In this document: piece by piece, positions 1-64,000 of the stretch
How positions within the stretch are numbered: position 1 is the first letter of the stretch
How the letters are laid out: each line of letters starts with the position of its first letter
NCBI RefSeq assembly: GCF_008831285.2
Contig: NC_045141.1
Location: forward strand, 11,086,106 to 11,150,105
Source: Nymphaea colorata
Lineage: Eukaryota; Streptophyta; Magnoliopsida; Nymphaeales; Nymphaeaceae
Reading direction: 5' to 3'
DNA length: 64,000 nt
Notes under the pieces: model-generated
What the model was told of the DNA's origin: nothing
The model's input: the letters and a program-made list of their open reading frames with translations, nothing else
Database searches by the model: none
Position numbers and translations under genes: made by a program

Positions 1-651
1 TATGTAATATGTAAAGTTAATATTTCTCGGCTTTTGTTATTTTTGAAATGTTACGGCCTATAAGCGAAATCTGTTTTATAATTTCCCCTTATTTGACCAA
101 ACTTTGGTCCTGTCGTTGATGGAGAGAGGGAGAGGTTTACCTTCTCTCGTACTGCTTTTTCTTTTCTTTTTCTCTCTCTCACCCATCGCTTCCCGTCCTC
201 ATCCGCTCGCTCCATCGTAACTGAAAGATCAAAAATAATATAATAAGAAAAACGCAGGAGACGACAAGATTTGATTCTCTCTCTCCCTCTTTTTCTCGCT
301 CGCTCGCTCTTCGCCAAAAGGTGCCATTACGCGTGGAATTCTGAGACTCTTGCTCATGTTTTTCATCACCTCTGAGGCGTCTCTGGCCCTTTCACTCTTT
401 TCCCACTGCTTCTTCAAAAAGAAATGAAAAGAATGAAAAGGAAAAATTGGAAACAACCCATCCATCTACCATTTCTTCAAATCAAGAGAAGTGGTTCTGA
501 CTCTCTTTAAAGCTTTCCCTTTAACGGCATCTTCCTTCTTCTGAAGTGGGCAACCTGCAAAACTCCATTTCTCTGCGTCGAAAGAATTATCTTTCTTAGG
601 GAAAGGGGAAGAACTCTCTCTCTCTCTCTCTTTCTCGCTTTCTCTCTCTTC
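1..651 (+). promoter_or_regulatory. Upstream region and leader of the LRL bHLH gene
   Basis: No coding sequence is supported here. The stretch is pyrimidine-rich on the + strand (CT-rich blocks near 150-180, 275-310 and a (CT)n tract at about 615-650 just before the ATG), typical of plant 5' leaders. An AT-rich patch near 228-250 could hold a TATA-like element but no clear consensus stands out. Short open frames on the - strand are shadows of the CT-rich sequence. The transcription start cannot be placed from sequence alone. Confidence 0.5.
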
Positions 652-2569
652 ATGCAGCCTTCTAGTGAAGGAATGGCGTCAATGGGGGGTTCGCTGAGCT
701 CCCAGCATATGTCCATCCAAGAGATGCAGGCCCAAGAAATCACAAACCCCCAGAGCAGTAACCTAGACCACCACCAAATCTCACACGACGATTTCCTTGA
801 GCAGATGATCTCGACCCTTCCGTCCTGGTCGGACCTCTCGCCTTCCTCCTTTCCTCAAGCCCTTCCTAACGGCGGCTGCAGCAGCGGCAGCGACGCCTCT
901 CAGAAGCTCTTCACCATGTCCCTGATGAGCAAACCGGAGAACGCCTCGCCGGACGCCGCCCACTTCATCTCCTCTTTCGATGACTCCACCTTGCTTGCCT
1001 CCCGCCTCCGGCAGCACCACATCTCGGGCGGCGGGAGCTCTCCTGGCGGCGGACTGCTCGGCCTGCTCCAACTCAACACGCCCAATCTGGGTCTCAACCC
1101 CTCCCAACTCTTGGGCTCGACGCCCATGGCTAGACCGCCTGCGTCCGCGGCGGCTAGCTGTGTTGGCGATACTGGCGGAAACGGCGGCGGCGGAGGAGGA
1201 GGGGGCTTGCCCATCCCTTTAAGTCTTGGTCAGGGTAGCGACCCTGACTCCTCTTCTGATTCTCGTCTGAGAGACGCTGTTGTTGATGCTTCCTTCAAGA
1301 ACGTAAGGACCTTCATCCTTCTTCCTCTTACAATTGTTCGACGCTGATCTAAGTTGCAAAAGGAATCGATATTTCTTTCGGGAATTAAATGCATGTGCTC
1401 TTCTAAAAGCTTGTAGTTAATGTTGTCAACGTCTAGCTCGCCAAAATTCACTAACTACGCAAGGGATTTATTGTTGAAAATCACCTTTCTGTTGTCTAGT
1501 GCTTTAATTCGCTCAATTTTCCGGCAAATAATTTTCATGTGGAACTATAGAGCTGCCTCTCTGTTAAAAAGGCTAATGATGAACAAATTTTAAGAACTGA
1601 ATGCTAAAACAAGTTGAACGCTATCAATATCATCCCTAAAAGTTTCCTCTCTCTCTCAAATTGTTCCCCTCCGTCCAGTTTTGAGCTTCATTTGGATCGC
1701 TAATGGCGGCGTGGTTACCCATTTTTACAAAAGAACTTGCTTCTATTAAATTGCCGTCTGCAAAAAGGTGTTTATGATTCTGAAAATCGCTGGGAACGTA
1801 AACTTCTGTCTCTAGACTCCCTCCCAACACTAACTCTAACTCAGAAACGTTCTTGGTTTAGTGCGTCGATGGTTCTGCTGCGGTTCAAGGTTTGTTCAAT
1901 GGATTCCAGACGACCAGGAGTTCTCCGAACAACAACCAACATTTTCAGGTAAGCAGAAAATCTTCCTTTCTCTCTTATTTGTGTATCTTGTCATGTGTAA
2001 GATACGAATCGCTAAAAAATGTTCCCTTCTTCTTCTTGGTGTAGAGTTATGGGGCGCAGAATGCCGGGATGAATCAAGCTCCAGCTTCCGTTCAGGCACC
2101 AGGAACCGCACCTCCGACGAGGCCAAGAGCGAGAGCCCGGCGCGGTCAAGCTACCGACCCACACAGCATTGCTGAAAGGGTAATTAGCCATGCATGACAT
2201 GAGATGTTTTCTACTCCCAAAATTTGAGCCAGCAAAATCCTTTCTTCCTTTCGTAAACTTGGTTCCTTTCTTTCATGTATGGTCTATGGCTAATGGTTGT
2301 TTTATTACTTTAGTTGCGTAGGGAAAGGATTGCAGAAAGAATGAAGGCCCTACAGGAACTCGTTCCCAACGCGAACAAGGTCTGATCAGTAACTAAATGT
2401 GAAAGCTTCCTAAAATTATCATTTGATCATCGTCCAGGCACTGCTCAATTATTGTCTCCACGAGCTCTGTATCTCTGATGTCTGAATGAATGAACCTATG
2501 CAGACGGACAAGGCTTCCATGCTCGATGAAATCATCGATTACGTGAAATTCCTTCAACTCCAAGTGAAG

Positions 2570-2609
<40 letters not shown>

Positions 2610-2985
2610 GCTGGTTAGTTAAGTTCATTTCCTGCTACCATGTGGTTAGGTCCTGAGCATGAGTAGACTTGGCGGAGCTGCGGCAGTTGCTCCATTGGTT
2701 ACTAACATTTCTCCTGAGGTATGTAGCAACTATCTGTTTCTCCATAGGAGAAGAAAAAGTATTTGTTGGTCCATTTATTTTATTTCTTTGTCAATATATG
2801 AGTTCAAAGACTTCCATTCTTCTCCTTAGAAACGGAATATGAAATCTCTGGAAGAGATTTGACCATTATCGAGATCACAGGGATTTTTACCCCTGCTTTG
2901 ATGGTTTCCTTCCTTGATAAGTTGAAACAGAACCAACTCGGCCTTTTTTATTCTCGAATTCAATTCTGCCTTTTCCTTATCAACG

Positions 2986-3025
<40 letters not shown>

Positions 3026-3625
3026 GTAATAATAATATTTAATAGCAATAAGAAAAGGGACAGGGTACTATTGGATCCTACATTTCTTGCCGAAAAGGAG
3101 AAAAAAAAGCTTCTTTCTTTTCCTGGTTTTCTTGTTGCTTTGTTTCCTATTGCTATTGATGCCATGGAGTGGGTGGCGATTCCATGATGTTGTCGGCATT
3201 TTAGTGAATAAACTAACAGGGGTTGTTATCAACAACAACAACAACAGGCTAGTGGCATCGGACGGAGGAGCAACGGCGACCAGACGGCGGCTACGGCGTC
3301 GTCGCAGGACGGTCTGACGGCAACAGAACAGCAGGTTGTGAAGCTCATGGAGGAAGACATGGGCTCAGCAATGCAGTACCTCCAAGGCAAGGGCCTGTGT
3401 CTCATGCCCATCTCCCTCGCCTCTGCCATCTCCAGCGCCACCTGCCACTCTAGAACAGCCAACGCCAACACCAACAGCACCGCCACCGTCCGGCCGTCCA
3501 CCATCATCGACCCCTCGCCTCCTTCTCCAAGCATATCTGTCTTAACCGTGCAGTCCGCCTTAGGCAGCGGCGGTGGTTGTGCAGCAGACGCCCTCAAAGA
3601 TGCCACCTCTGTTTCCAAACCGTAA
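652..3625 (+). CDS. LRL: bHLH transcription factor, LRL (LJRHL1-like / bHLH66-69-82) group
   Basis: Seven exons, all phase 0: 652-1302, 1862-1948, 2045-2179, 2314-2379, 2504-2569, 2650-2718, 3248-3625; 483 aa. Seen: an acidic DDFLEQM motif near residue 48, a Gly run near 175-187, a basic region [20 protein letters not shown] in which H286, E290 and R294 give the H-E-R pattern of E/G-box binding bHLHs, then helix-loop-helix to about residue 345 ending VLSMSRLGG, and a conserved C-terminal block [20 protein letters not shown] followed by LMPISLA. These blocks are the hallmark of LRL proteins, nuclear regulators of root-hair growth in Arabidopsis and Lotus. The start at 652 (MQPSSEGM) resembles the N-terminus of monocot homologues as I remember them; Met8 at 673 has a better Kozak context and is the alternative. 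Exon 5 ends in a GC donor. The N-terminal half is longer than in Arabidopsis paralogues. Family assignment is firm; the exact paralogue is not. Confidence 0.93.
2570..2649 (+). other. GC-AG intron (intron 5 of the LRL gene) with (CT)n
   Basis: An 80-base intron whose donor reads AAG|GCAATC instead of GT. It is required to keep the universally conserved QLQVK-VLSMSRL junction in frame; the nearby GT (CAA|GTGAAG) would delete Val-Lys from the second helix. The acceptor is GGTTAG|GTCCTG. Bases 2574-2608 are an uninterrupted (CT)n run that fills nearly half of the intron. Confidence 0.75.
2988..3021 (+). repeat. (GA)n microsatellite in LRL intron 6
   Basis: About 16 GA units in the intron between exons 6 and 7 (2719-3247). 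Together with the (CT)n of intron 5 it forms a complementary purine/pyrimidine pair about 400 bases apart in the same pre-mRNA. Confidence 0.9.
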
Positions 3626-4027
3626 AAAGTCCAGGAGATCTCTCTCATATCTACTTACCATGGCATTCTCAGTTTCCTTGAAAGCCAATTTCTGAACTCT
3701 GTAACCAGAAAAGGAAGCGTTTCTCCTACGAAGTGTTACACGTGAATGTAGAGAACTAGTTAATTAGGACCTCGAAAACCAATTTCAGGGACTTGGAATT
3801 CTGAAAACATGAATGTGGATTTCTAACAGCCATGGAAATCGGAGTAGATATCAAAGTGGCAGTATCAAATTTGTATAGGCTTTTCACTGCTGACCAACTT
3901 GCTATTCCTTTTTGCTTTTTCACCTTTGCTTTTACTTGCTACTATGCACCCGGATCTCTTTTATCCTTTTTACTCATCCTGGTCCGTTGTCTTCATTTAT
4001 GATGAAGCGTTTTAGCTGTCATCAACT

Positions 4028-4037
4028 AATAAATAAA
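4028..4037 (+). terminator. Candidate polyadenylation signals of the LRL gene
   Basis: Two overlapping AATAAA hexamers about 400 bases after the stop codon, in AT-rich sequence. This spacing suits a plant 3' UTR, but plant signals are loose and other AT-rich sites nearby could serve. Confidence 0.4.
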
Positions 4038-7013
4038 TCTTTATAGAAGTGTGCCGTGGGTCTATGTCTCATCAAGTGGATGAGATTAACTCCTAGTAAT
4101 GCTAAGGCTTTTTCCTTTCCTTTTTCTCCTCTTGGACGTTTGTCTTCATTTGTCAACAAGACTTTCAGCTGTCGTTAGGAAATAAGTTTTTATAAAAGCG
4201 TGCTGTGAGAAGATGAGTTTAATTATTATGGGTGCATATTTGTTTATGCTTGAAAATGATGGCTGGCAAGAGGAGTAATCCTACTACTGGGCTGAGAGTT
4301 GAAGCTCTTACACAATTCAGAGACTGGTTACCCCCTGGAGATTGTTCATATATATATTTATCAAATCTGTCATTCATGTCTAGTTCTTATAATCCACGTT
4401 TTCTTTTCTAAACAACTGCAAATATACCTTCGCATCCACCACACAAAAGATAAAAACTGAGGAATTGATGCAAATCGGCTAGTCGATCATGGAAGGAATA
4501 TATGCTTATATTTCACCTATGACTATCACCACTTCCAAGATATCTAATAAAGTTTGAAACCTAACCAAGTTCTGTTCTCCTTCATTCCAACCATCCAACT
4601 TCTCAGGTTATTTACAGATGAAATTTTCTACTAAAAGAACACCCAAATGGAAAAAAGCATTAATGGATCGTCCTAAATACTGATCGATCATGAAACTGTT
4701 AAGTGATTAACCTAATTAACCACCAGAAGATCTTGTTTACCATTTGATCAAACATTCGGATACAATTTATAGGCTTGGAGGAAAGTAAAAAAGAAACTTT
4801 TCGAGGCAACTGGATCCAATGAAGCCAGTGAAATCTCATCTTTCCTTTGCTGAAGAAAACTGATCCCCTCTTTTTTGTCTGCCAAACCGGGTTCTCACTT
4901 TCTACCCAAGTCCCAAAACAACTCTTGACCACAAAAACAGGAGAAAAGAAGAGGAGCTGGGTCTCTTTGATGTACTTTTTTCAATAAAAAGTCAAACCAA
5001 TCTTAATCATGTTTTAATATCCAAAATGAAATGGGTGAAATGGATCTATACAAACATGTCAAATCCTCTTTTTTTTTTTTCTTTTTTTTTTTTTGGCTTT
5101 TGATTAGGACCAGGGCAAATTGGATATCGATTGGCATGGGGTAGGAAGGGGGTTGAATTTAGACCTAGAACGGAGCACTGGATTTGGATAATGGAGCCAC
5201 ATGAACCCGCACCCATGAGAGGCCCAACTCCCCCCGCGTGCAAGTGCAACCGGCGACCGTCAGGTCCAAGCGGCTTCCCTTGCACCCTTTCCATGAGGCG
5301 GCAGAGGAAAGGACCAGGCAGCCCCCACCCTCCACTCTCGGCAGCCACCTACGGTGGAGGGCAGCTGGCGACGGCCCACGGATGCCCAACCAGCTGGGGC
5401 CCATTGCCGGCTGCAGACCAGCTGAGCGGTTGTTGACCCCGCCTCCTTAATAAGGACGGTGCCTGATCATAGAAGTTGTTCCCTATGGACAGAGATACAT
5501 GAGGTCTTTGTAGAGTATCTTCACGGTTTGGAACTTTAATTCAACTAACAGTGTTTGATTTGTGTAAACCTGGGTTCTGCCACATGAAGCAGTTCCACGA
5601 GACATGAGTCACTATCTTATGGCCAATTAAAAACTTATTAACTATATCTTTAGTACCTCGTAAAAAAATAAATCTTAACTTCACCCCTGCTGTCCACCTT
5701 AACTAAAGCCATTGTCAGTGCCAAATCAAAGAGACATTAAGGAATATACACCTATGCTTTGAACTGTTGATATAATGAATTGGCACTACCCAATTTAATT
5801 AAACGCTCCACAAAAATAAATCCTTCTAAATTAGATGAAATTTCTCATGCGTGTAGGTCATACAATTCGGCCCAATATAATCTAATTCACCAAAGGAGTA
5901 CTGAAACAGAGAAAAATGGATCCAGTAGAGCCCAACGACAATGTCACTTGTGTTATACGTCAAGAATTAACTTAAACCGGCTAACAGATAGTAAAAAATA
6001 ATATTTATACTTCATCATGCTTTAATAAAGAAAAACATCAGTTCTTTGTGCTTGCAATTATTATTTATATAAAATTTACCATGATGTAATAAGAAGTTAA
6101 AAAGGTAAAAAAAAAATATTTCAAAAATACAAAGTAGGTTGCTTGTTGTTGACAGTGAAAGGACCCAACCACACTAAGACATGATTATGCCCTTTCACCG
6201 TCACGGATAAAACGGTGCAAGACCTAAGTCACTCTCCCGAAAATAGGACTGTTTGATACAAGGAAAATGGGACTATATTTTCACGGGCTTCTGTTCAAAG
6301 CCATTAACTTTTGACTCGGTGCGGCTAAACAGGGAGAGATAATCTTCTGTTCTGTGAACTATTAATAGCCCTTGAGACACTGGGATTGGTGGTCAACCTG
6401 AAGGACCATCGCATAATCTTTGCGCTATTTCAGTAGTAATGGCGTCCAAGGGGCAGGTCAGACTAAGCCAGAAAACTTAATAAGTGGGCCACAGTTCTTC
6501 TTAATTAACAAAATTAAAGGGGAGTTGAGTTGTTAATGCGTTAGCAAACTTTCAGAAGTGGGTGGGAAGTGGCATGCGGCTCCATCTGCCCCACTGTTAA
6601 CTTTGTTGGTGGATCAGATCAGAGGTCATGTCATATATGAACACACATATGCACCGACGCGCACTCATAGTTAGTTTCGAAGGTGTTATTCAATGGGAGG
6701 TTGGACCGTAATGTTTGCCATCTCATCACCTCAATAGTCCAAGCTCATACTGGCATCTCATGAATCTGGTAGAATATATTCTTGGGGTCAAAGGGCACCA
6801 TATATATATGTATATACTTCTCGCCTCAAATTAAGGAACAAAATATGTTCTCACCTGCAATCATCTTCACCCAGAAAAGAGAGAAAAGACATATGGTCGG
6901 GTCACTAGTGGGTTGTTTTTAATAGTCTATGATATTCCACCCTGTTGTAATAAATTAACGCAATTGTTCAAGTAATCTCCTGTGTTTCTGCTACCAAATG
7001 GCAAATTGTTTTT
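4038..7013. other. Intergenic region, mostly featureless AT-rich sequence
   Basis: Apart from the GC-rich island listed separately (5067-5460), no gene, RNA or clear transposon was recognised. Short open frames here lack family resemblance. A short ATATATATG tract lies near 6800. Confidence 0.4.
5067..5460 (-). other. GC-rich island flanked by a long poly(T) run
   Basis: Bases 5165-5455 are strikingly GC-rich compared with the surrounding AT-rich DNA, and 5067-5094 is a T-run (poly(A) on the - strand) interrupted by a single C. Open frames of about 70-100 codons exist in several frames because the island is GC-rich; none matches a family I know. It could be a retroposed transcript on the - strand with its poly(A) tail, or a captured gene fragment. 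Function unknown. Confidence 0.35.
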
Positions 7014-7026
7014 AAACTCCAACTCG

Positions 7027-7174
7027 AACTCGAGCTCAAGTCCAGTTTAGCGGAGAGAGTTTGAGTCGAGCTCGAGTTAGCTTTGAGCATCCGTACATGC
7101 AGCAAACTTTATTAAACTAGAACTCTAGCTCAAGTCCAGTTTAAGGAGGCCAGTTTGAGTCGAACTCCAGTTAA
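7027..7174. repeat. Two 54-bp direct repeats of an AACTCGAGCTC-type motif
   Basis: Copies at 7027-7080 and 7121-7174 share a core of AACTC(G/T)AGCTCAAGTCCAG and a TTTGAGTCGA-type second half, separated by 40 bases. The palindromic CTCGAG content is typical of subterminal parts of plant DNA transposons, but no complete element could be delimited. Confidence 0.55.
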
Positions 7175-7394
7175 CTTAATAAGTTGGTGGTAGAAACACA
7201 CTTCAACATATATATTATGTGGAATTTTAAAATAAAAGGTATGTTCAAAATCCAATAATACAAAATGCAATAAAAAGTGCCATGCATGGGATGTGGTAAG
7301 GCCTAGATGGTAGCTCCAGCTGCATTCCAACACCGAAAGCACCTGGATCTGTCTACACGTCCCTGAGGCAGCAGGCTATGGTTGGGTTAGGTTC

Positions 7395-7600
7395 ACTAGG
7401 CCCCAACTTTGCTCATGAACCATTAAGCATCCTCGGCGGTGACAGCTCTGGTTAGCACATCAGTCAATTCGGTCGTCGCCTCGGTGACGATGTGCTTTGG
7501 CTCTTACTTTTTCTCGTGCGAAATGGCAGTCCACCTTATAAGTTAGGTCTGCTCATGGAAGAGTGGGTTTTGCCTAGTATGAATGGCATGGCAACCATAG
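7395..7600 (-). pseudogene. Decayed Ty1-copia RNase H fragment
   Basis: Translating the - strand in shifting frames gives NPLFHEQT, then VDCHFAREKV, then MSKLGA in the order and spacing of the copia RNase H tail (family pattern: NPxFHERTKHIEVDCHFIREK ... SKLG). Frameshifts and stops are present, so it is non-functional. The reverse transcriptase part expected at higher coordinates (7.6-7.9 kb) is not recognisable. Confidence 0.6.
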
Positions 7601-10600
7601 TGTAGAATCTGTATCATTAATTTGGAGTTTTCGACACCCTTGCCCTTCAGAAGAACAGACCTAACCAAAACCACTCAAAGCATGCAGAAGTGATTGATTT
7701 ATCCAAGTTAATTTGGATGTCAATTTGGCAATCGAATTTTTTTTCCCTCGTTCAGCCATGTAATAAGATTGGCTCTGTGAAAATATCAGTATCTTGAGGT
7801 TGATTACTAATCTTTGGGCCTTTAGCCTAATCCATGTCAAATATCCAGTAATGATCACATTAGCTTTTCTTTTCAACAGGTTGCCAAGCCTGGGTTTTTG
7901 TTTTAGTTAGGTATCTTAAAACTTTGTAGATAAACTCTAAATGTGGAATTCTTGGTTAATGCATATATTGTCTTATTTTATTGTGTCCATTTGTTGGCAA
8001 TAAGATTATTGGTCGGAAATTTTCTTTTAAGAACTTGGTCTTTCTGCCTAAGAACCCAAGCAAAAAATTAATTTTTTGCTCGAATTAATGTTCCTACGGA
8101 ATTCTAGACTGCACCTTTCTACCATCTTGATGGAAAAGATTCTACTAGGGGATATGGCTCACCTTAGAGAGAAAACAACAAATACCAAAGAAATAGAAGT
8201 TCATTTCATAATAGGATTCCATACCCCTTGCCAATGCTTTAAAATTTTTCCTCACTCAAGCTGTTTTCAAAAGATGAATAACTTCCACTACAGGCTGCCT
8301 ATTATCTGTCATAGGCAAGTGTGTTTTTGTTTACATATGCCAGTAAGGGCTGGGCAAATGAGAAACTTGCCTTTGAGGGTAGCTTTTCAACTCTCTTTCC
8401 CATCTTGTCTTGTTGCCATTGATATTCAACATCTCAAGAACTGCAAAATCATCTGTCATAAGAAAAAAAAAAATTGAATGCCGTCCGTGTAATAGACAGA
8501 TATAGCATCCTCTCTCCCATGACCAATAGTTGTCCCTCTTAGACAACATTCTGTCTAATGTGCTTACAAGAATCTAGAAAAAGGCTCAATCACCGTAATA
8601 AATAGGTCAGGAGAGATAGGGTCTCCTTGTTTAAGACCTTCTTTCAGTTATAACAAATGTCCATCTACCATTGATCAACAACGCTACGAAAAATTGTTGA
8701 AACTCTATCATTGATCAACCTTTCTAGGTTTTTAGAAAATATCATTTTGCTGATATTACGCAAACATGTCAGTAAAAGACATTAGTGACACTATTTTTAT
8801 TGACATCCAGCATAAAATGTTAGTGAAAGTTTTACTGATTCTTTGCACAATTTTGTAGAAATTTTCTTACAGTAATAAACACATGCTTTTCTTGTAGTGC
8901 ATTCATCACTAAATCCAAGATAGGACATTGACTTGGCCTCAAATTTAGAGGCCAATCCAACCTTATCCCTGGAGTTGCCCTTTTACTCTTCCTCCCAATC
9001 CGAAGTCATTAAACCATCCATCATCTTCACCTTAGTAGAAGCCCCAATGATTGTCCAAGTCATCATTCACTTCCATTTGAAGGTCGCTACTAACCAACCT
9101 TGCTGCAACACCTCCCATGCCCAAGGTCCCCCAAAAAAAAAGAAGAAGAAAACCCTAAAAGGTGCAGTAGACACATCAAAAACCCAAAACCCTACCACCA
9201 ACACTCATTCTTCTACTCCCTCCCTACTTCATGCTATCTTAGTAATACAACGCCTTGGAATAAATTGTATCTAGAAAATTATAAAGGGAAATTCATGTAA
9301 ATTGAAAACCTTTTGTTGTTCAATATTCGTGATGAGAATACTAACTAGAGGAGGCAAATTAACTCCAATTCTATCAAAGATGTTTCCTTTATATAATTAT
9401 CATCAATGAAGGGTTCTAAATGTAATGGTGAAATGTACATGTGTCAATATGTGCAAGGGATGTAATATTTAGGTAGATGGTCAAATTCTTCAAGGAATTC
9501 TAATTATATTATAACAATCTTTAGTCAGAGAACAAGTCTTGACAACATTATTATGCTTCTTACATCAGTCATCTTGATGAAATTGTTATTTTAACATATC
9601 ATAAAGACCTTTTGATGATAATCATGTGCATTTTAATTGTTCAAGACAATAATTAATAATTTGTAACGATATGTTGTTCTTTATGAAGGATCAAAAAGTA
9701 TTGTTATTCAGGCAAACTATGTTTTGTGTTGTATATGTTGTCCAATTATCCTATTAAAGAAGTTATTGCCATGATCACTAGCCTAAAAGACATCTCACCT
9801 TTTTAAGCACTCTATCAAGTGGACCTACTATACATCATGAAGAAAAAAATCAAGCTTTGCACGCTCACCACAAAAGTTGAGATTAGGAAATTTTCCTACC
9901 TCCCAAAAAAATGTAAAACAATGTTGGACATCTATGAGTTTGTAAGGTTAAAGTATAAAAGTGATAACTTCATAGAGTGATATAGAGGTCGTTCAATCTT
10001 AAGAGGATTTTTTTCTTTATTTACCAAGATGAAGAAAACATATTTTCATTGTTTCTAAGTATAATTGGTTCTTATTTCAGCTAGATGTTGAGAAGATTTT
10101 GGTATGGTGACGTAGAAAAAAATTGCTATTTATCATGCTATGAGGCCTCCTCTCAATGGAATCTTGAGCTTGTTTTGATGCTTACAAAGGCTATTTATGG
10201 ACCCCCACACTCACAATTTTAAGCTTAACGTTGACATTGACAATATAAATAAGAAATCCATTACAGCTGATTTTTGTGTCTTTATTAGTTTATTCAAAAA
10301 GCAAAAAGCAGAACACTATTTCTAGACCAAGTGCAAAATTTGAGCATAGAGCTATTGGCTGCAACATTAGGAAAGCTAATTTGGACTAATTCTCTTATTT
10401 TGGGATGGAAACAATAGTGATTTGCCTATAAAGACGTTATATGGCATGTCATCATTCACATTATAGTTAATCTTATTTTTCATCAGTAAACAAAGCACAT
10501 AAAAATCGACTGACATTATATTATAGAAAAAGTTAACAATGGTGAGAGATGTGCTCTATGTGCAAAAATATTGATCATCAAGCCTTGTAGAAGGTTTGAC

Positions 10601-11399
10601 TTAAGCATCATGTCAAGCAAGAGGGATTATGTTAATGTACATGTCCCACCTGAAAGGAAAAGTTGGACCTCTATACTTTAGCAATAGGTTGATCTCTCAG
10701 TAATTTCTTTTATTTAATACATCGCACTCAAATCTTATTTTATGGGAATTTATCATGTAGTAATTAGGACTAGTCATTGAGTGGTATCCTTAGCTTGCCT
10801 TCGACAGCATTTCTAATATGTCATATATGATGGTGAGGTAAATTTTAAATAGTTCAAGCGAAATTTCTTTGGTTGATTGTAGATGTAGGCTGCATAGTTG
10901 AACCCATATAAATGAGTCACCATTTGATTGCCTTTGTTATCCTCTACTTGCTTCAAGTTCTTATTTTTACATGTACGTTGATAGGGCTTTCATAACCTCC
11001 TAGCTTGCCCCATCATGTTACATTGTGGCACACATGAAGTAGAATGAGTGCAATGGAATTATCATGAATAATTGGCTCCCAAGAAATCAAAGTCATGCAT
11101 AGGTCCTACCCAGATTTTGTTCAACTTAGTTCTCTACAGAAGGGGCTTGATATTGGTTTGTCCTACAAGCCTCTCAAGGTATTAGGTATGATCCAATAGC
11201 TTTATCACCCTATTAAATATGACTAAAGTATTCTAGAAGATGGTAGATGCTAGCTTAAGTATGCTATTTGCCATAAACATTTCTAAAATCTTTCTTTGGC
11301 TCCTTTGTTGTAACAAAATGGAAAAACAAACTTCCAAGATATGGAGCTCAAAAGTGCTTAGGAACTAGGACATTACTATGTGATTATCATTCTCCCACC
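7601..11399. other. Intergenic region without recognised genes
   Basis: AT-rich sequence with short open frames only (8076-8477 is the longest, 133 codons, no family resemblance). It is probably old transposon-derived DNA continuing the copia remnant, but no diagnostic motif could be read. Confidence 0.35.
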
Positions 11400-11650
11400 C
11401 AAGGGCAGAGGCAATGGGTGGCAGCAAGGACCATCCCCCTCCTTCTCCACCCACCAAACACCCGCCCCCCACCCAAAAAAAAAAAACCAAAAAACACATC
11501 CCCTAGATTTTGAAATTTTAAAATTTCCACATACAAATGTTTGAAAAATTATGTTTGTAAGAATTTTTCATAAAAAAATTGGCCTCTTTAACAATTCATT
11601 CCTCAACCGGTCGGGCCCCTTAATTAGATAAAAATTATGTTCTACCCCTA
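11400..11650. mobile_element. Small hAT-like element (251 bp)
   Basis: The left end reads CAAGGGCAGAGGC and the right end, on the other strand, TAGGGGTAGAAC. The flanks are CTCCCACC (11392-11399) and CTCCCACT (11651-11658), 7 of 8 matching, as expected for an 8-bp hAT target duplication. The interior carries a C-rich, poly(A)-like patch at 11460-11490. No coding capacity. It resembles the element at 55647-55841 in its termini. Confidence 0.5.
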
Positions 11651-13445
11651 CTCCCACTCTTCATATAACGGATCATCATAGCGGTGTTGCTCTTTCCATT
11701 GATTATCCTAATTTGATTTTTTGTTCAAGTGCAATGACATAGATTTCAACAAATAGAGATAATTATCACTATTAAATAAATGAAATAATGGAGATATGCT
11801 TTGGTAGATGACTATGCTCCTAGAAAATGGTTCTATTAGATAACTATGCTTAATTCACTATCAAATTAATTTCCTAATGAAATATCATGAAGAAAGTGGT
11901 GATCATTTCACATCAATAGATACTATGTATAATTTCAATATTTTATGGAAAGGAAAAAAACACTATTTGAAATGACAGAACTGGAGAAACTCTTGTCCTT
12001 AGCGGAGTTTTAAGATAGGCTAATATCTGTCTACCTCCTTTGCATTTTCATTCTCATTGGGAAAAAAAGTCATAGCATTTCATGGGAAAAGCTACTATCT
12101 TATGTGCAATTTGAAGTCAACAACTACCTAACCTACTACATTTAAGCAATGCAATATGCAAGCTATTCATTTGATGATGTTAGCTTATGTTACACTAGCA
12201 ACTATACCGAGCAACCTTAAAAGTAATTAGTATGAAACTTCTTTCCTCATTTCGCGGTCAATAATATGACTTCACTCAAGCAAGAAATTTTGTTTTATTC
12301 TCTATTTTTGCCCAACTCATTTGACTATGTCACCTCATTCATTCTTCTTTATTTGTTTTTGACGTATTTTGAGTGGATGTCTCCAAAGTCAGTTTCAATT
12401 AATGAAGACTTTAACTGTCCATTAATTAAATGTTGAGGGATCGGCAAGTGAGCAATGAATGGTCAAAAATAGGGAACAAGTATGAAGTGGTTCTCCACAT
12501 CTCAACTAAGAGATCTCAATTAATGTGAGCAAGTAGAAAAGCCTTAATACAAAGTTTTGCAAGTGTTTTGACGCATCAAATAGATTTTTCTATTTGAACC
12601 CTTAAATTAGCATATTTTATAGGAGTTAGAACATGTTCAATGCTTTTGAACCTCTTAAGTTTGCAAGTTAGCTGCAGCCATTGACAAATAAAATATTTGA
12701 TTGTTGCTAATAAACTTCCAAATCAATTAAATTGGTCTAACTACATGTTTTCCTTTCTCACTTTCATACCATCATGTTTTGACAAAATTTTGTCCAAATT
12801 CAACCTCACCACCTTTATTTCTTATATGATATGGGAACACATATGAACCTACCAAGCTAGGGTTACTCAAGTGTGAACGAGCCACATTGGTGTGTGCATC
12901 ATGTTCTCAACTACATCCACTTGCATAATAGAGGTACATATCACAAGCAAAAATGAGTTTAGGGGGCATAAGCAAGAGGCTGGGAAACATCTTATTGGGC
13001 ATAACATTGTCTTAAAAGTGGTTGGCTAGCTGGGGTTGGAAATCATGTGAACTAAGGGGATTAAGTAATTGAAACATTACATTATTTGGAATGTTGATAT
13101 TCTAAATAACGTAAAGTTCCTATTATCAAAACACCCCTAAGAGAATTGGGGATTTCAGACTTTCACTCTCCTTCTCACTTAAATGGTGATGGCTATTGAC
13201 TGAGGAATACAATTGCTAGTCTAACATAACCTGTCGACAATATAGCCAGATTTATGTAATTGAAGGGCTGCAATTCCACTAATTAAGTTGAATACCTAGG
13301 TTTTAAGATAGCCATGTCTACTATGGTGGTAGCATTGAGTACATCATATTCAATTAAAATGAAAACTTAGTAGAACTCATCTTGGACATGAGTTGTCTCA
13401 ACATTAGAAGCATCCACCAAGCTTTTCAATAATACCAACAAATTA
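11651..13445. other. Intergenic region without recognised genes
   Basis: AT-rich DNA with no open frame of note and no motif of a known element. Nothing further can be supported. Confidence 0.35.
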
Positions 13446-13547
13446 TATATATGATGTTAACATGAGACTATGGAGTGGTACTCAAGTTGTCAGATATGAT
13501 ATATATGATGTTAAAAAGAGACTATGGAGTGGTACTCAAGTCGTCAG
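13446..13547. repeat. Direct tandem duplication of about 54 bp
   Basis: The segment ATATGATGTTAACATGAGAC ... GTACTCAAGTTGTCAG is followed at once by a second copy with few changes (ATGTTAAAAAGAGAC ... CAAGTCGTCAG). It is recent enough to be nearly identical. The open frame that spans it is repetitive by consequence and is not a gene. Confidence 0.8.
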
Positions 13548-16130
13548 TGCATTATTGTTGCCTATTGAGTATTTGAGCACTCAATGGTTTTCCTACCAAA
13601 ATGTTTCATTTTTCACAACTCTTCTTAAGCCAGCTTTCATATATGTTAGAAAAAAAAACATATGATAGTTTATAAAATTAGATTAGTTCCCCTATAATTA
13701 ACTGTTGAAATAACCTGCTGGAGGAAGACCTCCCACTTTTTATTAAATCAAATAGAATCTGTATAGCAAGTCTACATGCATCCAAGAATACCAATTGACT
13801 ATACAGAGATCTCAAACTAAGAGTTAGGTGACATAGGTAAGAAATAAAATTTTGCAACAAAATGATTATATACAAAATTTCTAGAGCAGGATATCTATCC
13901 AGCATCAAGACTTTGTGAACAGTCTCCCTCGGCGTCATGTATTTGTTGTGCAACTTACCTCTTCCCTCCATCTTGGCCTTGATCCATCTGCACCACCCTT
14001 TTTTGGTTAAACCCTAGAAGAACCCAAGCAACTTCAGCTAGTCTTGTTCAGCTAAGAACATTTTTTAGCAATTATATCTTAGGTATCAGGTCCTCCGATC
14101 TCAAATAGCATATCTCTATCTTCGCCAATTTGTCTGAATACCAATGAATTGGATACATATCCCTCTTCTCTGACCCTTTAAAACTTGTTGCAATCTAAAT
14201 ACATATGTTAGAAATAGGGATGCCAGGTCACCTACTCGTCCAACCCATTTTAGTTAGCTAGAACCCTAAGCTTTCACGGTCCTTTTTTGACACTTGAACG
14301 GCAGTGAGAATGTATTCCTCACACCTCTTCTAGATCTTCGCAACTTCGTCTAAAATTGTCAGTCTTCTTGACAAAAATTATTCCCGAAAATTCAAGGCCC
14401 CCAAATTTTACATGATTTTGACATCCAACTTTTTTTGAAACTAACCATGAACTATTTGAGCTTTTGAACCATATTCTGAGGTGGCAGACTAATGCATTGG
14501 AATTTAAGCAATGATATCCCAAGCTTGCTTCACTAGTATGCATCTAAAGAATAAATGGTGGTGACTCTCAGCTGCTTTTTGCAACTATAACATCAAAATC
14601 TGCTATCAGCATGGCCCACATTGGTTTACCATGTGTAATCTCGTAGACTATAACCCACTCTGCTTTATGATCATCACCTACAATAGTATCCAGGAGTAAC
14701 CACAACTCTGACTTGTGTCGAGATGAGAGATGCCATGTCTTTCCTGGCTGCTTAACACACCAGGCCCCTTATGTTCTATGCGACAACTTGCATGGAACCT
14801 AGACTGTAGATTCTTGTTCAATGGGGTTGGTTGGAGCACTTGCTCCTCTACTCTAGCAGCCTCAGGGTCAGGGACATCATCAGAAGGCTGGCTTCTATTA
14901 GTCTTCTTCTTTTAGTGCCCAGCTCCTCACCCATGTCTGCTTGGTCTTAGTTATCAGTGTATTTGAGGGGATGTCTATGATGCCCCTTCCTTCGACTCCT
15001 TCCTTTTTGCTATGATATCACAACCCTTGTCCTACCCCTAGCACTTCCACTCTCCACCAGCTCAATTATTTGCATTGGGATAGCAACAAGTACAAAACCA
15101 ACTGGAAGGTCTGTTAAAAAAAACAAAAAGAAAAGAAAACTACTCACCACTATTAGGTGGGAATGGGTTCCACATTTTAGCATCAGTCTCCTTCTTAGTA
15201 ATTTTGCCCTTCTCCATGTTTAGATCTCCACTTGAGCTTGCATGGTCCTTTGTTCTCTTGGATTGCTGGCTAGTAGAGAATGAAGAAAGTAAGAAGAATT
15301 TGTTATGTGTAGTGATCTCTCTACATTGTTCAAAGGCCTTGAGAAGAGAAGATGCATTTTGTGTTTTCTTTCCACCATCTTTGAGGATATAATTGCTTCA
15401 ACGGAGACCTATAGTCCCCAAAGTTATGTCATTTGGGTATCACTTAGGTGGATGTGAGTTCAGAACCGGAGTTTCTTTTCATATGTCATCTTGAAATGTA
15501 ATGATCTACCTACCCAGAAAATATACCCATTTCTTCTAGCAACACTGGTCCCAAAGTTATGTCAACTTGAATCTTAGCAAAATTGTTTCTAACCAGGGAC
15601 ATCATGTGATAGTCAGCTTTAATGAGGACTCCTTGAGTTCTTTTTCAATGCATCTAAAATTTTTTGGGTTACAAAACTATGGAAGAAACCCCTTAACACA
15701 AGCCCATAGGGCCGCTGATAGGAGGAGTTTGATCTCCAATAGCACACCCGGTAGTCATTATTAAGTAATTCACTGGCAACTGTCATCCTTGTCTTCATAG
15801 TGCAACATTGACTTTCTCTTTCAATTGAAGACGAATAAGGAAATTGTCTTTTCCTAGCATAGTGAATGTGGGAGTAACCGAACAGTGAATGTAGGAGTAA
15901 CCAAACCAATCTATTAAACTAATAACTTGTGGAAGATAGTGTTTTAATTGACATGAACCTTTCTAGAGGTGCCCAACAAACGCCCAATGAAAGGGAAAAA
16001 TCATTTTCTGATATGTCGCTTTTGGAACCATAATTTTTGGTCAAACATTATCCTCGACAACGTTATTCGGAGGAACACTATCCTTCTTTTCTACTTCTTG
16101 GGACTTTGAAACAATATTCATGCAAGTTTT
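13548..16130. other. Decayed transposon-rich intergenic region
   Basis: Contains the LINE zinc-binding remnant listed separately. Other - strand frames (13678-13971, 15619-15909) may be further LINE debris, but I could not match them to a domain. Confidence 0.35.
14470..14620 (-). pseudogene. Decayed LINE fragment, zf-RVT zinc-binding region
   Basis: On the - strand the peptide AESHHHLFFRCILVKQAWDI is readable (14512-14572), preceded after a one-base frameshift by CYSCKK. This reproduces the CxxC...ES..HLFF.C...W pattern of the reverse-transcriptase zinc-binding domain of plant L1-type LINEs. A stop follows soon after. Non-functional. Confidence 0.65.
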
Positions 16131-16134
16131 CTTC

Positions 16135-16320
16135 TAAGGCTGGGCATCAGGCCAGGCCGCAGCTCACCACAGAGGCCAGAGCTCCGTCCGGTTGTTCGAA
16201 ACCGAGCGCATGCCCAGCCAGCCCAACCCAAATAACATTAAAAAATGATATTTTTAATATAAAATAATATAAATTATGGGGCTTAGTCTGGCTGGGCCTG
16301 CCCGATGCCCAATTTTCAGG
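16135..16320. mobile_element. Possible small TIR element with TGGGCAT ends
   Basis: TGGGCATCAGGCCAGGCC-like sequence on the + strand near 16141 faces a TGGGCATCGGGCAGGCCC-like sequence on the - strand near 16312, an inverted pair about 170 bp apart. The left end TAAGGCTGGGCATC fits the TAGGGxTGGGCA ends of many plant hAT MITEs, but the right end is degraded and no target duplication is clear. Confidence 0.35.
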
Positions 16321-16845
16321 CTCGGCCTCGAATCGGGTTGGGTACCAGGTACCTGGCCCGATGAACAGACTTACTTTCTTCTCAACCAGGGTTTCCATCT
16401 CCAGCTCCACTTGGAGATGGCTGTCACTACCAGCCAAATCCCGTGGCGCCTAAGAAGGTCAAGGCATAAGGCGACGCTGCCTCCAAACCAGGAAACCCGG
16501 AGACTGTACAAGTTGCAAGTTAGTAGGAATGGAAACAACTTTGGCACAAGTTTCCTGATAATTAACTAATGTGCACCCAAGTTAACTGATTATGCACAAA
16601 TGCATATCTAGAGTTCTATTTTAAAATTTAAGAGTGTAGCCACATGTGAGCCAGTGCAGCTCACTGCTTGCATAGTTTTGCATGTTTTGATTTGAGAATG
16701 AGGCTGAATCTAGGTCCAGCCATGTGAGGTGCCCTAATTGAACTTAGTTCTTTAGACGGGTCCTTCATTGGTCCTGGATGTCCTTAGTCTACTATTTACA
16801 TCTTTAGCCACCGAGGAGAGAATCTGCTACAGCTTTTTTAAGTTG

Positions 16846-17081
16846 TTACCTAATGTTGTTTAATGAGAAATTTCTTACTTTGAATGCACTGATTAGATCA
16901 TTTATAAAAGAATAACTTAATTTGAAAGTCAATACATAGTTTTACATAACAACTTATATATATATATATATATTACCTAATGTTGTTTAATGAGAAATTT
17001 CTTACTTTGAATGCACTGATTAGATCATTTATAAAAGAATAACTTAATTTTAAAGTCAATATACATAGTTTTACCTAACAA

Positions 17082-17138
<57 letters not shown>
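16846..17138. repeat. 127-bp tandem duplication ending in (TA)n
   Basis: TTACCTAATGTTGTTTAATG starts at 16846 and again at 16973. The two units are almost identical and each ends in a TA run, short in the first (about 16950-16972) and long in the second (about 17085-17138). The pattern suggests duplication by slippage or unequal exchange between TA tracts. Confidence 0.85.
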
Positions 17139-17141
<3 letters not shown>

Positions 17142-18024
17142 GACACGACCCTTTCTCACTCTGACATGGTCGGAAAGGTGATCCTGAAAAAGAGGGGGAA
17201 ATGGCTTTGAAAATAATATGGAGCTGAGGCATTTACAGAGAACTATAGTGGATGTCCAAGGTGGCAGAGGAGATATTGATGATACAGTATTTAGGTGATG
17301 AGTCGCTTTCAGACAGAGAAATTTTCATTTCAGGGATCACCACTTCGCAATAATTTAAACAACGGGCCTGGTATTTAATTACTTTACATGGGTACCACTT
17401 TTATTGGTAAGTGTTCAACAAAATATGACCGTCTCAACGAAAAAAATAGTAGTGATGCCCTTTTTTCTGCCTAGAAACTGTAGGCTTTAAAGAAAAAAAA
17501 AATCGAGAAACATAAATCTCATTCTCGGAATAACAATATTTAACTTCGACAGCTTTTATTGGTTGTCAGTAAAAGTTAAATCTTTCTTAAAACAAATTTA
17601 GAAAAATGAAACTTGTGCATAAAATTATGGCCAAAAAAGTAGCCCTGATGGTGGCGGGAAAGAGAAATAAAAGTAAGGGAAAAGCAGCGGGTAGTGGGAT
17701 TTTGAGTGGCTTCTGTTTGTCTTTTCCCCTGCGGCTGATGCTCTTCCTCTTTGCCTTTTACATGCTTGGACTGTCCTTTCTTTCCATCTCACACTCCGTT
17801 GTTTTTTTTTTTTTTTTTTTTAAGTCAATGAAACGGTGGGTTTATTGAGAAAATGAAAAATAACACGGTGACGACATAAAACTTGTATGAAATGCTCGTA
17901 TTAAACTTGTGCTATTGACTAAGAGGAGACATATCATGGCTCCTCCACTAGGAGGAAGTAGGTTCACTGCGACCAGCCAAACTTTTCACCTAACTCCTTA
18001 TCACTTAGGGCCTCTTGCACTTAG

Positions 18025-18156
18025 GGCCTCTTTGTTAACAGTTACACTTTATTATTGTCTCATCACTTGGCCTCTTTGTTGACAGTTACACTTTATTATT
18101 GTCTCATCACTTGGCCTCTTTGTTAAGAGTTACACTTTATTATTGTCTTATGAATC
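18025..18156. repeat. Minisatellite: three copies of a 44-bp unit
   Basis: Each unit begins GGCCTCTTTGTT and contains CAGTTACACTTTATTATTG. Starts at 18025, 18069 and 18113; the third copy diverges at its end. A partial extra GGGCCTCTTG lies just upstream near 18008. Confidence 0.85.
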
Positions 18157-18459
18157 TATTCAATTTTGAAACATATTCATAAAACACTTTAATAAATGTT
18201 TCATGCATTTGATTTATTTTTTTATAAATTCATCCAACATAACAATGTGTTCTTGTTGCCAAAGGAACCCTAGGTAGAAGATCAGTCTTTTGTTGTCTTT
18301 ATTTTAGTTTTCTTTTTATAAGTAAAAGTAATTAATGGATTGTCTTACTGCCGTGAGGTGAGGGGCTTTAGTCAAAGTCGTGAAGGGATTGTCTTCCGCA
18401 CAACCTGAGCGAGCAAGCAAAAAGCTTTAACCTTTCCTGACTCCAGATCTGCACTTGGG

Positions 18460-18713
18460 TAGGGACGGATCCGGTCCACTTGAAACCAAAACCGATGAAG
18501 GAAAAGCAATCCAAATACTGAGGACTTGTTATATGGTTTGGTTGGCAGAATCTGCATCCTGGAACTGATAAAGATACGACCCGATTATCTCCTGAATCCC
18601 GATTCTGTTCCACAGACTTAAGTTTGAATACCATCCGAGTCTAAATCCAATTATAAATCAAATTTGGTAGATATTTGTGGATCTGACCCGAGTCCAGGCG
18701 GTTTACATCCCCC
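18460..18713. mobile_element. Degraded hAT-like element with TAGGGA...TCCC ends
   Basis: The left end TAGGGACGGATCCGG and the right end, read on the - strand, GGGGGATGTAAACCGCC resemble the TAGGGATGTAAACGG termini of a common plant MITE type. Interior GATCCG/CGGATC motifs support this. The flanking 8-mers do not match convincingly. Confidence 0.35.
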
Positions 18714-20232
18714 AGACCGGGGATTTCCTCCAAATTCATTCTGGGTAAAAAGAGATGACTCTCGATTTTGACTTCCTTTCATTTCCGCTTTCCTGTGTAA
18801 GTTTGAAGAAGACTCATGACGTTGACGTCAGGAAGTCGGCACTTGCCACAGATTATTAACGCTGATGCCGGTGTTTGGTGTCTTTTGCTCTTCTTAATCA
18901 ATCAAAAGAAAAGAAAAATTCGGATCTATATTAGACCCCCCACCTTTCTTTTTCTCTTTATCACCGTGATGGGTACGGCTGACCATGTCCTCTGTTCAAA
19001 TCTTTTGATGGTATCGAAGAATGTTGAACTTGAGATTATGTCTGTCATTACAGATTACAGAAGCTAAGTGGATCGGCTATTGTTCTTTCATTTCCTCTCT
19101 CTCTCTTCTTCTCTTTCTTTCTCTCTCTCTTGTACCATCCCTTTCTCATTTCCCAATGATTTGCTCCTCTTTTAACTCTTACCTATCCTTTTTCCCTTGT
19201 GGGTGGAAGGAAGGAATGAGAGAGAAATAAAAATATTAGCAAATGAAGAAGCTAAACTATTTTTTTTTTAAGAATACTATAAACTCCTCAAAGGTGGCAA
19301 GGGGTTTTGTTTCAAAAAAAAGTCATTGTTTTTCTCTTTGTCTGTCTTTCTTTCCTCCTTTGAAGGGTATATAGGAGTCTTGGAAAAACAGTTTGATTTT
19401 CATATTTGTTAACTCATCTATACAGCTTGATCTCTTTGAAATAGACAGCCTCGACCACTCTCATCAGGCCAAGTAAATGAGAATCTGGAATGTACGTGCT
19501 TTCCTAACATATGTATATGTAATCCATAATATTAGACACTCAATCATATGCGCCAATTGATTTCATAGAGATTAGACAATAGAGATGGAGTTGCAAATAT
19601 GCAAGCCAAGCTATTTTTCAAATATCTGGAATGCCCTTAAAAAATTGAAAGAGAAAGAGAAAAGGAAAATAAATGAGTTTCTTTAAACGAAAATGTTTTG
19701 AGTGCTTTAAGAGATATATTGGACTGCAAAAAAAAAAACAATTTTGCTTCTACATTTTCAGTTTAATCTCTATTCTCTTGTTTCTATTAGAATCAATAAC
19801 CTAAATGATTACCATCAAGTCCGGTATATGATGGTCAAATAAATAAATATTATATATATATATATATAAATACACACGTTAGGGGGCCAACCTCTATAAT
19901 TAGATGGATTTTTTTTTTGTTGCAAAAACCCATTGCAAAAAGGGCACTAGTGACGGCATTTACTGAGTCAAGACATTTAATGATGAATGAATGTACCTTT
20001 TGCAATGGCTTTCAGCGAAACAATATTTGAAAAAAAACATTTAGCCATGGAAATAATAGGCTGATTTCAGCTTTCTTTTATATATATGAATATATATGAG
20101 GTAAAATCTTTCGGCCAACCAAAGGCTTGTCCAAATTATAGCCGCATTGGATGGACGTGATTAAAACACAACGTGCAGTGCATGGGTCAATATAATATGA
20201 GAGGCCGAAGGGTTTCTCTGCCCAAAACCAGA

Positions 20233-20235
<3 letters not shown>

Positions 20236-20308
<73 letters not shown>
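20236..20308. repeat. (TA)n microsatellite with short (TG)n tail
   Basis: More than 35 TA units followed by TTGTGTGTGTGTATG. Open frames across it encode only Ile-Tyr repeats and are not genes. Confidence 0.95.
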
Positions 20309-20312
<4 letters not shown>

Positions 20313-20539
20313 GTGTGTGTATGTATGTAATCAGTTGGCTACTGCAAGCAGATGGCTAAGTATTTAAATATGCCACTAAAAAACGTTACAATCCGCAACT
20401 AGAGAACCATAAATCATGGTTGTACTGTAAACCAATGCTCAGGTCGTTCAATGCTTTTGGCAGTAGTTGTTTAAATACTATGTCATCCAACAACATTGAG
20501 TGAATATATGTATGACAACATTGAGTGAAAATATGTATG

Positions 20540-22885
20540 TGTGTATGCGTGTTTGTGCATTCTAAAATTTATTTTTGGTTTTTTGAGTGCTTTAGAAAAA
20601 TAAAGTTTTGTTTTGAAAAGAAAGAAAGAAAAGAACTTGCATGCAGTAAGAGGATTGGTCATTTCTGGCACTTTCACTAGCGTTGACTAATTCAAGGGCT
20701 ATGTTTATTCTTAATGCATTTCATTTTTACTTAAACATTTTCTTTACCGTAAATGTTGTATGATGCTTGAAAATAGTTTTGAATATTGGTATTTCAGTGA
20801 CATTTGAATGAGAAAATTTTCAAATATCATTTGAGGGGATAAATATTTTTTATTTAAGAAATTTTGAAATCAAAACATTTTTACAAGTAGTGTTTGAAAA
20901 TTTTTTAAAACTAAGGTTGATATTTTGAAAATTTTCTTTTGAAATCAATTACTGTTCCCTTAAAACTTTAAGTAGATTTGAGATATTGTACTAATTTGGT
21001 TATAAAGTAGCTACAGTTTCAGGTCTTCCTACATAAGGTTTGTTAGAGATGTGGATGTAATCATTCATGAATTTCATAAGTAATTGTGAATGCATAAATA
21101 CATCGATTGTATATGATTGAAATTAAATTTACTCATGTCATAACATTCATTAAAAACATTCATACCATCACATATATCTAGATTTTTTATACTTATTTCT
21201 ATATTTTTTATTATTTGATCAAAATACTCTTGTAACAAAGAAAAGTTTTGAAAGTGGAGTGAAATTGTAGACCATCAAGCATGGCTTTATCATTGGATAT
21301 TACTTGAGTTTTGGTTATAATGAAGTAGATAAATGAAAGTTATAATGAAGTAGATAAATGAAAATCAAAAGTTTTTTAGGTCTTAGATAAGAGACATTTG
21401 AAAGAGCAAAATAAAGAAAAAGAAAGATAAAGATGAAATGATTTCACAGAAAATTATATATATATATACTCCTGTTTTTTAAATCTTTCTCTATCGTCTT
21501 TTTCTTTCCAAACTCTCTTTCTCTTTGTTTCTTGCAGTTTAAAATCATCTTTTTATACGTAAGTAAGCTACAACAACTAAAGAGAAAGTGATTTTAGAAA
21601 GAAAAAGATGGTGATAGAGAATATATATATATATATGAAAGTTTATAAAAAAAGATCTTAAATAAAAAAGGAGAAAGATTTTAGAAAGAAAAAGAGATAT
21701 TCATATACATACACATGTATATATATATGTACATATATATGCTATACATATATGAAAAATAAAATAAAAAAATAACTTGAATCATGTTCGACTTGGATAG
21801 AACTTGGGCTCATGCAAGAGCCTAGGCTAAATCACCATGACCTTATAGAATAGGATTTTTATTTTTGAAATTATTTTGAAAACTAGATTGAAATTATTGT
21901 TATATATGCATGTAAAACAATAAGTTTTTTTTTATTATAATAAAACTTATTTCTCCCACTATTGGGTATGGGAGAAAATCATGTATACATAAAATGAAAA
22001 GTTAATGACATAAGAAAGTTCCTCTTGAGATCCCTAATTGGGTGATCATGAGAAATAATCAATGTTAAACGTAAGAATGTCATGATGATACATTTTAACA
22101 TCTGCACATTCATAATGTTTTCTCAAGTTATTTTAACTTCAAAAATTAACATAATAACAAAGAAATTTCAACTCAAACTCTCTTTTTTATCGGTCAGTTA
22201 CATATTAATTGAAAAATCAATCAACTATGCATGAATATCATCTCAGACATAAAGAATGCACACATCCAATGAGCAAAGAGAAGAAAGAAAAATATTTCAA
22301 TGAAGGAAAGAAAAATATAATTTTTATTCTACCTTACTCATGCTCTAAGTACACTTAAGAGTAGCTCTTCACTCCATGGATGAGATTTTTAAAGCTTTCT
22401 TGCATGGTCATAGAGAGATAATGAAGGAAAAAGAAAAAAAAATGAGAAAATGACTACATACCTCTAATTAGAATGCTTGAGAAGACGAATCTCCTCTCCT
22501 GTATGATTCGAAAGCCCCTAAAATGAGCGTCCAAAGTGTTGAGGATGTTCCCCAAGAAATCTCCTCATGCACCCTTGAAGAATGGAGGTTCAAGAGAAAC
22601 CTTGCACTCAAAAGTTGGAGATAAAACAAGAAGAGAATTGAAGAGAGACCTAAGGAATAACTTGTGAAATCTCAAATGAAAAAGTTATAGAAGATCTCCA
22701 AGGATTATTTCATACCCAACATAGAAGATTTGGGGGTATTTATAGAGTGTTTTGTTGCAAAAAACAAATTTTGATTTCTTTTGAATTTAACAAGATTTTC
22801 ATGCAAATTTTAAATTTTTTTGAGTTGTTTTCAAATGTTTTCTAAACAAATATGTCTTGATCAAAGCTGCTGCTATTTTGTGAGA
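20540..22885 (-). mobile_element. Dispersed 2.3-kb repeat, copy A
   Basis: Co-linear and in the same orientation as 50655-53565 over its whole length: matching landmarks include the GAGTGCTT segment near the left end, CATTTTTACTTAAACAT, GTAGATAAATGAAA, the CTACATACCTCTAA segment, the TATTTATAG segment and AAGTCTTGA/ATGTCTTGA at the right end. Subtracting the nested element from copy B leaves about equal lengths (2346 against 2326). No long open frame. The - strand carries a TATAAATA box and a downstream donor-like site, so the repeat looks like the 5' end of a transcription unit or an LTR read leftwards. Superfamily undetermined. Confidence 0.65.
22737..22744 (-). promoter_or_regulatory. TATA box in repeat copy A
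   Basis: CTCTATAAATACCCCC on the - strand; TATAAATA is the canonical plant form. It is conserved at the same relative place in copy B (53423-53430). Reading on, a donor-like AG|GTATGTAGTC occurs about 280 bases downstream (boundary at 22462), also conserved. Confidence 0.4.
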
Positions 22886-24185
22886 ATATTTAGTTTTAAG
22901 CCACAAATTAACAATTGTCCTTGTCCTTCACATTCAGGCCACTTCTGCTTAAGAATAATTCATAGCAGGAATGCCAGACGTCTCTTTTGGCCTCATTAAC
23001 ATGTTTAACTACTCCGTTGTGCATTGTCATGTTGCAGAAACACCAACTTCTCCAACTGACAACATGAACGTAATCCTTGTAGGAAAAGTGCTGCTGCCAC
23101 TCCCAATTCCACTACCAAAGTCGGTACTTTTAGAGTTGAAGTTTATGCAGATTTACTGTGAGAAGGTGAGGAGTGCAGAGTGATGGAGGTAAAAATTTTC
23201 ACAGATCTTGTGCAAGAAATTCGGAAGAGAGCCCGGCTGAAGAAGAAAGGTATAAAAACAAGATGGAAGCGATGGCCGCAGATTTTTTTGCAAGCAAGGC
23301 ATCACAGCATTGTCAATGACATGCATGGTCTAGTGATAACGGTCAACACTTGAAATGATCGACTTGCGTGGTTATCGCCCTGCTCTGTTAGCAGGTCATT
23401 AGAGACTAACTGGCTCAGTCCTTGGTGTTCGGTTGTAATATACTCGACATTTTTTCATTACTCTCAGAAGGATCAGCAAGAACACTTGGCGATTAAAAAT
23501 TAACAGCTGGAAGTAACATCTTCTGTGATTCAAATAAAATATCCCATCTTTCTCTTTCAAAGCAAAAGACAAAACCACTAATCTCTAACCAAGGCCAACC
23601 GGACCACTGCAACTGAATATCCAACAAGCAAGCCAGCTTCAAGGAGCTAGTTCTTGAATAAAACTCTCAAAAGGAAGTCTTGCCGATCATCAGACATCCG
23701 GAGAACTACACCCCACCCGACAAGGCAGAGTAGATACGAAAACCTCCTTTCGGGATAGGCCACCATCGTTGTCTTACCAATTCTCCAAACATGAAGAGGG
23801 CACGATAAAGTAGGAAAAAAAAAACATAAAGCACAACATAGCTAAACAACAGAATTGATTGTTACAAGACATGGCATGTTGTGGAAGAAAAAGGTTATCC
23901 ATCAAGTAAAGGCTCTATCTATTTGACAAATTACCAAGAACATCAGCATGCCATTCACCTCCCAAGTGCAATTGTGTTTCTCCGAGAAACACAGCCCCAC
24001 AAAAATTTCCCTGATGACCGAGTAAATGGCATTATATTAGGTTTCCCTTCATCACATGGGTGTTGCAAAATACATTACACTTGAGGAATTGTATACTTCG
24101 TTGGGAGCTACGGACCAGCACAAAAAACGTGAATGGTTGTTGCGAGATGCCAGCTTCGAAATGCAATGATTACTCCGGATGTGAA
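22886..24185. other. 3' flank of the PDS5C gene
   Basis: Lies directly downstream of the PDS5C stop codon on the - strand and must include its 3' UTR. No plain AATAAA was found on the - strand here. A + strand frame at 22971-23183 (70 codons) has no recognisable family. Confidence 0.4.
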
Positions 24186-27100
24186 TCAGCCTCTCGATCT
24201 TCGCTGCCGGTTCTTGCCCTTAATATCACTTCCCTGCTGTGCCTTCCCTGAACCGGATTTCCCCCTCACAGACGAGCCATTTGGTTGCGACTTGGTGGCG
24301 GATTTAGAGGTGCTGCCTCTTGACTTCATCGCTGGGGTGTCCTTCCTGTTCAGCATGGGGGCGCTTCAGCATCGAATCTTTGCCATAATGGCCAATAAAA
24401 GAGGAAAACCAACCAACCGACCTTTTCCTAAGTGGGGTTTCAACCTTCACTTGTTTGCCTCTGCTAGATGATTCTGAAGTTCTCATTTTCTTCTTTGGAG
24501 GGGGCCTATGGGGTAAAAACGAGAACAGAAAACCAATAACCTTAAACAACACAGCATGAATATATACTCATAAAACGGAGTACCCTTTCCCTTCCTTGAT
24601 GATCCATGTCCTTTTGATTTCACCGTCAGTACCGACAGGAGACAAGGTTAAACCACGATACCAGCTTTGTAACTGGGATTACTTAAATACTACTAGCTTT
24701 GCAAGTGATAGTGCTTAAGCTGTACGCCCATATATCACTTAGAAATAATTTTTTGGCAAATGAAAGGAGACCAATTATATGTTTATTTTCCACCATGACT
24801 CAGCTATATGCTTAAACCTTCTAACCGAAATATAGACAAAGTGAATGGCTTGTATAATCCAACCCTTCTAACCCAAATTAGTAAAGCATGCCCTCAAAAA
24901 TGGATGACTTGGATAATGAGCAGTTTCCTAAAATATCTAATATAAGTGGCAATCAATTAATGCACACTACAGAAAACATGCATCATTATCCGAGAAATTC
25001 GCAAAAATGCTTATCAAAGGATCAAAGGAAATTGATCAACATCAATCAAAACCCAGAAAAATTGAAGGATTGACTTACGTGACAGCCAAAGCATCATCAC
25101 TATCATCACTTGCTGAATGGCCCTATCAATGGTCATAATAAGATTAGCAACAGCTGAAACACAAGGAAACCAAAATAACACCGATCTTAGACTTACCACC
25201 TCCTTTTCCTCAGCTTGGACAAACGTCCAGCGCTCTTTAGACAGCAGCAACTCCTCTTGATCACCATCAGCGTAGGACACCTACACAAGAACAAAATTGT
25301 TCCATAATGATTGTATAAAATTACAAAACTTGCAAAACAAAAATCAAAGGACAGATTCTCCTTACTTTATGTTTCTTCTTGCTTGGGTCATATGACACAA
25401 CAGAACCCTCATAAAACCTGAACAAAAGGAGCACATAAAAAACATGTGTTAAATAATAAAAAAATCTACTCGACAAAAAAGGTAATTTTTTAAACACGGT
25501 ATAATCAACCAAAAAATATATACTTCATCAAGCAGATAAAGCTCGTCCAGGCATGAAAACATCAAGCTGCTCGAATCCGCAAATAAAATTTTAATAAACC
25601 ATTTCACCACTTCTTCGGATGAATAATTATTTCATCACTTACAGATTAACATTCACAACCACAAAATTCACGAACCCCATGACTAGTGTTCAACAGGAGC
25701 AAAAACAAATACACACACACACAAAAAAAAAATGGACTCTACATCATCACTTATATTTAGGGAGTGTGAAGCTAGCATCCACTTCGTGAGTAGTGGCAAA
25801 AAAACAGAATTGCAATTTTTTAATTTAACCAGAAACTCAAATCACCACATAATAATGAAAGATTACAACATTAGAATTTCATTTCTGCATTTGTGCATTT
25901 TCAATTCGTCCAGCAACCTCACAAATATTCAGGAAACTAATTGCAGGGAGTTCAAATAATTAAGAAATCTAAGTTCATATCAGTGACGTTTTTTAAATAG
26001 TGATCGGAATTCTGGAAAAATAATATCAGTAATCAATGTCGACAACCATGTTTACAGGAAATATCAGATGATAACCAAAAGGTGTCTCTTACATTTTGTC
26101 AAGTGGCCACCAAACTTTAATTTTAGATCCAACAAGACTTTCATCATAAGAAATCGCACGGCCTGTGGAGCCCGAAGCCTGAAATAGCAACACAGCAACC
26201 AAAAGGATGAGCACTCTTCAAATCTGCTCACCATTGAAATAATTTAATGCAACACAGAAATTTCATACAATCACCAAAGTCACTATGGTAGCCAAATGTG
26301 CCATTTGACAAAGTCAAAAGGTGGCTCATTCTTAAATGCATTAAAATAATGTACATGATGGTCACTTGATGAAAATGGTATCTCATTGATGTAATTAGTT
26401 CCTACTTGAGGAAAAAGCACAGTAAAACATACAGCAGAAAAGAAATATTGTTGTTCATCTTCCATCATACAATTGGGAGTTAGGACACATCTTGCATCAA
26501 ACTATGTTTCTTTGTAATTTGATTTGCTAATTCATGGAAAGATCTTAACCCACTTCACATATACATCTGAACACCTACTAGCAAAAACATCTATAAATAA
26601 GTTTCTATAATAACTTAAAAACTTGAATAAATATAAAGCAGTGTGTCAAAAATGAACAAACCTCTTGGACTACTATTGCGACATTATTGAGAATGAAATC
26701 ATAAGAAAGCTTAAACATGAGAAGTACCACATGTAATGATTATCAATATTCACGAAACCATACACAATCCTAAATCTGTAAACATGAAGAGCTAGAGTTG
26801 CAATAGAATGTTCAAGGCTGGCAATTTACATAGCAATACTGGATCTGTAAAGGATAAAGGTGATCTACAAGTTTTCAAAGAGAAAAAGAGGAGAGAGAAT
26901 GGGGAGAGAGAGAGACCTCTCCCCTCCTCTTGCACAACGCTCAAAGTTGACCTAGAGCATTTTATGCAACTCATACTGCTGCATTTTTTCCATATATCCT
27001 ACTTCAGATTGACAGGTGTAGATCTAACAAATCCTACCAAAATTATAGTTGTGGGAGCAAGTACCAAAAATTTGGTCACTATCAATTCATACAAACGAAC

Positions 27101-30100
27101 ATTTGCAAATTTAACTTAGCAAAAAAGAATAAACCTGAGGACAAAACAAAAGTACATCCAGTGACATCTTCATTCTAGGCAGCAGTTACTCCAAAGTACC
27201 AGAACTCTGGAGTGTAAAATAAGACTAGGTGTAGGCATTCCCATGAGAAGATGACAATTTAGTGAAATAATGCTACTGTGATTAGACCATAGTCGACCAA
27301 ACACAACAAGGAAACATTCTAAATGCAACATGGAAGTCGGCTGTTACTTGCCAATGTGAATAAACATGCTAAACAAGCTAGATGACAGACCCCACAAAAA
27401 AGCCTAGGTGAGGCCTTACTGGTACTTAGCAACGCCTGCGCAGTCCTGTTCAGCAGAAACAAGAGGGAAAATATGAAGAGGGAAAAAAGGAAAAAAGAGG
27501 CAAACTTGAGGCTTTGAAAAACCTAAACCTGGACCAATATATAGAACGTAGAGCAAACAAAAAAGGAGTTAAAAATAATACTTTTTTGTTTGAACTGTCT
27601 AGATGCCTCAGTTTAGGCGTACACCTCAATGAATGTACTAGATTATAGAACACACAAAAATAAGTGTTAAAAATTTGAAAAGAATAAGATGTCTCAGTGT
27701 AGGTGTCTACGGTACTGCCAGTGTCTAGGCACATTTTTAGATATTGGACAACATTTTCTTTGAAGAATCCCACTAGATTGCTTGGGTATTAAAACACTCC
27801 ACATGCAAGATGCACTAGACACTATAACTCAGCATAAAAGCTAAACCCGATTTCTTATGGCAGTATCCTTCTAAAAAAAAACTAGGTTGTTTATAGGGAT
27901 GCCACTCCTAAACTGTCCATTGATCAGAAAGGATTTAAACTATCAAAAGCTTCATATACCTTGAATTAGTTAAAAAAAAATCCTCTCCAAATTTTTATTC
28001 ATTACATATCTGGCTTGTGCAAATTCTTAGACAGGTGAGCAACGCGCTGAAAATATATAAATGCAGTATTCCACAAGAAAGCCCACAGTTTCTCTATAAA
28101 TTAATGTGGCATCCCAGGATTATAATTCATGGCAATCAATATATCAAGTATCTGATTATCCTTAAAAGACAAACAACAACCGATGAAGCTATTGGGTTGA
28201 GAATGATTAGGCATACAAACAACCTTCGATAAGTTCAAAGCACCTTGACATTTATCAATTTGTTTGGCATGCTATAAATTTTAGAAATTCAAAGCACTTC
28301 ATAGTTGATAATGGATAACAGAAACAAAAGAATTTGAAAGAAATTAGGCACAGATGTAGCTCTATTTTCATTGAAAAAGAAAGATAATCAGGAAGGTGAT
28401 AGAAAAATGCACATTGAAACAAGAATACCAAAGCATCTCTTATTGGATAGTATTTGCTTATCCTTGCAGGAACAAGTAGCTATATATTATTGACAAAGTA
28501 TAAAGATGGGAAAGTCATCAATATGTCAAACAAAATCTTGTTGAAAAGTGTGAATACAGCGAATTTAAGTTAAGCAATTTGTGACACGGTAACTAAAACA
28601 TAATAACTTTGCTCAGATGACCAACCCCACCAAAGACATAATTACCTCAAAAATGTATACTAGTTAAATTGTACCCTTTAAGGTACATGAAATGAATTGT
28701 ACGCTAACCATATTTGAGGGTAATAAAAGTGGTCTTTCTTGAAAGAGATACCTCATCTCTTTTTCTTCCAGAGGCCTTCTTTACAGAGGAACCCTTAGCA
28801 TGTATCTTCCCATCCTTAGGTGTGACATCTGCAGATTTCTTCCCAACAGATGATTTCTGAACAATATCAGCAATGAATTATGAAACAAGGTGAGGAGCCA
28901 TGTCTACCAAATATAGAAAACATCATACAGAAAATTAATTTGAAGCAACCTTATTGCTAGAATCACCAGTTCTCCGGTGATCGTCAACCTTCTCTTTTAG
29001 ATCCTTGCTCTTTCTCCCACGACGTTTTTTTGTGGAGGTTCCCTCATCATCATTTAGACTGTCAGCTTTCTTTGATGAACGCTGTGATGATTTAACTTCA
29101 GAACTTTTCCTGCGCTCCAGTTCTTTTTCAGACTTACTAACTTTCACGTCTGATGACTGTTCTTTGCTACTATCACCAGATAAAGTACCTACATCTTGCC
29201 TAGGCAAAGTTGGCATTTCAGATTCAGCTTTGGCATCTTCCTTCTGAGCAGATTTTCCACGAACTTTTTTACGAGGGCCTGCATCGTTTTGTGTTGGGGA
29301 ATGCATAGTTGTAACACTTGTCTCTTTTCCAGATTCTGCAGCTGCTTTTGTCTCTTTCACTGATGGACCCTCAGATGGCAAGCGTTCATTTTCCTTCATG
29401 CGTCTCTTTTTGATCTTTGGTTGCTCCACAGCCTTCTCTTCTGGGATTTTTCGAGAATCATTAGATGCATTGTTTGAACTTTTTGAAAAACTGGGTTTGC
29501 GAGCCTTAGTCCTTTTAGTTGCATGTTTAGACATAGCTTCAGATTTACTATCTTGCTGATCGGGATGCTCCGGAGCAACTTCAGTTGAGTCTGGTGCAAC
29601 TTTTTTTATGCTAACATGGCTAGATTTTCTTTTTTGAGACTTATCATCTTTTGAAGAATCTTCTTTAGCAGATGTTAAAGATCCGTTACTCAACTTTGAC
29701 TTTGCTGATGTTTCTGCATCCTCAGCGGCCCCACATCTAGCATTTTCCTCATCCACTTCCACTGCTTTCTGTACAACAGAAAATTAAACTTAAATAAAAG
29801 ATGTTAAAAGATTTCATAAGAACTAGGAAATGAATCATTCCCCACTTGATAAAAGACAGTACACTACTACACAACCACATCATTAACATATTAACTTTCT
29901 CAAAAGATCCCACCACATGGCAGAAGACATGAATATCAACTACCAAGGCTATATTTCATGTGTCGATACATAGTCCACCAGCAAATATTATACCAATTTT
30001 ACCAGTTATCTGTTCATCCGTTTTGGATGTTAAACAAACAATGTAACAGCTGTGCATTCATGTCCACCAGGCTTCCGACTTCAAAAGAGGCATGGCAAGA

Positions 30101-33100
30101 CAGTACAAATGGGCAGTTTCTGCATCAACTTTTTTTGGATTATCTCTCGTCATTGTAGCCACATGTCACGCTAGGCCAACAATTGTATCAAACGATCTCC
30201 TTGTCTCATTGCTTCCAGCTTAATTTGGTTGGCCACTTGATCCTTAATGTCCAACCTCAATAATATTGTGATCATGGCTTTTGTGATGACAAACACCGCT
30301 CTATTTTGGCAACAACAACTCATGGCAACCAAAAACTACACAAAGCTAGATTTTAAACTCACTGCTTCAAATGGAAAGATCTTCCATTAGGATATGTTCA
30401 CATTTAGTTACAAATATAAACGAATAATAGACTTTAAAATTCAATTTTTGAAAGGACATGTTTACATTTGAGAATAAAATCAATATCTAACTTAGTGATT
30501 CATTCTAAACTCAAAAACTTACCACTATTTCAACTGTCTAGACACTTGCAAACAACCATCATGTGGAAAAAATGGAACACAAGGTGATGGATAGAAAGAA
30601 ATTTCTAATCAAGAGTTCCTAAACGAAATTACACTGAACCAAATAAAGACAAACACCATATGGGACACCAGGACATACAACTGTACACGAGATTCCCTAA
30701 GAAGGTCCCTAGGTAGAGCATTTCAAGGCAACACCATACTTTACAGTTTACACACACTTTTGCATAAACAAGCAACTTAAAAAATAACATTTATCAGCAC
30801 CGGAGATCTAGCATTGTTGTTAACAAGGCATTAATATAACTTGAAGCCTGATCTGTAGAAGCCATCTAGCCTCCCTCCATAAGGTTTCACAAGCATGCCC
30901 AAACTCCTATCCGCTCTTCTTCAAACACTTCCCTGACACTTGGAAGCACAGCACTATGGATGAAAAGGATGTGTATGTGTCCAGCACAATGATCCCACCT
31001 GTTAAGACTTCAGGCATTGTTCCCCACTGTGCGATAGACCATGTGTTTGAACTTCCTGCCCTTTCAATCTTCAATAAAGGGCTCTATCATATTTTCCTTC
31101 CTTTTAAACCAATATCTTGATATACAAGCCACATAATTTGGTTAATTGTTTCTTTACCATAAACTGAACGCGTAGCTAGTTTTCGAACCTAAACCAGTTT
31201 TCCCTCCCCATACTTCTGTTTTTCAATTTTCAGATCTCCTCTTTTAGAGAGAGAGACAGACTACAGACAATACAAACACCAACATTTAGCACTTGTAACA
31301 GAGCTGCATTTGCAAGAAAAAGAAAGAATTTATTAGCATTTTTGTAAGACAAGATGGCTTTCAGAAACAAAATCTTTCCAATCACACTTCTTAATTCCTA
31401 TTCATTTCATTCTTCCTATATTACTGCATATCAAAGAAAAGAAAAGTTATCTTTTTCTCAGTAAATTCAGACTAGAAAAAATTCATAGTTCTAACTACTA
31501 ACTTGCTCCATTAACATCAGAGCAAAATGATATATCAGTAGGTCTGGATTATCATGCATGCCATTGATAAAGAGACTGATTACCACCAGAAATTCAAACA
31601 CCATTTCATGAGAGACCCATGCCAATAGTTAGACTAACAGCACTTGGTGGGACATACAGTTCCAACATAACCCAGTTATGTTGCACACTTAGATTAACGA
31701 TTGTGCTATATGCCCGACTTGGAACCATTTGCAGGATCACATCGACCATAGACTAACAGAACTTTGTGGGGCATACCAGTGAAACAATTTGCATGAAACT
31801 CATTTTCAAGGTTCTAATCCTAGCTGGACAACCTAGCATTTCTACTACATATGTATACAGTATACACCAAATGATATCAAATTTAGGCCTTGTGACCATT
31901 TTAATAAACATGGTGAGCAGTGGTGCCAGTATTGCACGATACAGGCCTGCATCACACGATATGTATTGTATAGGTCAAAAAAACATATACAATACACTAC
32001 CAATAGGTAGTGCATCGGCTGTATTGTTATAATATGGCCGATACACCCCATATCATACCATACCGGGCTAGGGCATTTTAAAAGAGTATAACGTCTTTAT
32101 GTGATTTTTTGTTTTAACCCATCACTGCCCGCATTCCAAACACTTACCATGAGCTTTGGGAAGGAGAATCTTTGCAGGTTTTATTAAGAGAAAATCATTG
32201 ATTTGACTGATAACTTGTTGACTCGAGATCGAATACAGTTGGTTTGAAGAAAGATGTGTGTGGGAGACCGACCCATATTGATTGGTGATAATCATCAAAT
32301 TAATAATAAGCATATTTTTAATTCTCATTTGGTGAATTCATTCTTCTTTGAGATGTAATGGAAAACACTTTAAAGCACTTTAGATTTTATACTTACTAAG
32401 TTTTTCTTCACATGTTAACATAGTATGGCCTATGAATGATGATGAATCATGACTGTTCATTATGTGTGATGAGTTTTTTTTTATATATAGAATACATTTT
32501 CATGATTTTTCCTTACTTTTCCGATTTGTTCTCTATTTTTCTAATTTTATATTTTTCAAAATAAAAAATAACTTTATGATATGTTCACATTACATTACAA
32601 AACGTTACAGGAAGGTGTATAGCAATAAGTCGTATAGGTCGGCCTGATCGAGACACAACATGATATGTCTTTTACAACACTGATTGACAGAAAATATTTT
32701 CAACCTCGAGGAAAAAAAACCATGCTGCCATGAATATTGGCATACTCCTCAACCAACCCATGTAGCATCAATAATTTGCACTAAAAAACACAAGAAGCAG
32801 GATACACAAGTAGTTGCTTAAAAACCTAACACCTTGAACTTCATTCACAGTCTAGAACTGGGAAAATCATGAACAAAGACAAATACCTATCCCAACAAGG
32901 ACTCACTGGCAGTTGACAGGCTAGATATTAAAATTAACCAAAAAAATCTTCTACCTTTAGGACATTATAATCCTGTATCCGAATGGAAAATGCACAGAAA
33001 AAAATCAGAGTATAAATAGTTAGAAAGGATTCATGAGTATAAGATTTCACAGCCTCTCGTCCGCAATAACCTGTCTCAAATTGAACTACATAAACAACTC

Positions 33101-34237
33101 ATTGGCATTTCACAATCATTTCCCCGTTGAACTTGATGTTTTGATATAAGCATTCATGTGTAGATCTACCCTTTCCACTCAGGTATTCAAAAACATATAT
33201 AAAGAATGTGATGAAAATTGGAGTTGACAGCCAAAAAATTGGTTTCATGTAGCTTCTCTTCGCAAACATAACCATCTCACAAGTAATAACCATCCTTATG
33301 CATGGTAAGAATCAACAACATATGAATTGATGAAATAAACCAATTATAAATTCAATTTTCATTTTGCGAAAGCTCCAAGAAGAGAGAGATACTGCAAGTT
33401 GGAAAAATAACTACTAATGGAACCATTGCACTCACAAATGCATAAGCTTGAGACGATATTCTCCTATCCTAGACTTAGAAGTCAAGATATTTATCTTCTA
33501 GATCTAGGACATTCTTACATTATTGTTAACGAGACATGATTTCAAAGGTGCACAGAGGCAACCTGCCACATGGAAGTGCATGGGCCATAGCCTAAGGCGC
33601 CTAAACAGCCTATGCATTAAACAAGGAAAGGAAGAAAACTTTTTTTAGTTTCTTTGTTCTTCTTTCTGAGGGACAACTTCATATAAATTTGCTTTTCTTA
33701 TATTTTTTATGTCCATTTTCATTTTCCCACTCTTTTTTATGTTTCCAATACGGCACTCAGGCCTGAGGTAGAATCAGAAATTTGCTCTTTCAGGAAACTC
33801 TCAGGAATTCAAAACATTAAAAGACCAACAAAATGTAACAGAAACAATCATCACATTAGACAAGTTCCCTTACAACAGTATGAGAAAAGAAGATAGTACA
33901 TACCTGAGTGTTCTCTACTGAACCAGCATTTTCCAGTGCTTTGCTCTCATCTTTCTGCAAGTTGTTTCAAAGGCCCACAAGTAATTAAAACCTCTGAAGC
34001 TTACTAACATATGCTGCAACTAATAAATTTATAAAAGGAATAAAATAATAATGTAACTGAGTCTATATAATCATGTGTAGATGTCTATTTTTAAAAAAAT
34101 CAGTTGCGCCTGAGATTTTGTACCTCACTTGGATGCTGCAACAAACAATTTGATTTTTTATTCATGAGTAATTTATAAAACCATATTGTTAGTTTTGTTG
34201 TTTGTAGACAATGTTGTATACATACATACATACATAA

Positions 34238-34320
<83 letters not shown>

Positions 34321-37300
34321 ATATGACCATGAACAGATACCCTTTACCATTCCCATTTATAACATGAACGGGTACCTTTTCTACCATATCCATGTATCAT
34401 AAATCCTATGCCAACTACTCTGCTTAGTGCTGAGCCACCTCTCGAGGTGTCCACCATTAAACATACCTGACATTTAGGAACCACGGAAAGACTGACACTC
34501 TGAAACAAGTTTTAACACAAGCTTAGCATACGGACAACACAAAGAAATAGAGTAATGTTTTATAAACAGCTGGAGGACTCAAGATTAAAAAAAATGATAT
34601 TTTACAAATAACATAGAGAAGATAGGCCAATTTGTGACCAGATCGACCAGTCAACATAGAGAAGATACGCTTACGCTTTTTTACTTTCAGATATAAAATA
34701 ATATCAGATCGGCAACTCAAAAGAATATATGTGGTACCTTGAGAAAGGTTAAAAACCAAAACAATTGAAAGAATCGAATACAAAAACCAACTCCAACATC
34801 TAGAACATTAAAAAGATGTTAGAACAATGGCAAACCTTTTAGTAAGAAAAAAAAATTTGCCTAATGCAAAAAAAAAAATCTCAAGTAAAAATTTAGTCAA
34901 AAGCTTTTCTTTAAAAATTACAATAATAGTTTAGCCATGGCAAAATTTTTGCCATGTTTGCTAGTCTTAGTCAACGGTAGTGGTAGTGGTCCCACAATTT
35001 GTGGCAAAAGTTTTAGCAAAAAGAACTCTTTGCCTTCAATCAAGCAGCTCTCAAATAAATAAATAAAAAGGTTTAAAAAGTGCCACGCAGATGCAGGTGA
35101 TGGCCAGGCACGTAGATGATCCTACAACCTTAGATGATAACATCATGCTTAGGGAGACTCAACACAAAGCAGAGATTCTTGACTAGCGGTTCCACACTCT
35201 CTCTACTCTTGAGCACGAACAAGTGTTTTCTCGCCTTGTAAGCTTGTACCCATGTCCAACTAAGCTTCGTTCTTTAAGAACTTTGTTCATCCCAGAAAAA
35301 ATCATTGGCTAAGTTTTAGATAGTTGTCTAATGCATCACTTGTAATTTTTAAAGAAAAGCTTTTTGACTAAATTTTTACTTGAGATTTTTTTTTTGCATT
35401 AGGCAATTTTTTTTTTCTTATTAAAAGGTTTGCCATTGTTCTAACATCTTTTTAATGTTCTAGATGTTGGAGTTGGTTTTTGTATTCGATTTTCATAGTT
35501 GTTCAGAAATTGGTTCAACCTCCTTAATCATGCAGAGAAAAAGCCTCACAATATAACAATCTTATGGTCCAACTTGAACAAATTTAAGGGAAAACGTTTT
35601 TGTTACCTACCTGGCTACCATAATGTTTTATACCCAAAAAAACAAGTGCAACGACACCATGATCCCCAAAATGGGAGACGTAAATGCCAGAATATGCATA
35701 TGGGATGCTATTATCTGTATTACAGTGGGCTGTTATTGACTGATAATAAGTTAGATGGAAAATCAAGCATATGCACCATGCCATATCAGTCTTACAGAAG
35801 AGCATAAAAGACTGTTTTCCGTATTTATTATTCTTTACAATAAATAATTTCTCAGCACCCATCACTTTTTAACAAAAAGGAAAAGAAAAAAACAAATTCC
35901 AAAATATTCCACATAATTATTTAAAATTGCTGAAGCCTATGGTTTCAACTTTTAATATATTAACTTACACAATGGCATGTTAAAACCTGAGATAGGAGGA
36001 AGTACAAGCTTGAATGTTCAGAGACTATTGGCCTTTAAGAAGAAAAAAGGGTTCACACTTAACAGACAAGATATCCCTTCTTTTTTTTTAATTCCAAATA
36101 CATAATTCCAACATCACAAAATATGACACTGCTAAACAAGTATCCTATTAATCTGAAGTGCATAGCATTTTCTTTGTTGATTGTTGATTTATATATTTGC
36201 AAAACAGAAAAACTAAAAATCTATTTTTCAAGGCTTTTCTATTATTATTTATTTCTTTTTAATCTCTATAACTTACAAAATTTCCTTAAAAAACCGCTTC
36301 TGGAAACATGAAAGAACTACCAAGAAGAATGTTGCCAAGAAATTATCAAAAAGCAATTTTCTGGCCTAGGCATCCAAAGCCATGTTCTAAACAAGATAGC
36401 AACAGATGGGCTTGACGGTGCAATGAAGAATTAGCTTTGCTCATTCTTTCTGCTGTCATCCCCTACATTGCTCATGTCAAACAGCACACCAAAAATTTAA
36501 CCTCAAATGGATCACCTCTCATTTTTTCCAAATATGATAAAAAGCACTTTACTTATATCTGTACATAACAAGGTCAACACTAGAAAATGCATACACAAAC
36601 CAGCAGGCGTTTGGCCCAAGCACAAAAACATTCTGGTGAGAACCATAACATATTATCAAATTTGACAATTTTGAACATGCTCGCCTTAACAAGATGTTTG
36701 GATTATGCAGTGCATTCATGCAGAGAAAATACATTAATATAGTTTAGAAAGATGAGACAGACAGCATTTAATAGGATTAATCCTTGTTCCAAAGAAAAAA
36801 TGAAATGTTGCAAATTAGTAGCTCCAACAAAACGTGGAACTCTAATAGGTAAAAACAAGCAGAAAAAAAGACTGATAACACATCAAACCTTTTACATTAG
36901 TAAATAATAAATATATAAACTATCCTCAAAGCCATATTCCAAATACTAGTGATATGTATCCTGACAAGCCTACAGATTTTAATATTCATGAAAAAAATAC
37001 AAGGAAGCATAAGGAGATGCATATAGGAAGTTTAACGAATACAAGAACTGCATGACATCTCCTCAAAGTCGTTACAGTAAATAAAAGATGTGAACAAAGT
37101 ACACCTCAGATTATTGTTAGAAGCACCCACCTCAGGCTGATGTATATCCTTAGCTGGTCCCTCGCAGATCTGTGCAACTATCTTACTGTAATCATTCATA
37201 GAAGCACCAGTGGAATTCAGTGCTTCCACTAGATAAGGTTTCAATTTTGCAGCACAACTGTTCATTACTTTCTCAACCAACCTCCCAGCAATGGACAGAG

Positions 37301-39529
37301 TTTCCTGAAACAAAACCAGAACTGAGCTGAGGAGCACCAATACGAAATTCAAAAATTTAAAAAAAAATACGAGAATTACCTGATTATCTACTTTCAGTTT
37401 ATCTAGAAGGACATTTATAAGCTCTAGTTGAATATCTTCACTCTCCTCCAACACCACAGTCATGATTGCTTCCATAGAGGTAAAAACACACTCAGCATGG
37501 TCCTCCCTGAAAATTAAACAGGCACTAAGCATAAGCTATAATTATAAAAAGAGATCACACCTATAGATATCAACATAAAGCATGATTATCCAAGTTAGGA
37601 ACTAAGGACAACTTAGCAACTCAGGAAAACAGGCACCTAAGAAACCATGCCAGACCACCTCAAAGATTGAAAGCCCCAGAACGTTATAGGTGACCTTGGT
37701 GACCACTATTACCTTCCATTGACAAAGACAAACAAATATTGATTGTGTTAAACCAAAAGGAAACTGATTCATCCACTATGAGAAGACAACTTGTGAAGAC
37801 AGAATAACTTGGCTTTATGAAACCCTGTCAAATTATTAGAAATTGATGAATTTTTGGCAGAAACACACTCTTGCCATCAAAGAAATATTTAAAGATATTA
37901 GCATCAGCAAGAGTGAGCAAAGCCAAAAAAGAAAGAGATCCCAGAAGGAGGTTTCAATTACATTATCTGCACATATATTGATCGTAGTCACGCATAAAGA
38001 TGGATAACTTTAACCATACCTTCAAAGAATCACTTTTGTTCTCTTGAAAACAATACCATTTATCAGATATAGGGCATCAATTACCCAGACCATTCTCAGA
38101 AGTTGCGGGACAAGGTTTCTTGGGGTTTTTTCTCCCTCCAAAAAGTGCTCTTAGTTGGGAATAATATTGGGGAGCTATATCACATGGATGCAGGTACGGT
38201 ACAGGTTCGGGTATAGTGGTACCAGTTCGGACACGGCAATTTTAAAAATTGTGGGTACACAAGTATGGCAAATTTTATATTCTCAAAAATGATAAAATGA
38301 AAAAAAACATAAATAGTTGACACTTATAATCTCATAAGAAATCTCAAACAAAACATTGTTTATCATAAGAAAAATGGGAGGAAAATATAAAATCTTAGTG
38401 GAAGGGAAATATAAAAGAAGGGCCAAATCAAAATTAGAGAAAAAATTAAGTTTAAAAATATAATTCTAAATGTTTTAAAATGCAGCCGTACCCACATACC
38501 CGTGTCGCCGTACCACGTACCGACATGGGTACCTAGGCAAATTACACGTACCCATGTCACATAGTTGGAGAGATCTTATATTTTTAAACTGAATTCAGTC
38601 TTTTAGTATTTTTCTTGCAAAAATACAGAAGACTGAGTAAAAAAAACTGTCTGAAAAGTGAAAACACAAAAGAAACCCACATGTAAAAGACATAAGGAAC
38701 ATTGAAAGTCCGAGAAAATTCCAGGAATAACTCAGGATAGTTTGCAATACTTTTGTTTTTTAGCGACATATTCAAAATACTGCATTATTTACCAATATTA
38801 TTGGCTTATTACAAAAATATCTATCGTATCAAAAGTTTTTTAACATACCAAAAAGATATGTGACCACAGTGAGATATATTCATAATTTCATGTTGCAACA
38901 AAATAACACCAATACCATTATAGAAAAATAAGTAGCAACGTTTTCACATGAGATGTTTTTAAGATGTTCTTAGGAAAAAAAGAACTCTAAAAAATATAGA
39001 AAACAGGAAAACTTCAAACAGACTTTTAAGCATTTTTCTTGACAACTTTTGTTTAAAACATGAAAAAAAAACACAATTAAGAAACAATAAACTATAAAAC
39101 AGAAAACTAACAGACTTTTTTAGGATAATCTACAAATTGTTATATCATAACAATGTCAAGATATAGATTTTGTGGATATATTTTGAAATTATCAAGCACA
39201 CATTCACAACATATTAAGATGGCTATGAAATGCTGATTTTAGTGATTGTGGATCCAAAATCAAGATATATCACAACATATTAAGACCGCACCCATTCTTC
39301 TTTTCTCTTGTTTTTTTTTTCCTTCTCCTATCTTTTCCTTTTTTTCCTTCCTCTCTCCCCCCCCCCTTATTTTATTTAATAAAACCTTTAATTTTGTACG
39401 AGATTAAGGTAACCTTGATAAAAAAAAGGTTTAAAAATATAAACAAATAAAATTACTCATATAACAAATAACATATGTATGTATGTCTGTATATATATAA
39501 CACATGTTATATATTTATATAAGTTATGT

Positions 39530-39613
<84 letters not shown>

Positions 39614-42461
39614 ATATGCATAGAATATTTTTTTATATGCTATATAACATATATTTATTATAGTAAACAACACACGTTATATACATATTACATATATATG
39701 TATAGGATATATGTTATACTATATTATATATATAATATAGTATGTTGTATATATATGTGCATATATAACATATATATGTAATATATATACATTTATGTTA
39801 CATATATATATAACATACAACATATATATATATATATATATATAATACAAATATACACATATATATGTTACAGAAACATAACATATATATATTTATATGC
39901 TCTCACCGCACCCACACCCAATTCTTTTTTGGAACTTGCCGCATCCCACACCCATGTGACATAGCTTGAATGCTTCATCTTGGGCAAATTGAATCTGATT
40001 GAGAGCCAAAGTACCCATGTGCCTACGTGGGCAGACTAGATCCATGAAAATAGAAAACAGGATGAAGACCAAGTTATTGGGAACTGCAGCATATAAATTA
40101 TAAACATACTAGCCCACAAGCTCATACACAAGCATGAGAGTAAAGAGCAATACGCATCACACATATGCCGTACATATATGCATTTTCTGCATCCACATGT
40201 ATCCGCATGACTTATAAGACCATAAGTCTCTGTATTTACATCTGTCAAAATGTGCAGACAGATACACGATAGATAGTTTCTGATATTGCTGCACTATTCG
40301 ATTTAGAACTTTTTTCCCCGTATATGGTTGACTCATACAAAGTCCATAGAAACACAGAAATTCCAAAAGTTAACATAAAAAAAAGAGGAAAAATATGAAC
40401 CAAAATTTGAGGATGCAAAGATCAGGACTGGGTCAGGCTTGAGAAACAAATATCAAGATTCAAGACATATACCACATAACTCTTGAAGAAGATTGCAATC
40501 CTGCACCTACGTTATTAAAACCTCGGCGAGGCCTCGTCTAGGAGCGGACTAAGCGTGAATCAACACCCGTCACCTAAGTCCACCACTTAGGCGACGAGAC
40601 ATGTGTTGGCGCCTAGCACACCTAGTCCGTGGGAAAAAGAAAAGTCACCTTCCCTTTCAATTAAAGTTTTTAATTGAGTATATATTCTTATGTAATTTAT
40701 TTTGTATTGATTACGCATTTTTATGTATTGTTATGATGATTATGATGTTATATGTATACTGTTATCTGTATATACTATTAGTCACTTAGTCTATTATATA
40801 GTATTATGATACCTCAAACCCGTTATATGTATACATTAGTATGGTTATGTTACGTACTTACATCATATAGTTATATGTATTGTTAATTTATTATACCTGT
40901 TACAAACTTATATGTATATACTATTGTGTTAAATTGTAGTGCAAATACAATTTGTTATTCCTGCTATATGTATTGCAATAGTGTTATATGTATATACTGT
41001 TATGTACAGTCCATTATATCTGTTACATAGTATTGCATCAACCTATTATATGTATATACCGTTAGTTGTTATATAATATGTAGCATTGTGATACCTGTTA
41101 TATGTATATGTTAGTATGGTTGTGTACTTATCTGTATTGTTACTGTTCTGCACTACGTCACAAGGGTGTGGGGTGCGGAATGCGGCAAATTCCAACAAAA
41201 AATTGGGTGCGGGTGCATCGAGAGTACATACATACATATATATATATATCTGTGTGTGTGTGTGTGTGTGTTATTTATTATATTAGTAATTTTATTTGTC
41301 TATATTTTTAAACTATTTTTATCAAGTTCATCAATGAAAACTCGTTTTAGAACAGCCAAAACTCATTTGACGCCGTTGTCGGGCTGCACCTGCACTGATG
41401 CAGGTGTGCCACCATAGTTGGCGCACCCGTGTGACTTAGATTCTGCACTTATATGTATACTATTATGTACTGTTAGTCTTTTTTGTTATATTATGTCTTT
41501 CTTTAAGTATAGATGGATTAAAGTCTTCTTCCGGATTTACATTCCTTCTTCTAGAGATCAGATTTAGTTTTTTGTTTTTTCTTGTATCAGATTGCATTTA
41601 ATGAGTAAAGCGAAACTCTTATTGATTTTGCATATTCAATGAAGTCAACAATAAATTTTTTATAGTTTAAGTTGATTATGTTTGTTGTATTATTACTCTC
41701 CAGTCTCCACATTTCAGATATTAGTAATAGTTAATCAAAATAACTTCACATATTAGCATAACTAACAAAATTAAAAAAAAATATATTGGCCGCCTTTTTG
41801 CCTAGGCTGACCAAAGCCCGCCTAGGCACTAGGCTCTGTCTAGCACCCAGGCACTACCTGGGAGCCTTGTCAACATAGGATTGCACCCATGTTGCACCAA
41901 CCAGGTGCTGGTCCTACTACTATTCACCAAATTTAATTGGCAGCTGTTTATAAGACTGGTTCAGTGTTCACTTTAATTTACTGCTGTTATAAGTCATAAA
42001 TTACTAAGCGAAAACCTCATAAGCATTTTCTTTTTTTACTTTGATATGCATAATTCCTAATCCTAACCCTAATGTTTTTCCTTTTGATATTAAAAGGTGC
42101 TGATCACACACACATATGCATAGCCAAGACATCATTCTCTTGAGCCCCTCAGCATGGTTTTCGCAAATTGCCATTTTTATTATTCTCAGGAAATTCTTAG
42201 AGATTCAAGAATAGAACATACAAGGAATAACACAAAAAATCATTAGAAGACAAATTTTAACAAATTTTCTTACAAAAAATGTTAATAAAAATTCAAAAAC
42301 TTAAACTTACAGCTTAAAAAATCATTTAAAGTACATCGAAAAGGTTTTTTAAAAGGAGGCAGTTCTTATCATATTTTGAATGACTTTCCCAAGGCAGATA
42401 TTATGAAATATAGTGACTTTGCCAATAAGAATGTCTTCGTCTTTTCTGCCAGAAATATCTG

Positions 42462-42504
<43 letters not shown>

Positions 42505-45500
42505 ATATATATATATATATATATAATTATATATATACGACACAGCTTCGGTCCTTTTCTTCCATACCTTATATCCAAACCCATGGTTATTTTACAGCTT
42601 TACATCTCTACCAAAAACCTCAAATCCCAAAAAAGATGTTTACGAAAAAAAAGATAACACCTAAGATTGGAACTTTATCCAAGTTCAGTAGAAAGTGGTT
42701 CAATTTTTTTTTTTACTCCCATATATTTTCAGCACCCTCGGCCCATGCCACAGTGATGTTAGAAGCCTGCACCTAAAACCTACACGGCATTGAACTCTGA
42801 TGGGCATGATTCACTATAAATTAGGAAGTCAAACAGACAATTCCTAGCCTGACAACATAATGCAAGTTGTGGTTCTTACTGGGCTACTACTTAGAAGAAA
42901 AAAGGTACTTGTTTAACTTTGACATAGTCCAACAGCCCAAGAAACCAAAAAGAGTAAAACAAAATTCTGTAAAAGAATAACAAAGAATTCCTGTATGTTA
43001 AATATCAACTCAATAATCTATCTGGTGAAACTAGTGAAGAACGTGTTAAAGGAATAAATATCATTGGCATTAGCAATGTAGGCATGCCATTACATTACCT
43101 TATAGCTTTACAGAAATGACGAAACATCTCAACAATCAGGTCGTCACATTCAAGGTCCAGCATTACCACACATGACCTAACTTTTGCAACAGTTTCAAGA
43201 ATCAAAACTCTTTTAGCAAATGAAGGGGTACTTGTTTCTGACAGATCCTCAAAAGTTGCCACAATCATCTGAAATATTTCCTGCACATGAGAAAGGAAGT
43301 GACATAAAAGTACAAAACAATTCCTATAAATTCTTGACACAGACCAACAGAAATTCAGGCAGAAAATGTTGGAATAACATTGTATCACACATACCTTCAT
43401 CAATTCGTCATCATATGGAGCATCGGGTGCAGTAATTCGTGTGATTTCACTAAGACATGTTGCCACTGAAAGTCTAACATCTTTATCTGAATGCCTCAAA
43501 AGTGCAGGAGTGACCAGCGACTTCATTGATGGACAAAGTGCAGTAGACATTGACGTTGAAGGTGACTGCTCTACTCTACCCAAACAGTTCTCTAGTACCT
43601 ATTAAACCAAAAAACAAAATGGGAAAAAAAAAAAAGAAACTGCTTCAGAATCTCGATCAGAAAATAAATTACCACAGGACCCACTTTTAGGTGAACAACA
43701 AAAAAATGGATCTATAGGATTACCACTAACTACTTAGCACAACAGCTCAATTTCATGTAAAAACAACAGAAAAAAAAAAGTAGCTATATGTAAGCATATT
43801 TCCAGTGATAGTGATATGTTTAACTAAAATAGACTCTGTGTCTCCTCCTTAACACAAAATAACCATCCAGATATGAAAAAAAATGACGTGCCCAGCAACA
43901 TAGACAACAGCCAAGCCAAACTGTGTGTTCAAGCATTTACTCATAAGAGACTTTAAATTCTTCATACAAGTTTCAGAAGCATACTTAACAAGTTGCATGT
44001 ATAAGTAAAAACGAACATGCTTGTTTTGTGCTTGTGGAATTTGTTGACAATCATGTGGAAGTATAATTTGTGACAAAATTATTCTGTTAAGAAAACTATC
44101 CAAGGGACGTGTCCCTATTACCTTATTCAAAATTTGTAGCATCATTTACCAAGATTACGATATTTCATAGAACAAAGCTCAAATTTAGATTTTAGGGTCA
44201 ATTCAAACTACAAGAAATAAGGTCCGAGACTATCTCTTTACTTACCCTGTACCCAACAAAAGAACAGATGGAAGAAAAGATTGATCCATCAAAATTAGAT
44301 GGATATTAAAGCAAGTTTACATTGTGGGCATACACAATGTAAGGTGACATCATTAAAATCAACAATAAAAGAGGACAGGAAATCTGAATTATGAATATCG
44401 TCCAATCAGTAAGCTAGCTTGGACTAGCCAGTTTATATGTGAGACAAGATCTTACAGAAGAAGAAAATGACAAGATTCATATCTGATTAACTGTAAGCAT
44501 AATCTGTTCCAGGGCAGGATAAAAAAACCCAAAGCCAGTACTACTGTAGCATCACTGAAAAGACTGAAAAGAATTAATGGTCAAGCTCATATCTTAAAAA
44601 TTCAAACCACTTTACCTTAATTACGTGATCTTTTAGTGTGTAATCATTAATACTGCGGTGAATCCTATGGTAAAACAATTTTGTACCGCTAGGTGGAATT
44701 AATCGGGCTAGAGAAATAAAGTTTTGAAACAAGGACATTTATTGCGCACTTCATTCAAAATAAAACGCCATAAACTTATTAAACGTATCCAAGAGTGCCT
44801 CAAGAAAAAACCTTCAGTTATAACTAAGAAGTACTTTCAAATCTGTGGAACAAGGGATGACCTAAGCTTTGAATAGAAGTAAAATGAGGAAGTAAGAGCG
44901 TCTAGGTCATTTTTGCTTTAAATTTGGGTGAATCCTTCAGTCCCCAAGAACCAAACATATAGTAGCCAAGACACTAGATGTGTTTGGACGCATTCATCAC
45001 AGGGTTCTTATAGAGTGATCAGTGGTTTAAGAGGTTCGACCAAATTAAAGAAAAAAAAATCAATAATACCATCAAGGCATCTTAAAGTATTAAGGCGGAT
45101 AGGACTGAAATAAAAATTTTAGCCACCTCATTCAAATTTTAGCTTCTGCACTGTGTACATGTTCTTTTTCACTATACCTCTTCAGATATATCCAAGGAAA
45201 TGGCTTCATTTTTTATCCCGTAAACGCCCAAGATACTCCAGCAGTTACACATTTTGCATTTACAAAAACAAAACAGAGGAAAAAAATACTCGATAAATGT
45301 CCTCCTCTTAATCCCTACCAATCGGCAGAAACCCTGGAAACTTTGGTGTAGATTGACAAAGAGAAGAAAAAAGATTCATGCAAGCAACTCTCTTATACCC
45401 TAAACCATTTTATCGTCTCAACTTGCAATCCACTAGAACAAATGAACCCGGACCCTAATGCGTATACCACCCTATGAGAGAGAGAGAGAGAGAGAGAGAT

Positions 45501-45674
45501 GACGAGGGCTTCACCGCGGGAGTACAGACAAACGAAACAACCCCGCCAACCCTCACCACAACAACGGCAAGGTACCAGAAAGAGAGAGAGAGAGAGAGAT
45601 TCGAGGACTTCCCGGATGAGCACAGAAGAAAAACCAAAACGCCATGCCCTACCGCAACAACGGCAAGGTACCCC

Positions 45675-45715
<41 letters not shown>

Positions 45716-45868
45716 GGGAGTGGAAGAGGAAGAGCAGAACAAGAGAGAATAGAAGGAACCAACCTCGAGGAGGCAACGAAGCTCGTCGAGCTCAGCTGGT
45801 GGCTTCCGGAGCTTATTCCCAGCTTCGACGAGCTGTTCCTCCAGATCCTTCTCCACGGCCGACGCCAT
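24186..45868 (-). CDS. PDS5C: PDS5 cohesin-associated factor, PDS5C-like, with Tudor domain
   Basis: Exons in transcript order: 45868-45764, 43598-43395, 43280-43099, 37506-37380, 37304-37131, 33954-33904, 29768-28950, 28856-28752, 26178-26093, 25417-25366, 25280-25197, 25122-25079, 24505-24422, 24345-24186; 758 aa, all junctions in phase with GT-AG sites. Residues 1-264 are HEAT-like and carry LSEITRITAPDAPYDDELMK, LETVAKVRSCVVMLDLECDD and VLEESEDIQ, diagnostic of plant PDS5 proteins. Residues about 265-600 are Lys/Ser/Glu-rich with basic, NLS-like clusters. A Tudor domain (about 600-658) reads SLVGSKIKVWWPLDKMFYEG ... VSYADGDQEE, with aromatic cage candidates W612, W613, F619, Y620, Y627 and Y638. 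The C-terminus is basic. PDS5 proteins regulate cohesin in sister-chromatid cohesion and repair; the Arabidopsis PDS5C Tudor is reported to read H3K4me1. The start ATG has a strong context (AAGATGG). The protein is shorter than Arabidopsis PDS5C, mainly in the middle; three optional tiny exons could add 24 aa. Confidence 0.92.
24584..24610 (-). other. Optional 27-nt PDS5C exon (uncertain)
   Basis: Acceptor AAAAG|GACATGG and donor AAAGG|GTACTC bracket 27 bases. The length is a multiple of three, so inclusion or skipping both keep frame between the exons ending at 25079 and starting at 24505. In the frame demanded by the neighbours it encodes TWIIKEGKG; another frame reads KSKGHGSSRKGKG, which looks more like this protein family but cannot be joined in phase with the sites I see. 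The donor is weak. Confidence 0.3.
31918..32682. mobile_element. hAT-like element in a PDS5C intron (765 bp)
   Basis: Starts CAGTGGTGCCAGTATTG and ends, on the other strand, CAGTGTTGTAAAAG; CAGTG is the usual hAT terminus. GC-rich subterminal parts carry ACGATACA / CGACCTATACGAC motifs around an AT-rich core. The flanking 8-mers ATGGTGAG and ATTGACAG match in only 5 of 8 places, so the insertion is old. No transposase. Confidence 0.5.
34124..34135 (-). other. Candidate 12-nt micro-exon of PDS5C
   Basis: TTGTTGCAG|CATCCAAGTGAG|GTACAAAA on the - strand: a pyrimidine-rich acceptor, 12 bases in phase 0 encoding HPSE, and a GT donor. It lies in the 3.2-kb intron between the exons ending at 37131 and starting at 33954, both phase 0, so it can be included without a frameshift. 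Confidence 0.35.
34219..34317. repeat. Composite (CATA)n-(TA)n-(TG)n microsatellite
   Basis: In a PDS5C intron. (CATA)n runs from about 34219, (TA)n from about 34261 and (TG)n to about 34317. The frame across it is an artefact. Confidence 0.9.
34467..34499 (-). other. Candidate 33-nt exon of PDS5C
   Basis: CTTGTTTCAG|AGTGTC ... AAATGTCAG|GTATGTTT on the - strand: strong acceptor and donor, 33 bases in phase 0 encoding SVSLSVVPKCQ. It fits between the IHQPE-ending exon and the KDESK-starting exon. A Ser/Val/Pro linker is plausible in this variable part of PDS5C, but I have no homologue match. Confidence 0.45.
34772..35491. mobile_element. Foldback element with 151-bp inverted arms
   Basis: The left arm 34772-34922 and the right arm 35341-35491 are reverse complements with only a few differences, for example AATCGAATACAAAAACC at the left end and GGTTTTTGTATTCGATT at the right. 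The spacer is about 418 bp. It sits in a PDS5C intron. No clear target duplication. It may be a MITE or an inverted duplication; a transcript would form a long hairpin. Confidence 0.85.
38175..38564. mobile_element. Small CTAyGTCAC-family element, copy 1 (390 bp)
   Basis: Starts CTATATCACATGGATGCAGG and ends, on the other strand, CTATGTGACATGGGTACG. The subterminal parts are rich in GGTACGG-type motifs, the core is AT-rich. Flanks TTGGGGAG (38167-38174) and TTGGAGAG (38565-38572) match 7 of 8. It is the most diverged of the copies, with GGTACG replacing GGTGCG. In the 5.6-kb PDS5C intron. Confidence 0.55.
38565..39528. other. AT-rich part of the large PDS5C intron
   Basis: Low-complexity A/T sequence with a pyrimidine patch (39295-39370). 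No exon of the PDS5 family was seen in the 37507-43098 intron. Confidence 0.4.
39529..39612. repeat. Palindromic (CA)n-(TA)n-(TG)n microsatellite
   Basis: (CA)n, then about 22 TA units, then (TG)n. The array is its own reverse complement and could extrude as a cruciform. Further TATA-rich repeats follow to about 39900. Confidence 0.95.
39903..39964. mobile_element. Partial CTAyGTCAC-family element (one terminus)
   Basis: Read on the - strand it starts CTATGTCACATGGGTGTGGG and continues ATGCGGCAAGTTCC, then AATTGGGTGTGGGTGCGGTG, closely matching the left end of the copy at 41153. The other terminus was not found; the element runs into the AT-rich microsatellite zone on its left. Confidence 0.5.
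40507..41878. mobile_element. hAT-like element (about 1.4 kb) hosting a nested element
   Basis: Ends are CTACGTTATTAAAACC and, on the other strand, CTATGTTGACAAGG, both followed by GC-rich CCTAGGCG-type subterminal motifs. Flanks TCCTGCAC and GATTGCAC match 5 of 8. The interior is an imprecise array of TTATATGTATA-type units (40680-41140, and after 41447). No transposase. In the largest PDS5C intron. Confidence 0.5.
41153..41439. mobile_element. Small CTAyGTCAC-family element, copy 2 (287 bp), nested
   Basis: Starts CTACGTCACAAGGGTGTGG and ends, on the other strand, CTAAGTCACACGGGTGCGC. Flanks GTTCTGCA (41145-41152) and ATTCTGCA (41440-41447) match 7 of 8. A (TA)n-(TG)n microsatellite lies just inside the left GC-rich block. 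It is inserted in the 40507-41878 element and is therefore younger. Confidence 0.65.
42466..42537. repeat. Composite (CT)n-(GT)n-(AT)n microsatellite
   Basis: In the 5.6-kb PDS5C intron. Frames across it are repeat artefacts. Confidence 0.9.
45478..45703. repeat. Tandem GA-headed duplication and (CA)n in PDS5C intron 1
   Basis: Two diverged units of roughly 100 bp (about 45478-45572 and 45583-45676), each starting with a (GA)n run and ending CAACAACGGCAAGGTACC, followed by (CA)n at about 45676-45705. It lies just inside the first intron, 60-290 bases from exon 1. Confidence 0.7.
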
Positions 45869-46540
45869 CTTCCTTCCGGCGACCGCGCGCAAAAACCTTG
45901 ACCCTGACCCACCCACTTCCACTTGTTCAACTATCAGGCTTCCCCCAACGCCATCCCCGACGAGGAAGCCCTAAAAGCACGAAAAGAAAATGGAAGTGCT
46001 AGGGCAACAATCACAAGTGAACGGCAGAACAGCAACCGGGTAAAAATGCGGGCTAGGGTTTCACGGAGGTAACTCAACACACAGTGGAGATGGAGTCTGA
46101 GAGAGAAGAGTGAGAGGGAGGGAGGGAGGGAAGGCGCGGAAGGGCAAAGAAGAAGGAAAGAGGGGTTTTGCCCCTTTCTCTTTTTCCTTTGTGCCGCTCG
46201 CTGAGTGGCTTGTCCCGCGGGGGAGAAGTGGGGGAAACGGAAAAAAGAAAAAATGGTTGGTCCCCGGAAACAGAGAAATTGAAGCGTTCTAAAGAGAATC
46301 GTGGGATCCGCCCGGAATCCGCCGGGTTTTATTGATTTCAGCTCACGCTGGGGCTTGAGATCCGGTTCCGAACTCCCCCTACGTGCGTCATCATCGTCAC
46401 GAGTCGGTCCCGATGTGCACCCTCAGCTCGTGTTCCCTCTCCGCCTTTCACGGCCTCCGTCCCGTCCCCTTTTCCCTTCTCCTCTTCCTCCCACAATAAA
46501 CCCCATACTCCTCGTTCCCGGGATCGATTTGTGAGCCCTC
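45869..46540 (-). promoter_or_regulatory. PDS5C leader and promoter flank
   Basis: A locally GC-rich, purine/pyrimidine-skewed stretch directly upstream of the PDS5C ATG, contrasting with AT-rich DNA beyond 46540. No TATA box close to the expected start, which fits a broadly expressed gene. Frames here (45499-46002, 46110-46534) have no family match and are likely chance frames in GC-rich DNA. Confidence 0.5.
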
Positions 46541-48550
46541 GATTTGAAATACAAGAACTTAGTTATGCACGTGAAATTATTCAAATGCAACCCATAATTT
46601 TGTAAACAGTTGCCAAGAAACTGGTCTTATGTTAAATTATGCTCGTTCATAATTAGTATGATTTTTTATGTTTTTTATAGTTCTATTGAGCGAAAAGTAC
46701 TTTGTTGGTATAGTTTGAATTTTATGGACACAGTTGTGCAAAGAAACTCTGAGAGATAAAAGACAAAAAAATTAATAGATTATGTTTTGCAAAAAAAATG
46801 GCGTATATTTAACCTTGTAGAGTGTATTTGGTTGTTCAAACAACATTGACTTCATGTACAAGCTATTATTGTTATTCAATGCACAATCAAGCATCAAATC
46901 CTCATTTTTTTTTTTCCATATGATGTTTCAGCCTTAAGTTTCTTGAGTAAAAAGTGGTTTTGTAAAATAGTTTTTTTTTAGTTTTTAGGTGCCATAAAAA
47001 AAAAAAAGAAAACTTTGGTTTTCGCAAAACCTGGTTTTCTAAAATGAAGTGAAAAATCTGACCACGTCAACTTATTCATGAAATCAAGTTTTAGATGTGT
47101 CACCCAAATAAATAACACCGGGCTTATAGAATTCATTAAAAAATGTGCTTTTACAAGACCAAGTATTAGATAGGGGTGTCATCCAGATGCACCTTAAAAA
47201 ATTATATTTAATATATTTGACTCTCTTCTCTCAGGCTTGTAAGTAAAAGTAGGGTACACTCAAAGAGCACAAAAGCGCTCATTTAAATAACCAAAAAATT
47301 GCCTTTAAAGTTGGAAAAGGTCAAAAGCCTAATAGAGATAGATATGACACTAATCCAAAATCCATTTTCTATGGGGCTCATATAGGTAACAAACACTGGA
47401 TTTCAGATCCATAAAAAAGAAGGATTTGAGATCCTACCCAAAATCCTCTGACTTATGATCCTTAATGATCTTAGATAGCCTCGGAACCGGATCCCGATAA
47501 ACAAATGCCCTTCCGAAAGAGAAGTACTAATATAATTTAATCACATCAATTTGGTGGAATTTTTTCCTCCCTAAAATAAAGTGATATTAATTGTAAGAAA
47601 AAAGGCATGGCTTGTGGCAAGCAACGGTTCATAAGTTTAATGCAAGCCTTTTGAAGTAACCAGAAGGTCGGGCCGGAAACGAAAGGCTAAAATAAATGAC
47701 GTGTTTGTTGTCCGCCTCTACTCTAATTGCTTTCAAAATCTTGACTTTGATGAACACGAAAGTGAAATGGATACGTTTCAATCGGTAAAGTCAAACGCAT
47801 AAACGAGAACTTTACATAGGGACGCCAACCTTTTGTGATATTGAAAAACACTCCTTCTTTTGACTCCTTTTTCATCTAACGGCTTTTAGTAAATGTAACT
47901 CCAATGGTTGTAAAACCTATAAGCGTGCCTCGCGAACGAACCCTCCAAAAGTTGGTAACTTTTTTGTGAAAATATTCCAACACATTTTATCGTGTGCCAT
48001 TCAACTACTGCGTATGCGTTTTACTTGGATATAATCTTATTAAAAGCAGGAGAAACAGTTTTTTCATGCATGAAAACATCGAATTAGATTTCGTGGAAAT
48101 TTTGAAGTTTTGTCGTTTCTGCATCGGATAGTATAAAAGTTTTCAAGCTTTGATTGTGTGGAAAAACACGTGCATGGTTTTGAAATTCTTTTAATTTAAC
48201 AACCACGATTATATTTGTCGAGTGAAGCCGTTTCTGCGGCCAAATTGAAATACTACTAACTTTAATGTTATTTTATTGGGATATGATGTTGTCGATTTTA
48301 ACTGCATTTTTATAATTGTTTTTTCTTTTTTAAGGTAAATGGTCTTTTTTTTTAAAACCGTCTTAATGAAAGTCAATTGCTTCCCTCCTGTGCCCATCAC
48401 CACCACACTGTTCCTTGTGTCGGGACATATTATGGTGGAGATGATGAGCACACTATATCGTAACAGCAATCACAAAATTTAAATCAAATACACCAGCTTA
48501 CCACCCAGTACGTTACGTTACAACCCCTAATGATTAAACCAAGAAATTCT
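46541..48550. other. Intergenic region upstream of PDS5C
   Basis: AT-rich DNA with no supported gene. A (T)n-rich patch lies near 46905-46915. No complete element could be delimited. Confidence 0.35.
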
Positions 48551-48554
48551 AAAC

Positions 48555-49850
48555 AACCTCTACATGCTTGAGCACCTGCTAGCTAAATGCAAACCCATCT
48601 GCTGGAGACGATCCTGTGTGGGGAAGCCTGCCATGACTAGCAATAAAGCAAAACCACGCTGCTCGAGGAGGAGAGTCCTTGGTCCCAATCCATTGGCACC
48701 AGGCTCCTCCACTTCTTTCTCTCTAATCACCCTCACTGGGTAGAAACTCTTACATTGATCAACAGGAAAACGGCTACCCAGTACCTCACAAGACTCACCA
48801 GAACATGCTTGATAAGACAAATTCCACCAGGGTGGGTAAGATAGCATCTTGGGCTTCCAAACTGCAGGATGCTTCTGAGTCTTGTGGAGGAGCTCCTTAC
48901 ATCCCTCCAGAGTTAGGCTACTGCGGAAGAGAGGTAGACCAAGGTAAAATTTAGGCCTTCGTTGTGTTTAGATCTTCATTAAAATCAAAATTTTATTAAT
49001 TAATGCTTTAGAACCAGGCTGTTAGAAGCTATTTTTAGCAGCAAAGATGATGAACATGCACTGATTAGCAGGAGCAAAGAAGTGGTTTCCCAAGGAAATG
49101 ATAATCCCATAAAGTTACAGATCCCGTTCCTTGATCTTTTGATCATCCGCTTCCTTTATATTTTCTAGACAAATTATTCACATGAAAGTCAAGGTTTTTG
49201 TTTCCCACAGTTTCTAGCTAGCAAGGTGGGTCAATCAATTTCAGTAATAGTACTTGGTTTTTTTTGTCATGCAGTATTTAGGGCCATATTGTTTTTGCTT
49301 GGTGACTGCCAAGACTAGAATCTAAACATGCAATGGCCACTTTGTCAAGTTAAAAGGCAATTGACCGCCAACCTGCCATCCTAGTAAAGCCTTAATGCTG
49401 CTCACTTGCCTTTCTAGATGAAAAGGGATGATGGTGGATTTGTGCTCATCGATTCTAAAGCCCGCATGGGTGCAAGGGTCTCTCAAGAATCTGTCAATCT
49501 TACGAATAGAAGTAATGTTGGCCTTGCTGAATTGAACAACATTACCAATGAAGGATAGCATACCTGGGCATTGCTTCCCTCAAGAAACCAAGGTGTGAGA
49601 ATCTTCTGTTGCTGTAGACTGTAGAATCTTCTGTTGCTGTAGACTGTACTCCAAACTACAGGAGACCATCTCCATGGCTACCTTAAGCATACCCCACCCA
49701 ATCTAGAGGACTGCATGTTGTGAACAATCTCATGGACGTAGATCACGTTCTCGTAGATAGAACGCCCCAGAAGGAAAGCCGCCTGCAAGGGAGAAACGGT
49801 ACGCACAAGAACTGATGACTTCATGCGTCAACCATGATCTTCCATGTATA
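48555..49850 (-). pseudogene. Decayed L1-type LINE reverse transcriptase
   Basis: On the - strand, from high to low coordinates: QAAFLLGRSIYENVIYVHEI (about 49785-49726; RT pattern QxAFxxGRxIxxNxxxxxE), then the segment 49561-49322 with FSKANITSIRKIDRFL and EHKSTIIPFHLERQV (RT region after the FADD box), then 48847-48560 with GFPTQDRLQQMGLHLASRC (start of the zinc-binding tail). Stops and frameshifts break the frame, and the FADD catalytic box itself is not readable. Non-functional. Confidence 0.75.
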
Positions 49851-50654
49851 CGTTAGAGGAATTTTTAAATTTATTTTGCTTGCTTTGGTACATTTCAGGA
49901 CAAGGGCATTGTTTGTGTTTTACATATATAAGTTGTGAGCTTCTTGTTTTTCACGGTAGCAAAATATATAAAAAGATTATCGTGTATAAGAGCATGATAA
50001 GCCTTTAAGACAAAACGTTCTTCACAAAAAAAAATCAAATTCAGAAAATTCCAATCAGAAAACCAGTGTAGTTCTCTTCACTACATTCAGTTTGACCTCA
50101 CCTTCCATTTAACTTATTTCACCATCTACATCGCTGTGGACTGTTTGAAATTGGACTTCTAAGAATCATTGTGAGACATGATTAGCATATTATGCGTTGC
50201 AAATATAAAAAGCATTAGTCAACCTTTGTTAAAATAAAGAATGGATAACAAAAACAAACCCTTGACAAAAATATCATCTGCTGCTCTTTAATTGTTATGT
50301 GATTCATTTTTTCAGACGATACCTCACAAAGAATTTTCATCATGCCATCTTGTGAATGCATTCTCACAGGCAATCGTCTACGTAGAAAGTGGTTCTAGAT
50401 ATCGTTGCAATCTCTCTTGAATATTTTGTGAAAAACCTTTGAAACCCAAGGTTAATTGAACACTTACGCATATTTGTAATACATATGGATGGACATAAGT
50501 TTCAAATCCAAAGATTAGCTTGACTACAACATCCATGTATGTGCTCATTTTTTGTTATTTATTTCACTGTAATTAATTGTACTCCATATTTGGCTTAAAT
50601 TGATTTCAGGAGGCACCCCTAAAAACCATGCTTTTGTTAAAACCATGTTCAAAG
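49851..50654. other. Intergenic AT-rich sequence
   Basis: Between the LINE remnant and repeat copy B. Nothing recognised. Confidence 0.4.
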
Positions 50655-51716
50655 AGTAAAACCTGGTTTTTGTGTTGGCATCTGTAATTTATTTTGGTTT
50701 TCTTTTGGAGTGCTTCATAAAAATAAGGTTTTATTTTGAAGAAAGAGATAATGGAACTTGCCCGTCGGTACGAGAATTGACCATTCCCAGTGCTTTTTAC
50801 CAGGATAATTAATCCAAGGGTTATGCTTATTCTTGGTGCACTTCATTTTTACTTAAACATCTTATTCACCCTAAATGCGGTGTGGTGCTTAGAAATAATG
50901 CTGAAGATTGATATGTCAAAGACTTTTATATGAGAAAAATTTAAAGTATCTTTTGAGAGATTAAACCTTTTTTATTGATAACCTTTCAAATTGAGAAATC
51001 TTTGCAAATATCATTTAAAAATCTTTGAAAATCAATGTGCGTATTTTGAAGATTTTCTTTTCGAATCAGTTTACCTACCTAGCTAGAACTTCATCTCATC
51101 GTGTTTTGGTTCTCATAGAGAAGTACTTGTAATCATTCATGAATTCCACAAGTGAATGCGAATGCAAGAATTTTATATGCTTAAAAATAAATTGTTCGTT
51201 CACACTATAACATTATTCTAAAAACATTCTTACCATCACATACATCTAAATTTTTTCACATTGCTTACATATTTTCTATCATTTCGTCATAAATTTTTTT
51301 GTAAAGAAAAAAAAAGTTTTTGAAAATTGAATGAGATTGTAGACTTCAAACATGATTTTAATATTGGGTCATCACTTGAGTTTTGATCTTAATAAAGTAG
51401 ATAAATGAAAATTAAAATGATAGGTCTTAAAAAGAGATACTTAGATGAATGAAAAAAAGAAAAGAAAGAGAAAGAGGAAATGATTTTGGAAAGAATAATA
51501 TATGTATATTTTATAAATACATATATGCACTAACACATATGATAATTCACAAAATGATTTTAAGCTAAAAGAAATAAAGAAAAAGAAAAAGAGAATTTGG
51601 AAACAAAGAAAGAAATATTTTAAAAAGAGAGAGAGATGTACATGTACATGTATATATATAGTTATATATATGTATATAAAATTTTATAAAAAAAAGATCT
51701 TAAATCGAAGAGATGA

Positions 51717-51718
<2 letters not shown>

Positions 51719-51799
<81 letters not shown>
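51719..51799. repeat. (TA)n-(GA)n microsatellite in repeat copy B
   Basis: About 21 TA units followed by about 18 GA units. The frame spanning it is an artefact. Confidence 0.95.
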
Positions 51800-51801
<2 letters not shown>

Positions 51802-52714
51802 CACACATATAAAAATTAAAATTAAGAGATAACTTGAAGCATTTTCGAGTCCAATTTTTTTTTTTTATGTAGGCCAGAGAGGAACTTAGGTTCATGAAAT
51901 ACTCTAGGCTAAGTCTTCAAGGTCTCATTAAAAAGGGTTCTTATTTTTTAAATTCTTTTAAAAATGAGATTCAAAATACTTTTATATGAGCATGTAAAGG
52001 AATTGGTATATTTCATCTACTACAATGAAATTTATTTCTTCTGCTATTGGGCATGAGAGAAAATCAAGTATATATGAAATAAAAAGTTATTGACATAAGA
52101 AAGCTCTAGTGGGATTCTTAATCTGGTGATTAAGAGAAATGCTAAACGTAAGAATGTTATAAGAAAACATTTTAACATGTGCACATTCGTGAGAGATTTC
52201 CTAAGTTGGAAAAATCTCAACATCAAAAATTAATGTTAATAAAGAAATTCTAACTCAAGCACTTATTCTTACCATTCATTCACATATTAATTGAAAAATC
52301 AATCAACTATACATGAACAACATCTCAAAACGAAACACACATTCAAGAGAAGGAAGAAAACATATTTCGATCTTAGAATGAAATTTTGTTTCACCATGTT
52401 CATGTTCCCGGTACACTCAAGAATAGCTCTTGATTCTGGAAGGAGTTTTTAGAGTTATCTTGTATCACTATCAAGAGATGAAAAAAGGAAACACAAAGAA
52501 AAAAAATGATTGAGATATCGACTACATACCTCTAAATAGACCAGTTGGAGAGATCTAAGCCTCTTCCTTGAATTACATGAAGCCTTCCTAAGTGAGCCAC
52601 CAAGGTATTGAGTATGTCTCCCTAAAATGTCTCCTCGTGCTCCCTTAAAGATAGAAGTTGAAGAAGAAGCTTGTTCCCAAGGTTAGAGAAAAAGAAGACA
52701 AAGAAGATAAGAAG

Positions 52715-53299
52715 CAATGTCACCTGGGTGCGTTTCCCAGGAGCTCGCACCCGCACCGACGCGTTGCGGGTGCGGGTGCGCTCCAGGTGTGCACCCAATC
52801 CGCACCCGATGATGAGGCGCACCCAGACCGCACCCAGGGGAGTTGGATCAAGTTCCGAGTCGAAACCAAATCCAAACCAAGTTCATCTGCGTGTATGGTT
52901 TGGATCTGGATCTGATTTCGGGATAAAACCAGAGTAAAAATCCACAAAATCAAATCCCCGTCGGCCGGGGCATCTAATTTAATACATCTATAGATATATT
53001 ATATGTTCTCTTTTCTCTTTAAAAAAAAACGATACAGGACTAAAGAATGGTGGCTTTCATAAAACGATCTGTTTGCCTTTTTTTTCAAACATTTCTTTTT
53101 TGATTTTTTCCCACTATCATAAAAATGTATAATTTTAATTGTGTTATTCAATTTCTACGAAAAATTAATAATAATAATAATATTAATATAATAAAATATC
53201 TTCACCGCACCGCCGCACCTAATTTTTTTGAGATGTGCTGCACCGGCACCGGCACCCGCACCGGCATCGTCACCCGCACCCCGCATTCAGGTGACATAG
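52715..53299. mobile_element. Small CTAyGTCAC-family element, copy 3 (585 bp)
   Basis: Starts CAATGTCACCTGGGTGCG and ends, on the other strand, CTATGTCACCTGAATGCGG. Flanks ATAAGAAG at 52707-52714 and 53300-53307 match 8 of 8. The left block is an array of GGTGCGGGTGCG/CGCACCC motifs, the right block likewise, around an AT-rich core with (AAT)n. Copy A of the host repeat lacks it. Frames at 52622-52953 are GC-block artefacts. Confidence 0.75.
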
Positions 53300-53422
53300 A
53301 TAAGAAGATAATGAGAAAAATGAAGAGAGAGAGAGATGAAAAAACTCTATGCCTTCAAATAAGAAAGCTCTAGAGGTTCCTCAATGGTTAGCTCATTTTA
53401 AAGAGAAAAAGTTTAAGGAGGG

Positions 53423-53430
53423 TATTTATA
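53423..53430 (-). promoter_or_regulatory. TATA box in repeat copy B
   Basis: CTATAAATACCC on the - strand at the position equivalent to 22737-22744 in copy A. The nested element now separates it from the donor-like site. Confidence 0.4.
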
Positions 53431-54099
53431 GAAAGTTTTGAAGCCAAAACTCAAAATTTAAATTTTTTTGAATTGAGTAAGATTTTCATGTGAATTTTAG
53501 TTTTTTTTAATTATTTTTATTTTTTTTAAATAAGTCTTGACCAAAGAAGATTGCCCCTTACCCATGCAAACACCCTTCTGTGGGTGTTGGCAGGGCTAGT
53601 GCCCACCCAACATGTTAAAATCGCCTCCTTTTTAGCCCAAAACAGGGCACGCGCAGGGCGCAAGCCTTGTGTTGGATGTGCCAAGGCATGTTGCTCTCAA
53701 GCACTGCTCAGCCCGAGCACACAAGTGGGGGCAAAATGTCCCCTATTGTCTCAAAAATGAGCCAATAAGGGTGGCCTTTGCCTCCCTAGCCTCCCAAGAT
53801 GGGTCCCAACTAAAATTAGTTTAAAATTTATTTTAAAATGTATATTTTGAAGGGTAAAAGGATCTTTTTCAAAAAAAAAAAAAAGTGAGACTTTGCTTTG
53901 GGTTATTCCGAACTTGTTTTGGATGCTTCCATACTTGTTTGGTCGCGAAAGCATTCTGATCGATGCCCAATGCTTGGATCAAGGGTTAGATGAGTGTTTT
54001 GGGCTTAAAACATATTTTTAAATTTTGGCCCAAGGTTGGGATGAAAATAAAATGAGGGTTCGCGTGTGTGTGTGTCGGTGCTAGATAGGGTTGGAAATT

Positions 54100-54400
54100 G
54101 TTATTTTGATCTCGAATTAGGATTTTGAATTGAAATTCTTGATTTGGATCTAAACTTTGGTTTTGGATTTAATTTGGATCTAAGGGCGGCTTTATGGATC
54201 CATCTTCTTAATTTGGACTTGATTTTGTCTATTATGGGCTTTGGCTTCGTATTTTGGATCAATGAGTGAACTTTAGATATAGGACATGAATTTTGGTCTA
54301 GATCTTGACCTAAAGTTGGATTTTGGATCTAGACCTTTTATTTGAACCCAGGTATGGATCTAAAGGTCTGTTTTGGACTTGGATATGGGTTTGAAGTCTG
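54100..54400. repeat. Degenerate TTTGGATCT-type low-complexity array
   Basis: TTTTGGAT, TTGGATCT and AATTTGGA motifs recur many times over 300 bp without a fixed period, probably an old short-unit satellite. Confidence 0.55.
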
Positions 54401-54579
54401 TTTTGTGGCGAGCTTGAGCATAGGGTCCATAGTTAGATCCAAATTGCTGTAAAAATAACCGAAATTACCGAGATGATGTTTGAATATATGGAGTATAATC
54501 TTTTGAAAAAATTTGAGGTGATAACATCATCCAAGCATAAAAACTAGCTTTAAAATCTAGTAGGACATATCATCCAAAC

Positions 54580-55032
54580 ATGCCCTTAATGGGGTGTTTT
54601 TTTTTTTTAATAATTTTGAAAGAACCGTCTAGAAAAGATTATTTATATTTCTTAGCTCAGGTGAAGAATTTTGCTAGATTTTTGTCATATAATGATACAA
54701 GTTTCCATAGGAAGAAAAATTATTTGTGTTTAACATGTGGGTGTCGTTTATGGGGTGTTTGTTTCACCTGTAACGAGATGGGACTTCCTTTTAAAGTGAA
54801 AGTATTATTTCAGAATCCTTTTCTTCACCTTGAAAGTATTAATCTTTACTCACATAGGCCAATGGCCTTGCAATTGCTTGTGAATGACAATGTAAATGTA
54901 TTGCCACCTATGAGTAGTAAATGCAGCCATAAGTTGGCGGTGGGAGGGTTGTACATTCAAGGCCACCTTCCTCCCATCCCTCACACCTCATTGTCCACGC
55001 AAAATGTCACAACGGTATTAAAGCCAAGTTAG
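54580..55032 (+). CDS. Unrecognised 150-codon open frame (doubtful)
   Basis: One of the longest uninterrupted frames outside the two genes. The product would start with a hydrophobic stretch (MPLMGCFFFLIILKE) and has several Cys residues, but no domain is recognised and there is no sign of introns or of a promoter. It may be chance or a transposon fragment. Confidence 0.12.
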   Translation: MPLMGCFFFLIILKEPSRKDYLYFLAQVKNFARFLSYNDTSFHRKKNYLCLTCGCRLWGVCFTCNEMGLPFKVKVLFQNPFLHLESINLYSHRPMALQLLVNDNVNVLPPMSSKCSHKLAVGGLYIQGHLPPIPHTSLSTQNVTTVLKPS

Positions 55033-55646
55033 TTATTGTGAGTCGTAAGAAAACTGTGTTAGTGTTCATGTTGCCAAATGATCTGCTAAGCAAGGTTTCA
55101 TCATGAGGCTCCACCAAGATGATGACATAAGTAGGAAAGAGGCAAGGAATTAGTGCATTATTAAAGACTGAACTAGTTGTTGTTGACAATTCGGGCAAAT
55201 GGATGCCAACCAACATTAGCATGTTGAGCCGGACATTGGACGAGGCTGCCTAACTCCTTAATAACTCTTAACAAAGGAATTGGTAGGTTGTTATGGTGTC
55301 CTTGGCTTCAATAAGCACCCCGGTGGTGGAGGATAAAGTGCAAGTACGAATTCCAGATCATGGAGTTTTTAGAAGTTGCTGATATATGATGTTGTTTTGT
55401 AATAATAATAGTTCTTTAATGTTTAATGCATATACCCTGAAGATTGAGACATATCTATGGAGCACTGTTTACGCCAAAGTTAGAGCAGATTCATAAAGTA
55501 TTATAATAGTTTATAACAACAAACTGTTCTCATTGCTAAATGGTCTTCAAAATAATAATGGTGCTGATTAATATTTCTCATGGATGATGCTTGTTTCTCG
55601 AAGTCACAAAGACCAATATGGTTCAAAGTTCAGACTAACTTTTGAG

Positions 55647-55841
55647 TAGGGACGGAGCTAGAAATTTTTCATGAGAGAGGCCGAATTAAAGTTTTTAATT
55701 TTTGACAAGGACCGAAATATCAATTTTCAAAATTTTTATATAAGACAAGTGAAATTTTCTAAAATTTACATGCAAATTTATTTTATTTTATTTTTGAGGT
55801 GGGGCCAAGGCCCTTGCAGGCCCCCCTTTTCTCCGCCCCTA
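55647..55841. mobile_element. Small hAT-like element (195 bp)
   Basis: Starts TAGGGACGGAGCTAG and ends, on the other strand, TAGGGGCGGAG. The right end GCCCTTGCAGGCCCCCC...CTCCGCCCCTA is typical of a common plant MITE. Flanks CTTTTGAG (55639-55646) and CCCTTGAG (55842-55849) match 6 of 8. Confidence 0.6.
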
Positions 55842-57314
55842 CCCTTGAGCATTGCATAGGAGACATTGGCATCACAAAGGGAGAGCTTGGAAAACTCTAA
55901 TTAATGCAACAATAATGCCCAAAGGAAGAAAATGGAAAAGCTTATGAAAGGCCACTCTTTCCATTCCTCATCAGCAATTGACCATTGGCCGTCACTACCC
56001 AGCTCCAGAGATGAGCAAAATTCTTGTTTGTGTTTGGTGAGCCCATGCACAATTGAGTGAAACTAGAATGGTAGGGATTATGTTCCTAGTGTTTCATGGC
56101 CATAGAGATGGAAATGAAATTCATGTTGTGAAACTACTAAACTAAACTGAAAGGAAACTCATACACAATGACCACCCCTTCACCAATTTTTTAGACTGAA
56201 GCCATGTGCAAGGAGAATGGTAGTCCTTCTCAACGAAATAATGAACCCAAATCACAATAATCTTGGTAGCTGTTGTTTTTATTATCATTGTTGTCATATT
56301 AACCAAAATAGAATATGCAACTCAGGTGATCATAAGATATCCCCTGAGACCCCAAAAGCGATATACATAGGTTAGAGAGAGTCATAAAAGGGAGCGAAAG
56401 TGCATTTACCAAAACTTTGGAGTAATTCAGAATTTCAGAATGTGAATTTTGGAGTGCGAAAGAACATGCCGCCCAGAAGCCTTTCCAAGCCTGAACCTTC
56501 CTCCGTTCTAGTCTAGGAATCATGAAGTACGTTGAAACGGTGGCATTTCCATGGTTACTTTATGCCGACAACCCAACAGCAAAAAAGACAAAAGAAGTGT
56601 TACCACACTGTTCCCTAGATAAGAATTTTGGTCTACCTTGAAATTTATTCCAAATGGTTATCAAATATGAAATTCCAGTTCTTTCTTTCTACATAACTTG
56701 TTAAGGGTTGTTTGGATGACAGCTCACAACTGAGTTTTGGGCAAAACACTGTTTGAATAATTAATCTCAAAACTGCGTTTTGACAAAATTCATTTTTAAC
56801 AAAAAAAAAAAAAAACTTAAAAAACATGCCATCTTTCTCTATGAGTTTTTTTCAGATGACAGGTAGTTATGTGCACTGGCGTGTACTATGCATAGCCCCT
56901 GGTAGTGCATGTCTAAAGAGTACGTATCATATACATGAGTTTACTGATGTATAAGGTGCACAGACCTCTCTATATAAAACCAACTTTCGCACTTTGTGTA
57001 AAAATAAGTTTTTGACATGCCACCCAAAAATTAAAACCATTTATTATAAACTATTTAAAATATTCATTTTTTTTTTCAAAACATGATTTTAACAAAACAA
57101 TCAAACCTTGTCCCTTTAGACATCGTTGGCATTTTGGATACTCGTTCAGGTAGGCCATGTCTCATAGTAATCTCACTTGATGATTCGGTTGAGGCTGGAA
57201 GGGGGTGTCGGAAGGGAGCCTTTCCTCAAATTTTAAAAAGTTTAAACATTTATATGTAAATATAAAAAAAAATTTCTATTATTCGGTATCTGTTAAAATT
57301 TTGAAAGTGTAGTG
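55842..57314. other. Intergenic region without recognised genes
   Basis: AT-rich; short frames only (56299-56523 and 56645-56827), without family resemblance. Confidence 0.35.
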
Positions 57315-58842
57315 TTAAAGTCCTGATAACACTGGAAACATTACCGTTATGAAGTCTTGTCCGCAGCATCAAGAGACGAGAAGAAGTAGGGAAGTTTTAG
57401 AAAGAGCTCTTGCGCCTTTAGAGGATCCTATTTAATTAAATGAAAGGGTCGGAGATTTGCCTGTTTTCGTTTACCACATGGGGAAGACCATGTATAAATG
57501 AGCGGTATAGGAATTTGTTCTAAGTTGATTATGCGTCAACTCTCAGTATATAAAAAAAATTATACATCCTAAAATATCCTAATCAATTGAAAAATGAAAG
57601 CTTTTTGTAAAAATAAGAAAATATAACAAAAAGGTTAAAATCCATGAAAAATATTTTTTTGAAAAAACTTTTAAATACCTTGACTCCCTTTTTTTTTCCA
57701 AGCACGTATCTATTTCATGCAACTCTTTCTCAAATTTGTCTCATTTTCTCCAAACCTAGTTATACTCAACATACTGGTACATGAATTTTCATGCATAATT
57801 AATAGCTAAAATACCCATATTTCACATTAAAAACCACAAAAATAAAAAGATTATTTTTTTAACAAATTACCAAAATGCCTTTCTTTCCTTTACTACCACA
57901 CAACTTTCTCTCCTTTTTCCCTTCTACTTTCCACCTAAGCCCCCTCCACTCTGCCATTTGTATCAACCCAACTCCTTCCATCTCTACCAAAATCGCCACG
58001 GGTGCCGTTGGAGCTGCATGAAAAAAAAAGGATAACGTACAATTCATTAATTTGTATTTTAACAATAATAAAAATATTAAAGTCCTGATAACATTGGAAA
58101 CATTACCGTTATGAAGTCTTGTCCGCAGCATCAAGAGACGAGAAGAAGTAGGGAAGTTTTAGAAAGAGCTCTCGCGCTTTTAGTGGATCCTATTTAATTA
58201 AATGAAAAAGAACTTTGTAACAAGGGTCGGCCATTTGCCTGTTTTCCTTTACCACGCGTTAATATGGGGAAGCCCATGTGTAAATGAGCGGTATAGGAAT
58301 TTGTTCTAAGTTGGTCATGTGTCAATTCTCAGCACATAAAAAATTATACATCCTAAAATATCCCAATCAATTAAAAGATGAAAACTTTTTATAAAAATAA
58401 GAAAATTTAATAAAAAAGTTAAAATCTATAAAAAAAATACTTTTTTAAATCTTTAAAAGACCCTAACTCCTTTTTTTTTTTCCGACGCATATGTGTTTCA
58501 TGCAACTCCATCTCAAATTTGCCACTTTTTTTCTCAAATCTAGTTATATGTGCTATATTGTGGACTAATTTTTGTATGTGTTAATAACTAAAATATTCTT
58601 AGTTTACATTAAAAAAAATTTTATAAAAAAAGATAAAAATTAAAAAAATTAAAAAAAACATTTCTTTTTAAAAAGTTATCAAAATATCCTTCCCGCGTCT
58701 TCTTGGCACGTACAACTTTCTCTCCTTTTTCCCATGCACTCTCTTTCTCTCCACCCAAGCCCTTTCTCTTCTGCCATTTGTATCAACCCAACTCCCTCCA
58801 TCTCTACTAAAATTGCCATGGGTGCCGTTGGGGCTGCATGAA
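57315..58842. repeat. Tandem duplication of an approximately 710-770-bp segment
   Basis: Copy 1 (57315-58021) and copy 2 (58077-58842) both begin TTAAAGTCCTGATAACA and end GGTGCCGTTGG(A/G)GCTGCATGAA. Similarity runs throughout, with small indels. About 55 AT-rich bases lie between the copies. Matching - strand frames (57859-58134 and 58668-58865) arise from the duplication; they have no recognised domain. Confidence 0.85.
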
Positions 58843-60074
58843 CTCCTCTCCGCCATGGTCATCATTGGAACCGCTGCTGATGCTCATCTCTCTTTGTCTC
58901 TTGTCAACCCTTTTCCTTCTCCTTTCTTCTTCTCCTTCTTTCTCCACCCTCCACCATCTTCTTCTTTGAGTGATTCTGAGTGGGTCGTACATTTCAGTAG
59001 TGCATGGTTCTGAGTGAACCACAGTTTAGTGGAACTCCCATGCACATTGCATCGACGTCAAAATAAAATACAACGAACCAAGTAACCTAACAACTCAATC
59101 ACATGCTCTTCGACGAGACATAGGAGCAAGCGGTCTCAAGAACGGATCCATTGTTGTTGCTAAAGCCTACATTTGTTGTAACATGTATTATTTCCAAAAA
59201 TATGCTATTAATGTCCATAGGAACATAACTTTTTTAATGGTTACAGAGTGTGGAATAATAAGAAAAACCATTGAGATAAATTCCAAGTTGAAAGAACTCC
59301 ATTGTGAGATCAGCTATAAGATGTGTATAATGGGCCTTTAACAAGAGTAATAATTTGTTATTATCTGTCCAGAGGCAGATTTAGGAAACAATAACAAACT
59401 AACGAAATGAGTTATTCAAATGAGTGCCATTAAAAGGTTATGGAAATAGAGTGTTTATTAATCGTAGCACACACACACACACACACACAAAAACACACCT
59501 GCGCACACTGAGAACTAGATTTCAACCTTACTTTAGGCCCCAATAAGGCGTTGAAGCAACCATTACAAGCACTCACAACGGCATCAAAATTGGTATTTCC
59601 TTGCACTGCATTGCTTAGTGCCCGAGCTCGACAGTCCCACGTATCCGGTAGAGAACCCATTGCTTAGCTCCCATCTCCACCGTTTGAGCTTCACTAGCTC
59701 CAATCTCTCACTCTCTCCCTCTCTGAAACCATTTTTCTGAAACCACTGCATTGCCAAGAGCTTCAATTGTTTTTTAAAACATCCTGAGAATCGTATTTTT
59801 CTTGCTGGTTCTTTGGTGGAGAGACGGGTGGAATGGGTCAAAAACAATGAAAATGTGCAAATCGGCGGATTTAAAATCTGCGGAATAGATATCCACAGTT
59901 TGCTTTCCTTTGGATCTCATGGGTAGATCCGACCTCGGTTTTGAGATCAAAGGTAATCAAACATGGCCTTGATGAAACAATTTTGTGCATGCACCTTATT
60001 AACCATCAGTTAAGCTTATCAAACAGATAATAATCAGTCTAAGCTGTTCTATATTATACTATATATACATATAT

Positions 60075-60113
<39 letters not shown>

Positions 60114-61270
60114 CCAAGAGAATTAAGCCATGTAAATCAGTATAGCAGAGTCCAAAACAAAATGAGAAGAAAAATAAGTAGAAAGAGATTAAATAAACAA
60201 ATGGCACAAGGCTACAAAAAGAAAGGGGGTTGTAGGAGGAGGCAGGAACCGCACCCGTTCATTCCAAATGCATCTCAATGCAGGAACCCAGTAACAATAA
60301 GGCGAGTTCTCATGATATGTGGCTGAACAACTATGAATAGTATTATGTAAGAAGTAACTATGAGTTGCCTAAACAACTTAGTTGAACGTTCCTACAGTAT
60401 TACATATAAAATTTCTTTTTTAATTTATATTTGTAACTTAAAACCTTGTGAACAACATGGCTTCCACATAGTCTTCATTAATCTCTCTCTCTATATATAT
60501 ATGTGTTTGTGTGTGTGTATGTAAACTTTGTGCTATCATAGGTATGACAGTTATCAGGTAGATAAAAGTTAAAAATCAGTCACTAAAAAAAACCATAACA
60601 TGAGAATTAGTGACGGTTTATGATGCATCCATGGTTCATGGTGTTTTGAGTGATGATTTAGAATGCTTTTGGCAAAATATTATTAATTTTTAGCTCTATT
60701 TATATATAATTAATTAATTACCTGATGCGTGTACAGGTAGTAATTTTGAAGCAGTTGCCGCCCAAGAGAAATACAACCTTGTCTCTACAAATCTTGATTA
60801 GATATGAGCATGTAAAATTCAAAATAAACACATACGTTATCCTCATTCAGTTCAATATGAGTCAATAAAAATATTGAAAGCCAATAGTTTTTTTAACAGA
60901 ATAATGGCTTAAGATGGTAACAAAGACCATCAGCCTCAACTTCAAAATGAAACTAAAAGAAAAAACCAAACATAATTAAATAGGTTCGACATTCTTTTGA
61001 GGAAGGTGAGCGGTCCAATTGTTGATCTGCCTTTAATTCCATTCCTCCCCAATGAGAAAACCAAACGAACACCAAAGGGGCCTTTACACTTCAGTATCTT
61101 TCGAGTAGTTACCGGATTATTTATCATGTCCAACTTCTATGTCTTATCAAATACACTGTCAATAACGAAACTTGCACGATCAGCAGAGACAAAAATTCAG
61201 AAAGATGTCACATCCACGGATAAAACTTTGATATATCCTGTTATGGCAACAAAGAACATAGTTCGATAGG
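58843..61270. other. Intergenic region without a confirmed gene
   Basis: Holds (AC)n at about 59467-59490 and (GA)n at about 60075-60110. A - strand frame at 59660-59500 (MGSLPDTWDCRARALSNAVQ...) is continuous for some 50 codons and ends before a possible GT donor, but I cannot match it to a family. A + strand frame at 60997-61269 is likewise unmatched. Confidence 0.35.
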
Positions 61271-62638
61271 CAGCGCAGTAGTAAGCAAAAGGGTAAGAAG
61301 TGGCAAGTGCAAATCGTTCCCTATAGGTGCTCAGCCCATGTATATCCTCAGTCCACCAGGAATAGAGAGATACCTTGCACTTTACAGGGCAACAGAAGAC
61401 AAACTGCGGGAAAGGCCTTACCACAGAGAATACACAGCTAGACTCGCCCACCTTCAAAGTCCACGTTGAACAGTTTTCTGCCAGCAGGGTATAAGTTGAG
61501 TGAAGACATCCGGAAGTTGCAATCCATTGCTAATACTGGTATACACCAGCCACGAGGTGTTACTTTCGTGCTAGACAAGGGCAGCCCTAATCAAGTTAGA
61601 CCTACTGTTCGGGCAGAAATACAAACAGCTCCTCCTAAGGTTACTCCTCAGACACCAATCAGGTCAGAAGGTAATCAGGCCTCATCGCTTCTACCAAGTG
61701 TTGGAGTTGATTCACTTGTGCAGAAATACAAACAGCTCCTCCTCAGACACCAATCAGGTCAGAAGGTAATCAGGCCTCATTGCTTCTACCAAGTGTTGGA
61801 GTTGATTCACTTGCGCAAATTGAGAGTCTGACCTCTTACAAACAGATATTTATGGGCTTAGAATGACAAGCCATGGCTAAAGAGGAAGAGGAGGATGAAC
61901 AAGAAGTTGAGAGTCTGACCTCTTACAAACAGATATTTATAGGCTAAGAATGGCAAGCCATGGCTGAAGAGGAAGAGGAGGATGGACAAGAAGATCTTGC
62001 CGGGGACAAAGGGGCTGCTATGAGCCACTAGCATGGGCAACTAGGGACAACAACGAGTTGATTCACCTCCAATGCTTCTCCATGACCCATGACAGCATGT
62101 ACCCCACACATGTATCGAAGGATGGGATCGATGGATCCTTGATGGGAGGGTCTGAATCGGCTGGTAGAGAGGGATGCAGTCTACAATCCACCACGAGTGA
62201 CTACTTGCTAGTTAGTTCAAAACTCAGCCATCTGAATATAAGGACTGTCAGCGCTACTCTTGAGCAATTCGACCATAGAATGATGAAATGCCTAAATGCT
62301 GGAAATCTGAGTGTCACGAGCACTCGTTATTTCCCTCGACTTGGGACTATTCTTATAAGGGGCTGAAAGAGAGAAGTCTAAAATTTGCAGACCCAAACAC
62401 TCGTGAGCAGACAATGGAGTACACGGCAGTGGCACCAAACCTTCAGCAGGTTGAGAGGCAGCATTCGCCCAGCACGTTAGAGCGGGAAGAGATGCCATTG
62501 GAGGGCATGACTAAGCCGGCCAAGATGGAGAAGACACCGTCAGCCACGGATGGAGATGAGGATATCTTTTCTTGGGATCCAGGTGGGAGAGTCTACTACA
62601 TGAGGACCTCGACGGAGCCTCAGGGCAGACTCCATTTT
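61271..62638 (+). mobile_element. Probable internal region of an LTR retrotransposon
   Basis: Denser in longer + strand frames than its surroundings (61466-61831, 62058-62366, 62288-62710) and placed directly upstream of a polypurine tract. None of the frames shows protease, reverse transcriptase, RNase H or integrase motifs, so it may be a non-autonomous or heavily rearranged element. The left end is not defined. Confidence 0.35.
61616..61960 (+). repeat. Two adjacent tandem duplications (about 100 bp and 85 bp units)
   Basis: First pair: GAAATACAAACAGCTCCTCC at 61616 and 61724, units of 108 and about 96 bases, differing by a 12-base insertion in the first. Second pair: GAGAGTCTGACCTCTTACAA at about 61822 and 61909, each ending in a GAAGAGGAAGAGGAGGATG purine run. 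They lie next to each other in the same + strand frame zone. Confidence 0.85.
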
Positions 62639-62649
62639 AAGGGGGAGGG
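62639..62649 (+). other. Polypurine tract
   Basis: AAGGGGGAGGG immediately before TCTGTTACGGGCC, the classical placement of the plus-strand primer next to a 3' LTR starting TG. Confidence 0.45.
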
Positions 62650-62651
62650 TC

Positions 62652-64000
62652 TGTTACGGGCCTACCTCCGCACAACCATGATGGCCGAAGGCACCCCGTA
62701 TCCAGTCTGAGGCCACGGCGTTGGCAGCCTTTGACCATTCACTAGGGCCGTCTGTGTGTTAGGGAGGTTATAACGCCACATGGCCACTCTCTATGGCCTT
62801 TCCGCATGCAAGGGAGGCTATCCAGGTGGGAGTTATACCCCTCCGAGAAGGGCGCCAGTCATGTGAGGCTGAGAGCCGATGCGAGAACCTCGAGCGCATC
62901 GCACCCTGCAGCACCATATCAGGATGAGAGGGGCCGAGGAATGTCGGCCAGGGCCGGCAGCGCCAGCGCCGAAGGACGTCGAAGATGGCCCATCGTGGCC
63001 GAAGGTGGCGTCGGGAGACGCAGGCCAGCAGACGCCGAGAGAGCGTTGAGTGCGGAAGGCGCGAGCCTTACGCGCCGCGCAGGAAAGGAGCCCATTGTAG
63101 ATGCATGTATTATTTTCTGTGAGGCTAACCTTTCTTGTAGCAAGACAAGAGACAAGCCAGGGACGAGTGGAACCAAGGAGTTGAGCTTCCCTTCGTACGA
63201 AGGACAGACGCCATTGGAGGATGCTCAGCCCACACGGACGCGAGAGGAGGAGTCCACCCTGGCCGAGACGGGGTGAACCTTCCCTACCGAGCCGCACGGC
63301 CACACCCAGCCCAAGGAGTGGGCGATGTAATTTTGATTTTATTGACTGAGCCACACGGTCATTTGTATATGCTTTATGTGTATTATGTTTTGAGTTTATG
63401 ATTCTTTGGTTGTACAGGACCCGTACGGGTTGGACCGTCCCGAGTCACTATAAGTCACTATAAGCTTGAGCATGTACAGGGATATCTTGGATTTATGGAA
63501 CGTTTTATGTTATGGGATTTTACTTCTCACTTTCTCTCTCCTGCACCCACGAGGGTTTCTGCTTCGTCTTCTTCCAGTGAGGTTTCTTCCTCTTCTTCAC
63601 CCGACGGACACACTGGATCTTCTGGCGACGTGGATCTTCACCGGTGGACTCGTGCACCTCCGATTCTTCTCTCTCGACTTCACTTCTTCTTCTTCTGCTT
63701 CATCCACCAGTGAGGGTTCTTCCCTTCTACTTCCCGTCTTCTTCACCCAAAAGCATGATCTTTCCGCGACGTGGTTCTTCACCGGAGGACTCATGCCTTT
63801 CCCACCCCCTCGACGTTGGACGAATTGCTCCGTGGTTCTGAGCGATCCCTGGTGTCGAGGCTTGTCATCCGCCTGATCAACCCCCTTTCCCTATGCCTGT
63901 GACTCCCCAGTAACCCCACCATCGGTGAGCAGGACCCTCACCGTTCGAATTCATCCCATCTGCATTCCACCAGACCTTCCAGTTTCATCCGCATCTCCCG
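62652..64000 (+). mobile_element. 3' LTR of an LTR retrotransposon, cut by the window end
   Basis: Begins TGTTACGGGCC after the polypurine tract. It is GC-richer than the surroundings up to about 63330, has a TATAAG-containing CACTATAAG direct repeat near 63447-63465 that could be its TATA region, then a CT-rich part (63520-63720) as in many plant LTR leaders. No terminal CA could be placed in the window. Frames at 62806-63876 are most likely LTR artefacts. Confidence 0.45.

Follow-up and report, generated by a model that had tools for sequence, protein, structure and literature searches.

The window, a 64,000-nucleotide stretch of the Nymphaea colorata genome, holds three complete copies of a short transposable element, each bounded by inverted CTAyGTCAC ends. 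These are c1 (38175..38564; 390 bp, GGTACG-type), c2 (41153..41439; 287 bp, nested in another repeat), and c3 (52715..53299; 585 bp, non-autonomous, with ends CAATGTCACCTGGGTGCG and CTATGTCACCTGAATGCG). The flanks of c1, TTGGGGAG at 38167-38174 and TTGGAGAG at 38565-38572, match at 7/8 positions, as do those of c2, GTTCTGCA at 41145-41152 and ATTCTGCA at 41440-41447, while c3 is flanked by ATAAGAAG on both sides (52707-52714 and 53300-53307; 8/8). On re-inspection, the coordinates that a first-pass annotation had assigned to the three copies were exact to the single base, and the 8-bp target duplications it had claimed (7/8, 7/8, and 8/8) took the same values when recomputed from the boundaries that the inverted ends define.

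In random pairs of 8-mers from 36000-55000, the chance of a match of at least 7/8 was 0.00087, and the other duplication lengths (5-12) at the same boundaries gave at best 4/5, in c3. When length (4-12) and boundary shift (+/-4) were varied jointly, 2000 random triples never scored as high as the observed duplications; among the parses so compared, an asymmetric 7-bp one (32.4) and the symmetric 8-bp one (32.2) are tied. The identical flank runs of c2 and c3 span 9 and 10 bases, extending into the terminal bases, and the c3 flank is repetitive (GAAGATAA-like), with 8/8 obtained at other shifts too. Because of these longer runs and the repetitive flank, the 8-bp length rests on the symmetry of the ends and on the genome sample described below. 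The same runs of 9 and 10 bases would favour non-autonomous Mutator-like (MULE) elements whose 9-bp duplications had been misread as 8, a reading that is weighed with the genome data. A search for empty (uninserted) sites inside the window returned nothing beyond the elements' own flanks.

The ends themselves were readily recovered by a leave-one-out profile. The two ends of each complete copy ranked 1st and 2nd of ~128,000 positions, and the single end of a partial copy ranked 1st; since the ends of an element reach the top even when that element is kept out of the training set, their definition is not circular. Six of the seven window ends start with CTA, the remaining one being the CAATG of c3. 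A candidate extra end at 24047 (profile rank 3-4) had no downstream duplication of at least 7/8 in 24100-28000.

GGTGCG/GGTACG blocks had been described just inside the ends. The motif GGTrCG/CGyACC occurs 30 times in the window, and 21 of these occurrences sit in the four element intervals. Compared to within-element shuffles, the blocks are enriched in the complete copies (motif count reached in 0/500 for c1, 1/500 for c2, and 0/500 for c3) but not in the 62-bp partial copy (43/500). The left half of c3 also holds five CGCACC in the opposite orientation, and its GC-rich left arm (52715..52846, plus strand), with inverted GGTGCG/CGCACC blocks able to fold back, gave a DNA fold z of -4.5, with none of 200 shuffles equally stable. 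Rfam at gathering scores gave no match over 36000-56000. In arm-versus-arm comparisons among copies, 5 of 12 beat all 200 shuffles, and the right arm of c3 and c2 have an inner block in common (score 34, with no more than 25 in any of 200 shuffles). The cores of c1, c2, and c3 showed no mutual match when 17 genome elements and the window copies were compared by blastn; the ends and the motif class, not the cores, are common to the complete window copies. The motif is largely low-complexity GGTGCG and the c3 flank is repetitive, as would be expected of unrelated simple-repeat or GC-rich tracts alike by chance, but this reading has almost no likelihood left, being refuted by the leave-one-out end ranks, the duplication statistics, and the genome sample.

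The partial copy that the first-pass annotation placed at 39903-39964 carries a real family end, but the element extends further, its c2-like pieces lying at 39414-39473 and 39883-39964. This left-truncated sister of c2 (39414..39964, minus strand, inverse to c2) has its right end at 39964, and an AT/GT simple repeat splits its interior, so that the core match at 39414-39473 is kept apart from the right end by expanded simple repeats; its left end and duplication were not found in the upstream stretches scanned. The expansion is a long AT/GT microsatellite at 39500-39900, where in c2 the AT/GT run is short. Pfam was run on 30 of the 32 window frames that reach 110 aa (one of the two omitted being a simple-repeat frame); none contained a transposase domain, and only two PDS5 pieces were matched, both on the minus strand, at 43098-43598 (6.1e-33) and 37035-37535 (4.8e-5, below the Pfam cut-off). 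As c1, c2, and the truncated sister are placed between these two PDS5-matching stretches, they are probably within introns of a PDS5 gene.

Other repeats lie in the same window. The repeat enclosing c2 (40507-41878) has ends CTACGTTATTAAAACC and CTATGTTGACAAGGC that also start with CTAyG, and CCTAGGC-type inner repeats; its flanks agree at 5/8 only, and it may represent a further family with CTAyG ends. An inverted repeat at 34760-35503, with 118-nt arms that are 94% complementary and 508 nt between them, is a possible fold-back element. A local block duplication is found at 57315-58842 (pieces 87-97% identical, ~760-820 bp apart), and an old dispersed repeat occurs twice, at 20688-21765 and 50810-51698, ~30 kb apart, with pieces 70-79% alike.

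We then used the assembly to which the window belongs (407.8 Mb, 783 contigs) to examine the family genome-wide. An 18-base end pattern with up to 3 mismatches had 12,144 matches (6126 + 6018) vs 3,519 (1780 + 1739) for a backwards control. The sample consisted of the first 30 exact end matches, all on contig C1 and therefore non-random, and a partner was defined as an opposite end with up to 5 mismatches at most 1.5 kb away. Such a partner was present for 23 of the 30. The first-pass annotation had called for the duplication length to be tabulated across the genome, and 8 bp was borne out: 17 of the 23 paired loci were flanked by 8-bp duplications that match at 7 or more positions, compared to 1/23 for 5 bp and 0/23 for each of 6, 7, 9, 10, and 11 bp. 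These 17 short elements measure 250-1208 bp; two of them, L011 and L024, have an identical duplication sequence and may be non-independent. The absence of any fit to 9 bp stands against MULEs. Target sites favoured nTnnnnAn in 37 of 54 half-sites from 27 elements (P = 2.6e-8 vs window base composition). In the window, the copies have the traits of miniature inverted-repeat elements (MITEs): a length of 287-585 bp, inverted ends, many end matches in the genome, and no transposase domain in the 30 frames.

For the other 13 of the 30 loci, 10 kb each were inspected. Pairing was found for L043 (331 bp; 8/8 flanks, 6 mismatches in the partner end) and for L031 (379 bp; 7/8 flanks, 7 mismatches), and the best flank match was 6/8 for L037, L038, and L040. 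Altogether, 11 of the 30 sampled ends had no convincing partner, first within 1.5 kb and then within the 10 kb; a 7/8 pairing of L034 with an 8-mismatch end 8.4 kb distant was taken as chance. Near the unpaired ends, long frames at L032, L039, and L040 and a second one at L036 had retroelement domains, one at L042 belonged to an RCC1/FYVE gene, and that at L041 matched no family.

One unpaired end, L036, led to the transposase. A 392-codon frame lies 525-1701 bp inside it and matches DUF659 (3.6e-30), with a weak match to the hAT dimerisation domain (1.9e-4); the far end of L036 is broken. A genome search with this frame returned 110 matches, itself counted, eight of which scored 787-788 bits at 86% identity and had open 670-codon frames. 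Many-stop matches to the frame were found at L033-L035, loci with unpartnered family ends. These three lie within 84 kb of C1 and have in common their end, the 8 bases beside it (CTATTTAT), and the remains of a decayed transposase, which suggests duplication of the locus, not separate insertions. Two of the open 670-codon matches (G000:C9:23388124 and 23390856) are just 2.7 kb apart, and at least one of these elements may therefore be incomplete or nested.

Ten DUF659-hAT loci (L048-L057) were fetched and searched for ends. L048-L052 measure 3,451-3,458 bp, carry CTAyGTCACACGGATACGG at both sides, and are flanked by perfect duplications that all differ from one another (GTGGGAAC, CATGCCAC, ATGTATAT, GTACTAAT, and GATATGAA). 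They are 98.7-99.9% identical and have a 670-codon open frame, at element positions 918-2927 in L048, with 1-3 amino-acid differences per pair. Family-type ends and perfect 8-bp duplications were also found at L053 (3,890 bp), L054 (3,543 bp), and L057 (3,639 bp); the L053 and L054 proteins are 58-60% identical to that of L048, and the L053 frame is without the N-terminal part. Thus, family-type ends at both sides occur together with a perfect 8-bp duplication at 8 of the 10 DUF659 loci (L048-L054 and L057), of which five are near-identical. L055, with a DUF659 protein that is 52% identical, has no family-type ends, and L056 has one end only. Among control loci of other hAT families, 0/4 qualified, giving only 7/8 flanks with 14-16 summed end mismatches. 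The longer autonomous relative encoding a transposase, whose search had been proposed, is thus represented by full-length copies with such ends that encode a hAT-type protein. Five sites with different duplications and 98.7-99.9% identity point to recent transposition, and on these sequences the family probably moved recently. Another hAT family, with no match to DUF659, was noted at G000:C2:26645836 (L045), C7:15923320, and C14:6138091; the identical domain scores and open 657-codon frames at these three places suggest that this second hAT family may also be recently mobile.

We characterized the encoded protein from the frames of L048, L053, and L054, the L057 frame being left out. The L048 frame matched DUF659 (2.9e-47) and the hAT C-terminal dimerisation family Dimer_Tnp_hAT (PF05699; 3.5e-13), which was also matched by L053 (6.6e-14) and L054 (1.5e-14). 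Against the PDB at E values up to 1, L048 had five matches: four Hermes chains (1.2e-5 to 2e-5), covering the C-terminal region, and PIX (0.0051). A Glu of L048 aligns with Hermes E572 (counted from chain 4d1q; residue number as given in PMC6027215). D292 of the L048 frame is invariant in all eight aligned hAT proteins, in an alignment without Hermes. No match to zf-BED, the N-terminal zinc finger of hAT proteins, was obtained at E 0.01 for L048, L053, or L054; a CxxC..H..C stretch aligns with hAT proteins, three of which match zf-BED.

Together, these results weigh heavily against the other superfamilies. Full-length elements with such ends encode a protein that has both DUF659 and a hAT dimerisation domain, and with the genome-wide 8-bp duplications this leaves MULEs with a very slight probability. 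P-element and Novosib-type elements also produce 8-bp duplications, and MITEs of either type would account for that length together with the non-canonical terminus. Both are listed among plant MITE groups (in the account of PMC7385995). They are nonetheless most improbable here, given that the protein between such ends in L048-L054 is hAT by two Pfam families and by the Hermes match; if they have a part at all, it would be in subfamilies such as the c3-like copies, which match none of the full-length elements compared. The hAT-like nature proposed from the window is supported by the 8-bp duplications of the genome sample and by the hAT transposase between such ends. We conclude, with high confidence, that the window elements are non-autonomous members of a plant DUF659-type hAT cut-and-paste family.

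The first-pass annotation had voiced doubt over the terminus, and this was justified. The hAT consensus is given as (T/C)A(A/G)NG, with a plant form (T/C)AGNGNNG (as stated in PMC6027215). CTAyG agrees with the former at 3 of its 4 fixed positions and departs at position 2, and CTAyGTCAC fails the plant form at three positions (2, 3, and 8). Of the seven window ends one, the CAATG of c3, satisfies (T/C)A(A/G)NG. We took the terminus consensus as diagnostic, not defining, because the transposase defines the hAT superfamily. Searches based on (T/C)A(A/G)NG would miss this family, and hAT annotation should allow wider ends. Among the matches listed, the literature on hAT ends, subterminal motifs, and DUF659 elements contained no account of this family, and none joined hAT with these end strings or with GGTGCG/GGTACG; papers that contain the end or motif strings had titles unrelated to transposons, again among the matches listed. 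A 26-base end pattern had 0 matches in viral and prokaryote contigs, which is expected for a plant element and uninformative. The family may already be named in a repeat database (Repbase, Dfam, or P-MITE). A broader proposal, which we offer tentatively and at somewhat less than even odds, is that DUF659-type hATs form a lineage with its own CTAyG rule (T at position 2), and with GGTrCG arrays whose two ends change in step (the GGTGCG subfamily and the GGTACG subfamily), and that this lineage is still mobile in this plant and has here one of its largest short-element populations.

We compared the short copies with the transposase-bearing elements by blastn. Alignments to the arms or the interior of the latter were obtained for L008, L011, L019, L020, L022, L023, L024, and L026, and for L001 across 22 bp only. 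Four of the 17 short elements have, between family arms, a fragment of the transposase frame that corresponds to positions 1708-1752 of the L048 element: L019, L022, and L024 (45 bp, 96-98%) and L026 (33 bp, 91%). At 1e-5, eight of the 17 (L004, L009, L010, L012, L015, L017, L027, and L029) matched none of the full-length elements used in the comparison, and the same was true of c3 and the truncated c2 sister. In the window, c1 matches an arm of the transposase-bearing L036 (76%, 156 bp) and c2 an arm of the full-length L053 (82%, 82 bp), in each case the arm only. The best matches among the fetched loci were L002/L031 for c1 (86% over 332 bp), L030/L043 for c2 (75% over 296 bp), and L004 for c3 (81% over 128 bp), and at these modest identities the window copies are probably old. 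The arrangement is that of Ac and the several Ds classes (as described in PMC3260210), with alignments that connect only part of the short subfamilies to a transposase of their own.

Neither c3 nor the c3-like L004 and L029 match any full-length element compared at 1e-5, and in its left arm c3 has motifs in opposed orientation; a c3-like subfamily mobilised by a different transposase, with only the end design in common with the rest, could explain both features. We consider this rather unlikely, though far from negligible, given that the ends of c3 rank 1st and 2nd by a profile built from other copies and that its right arm has the inner block in common with c2 that exceeded all 200 shuffles.

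In the proposed mechanism, a transposase made from the long copies would bind the GGTGCG/GGTACG repeats and the ends of the short copies in trans, and would then excise them, as hAT biochemistry suggests. Insertion would take place at a target cut with an 8-bp stagger, its second base being T and its seventh A, and repair of the gaps would yield the 8-bp duplication. The short forms would come from internal deletion and filler capture, as for maize Ds. With thousands of end matches linked to one particular transposase frame that is intact and was recently copied, the family offers a testable two-component system akin to Ac/Ds, and the split between GGTGCG and GGTACG is a natural test of joint change in the transposase and its putative binding site.

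Among known systems, the 11-bp ends of Ac differ from those of this family, its hexamer is AAACGG vs GGTGCG/GGTACG here, and the transposase here is of DUF659 type. Maize Ac/Ds is alike in combining an autonomous element with heterogeneous short relatives that have common ends and subterminal hexamers, variable filler, and 8-bp duplications (as described in PMC3260210). The housefly hAT Hermes resembles the family in the C-terminal dimerisation region and, by alignment, in the position of the putative catalytic Glu, although the significant sequence match is confined to the C-terminal region. The ends of Hermes differ from those of this family. Its 8-bp targets are also of the form nTnnnnAn (according to PMC10368747 and PMC2803484). 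Arabidopsis Tag1 likewise has short motifs near both ends, but the subterminal motif is different and 6 of the 7 window ends start with CTA. The Tag1 terminus resembles the CAATG terminus of c3. TGACCC and AAACCC motifs near the two ends of Tag1 bind the Tag1 transposase (as reported in PMC3143072). Grapevine Hatvine, with many defective copies in that genome, and Brassica nigra BniHAT-1 and BniHAT-2 are, by description only, similar plant hATs with 8-bp duplications (as presented in PMC2528002 and PMC7385995).
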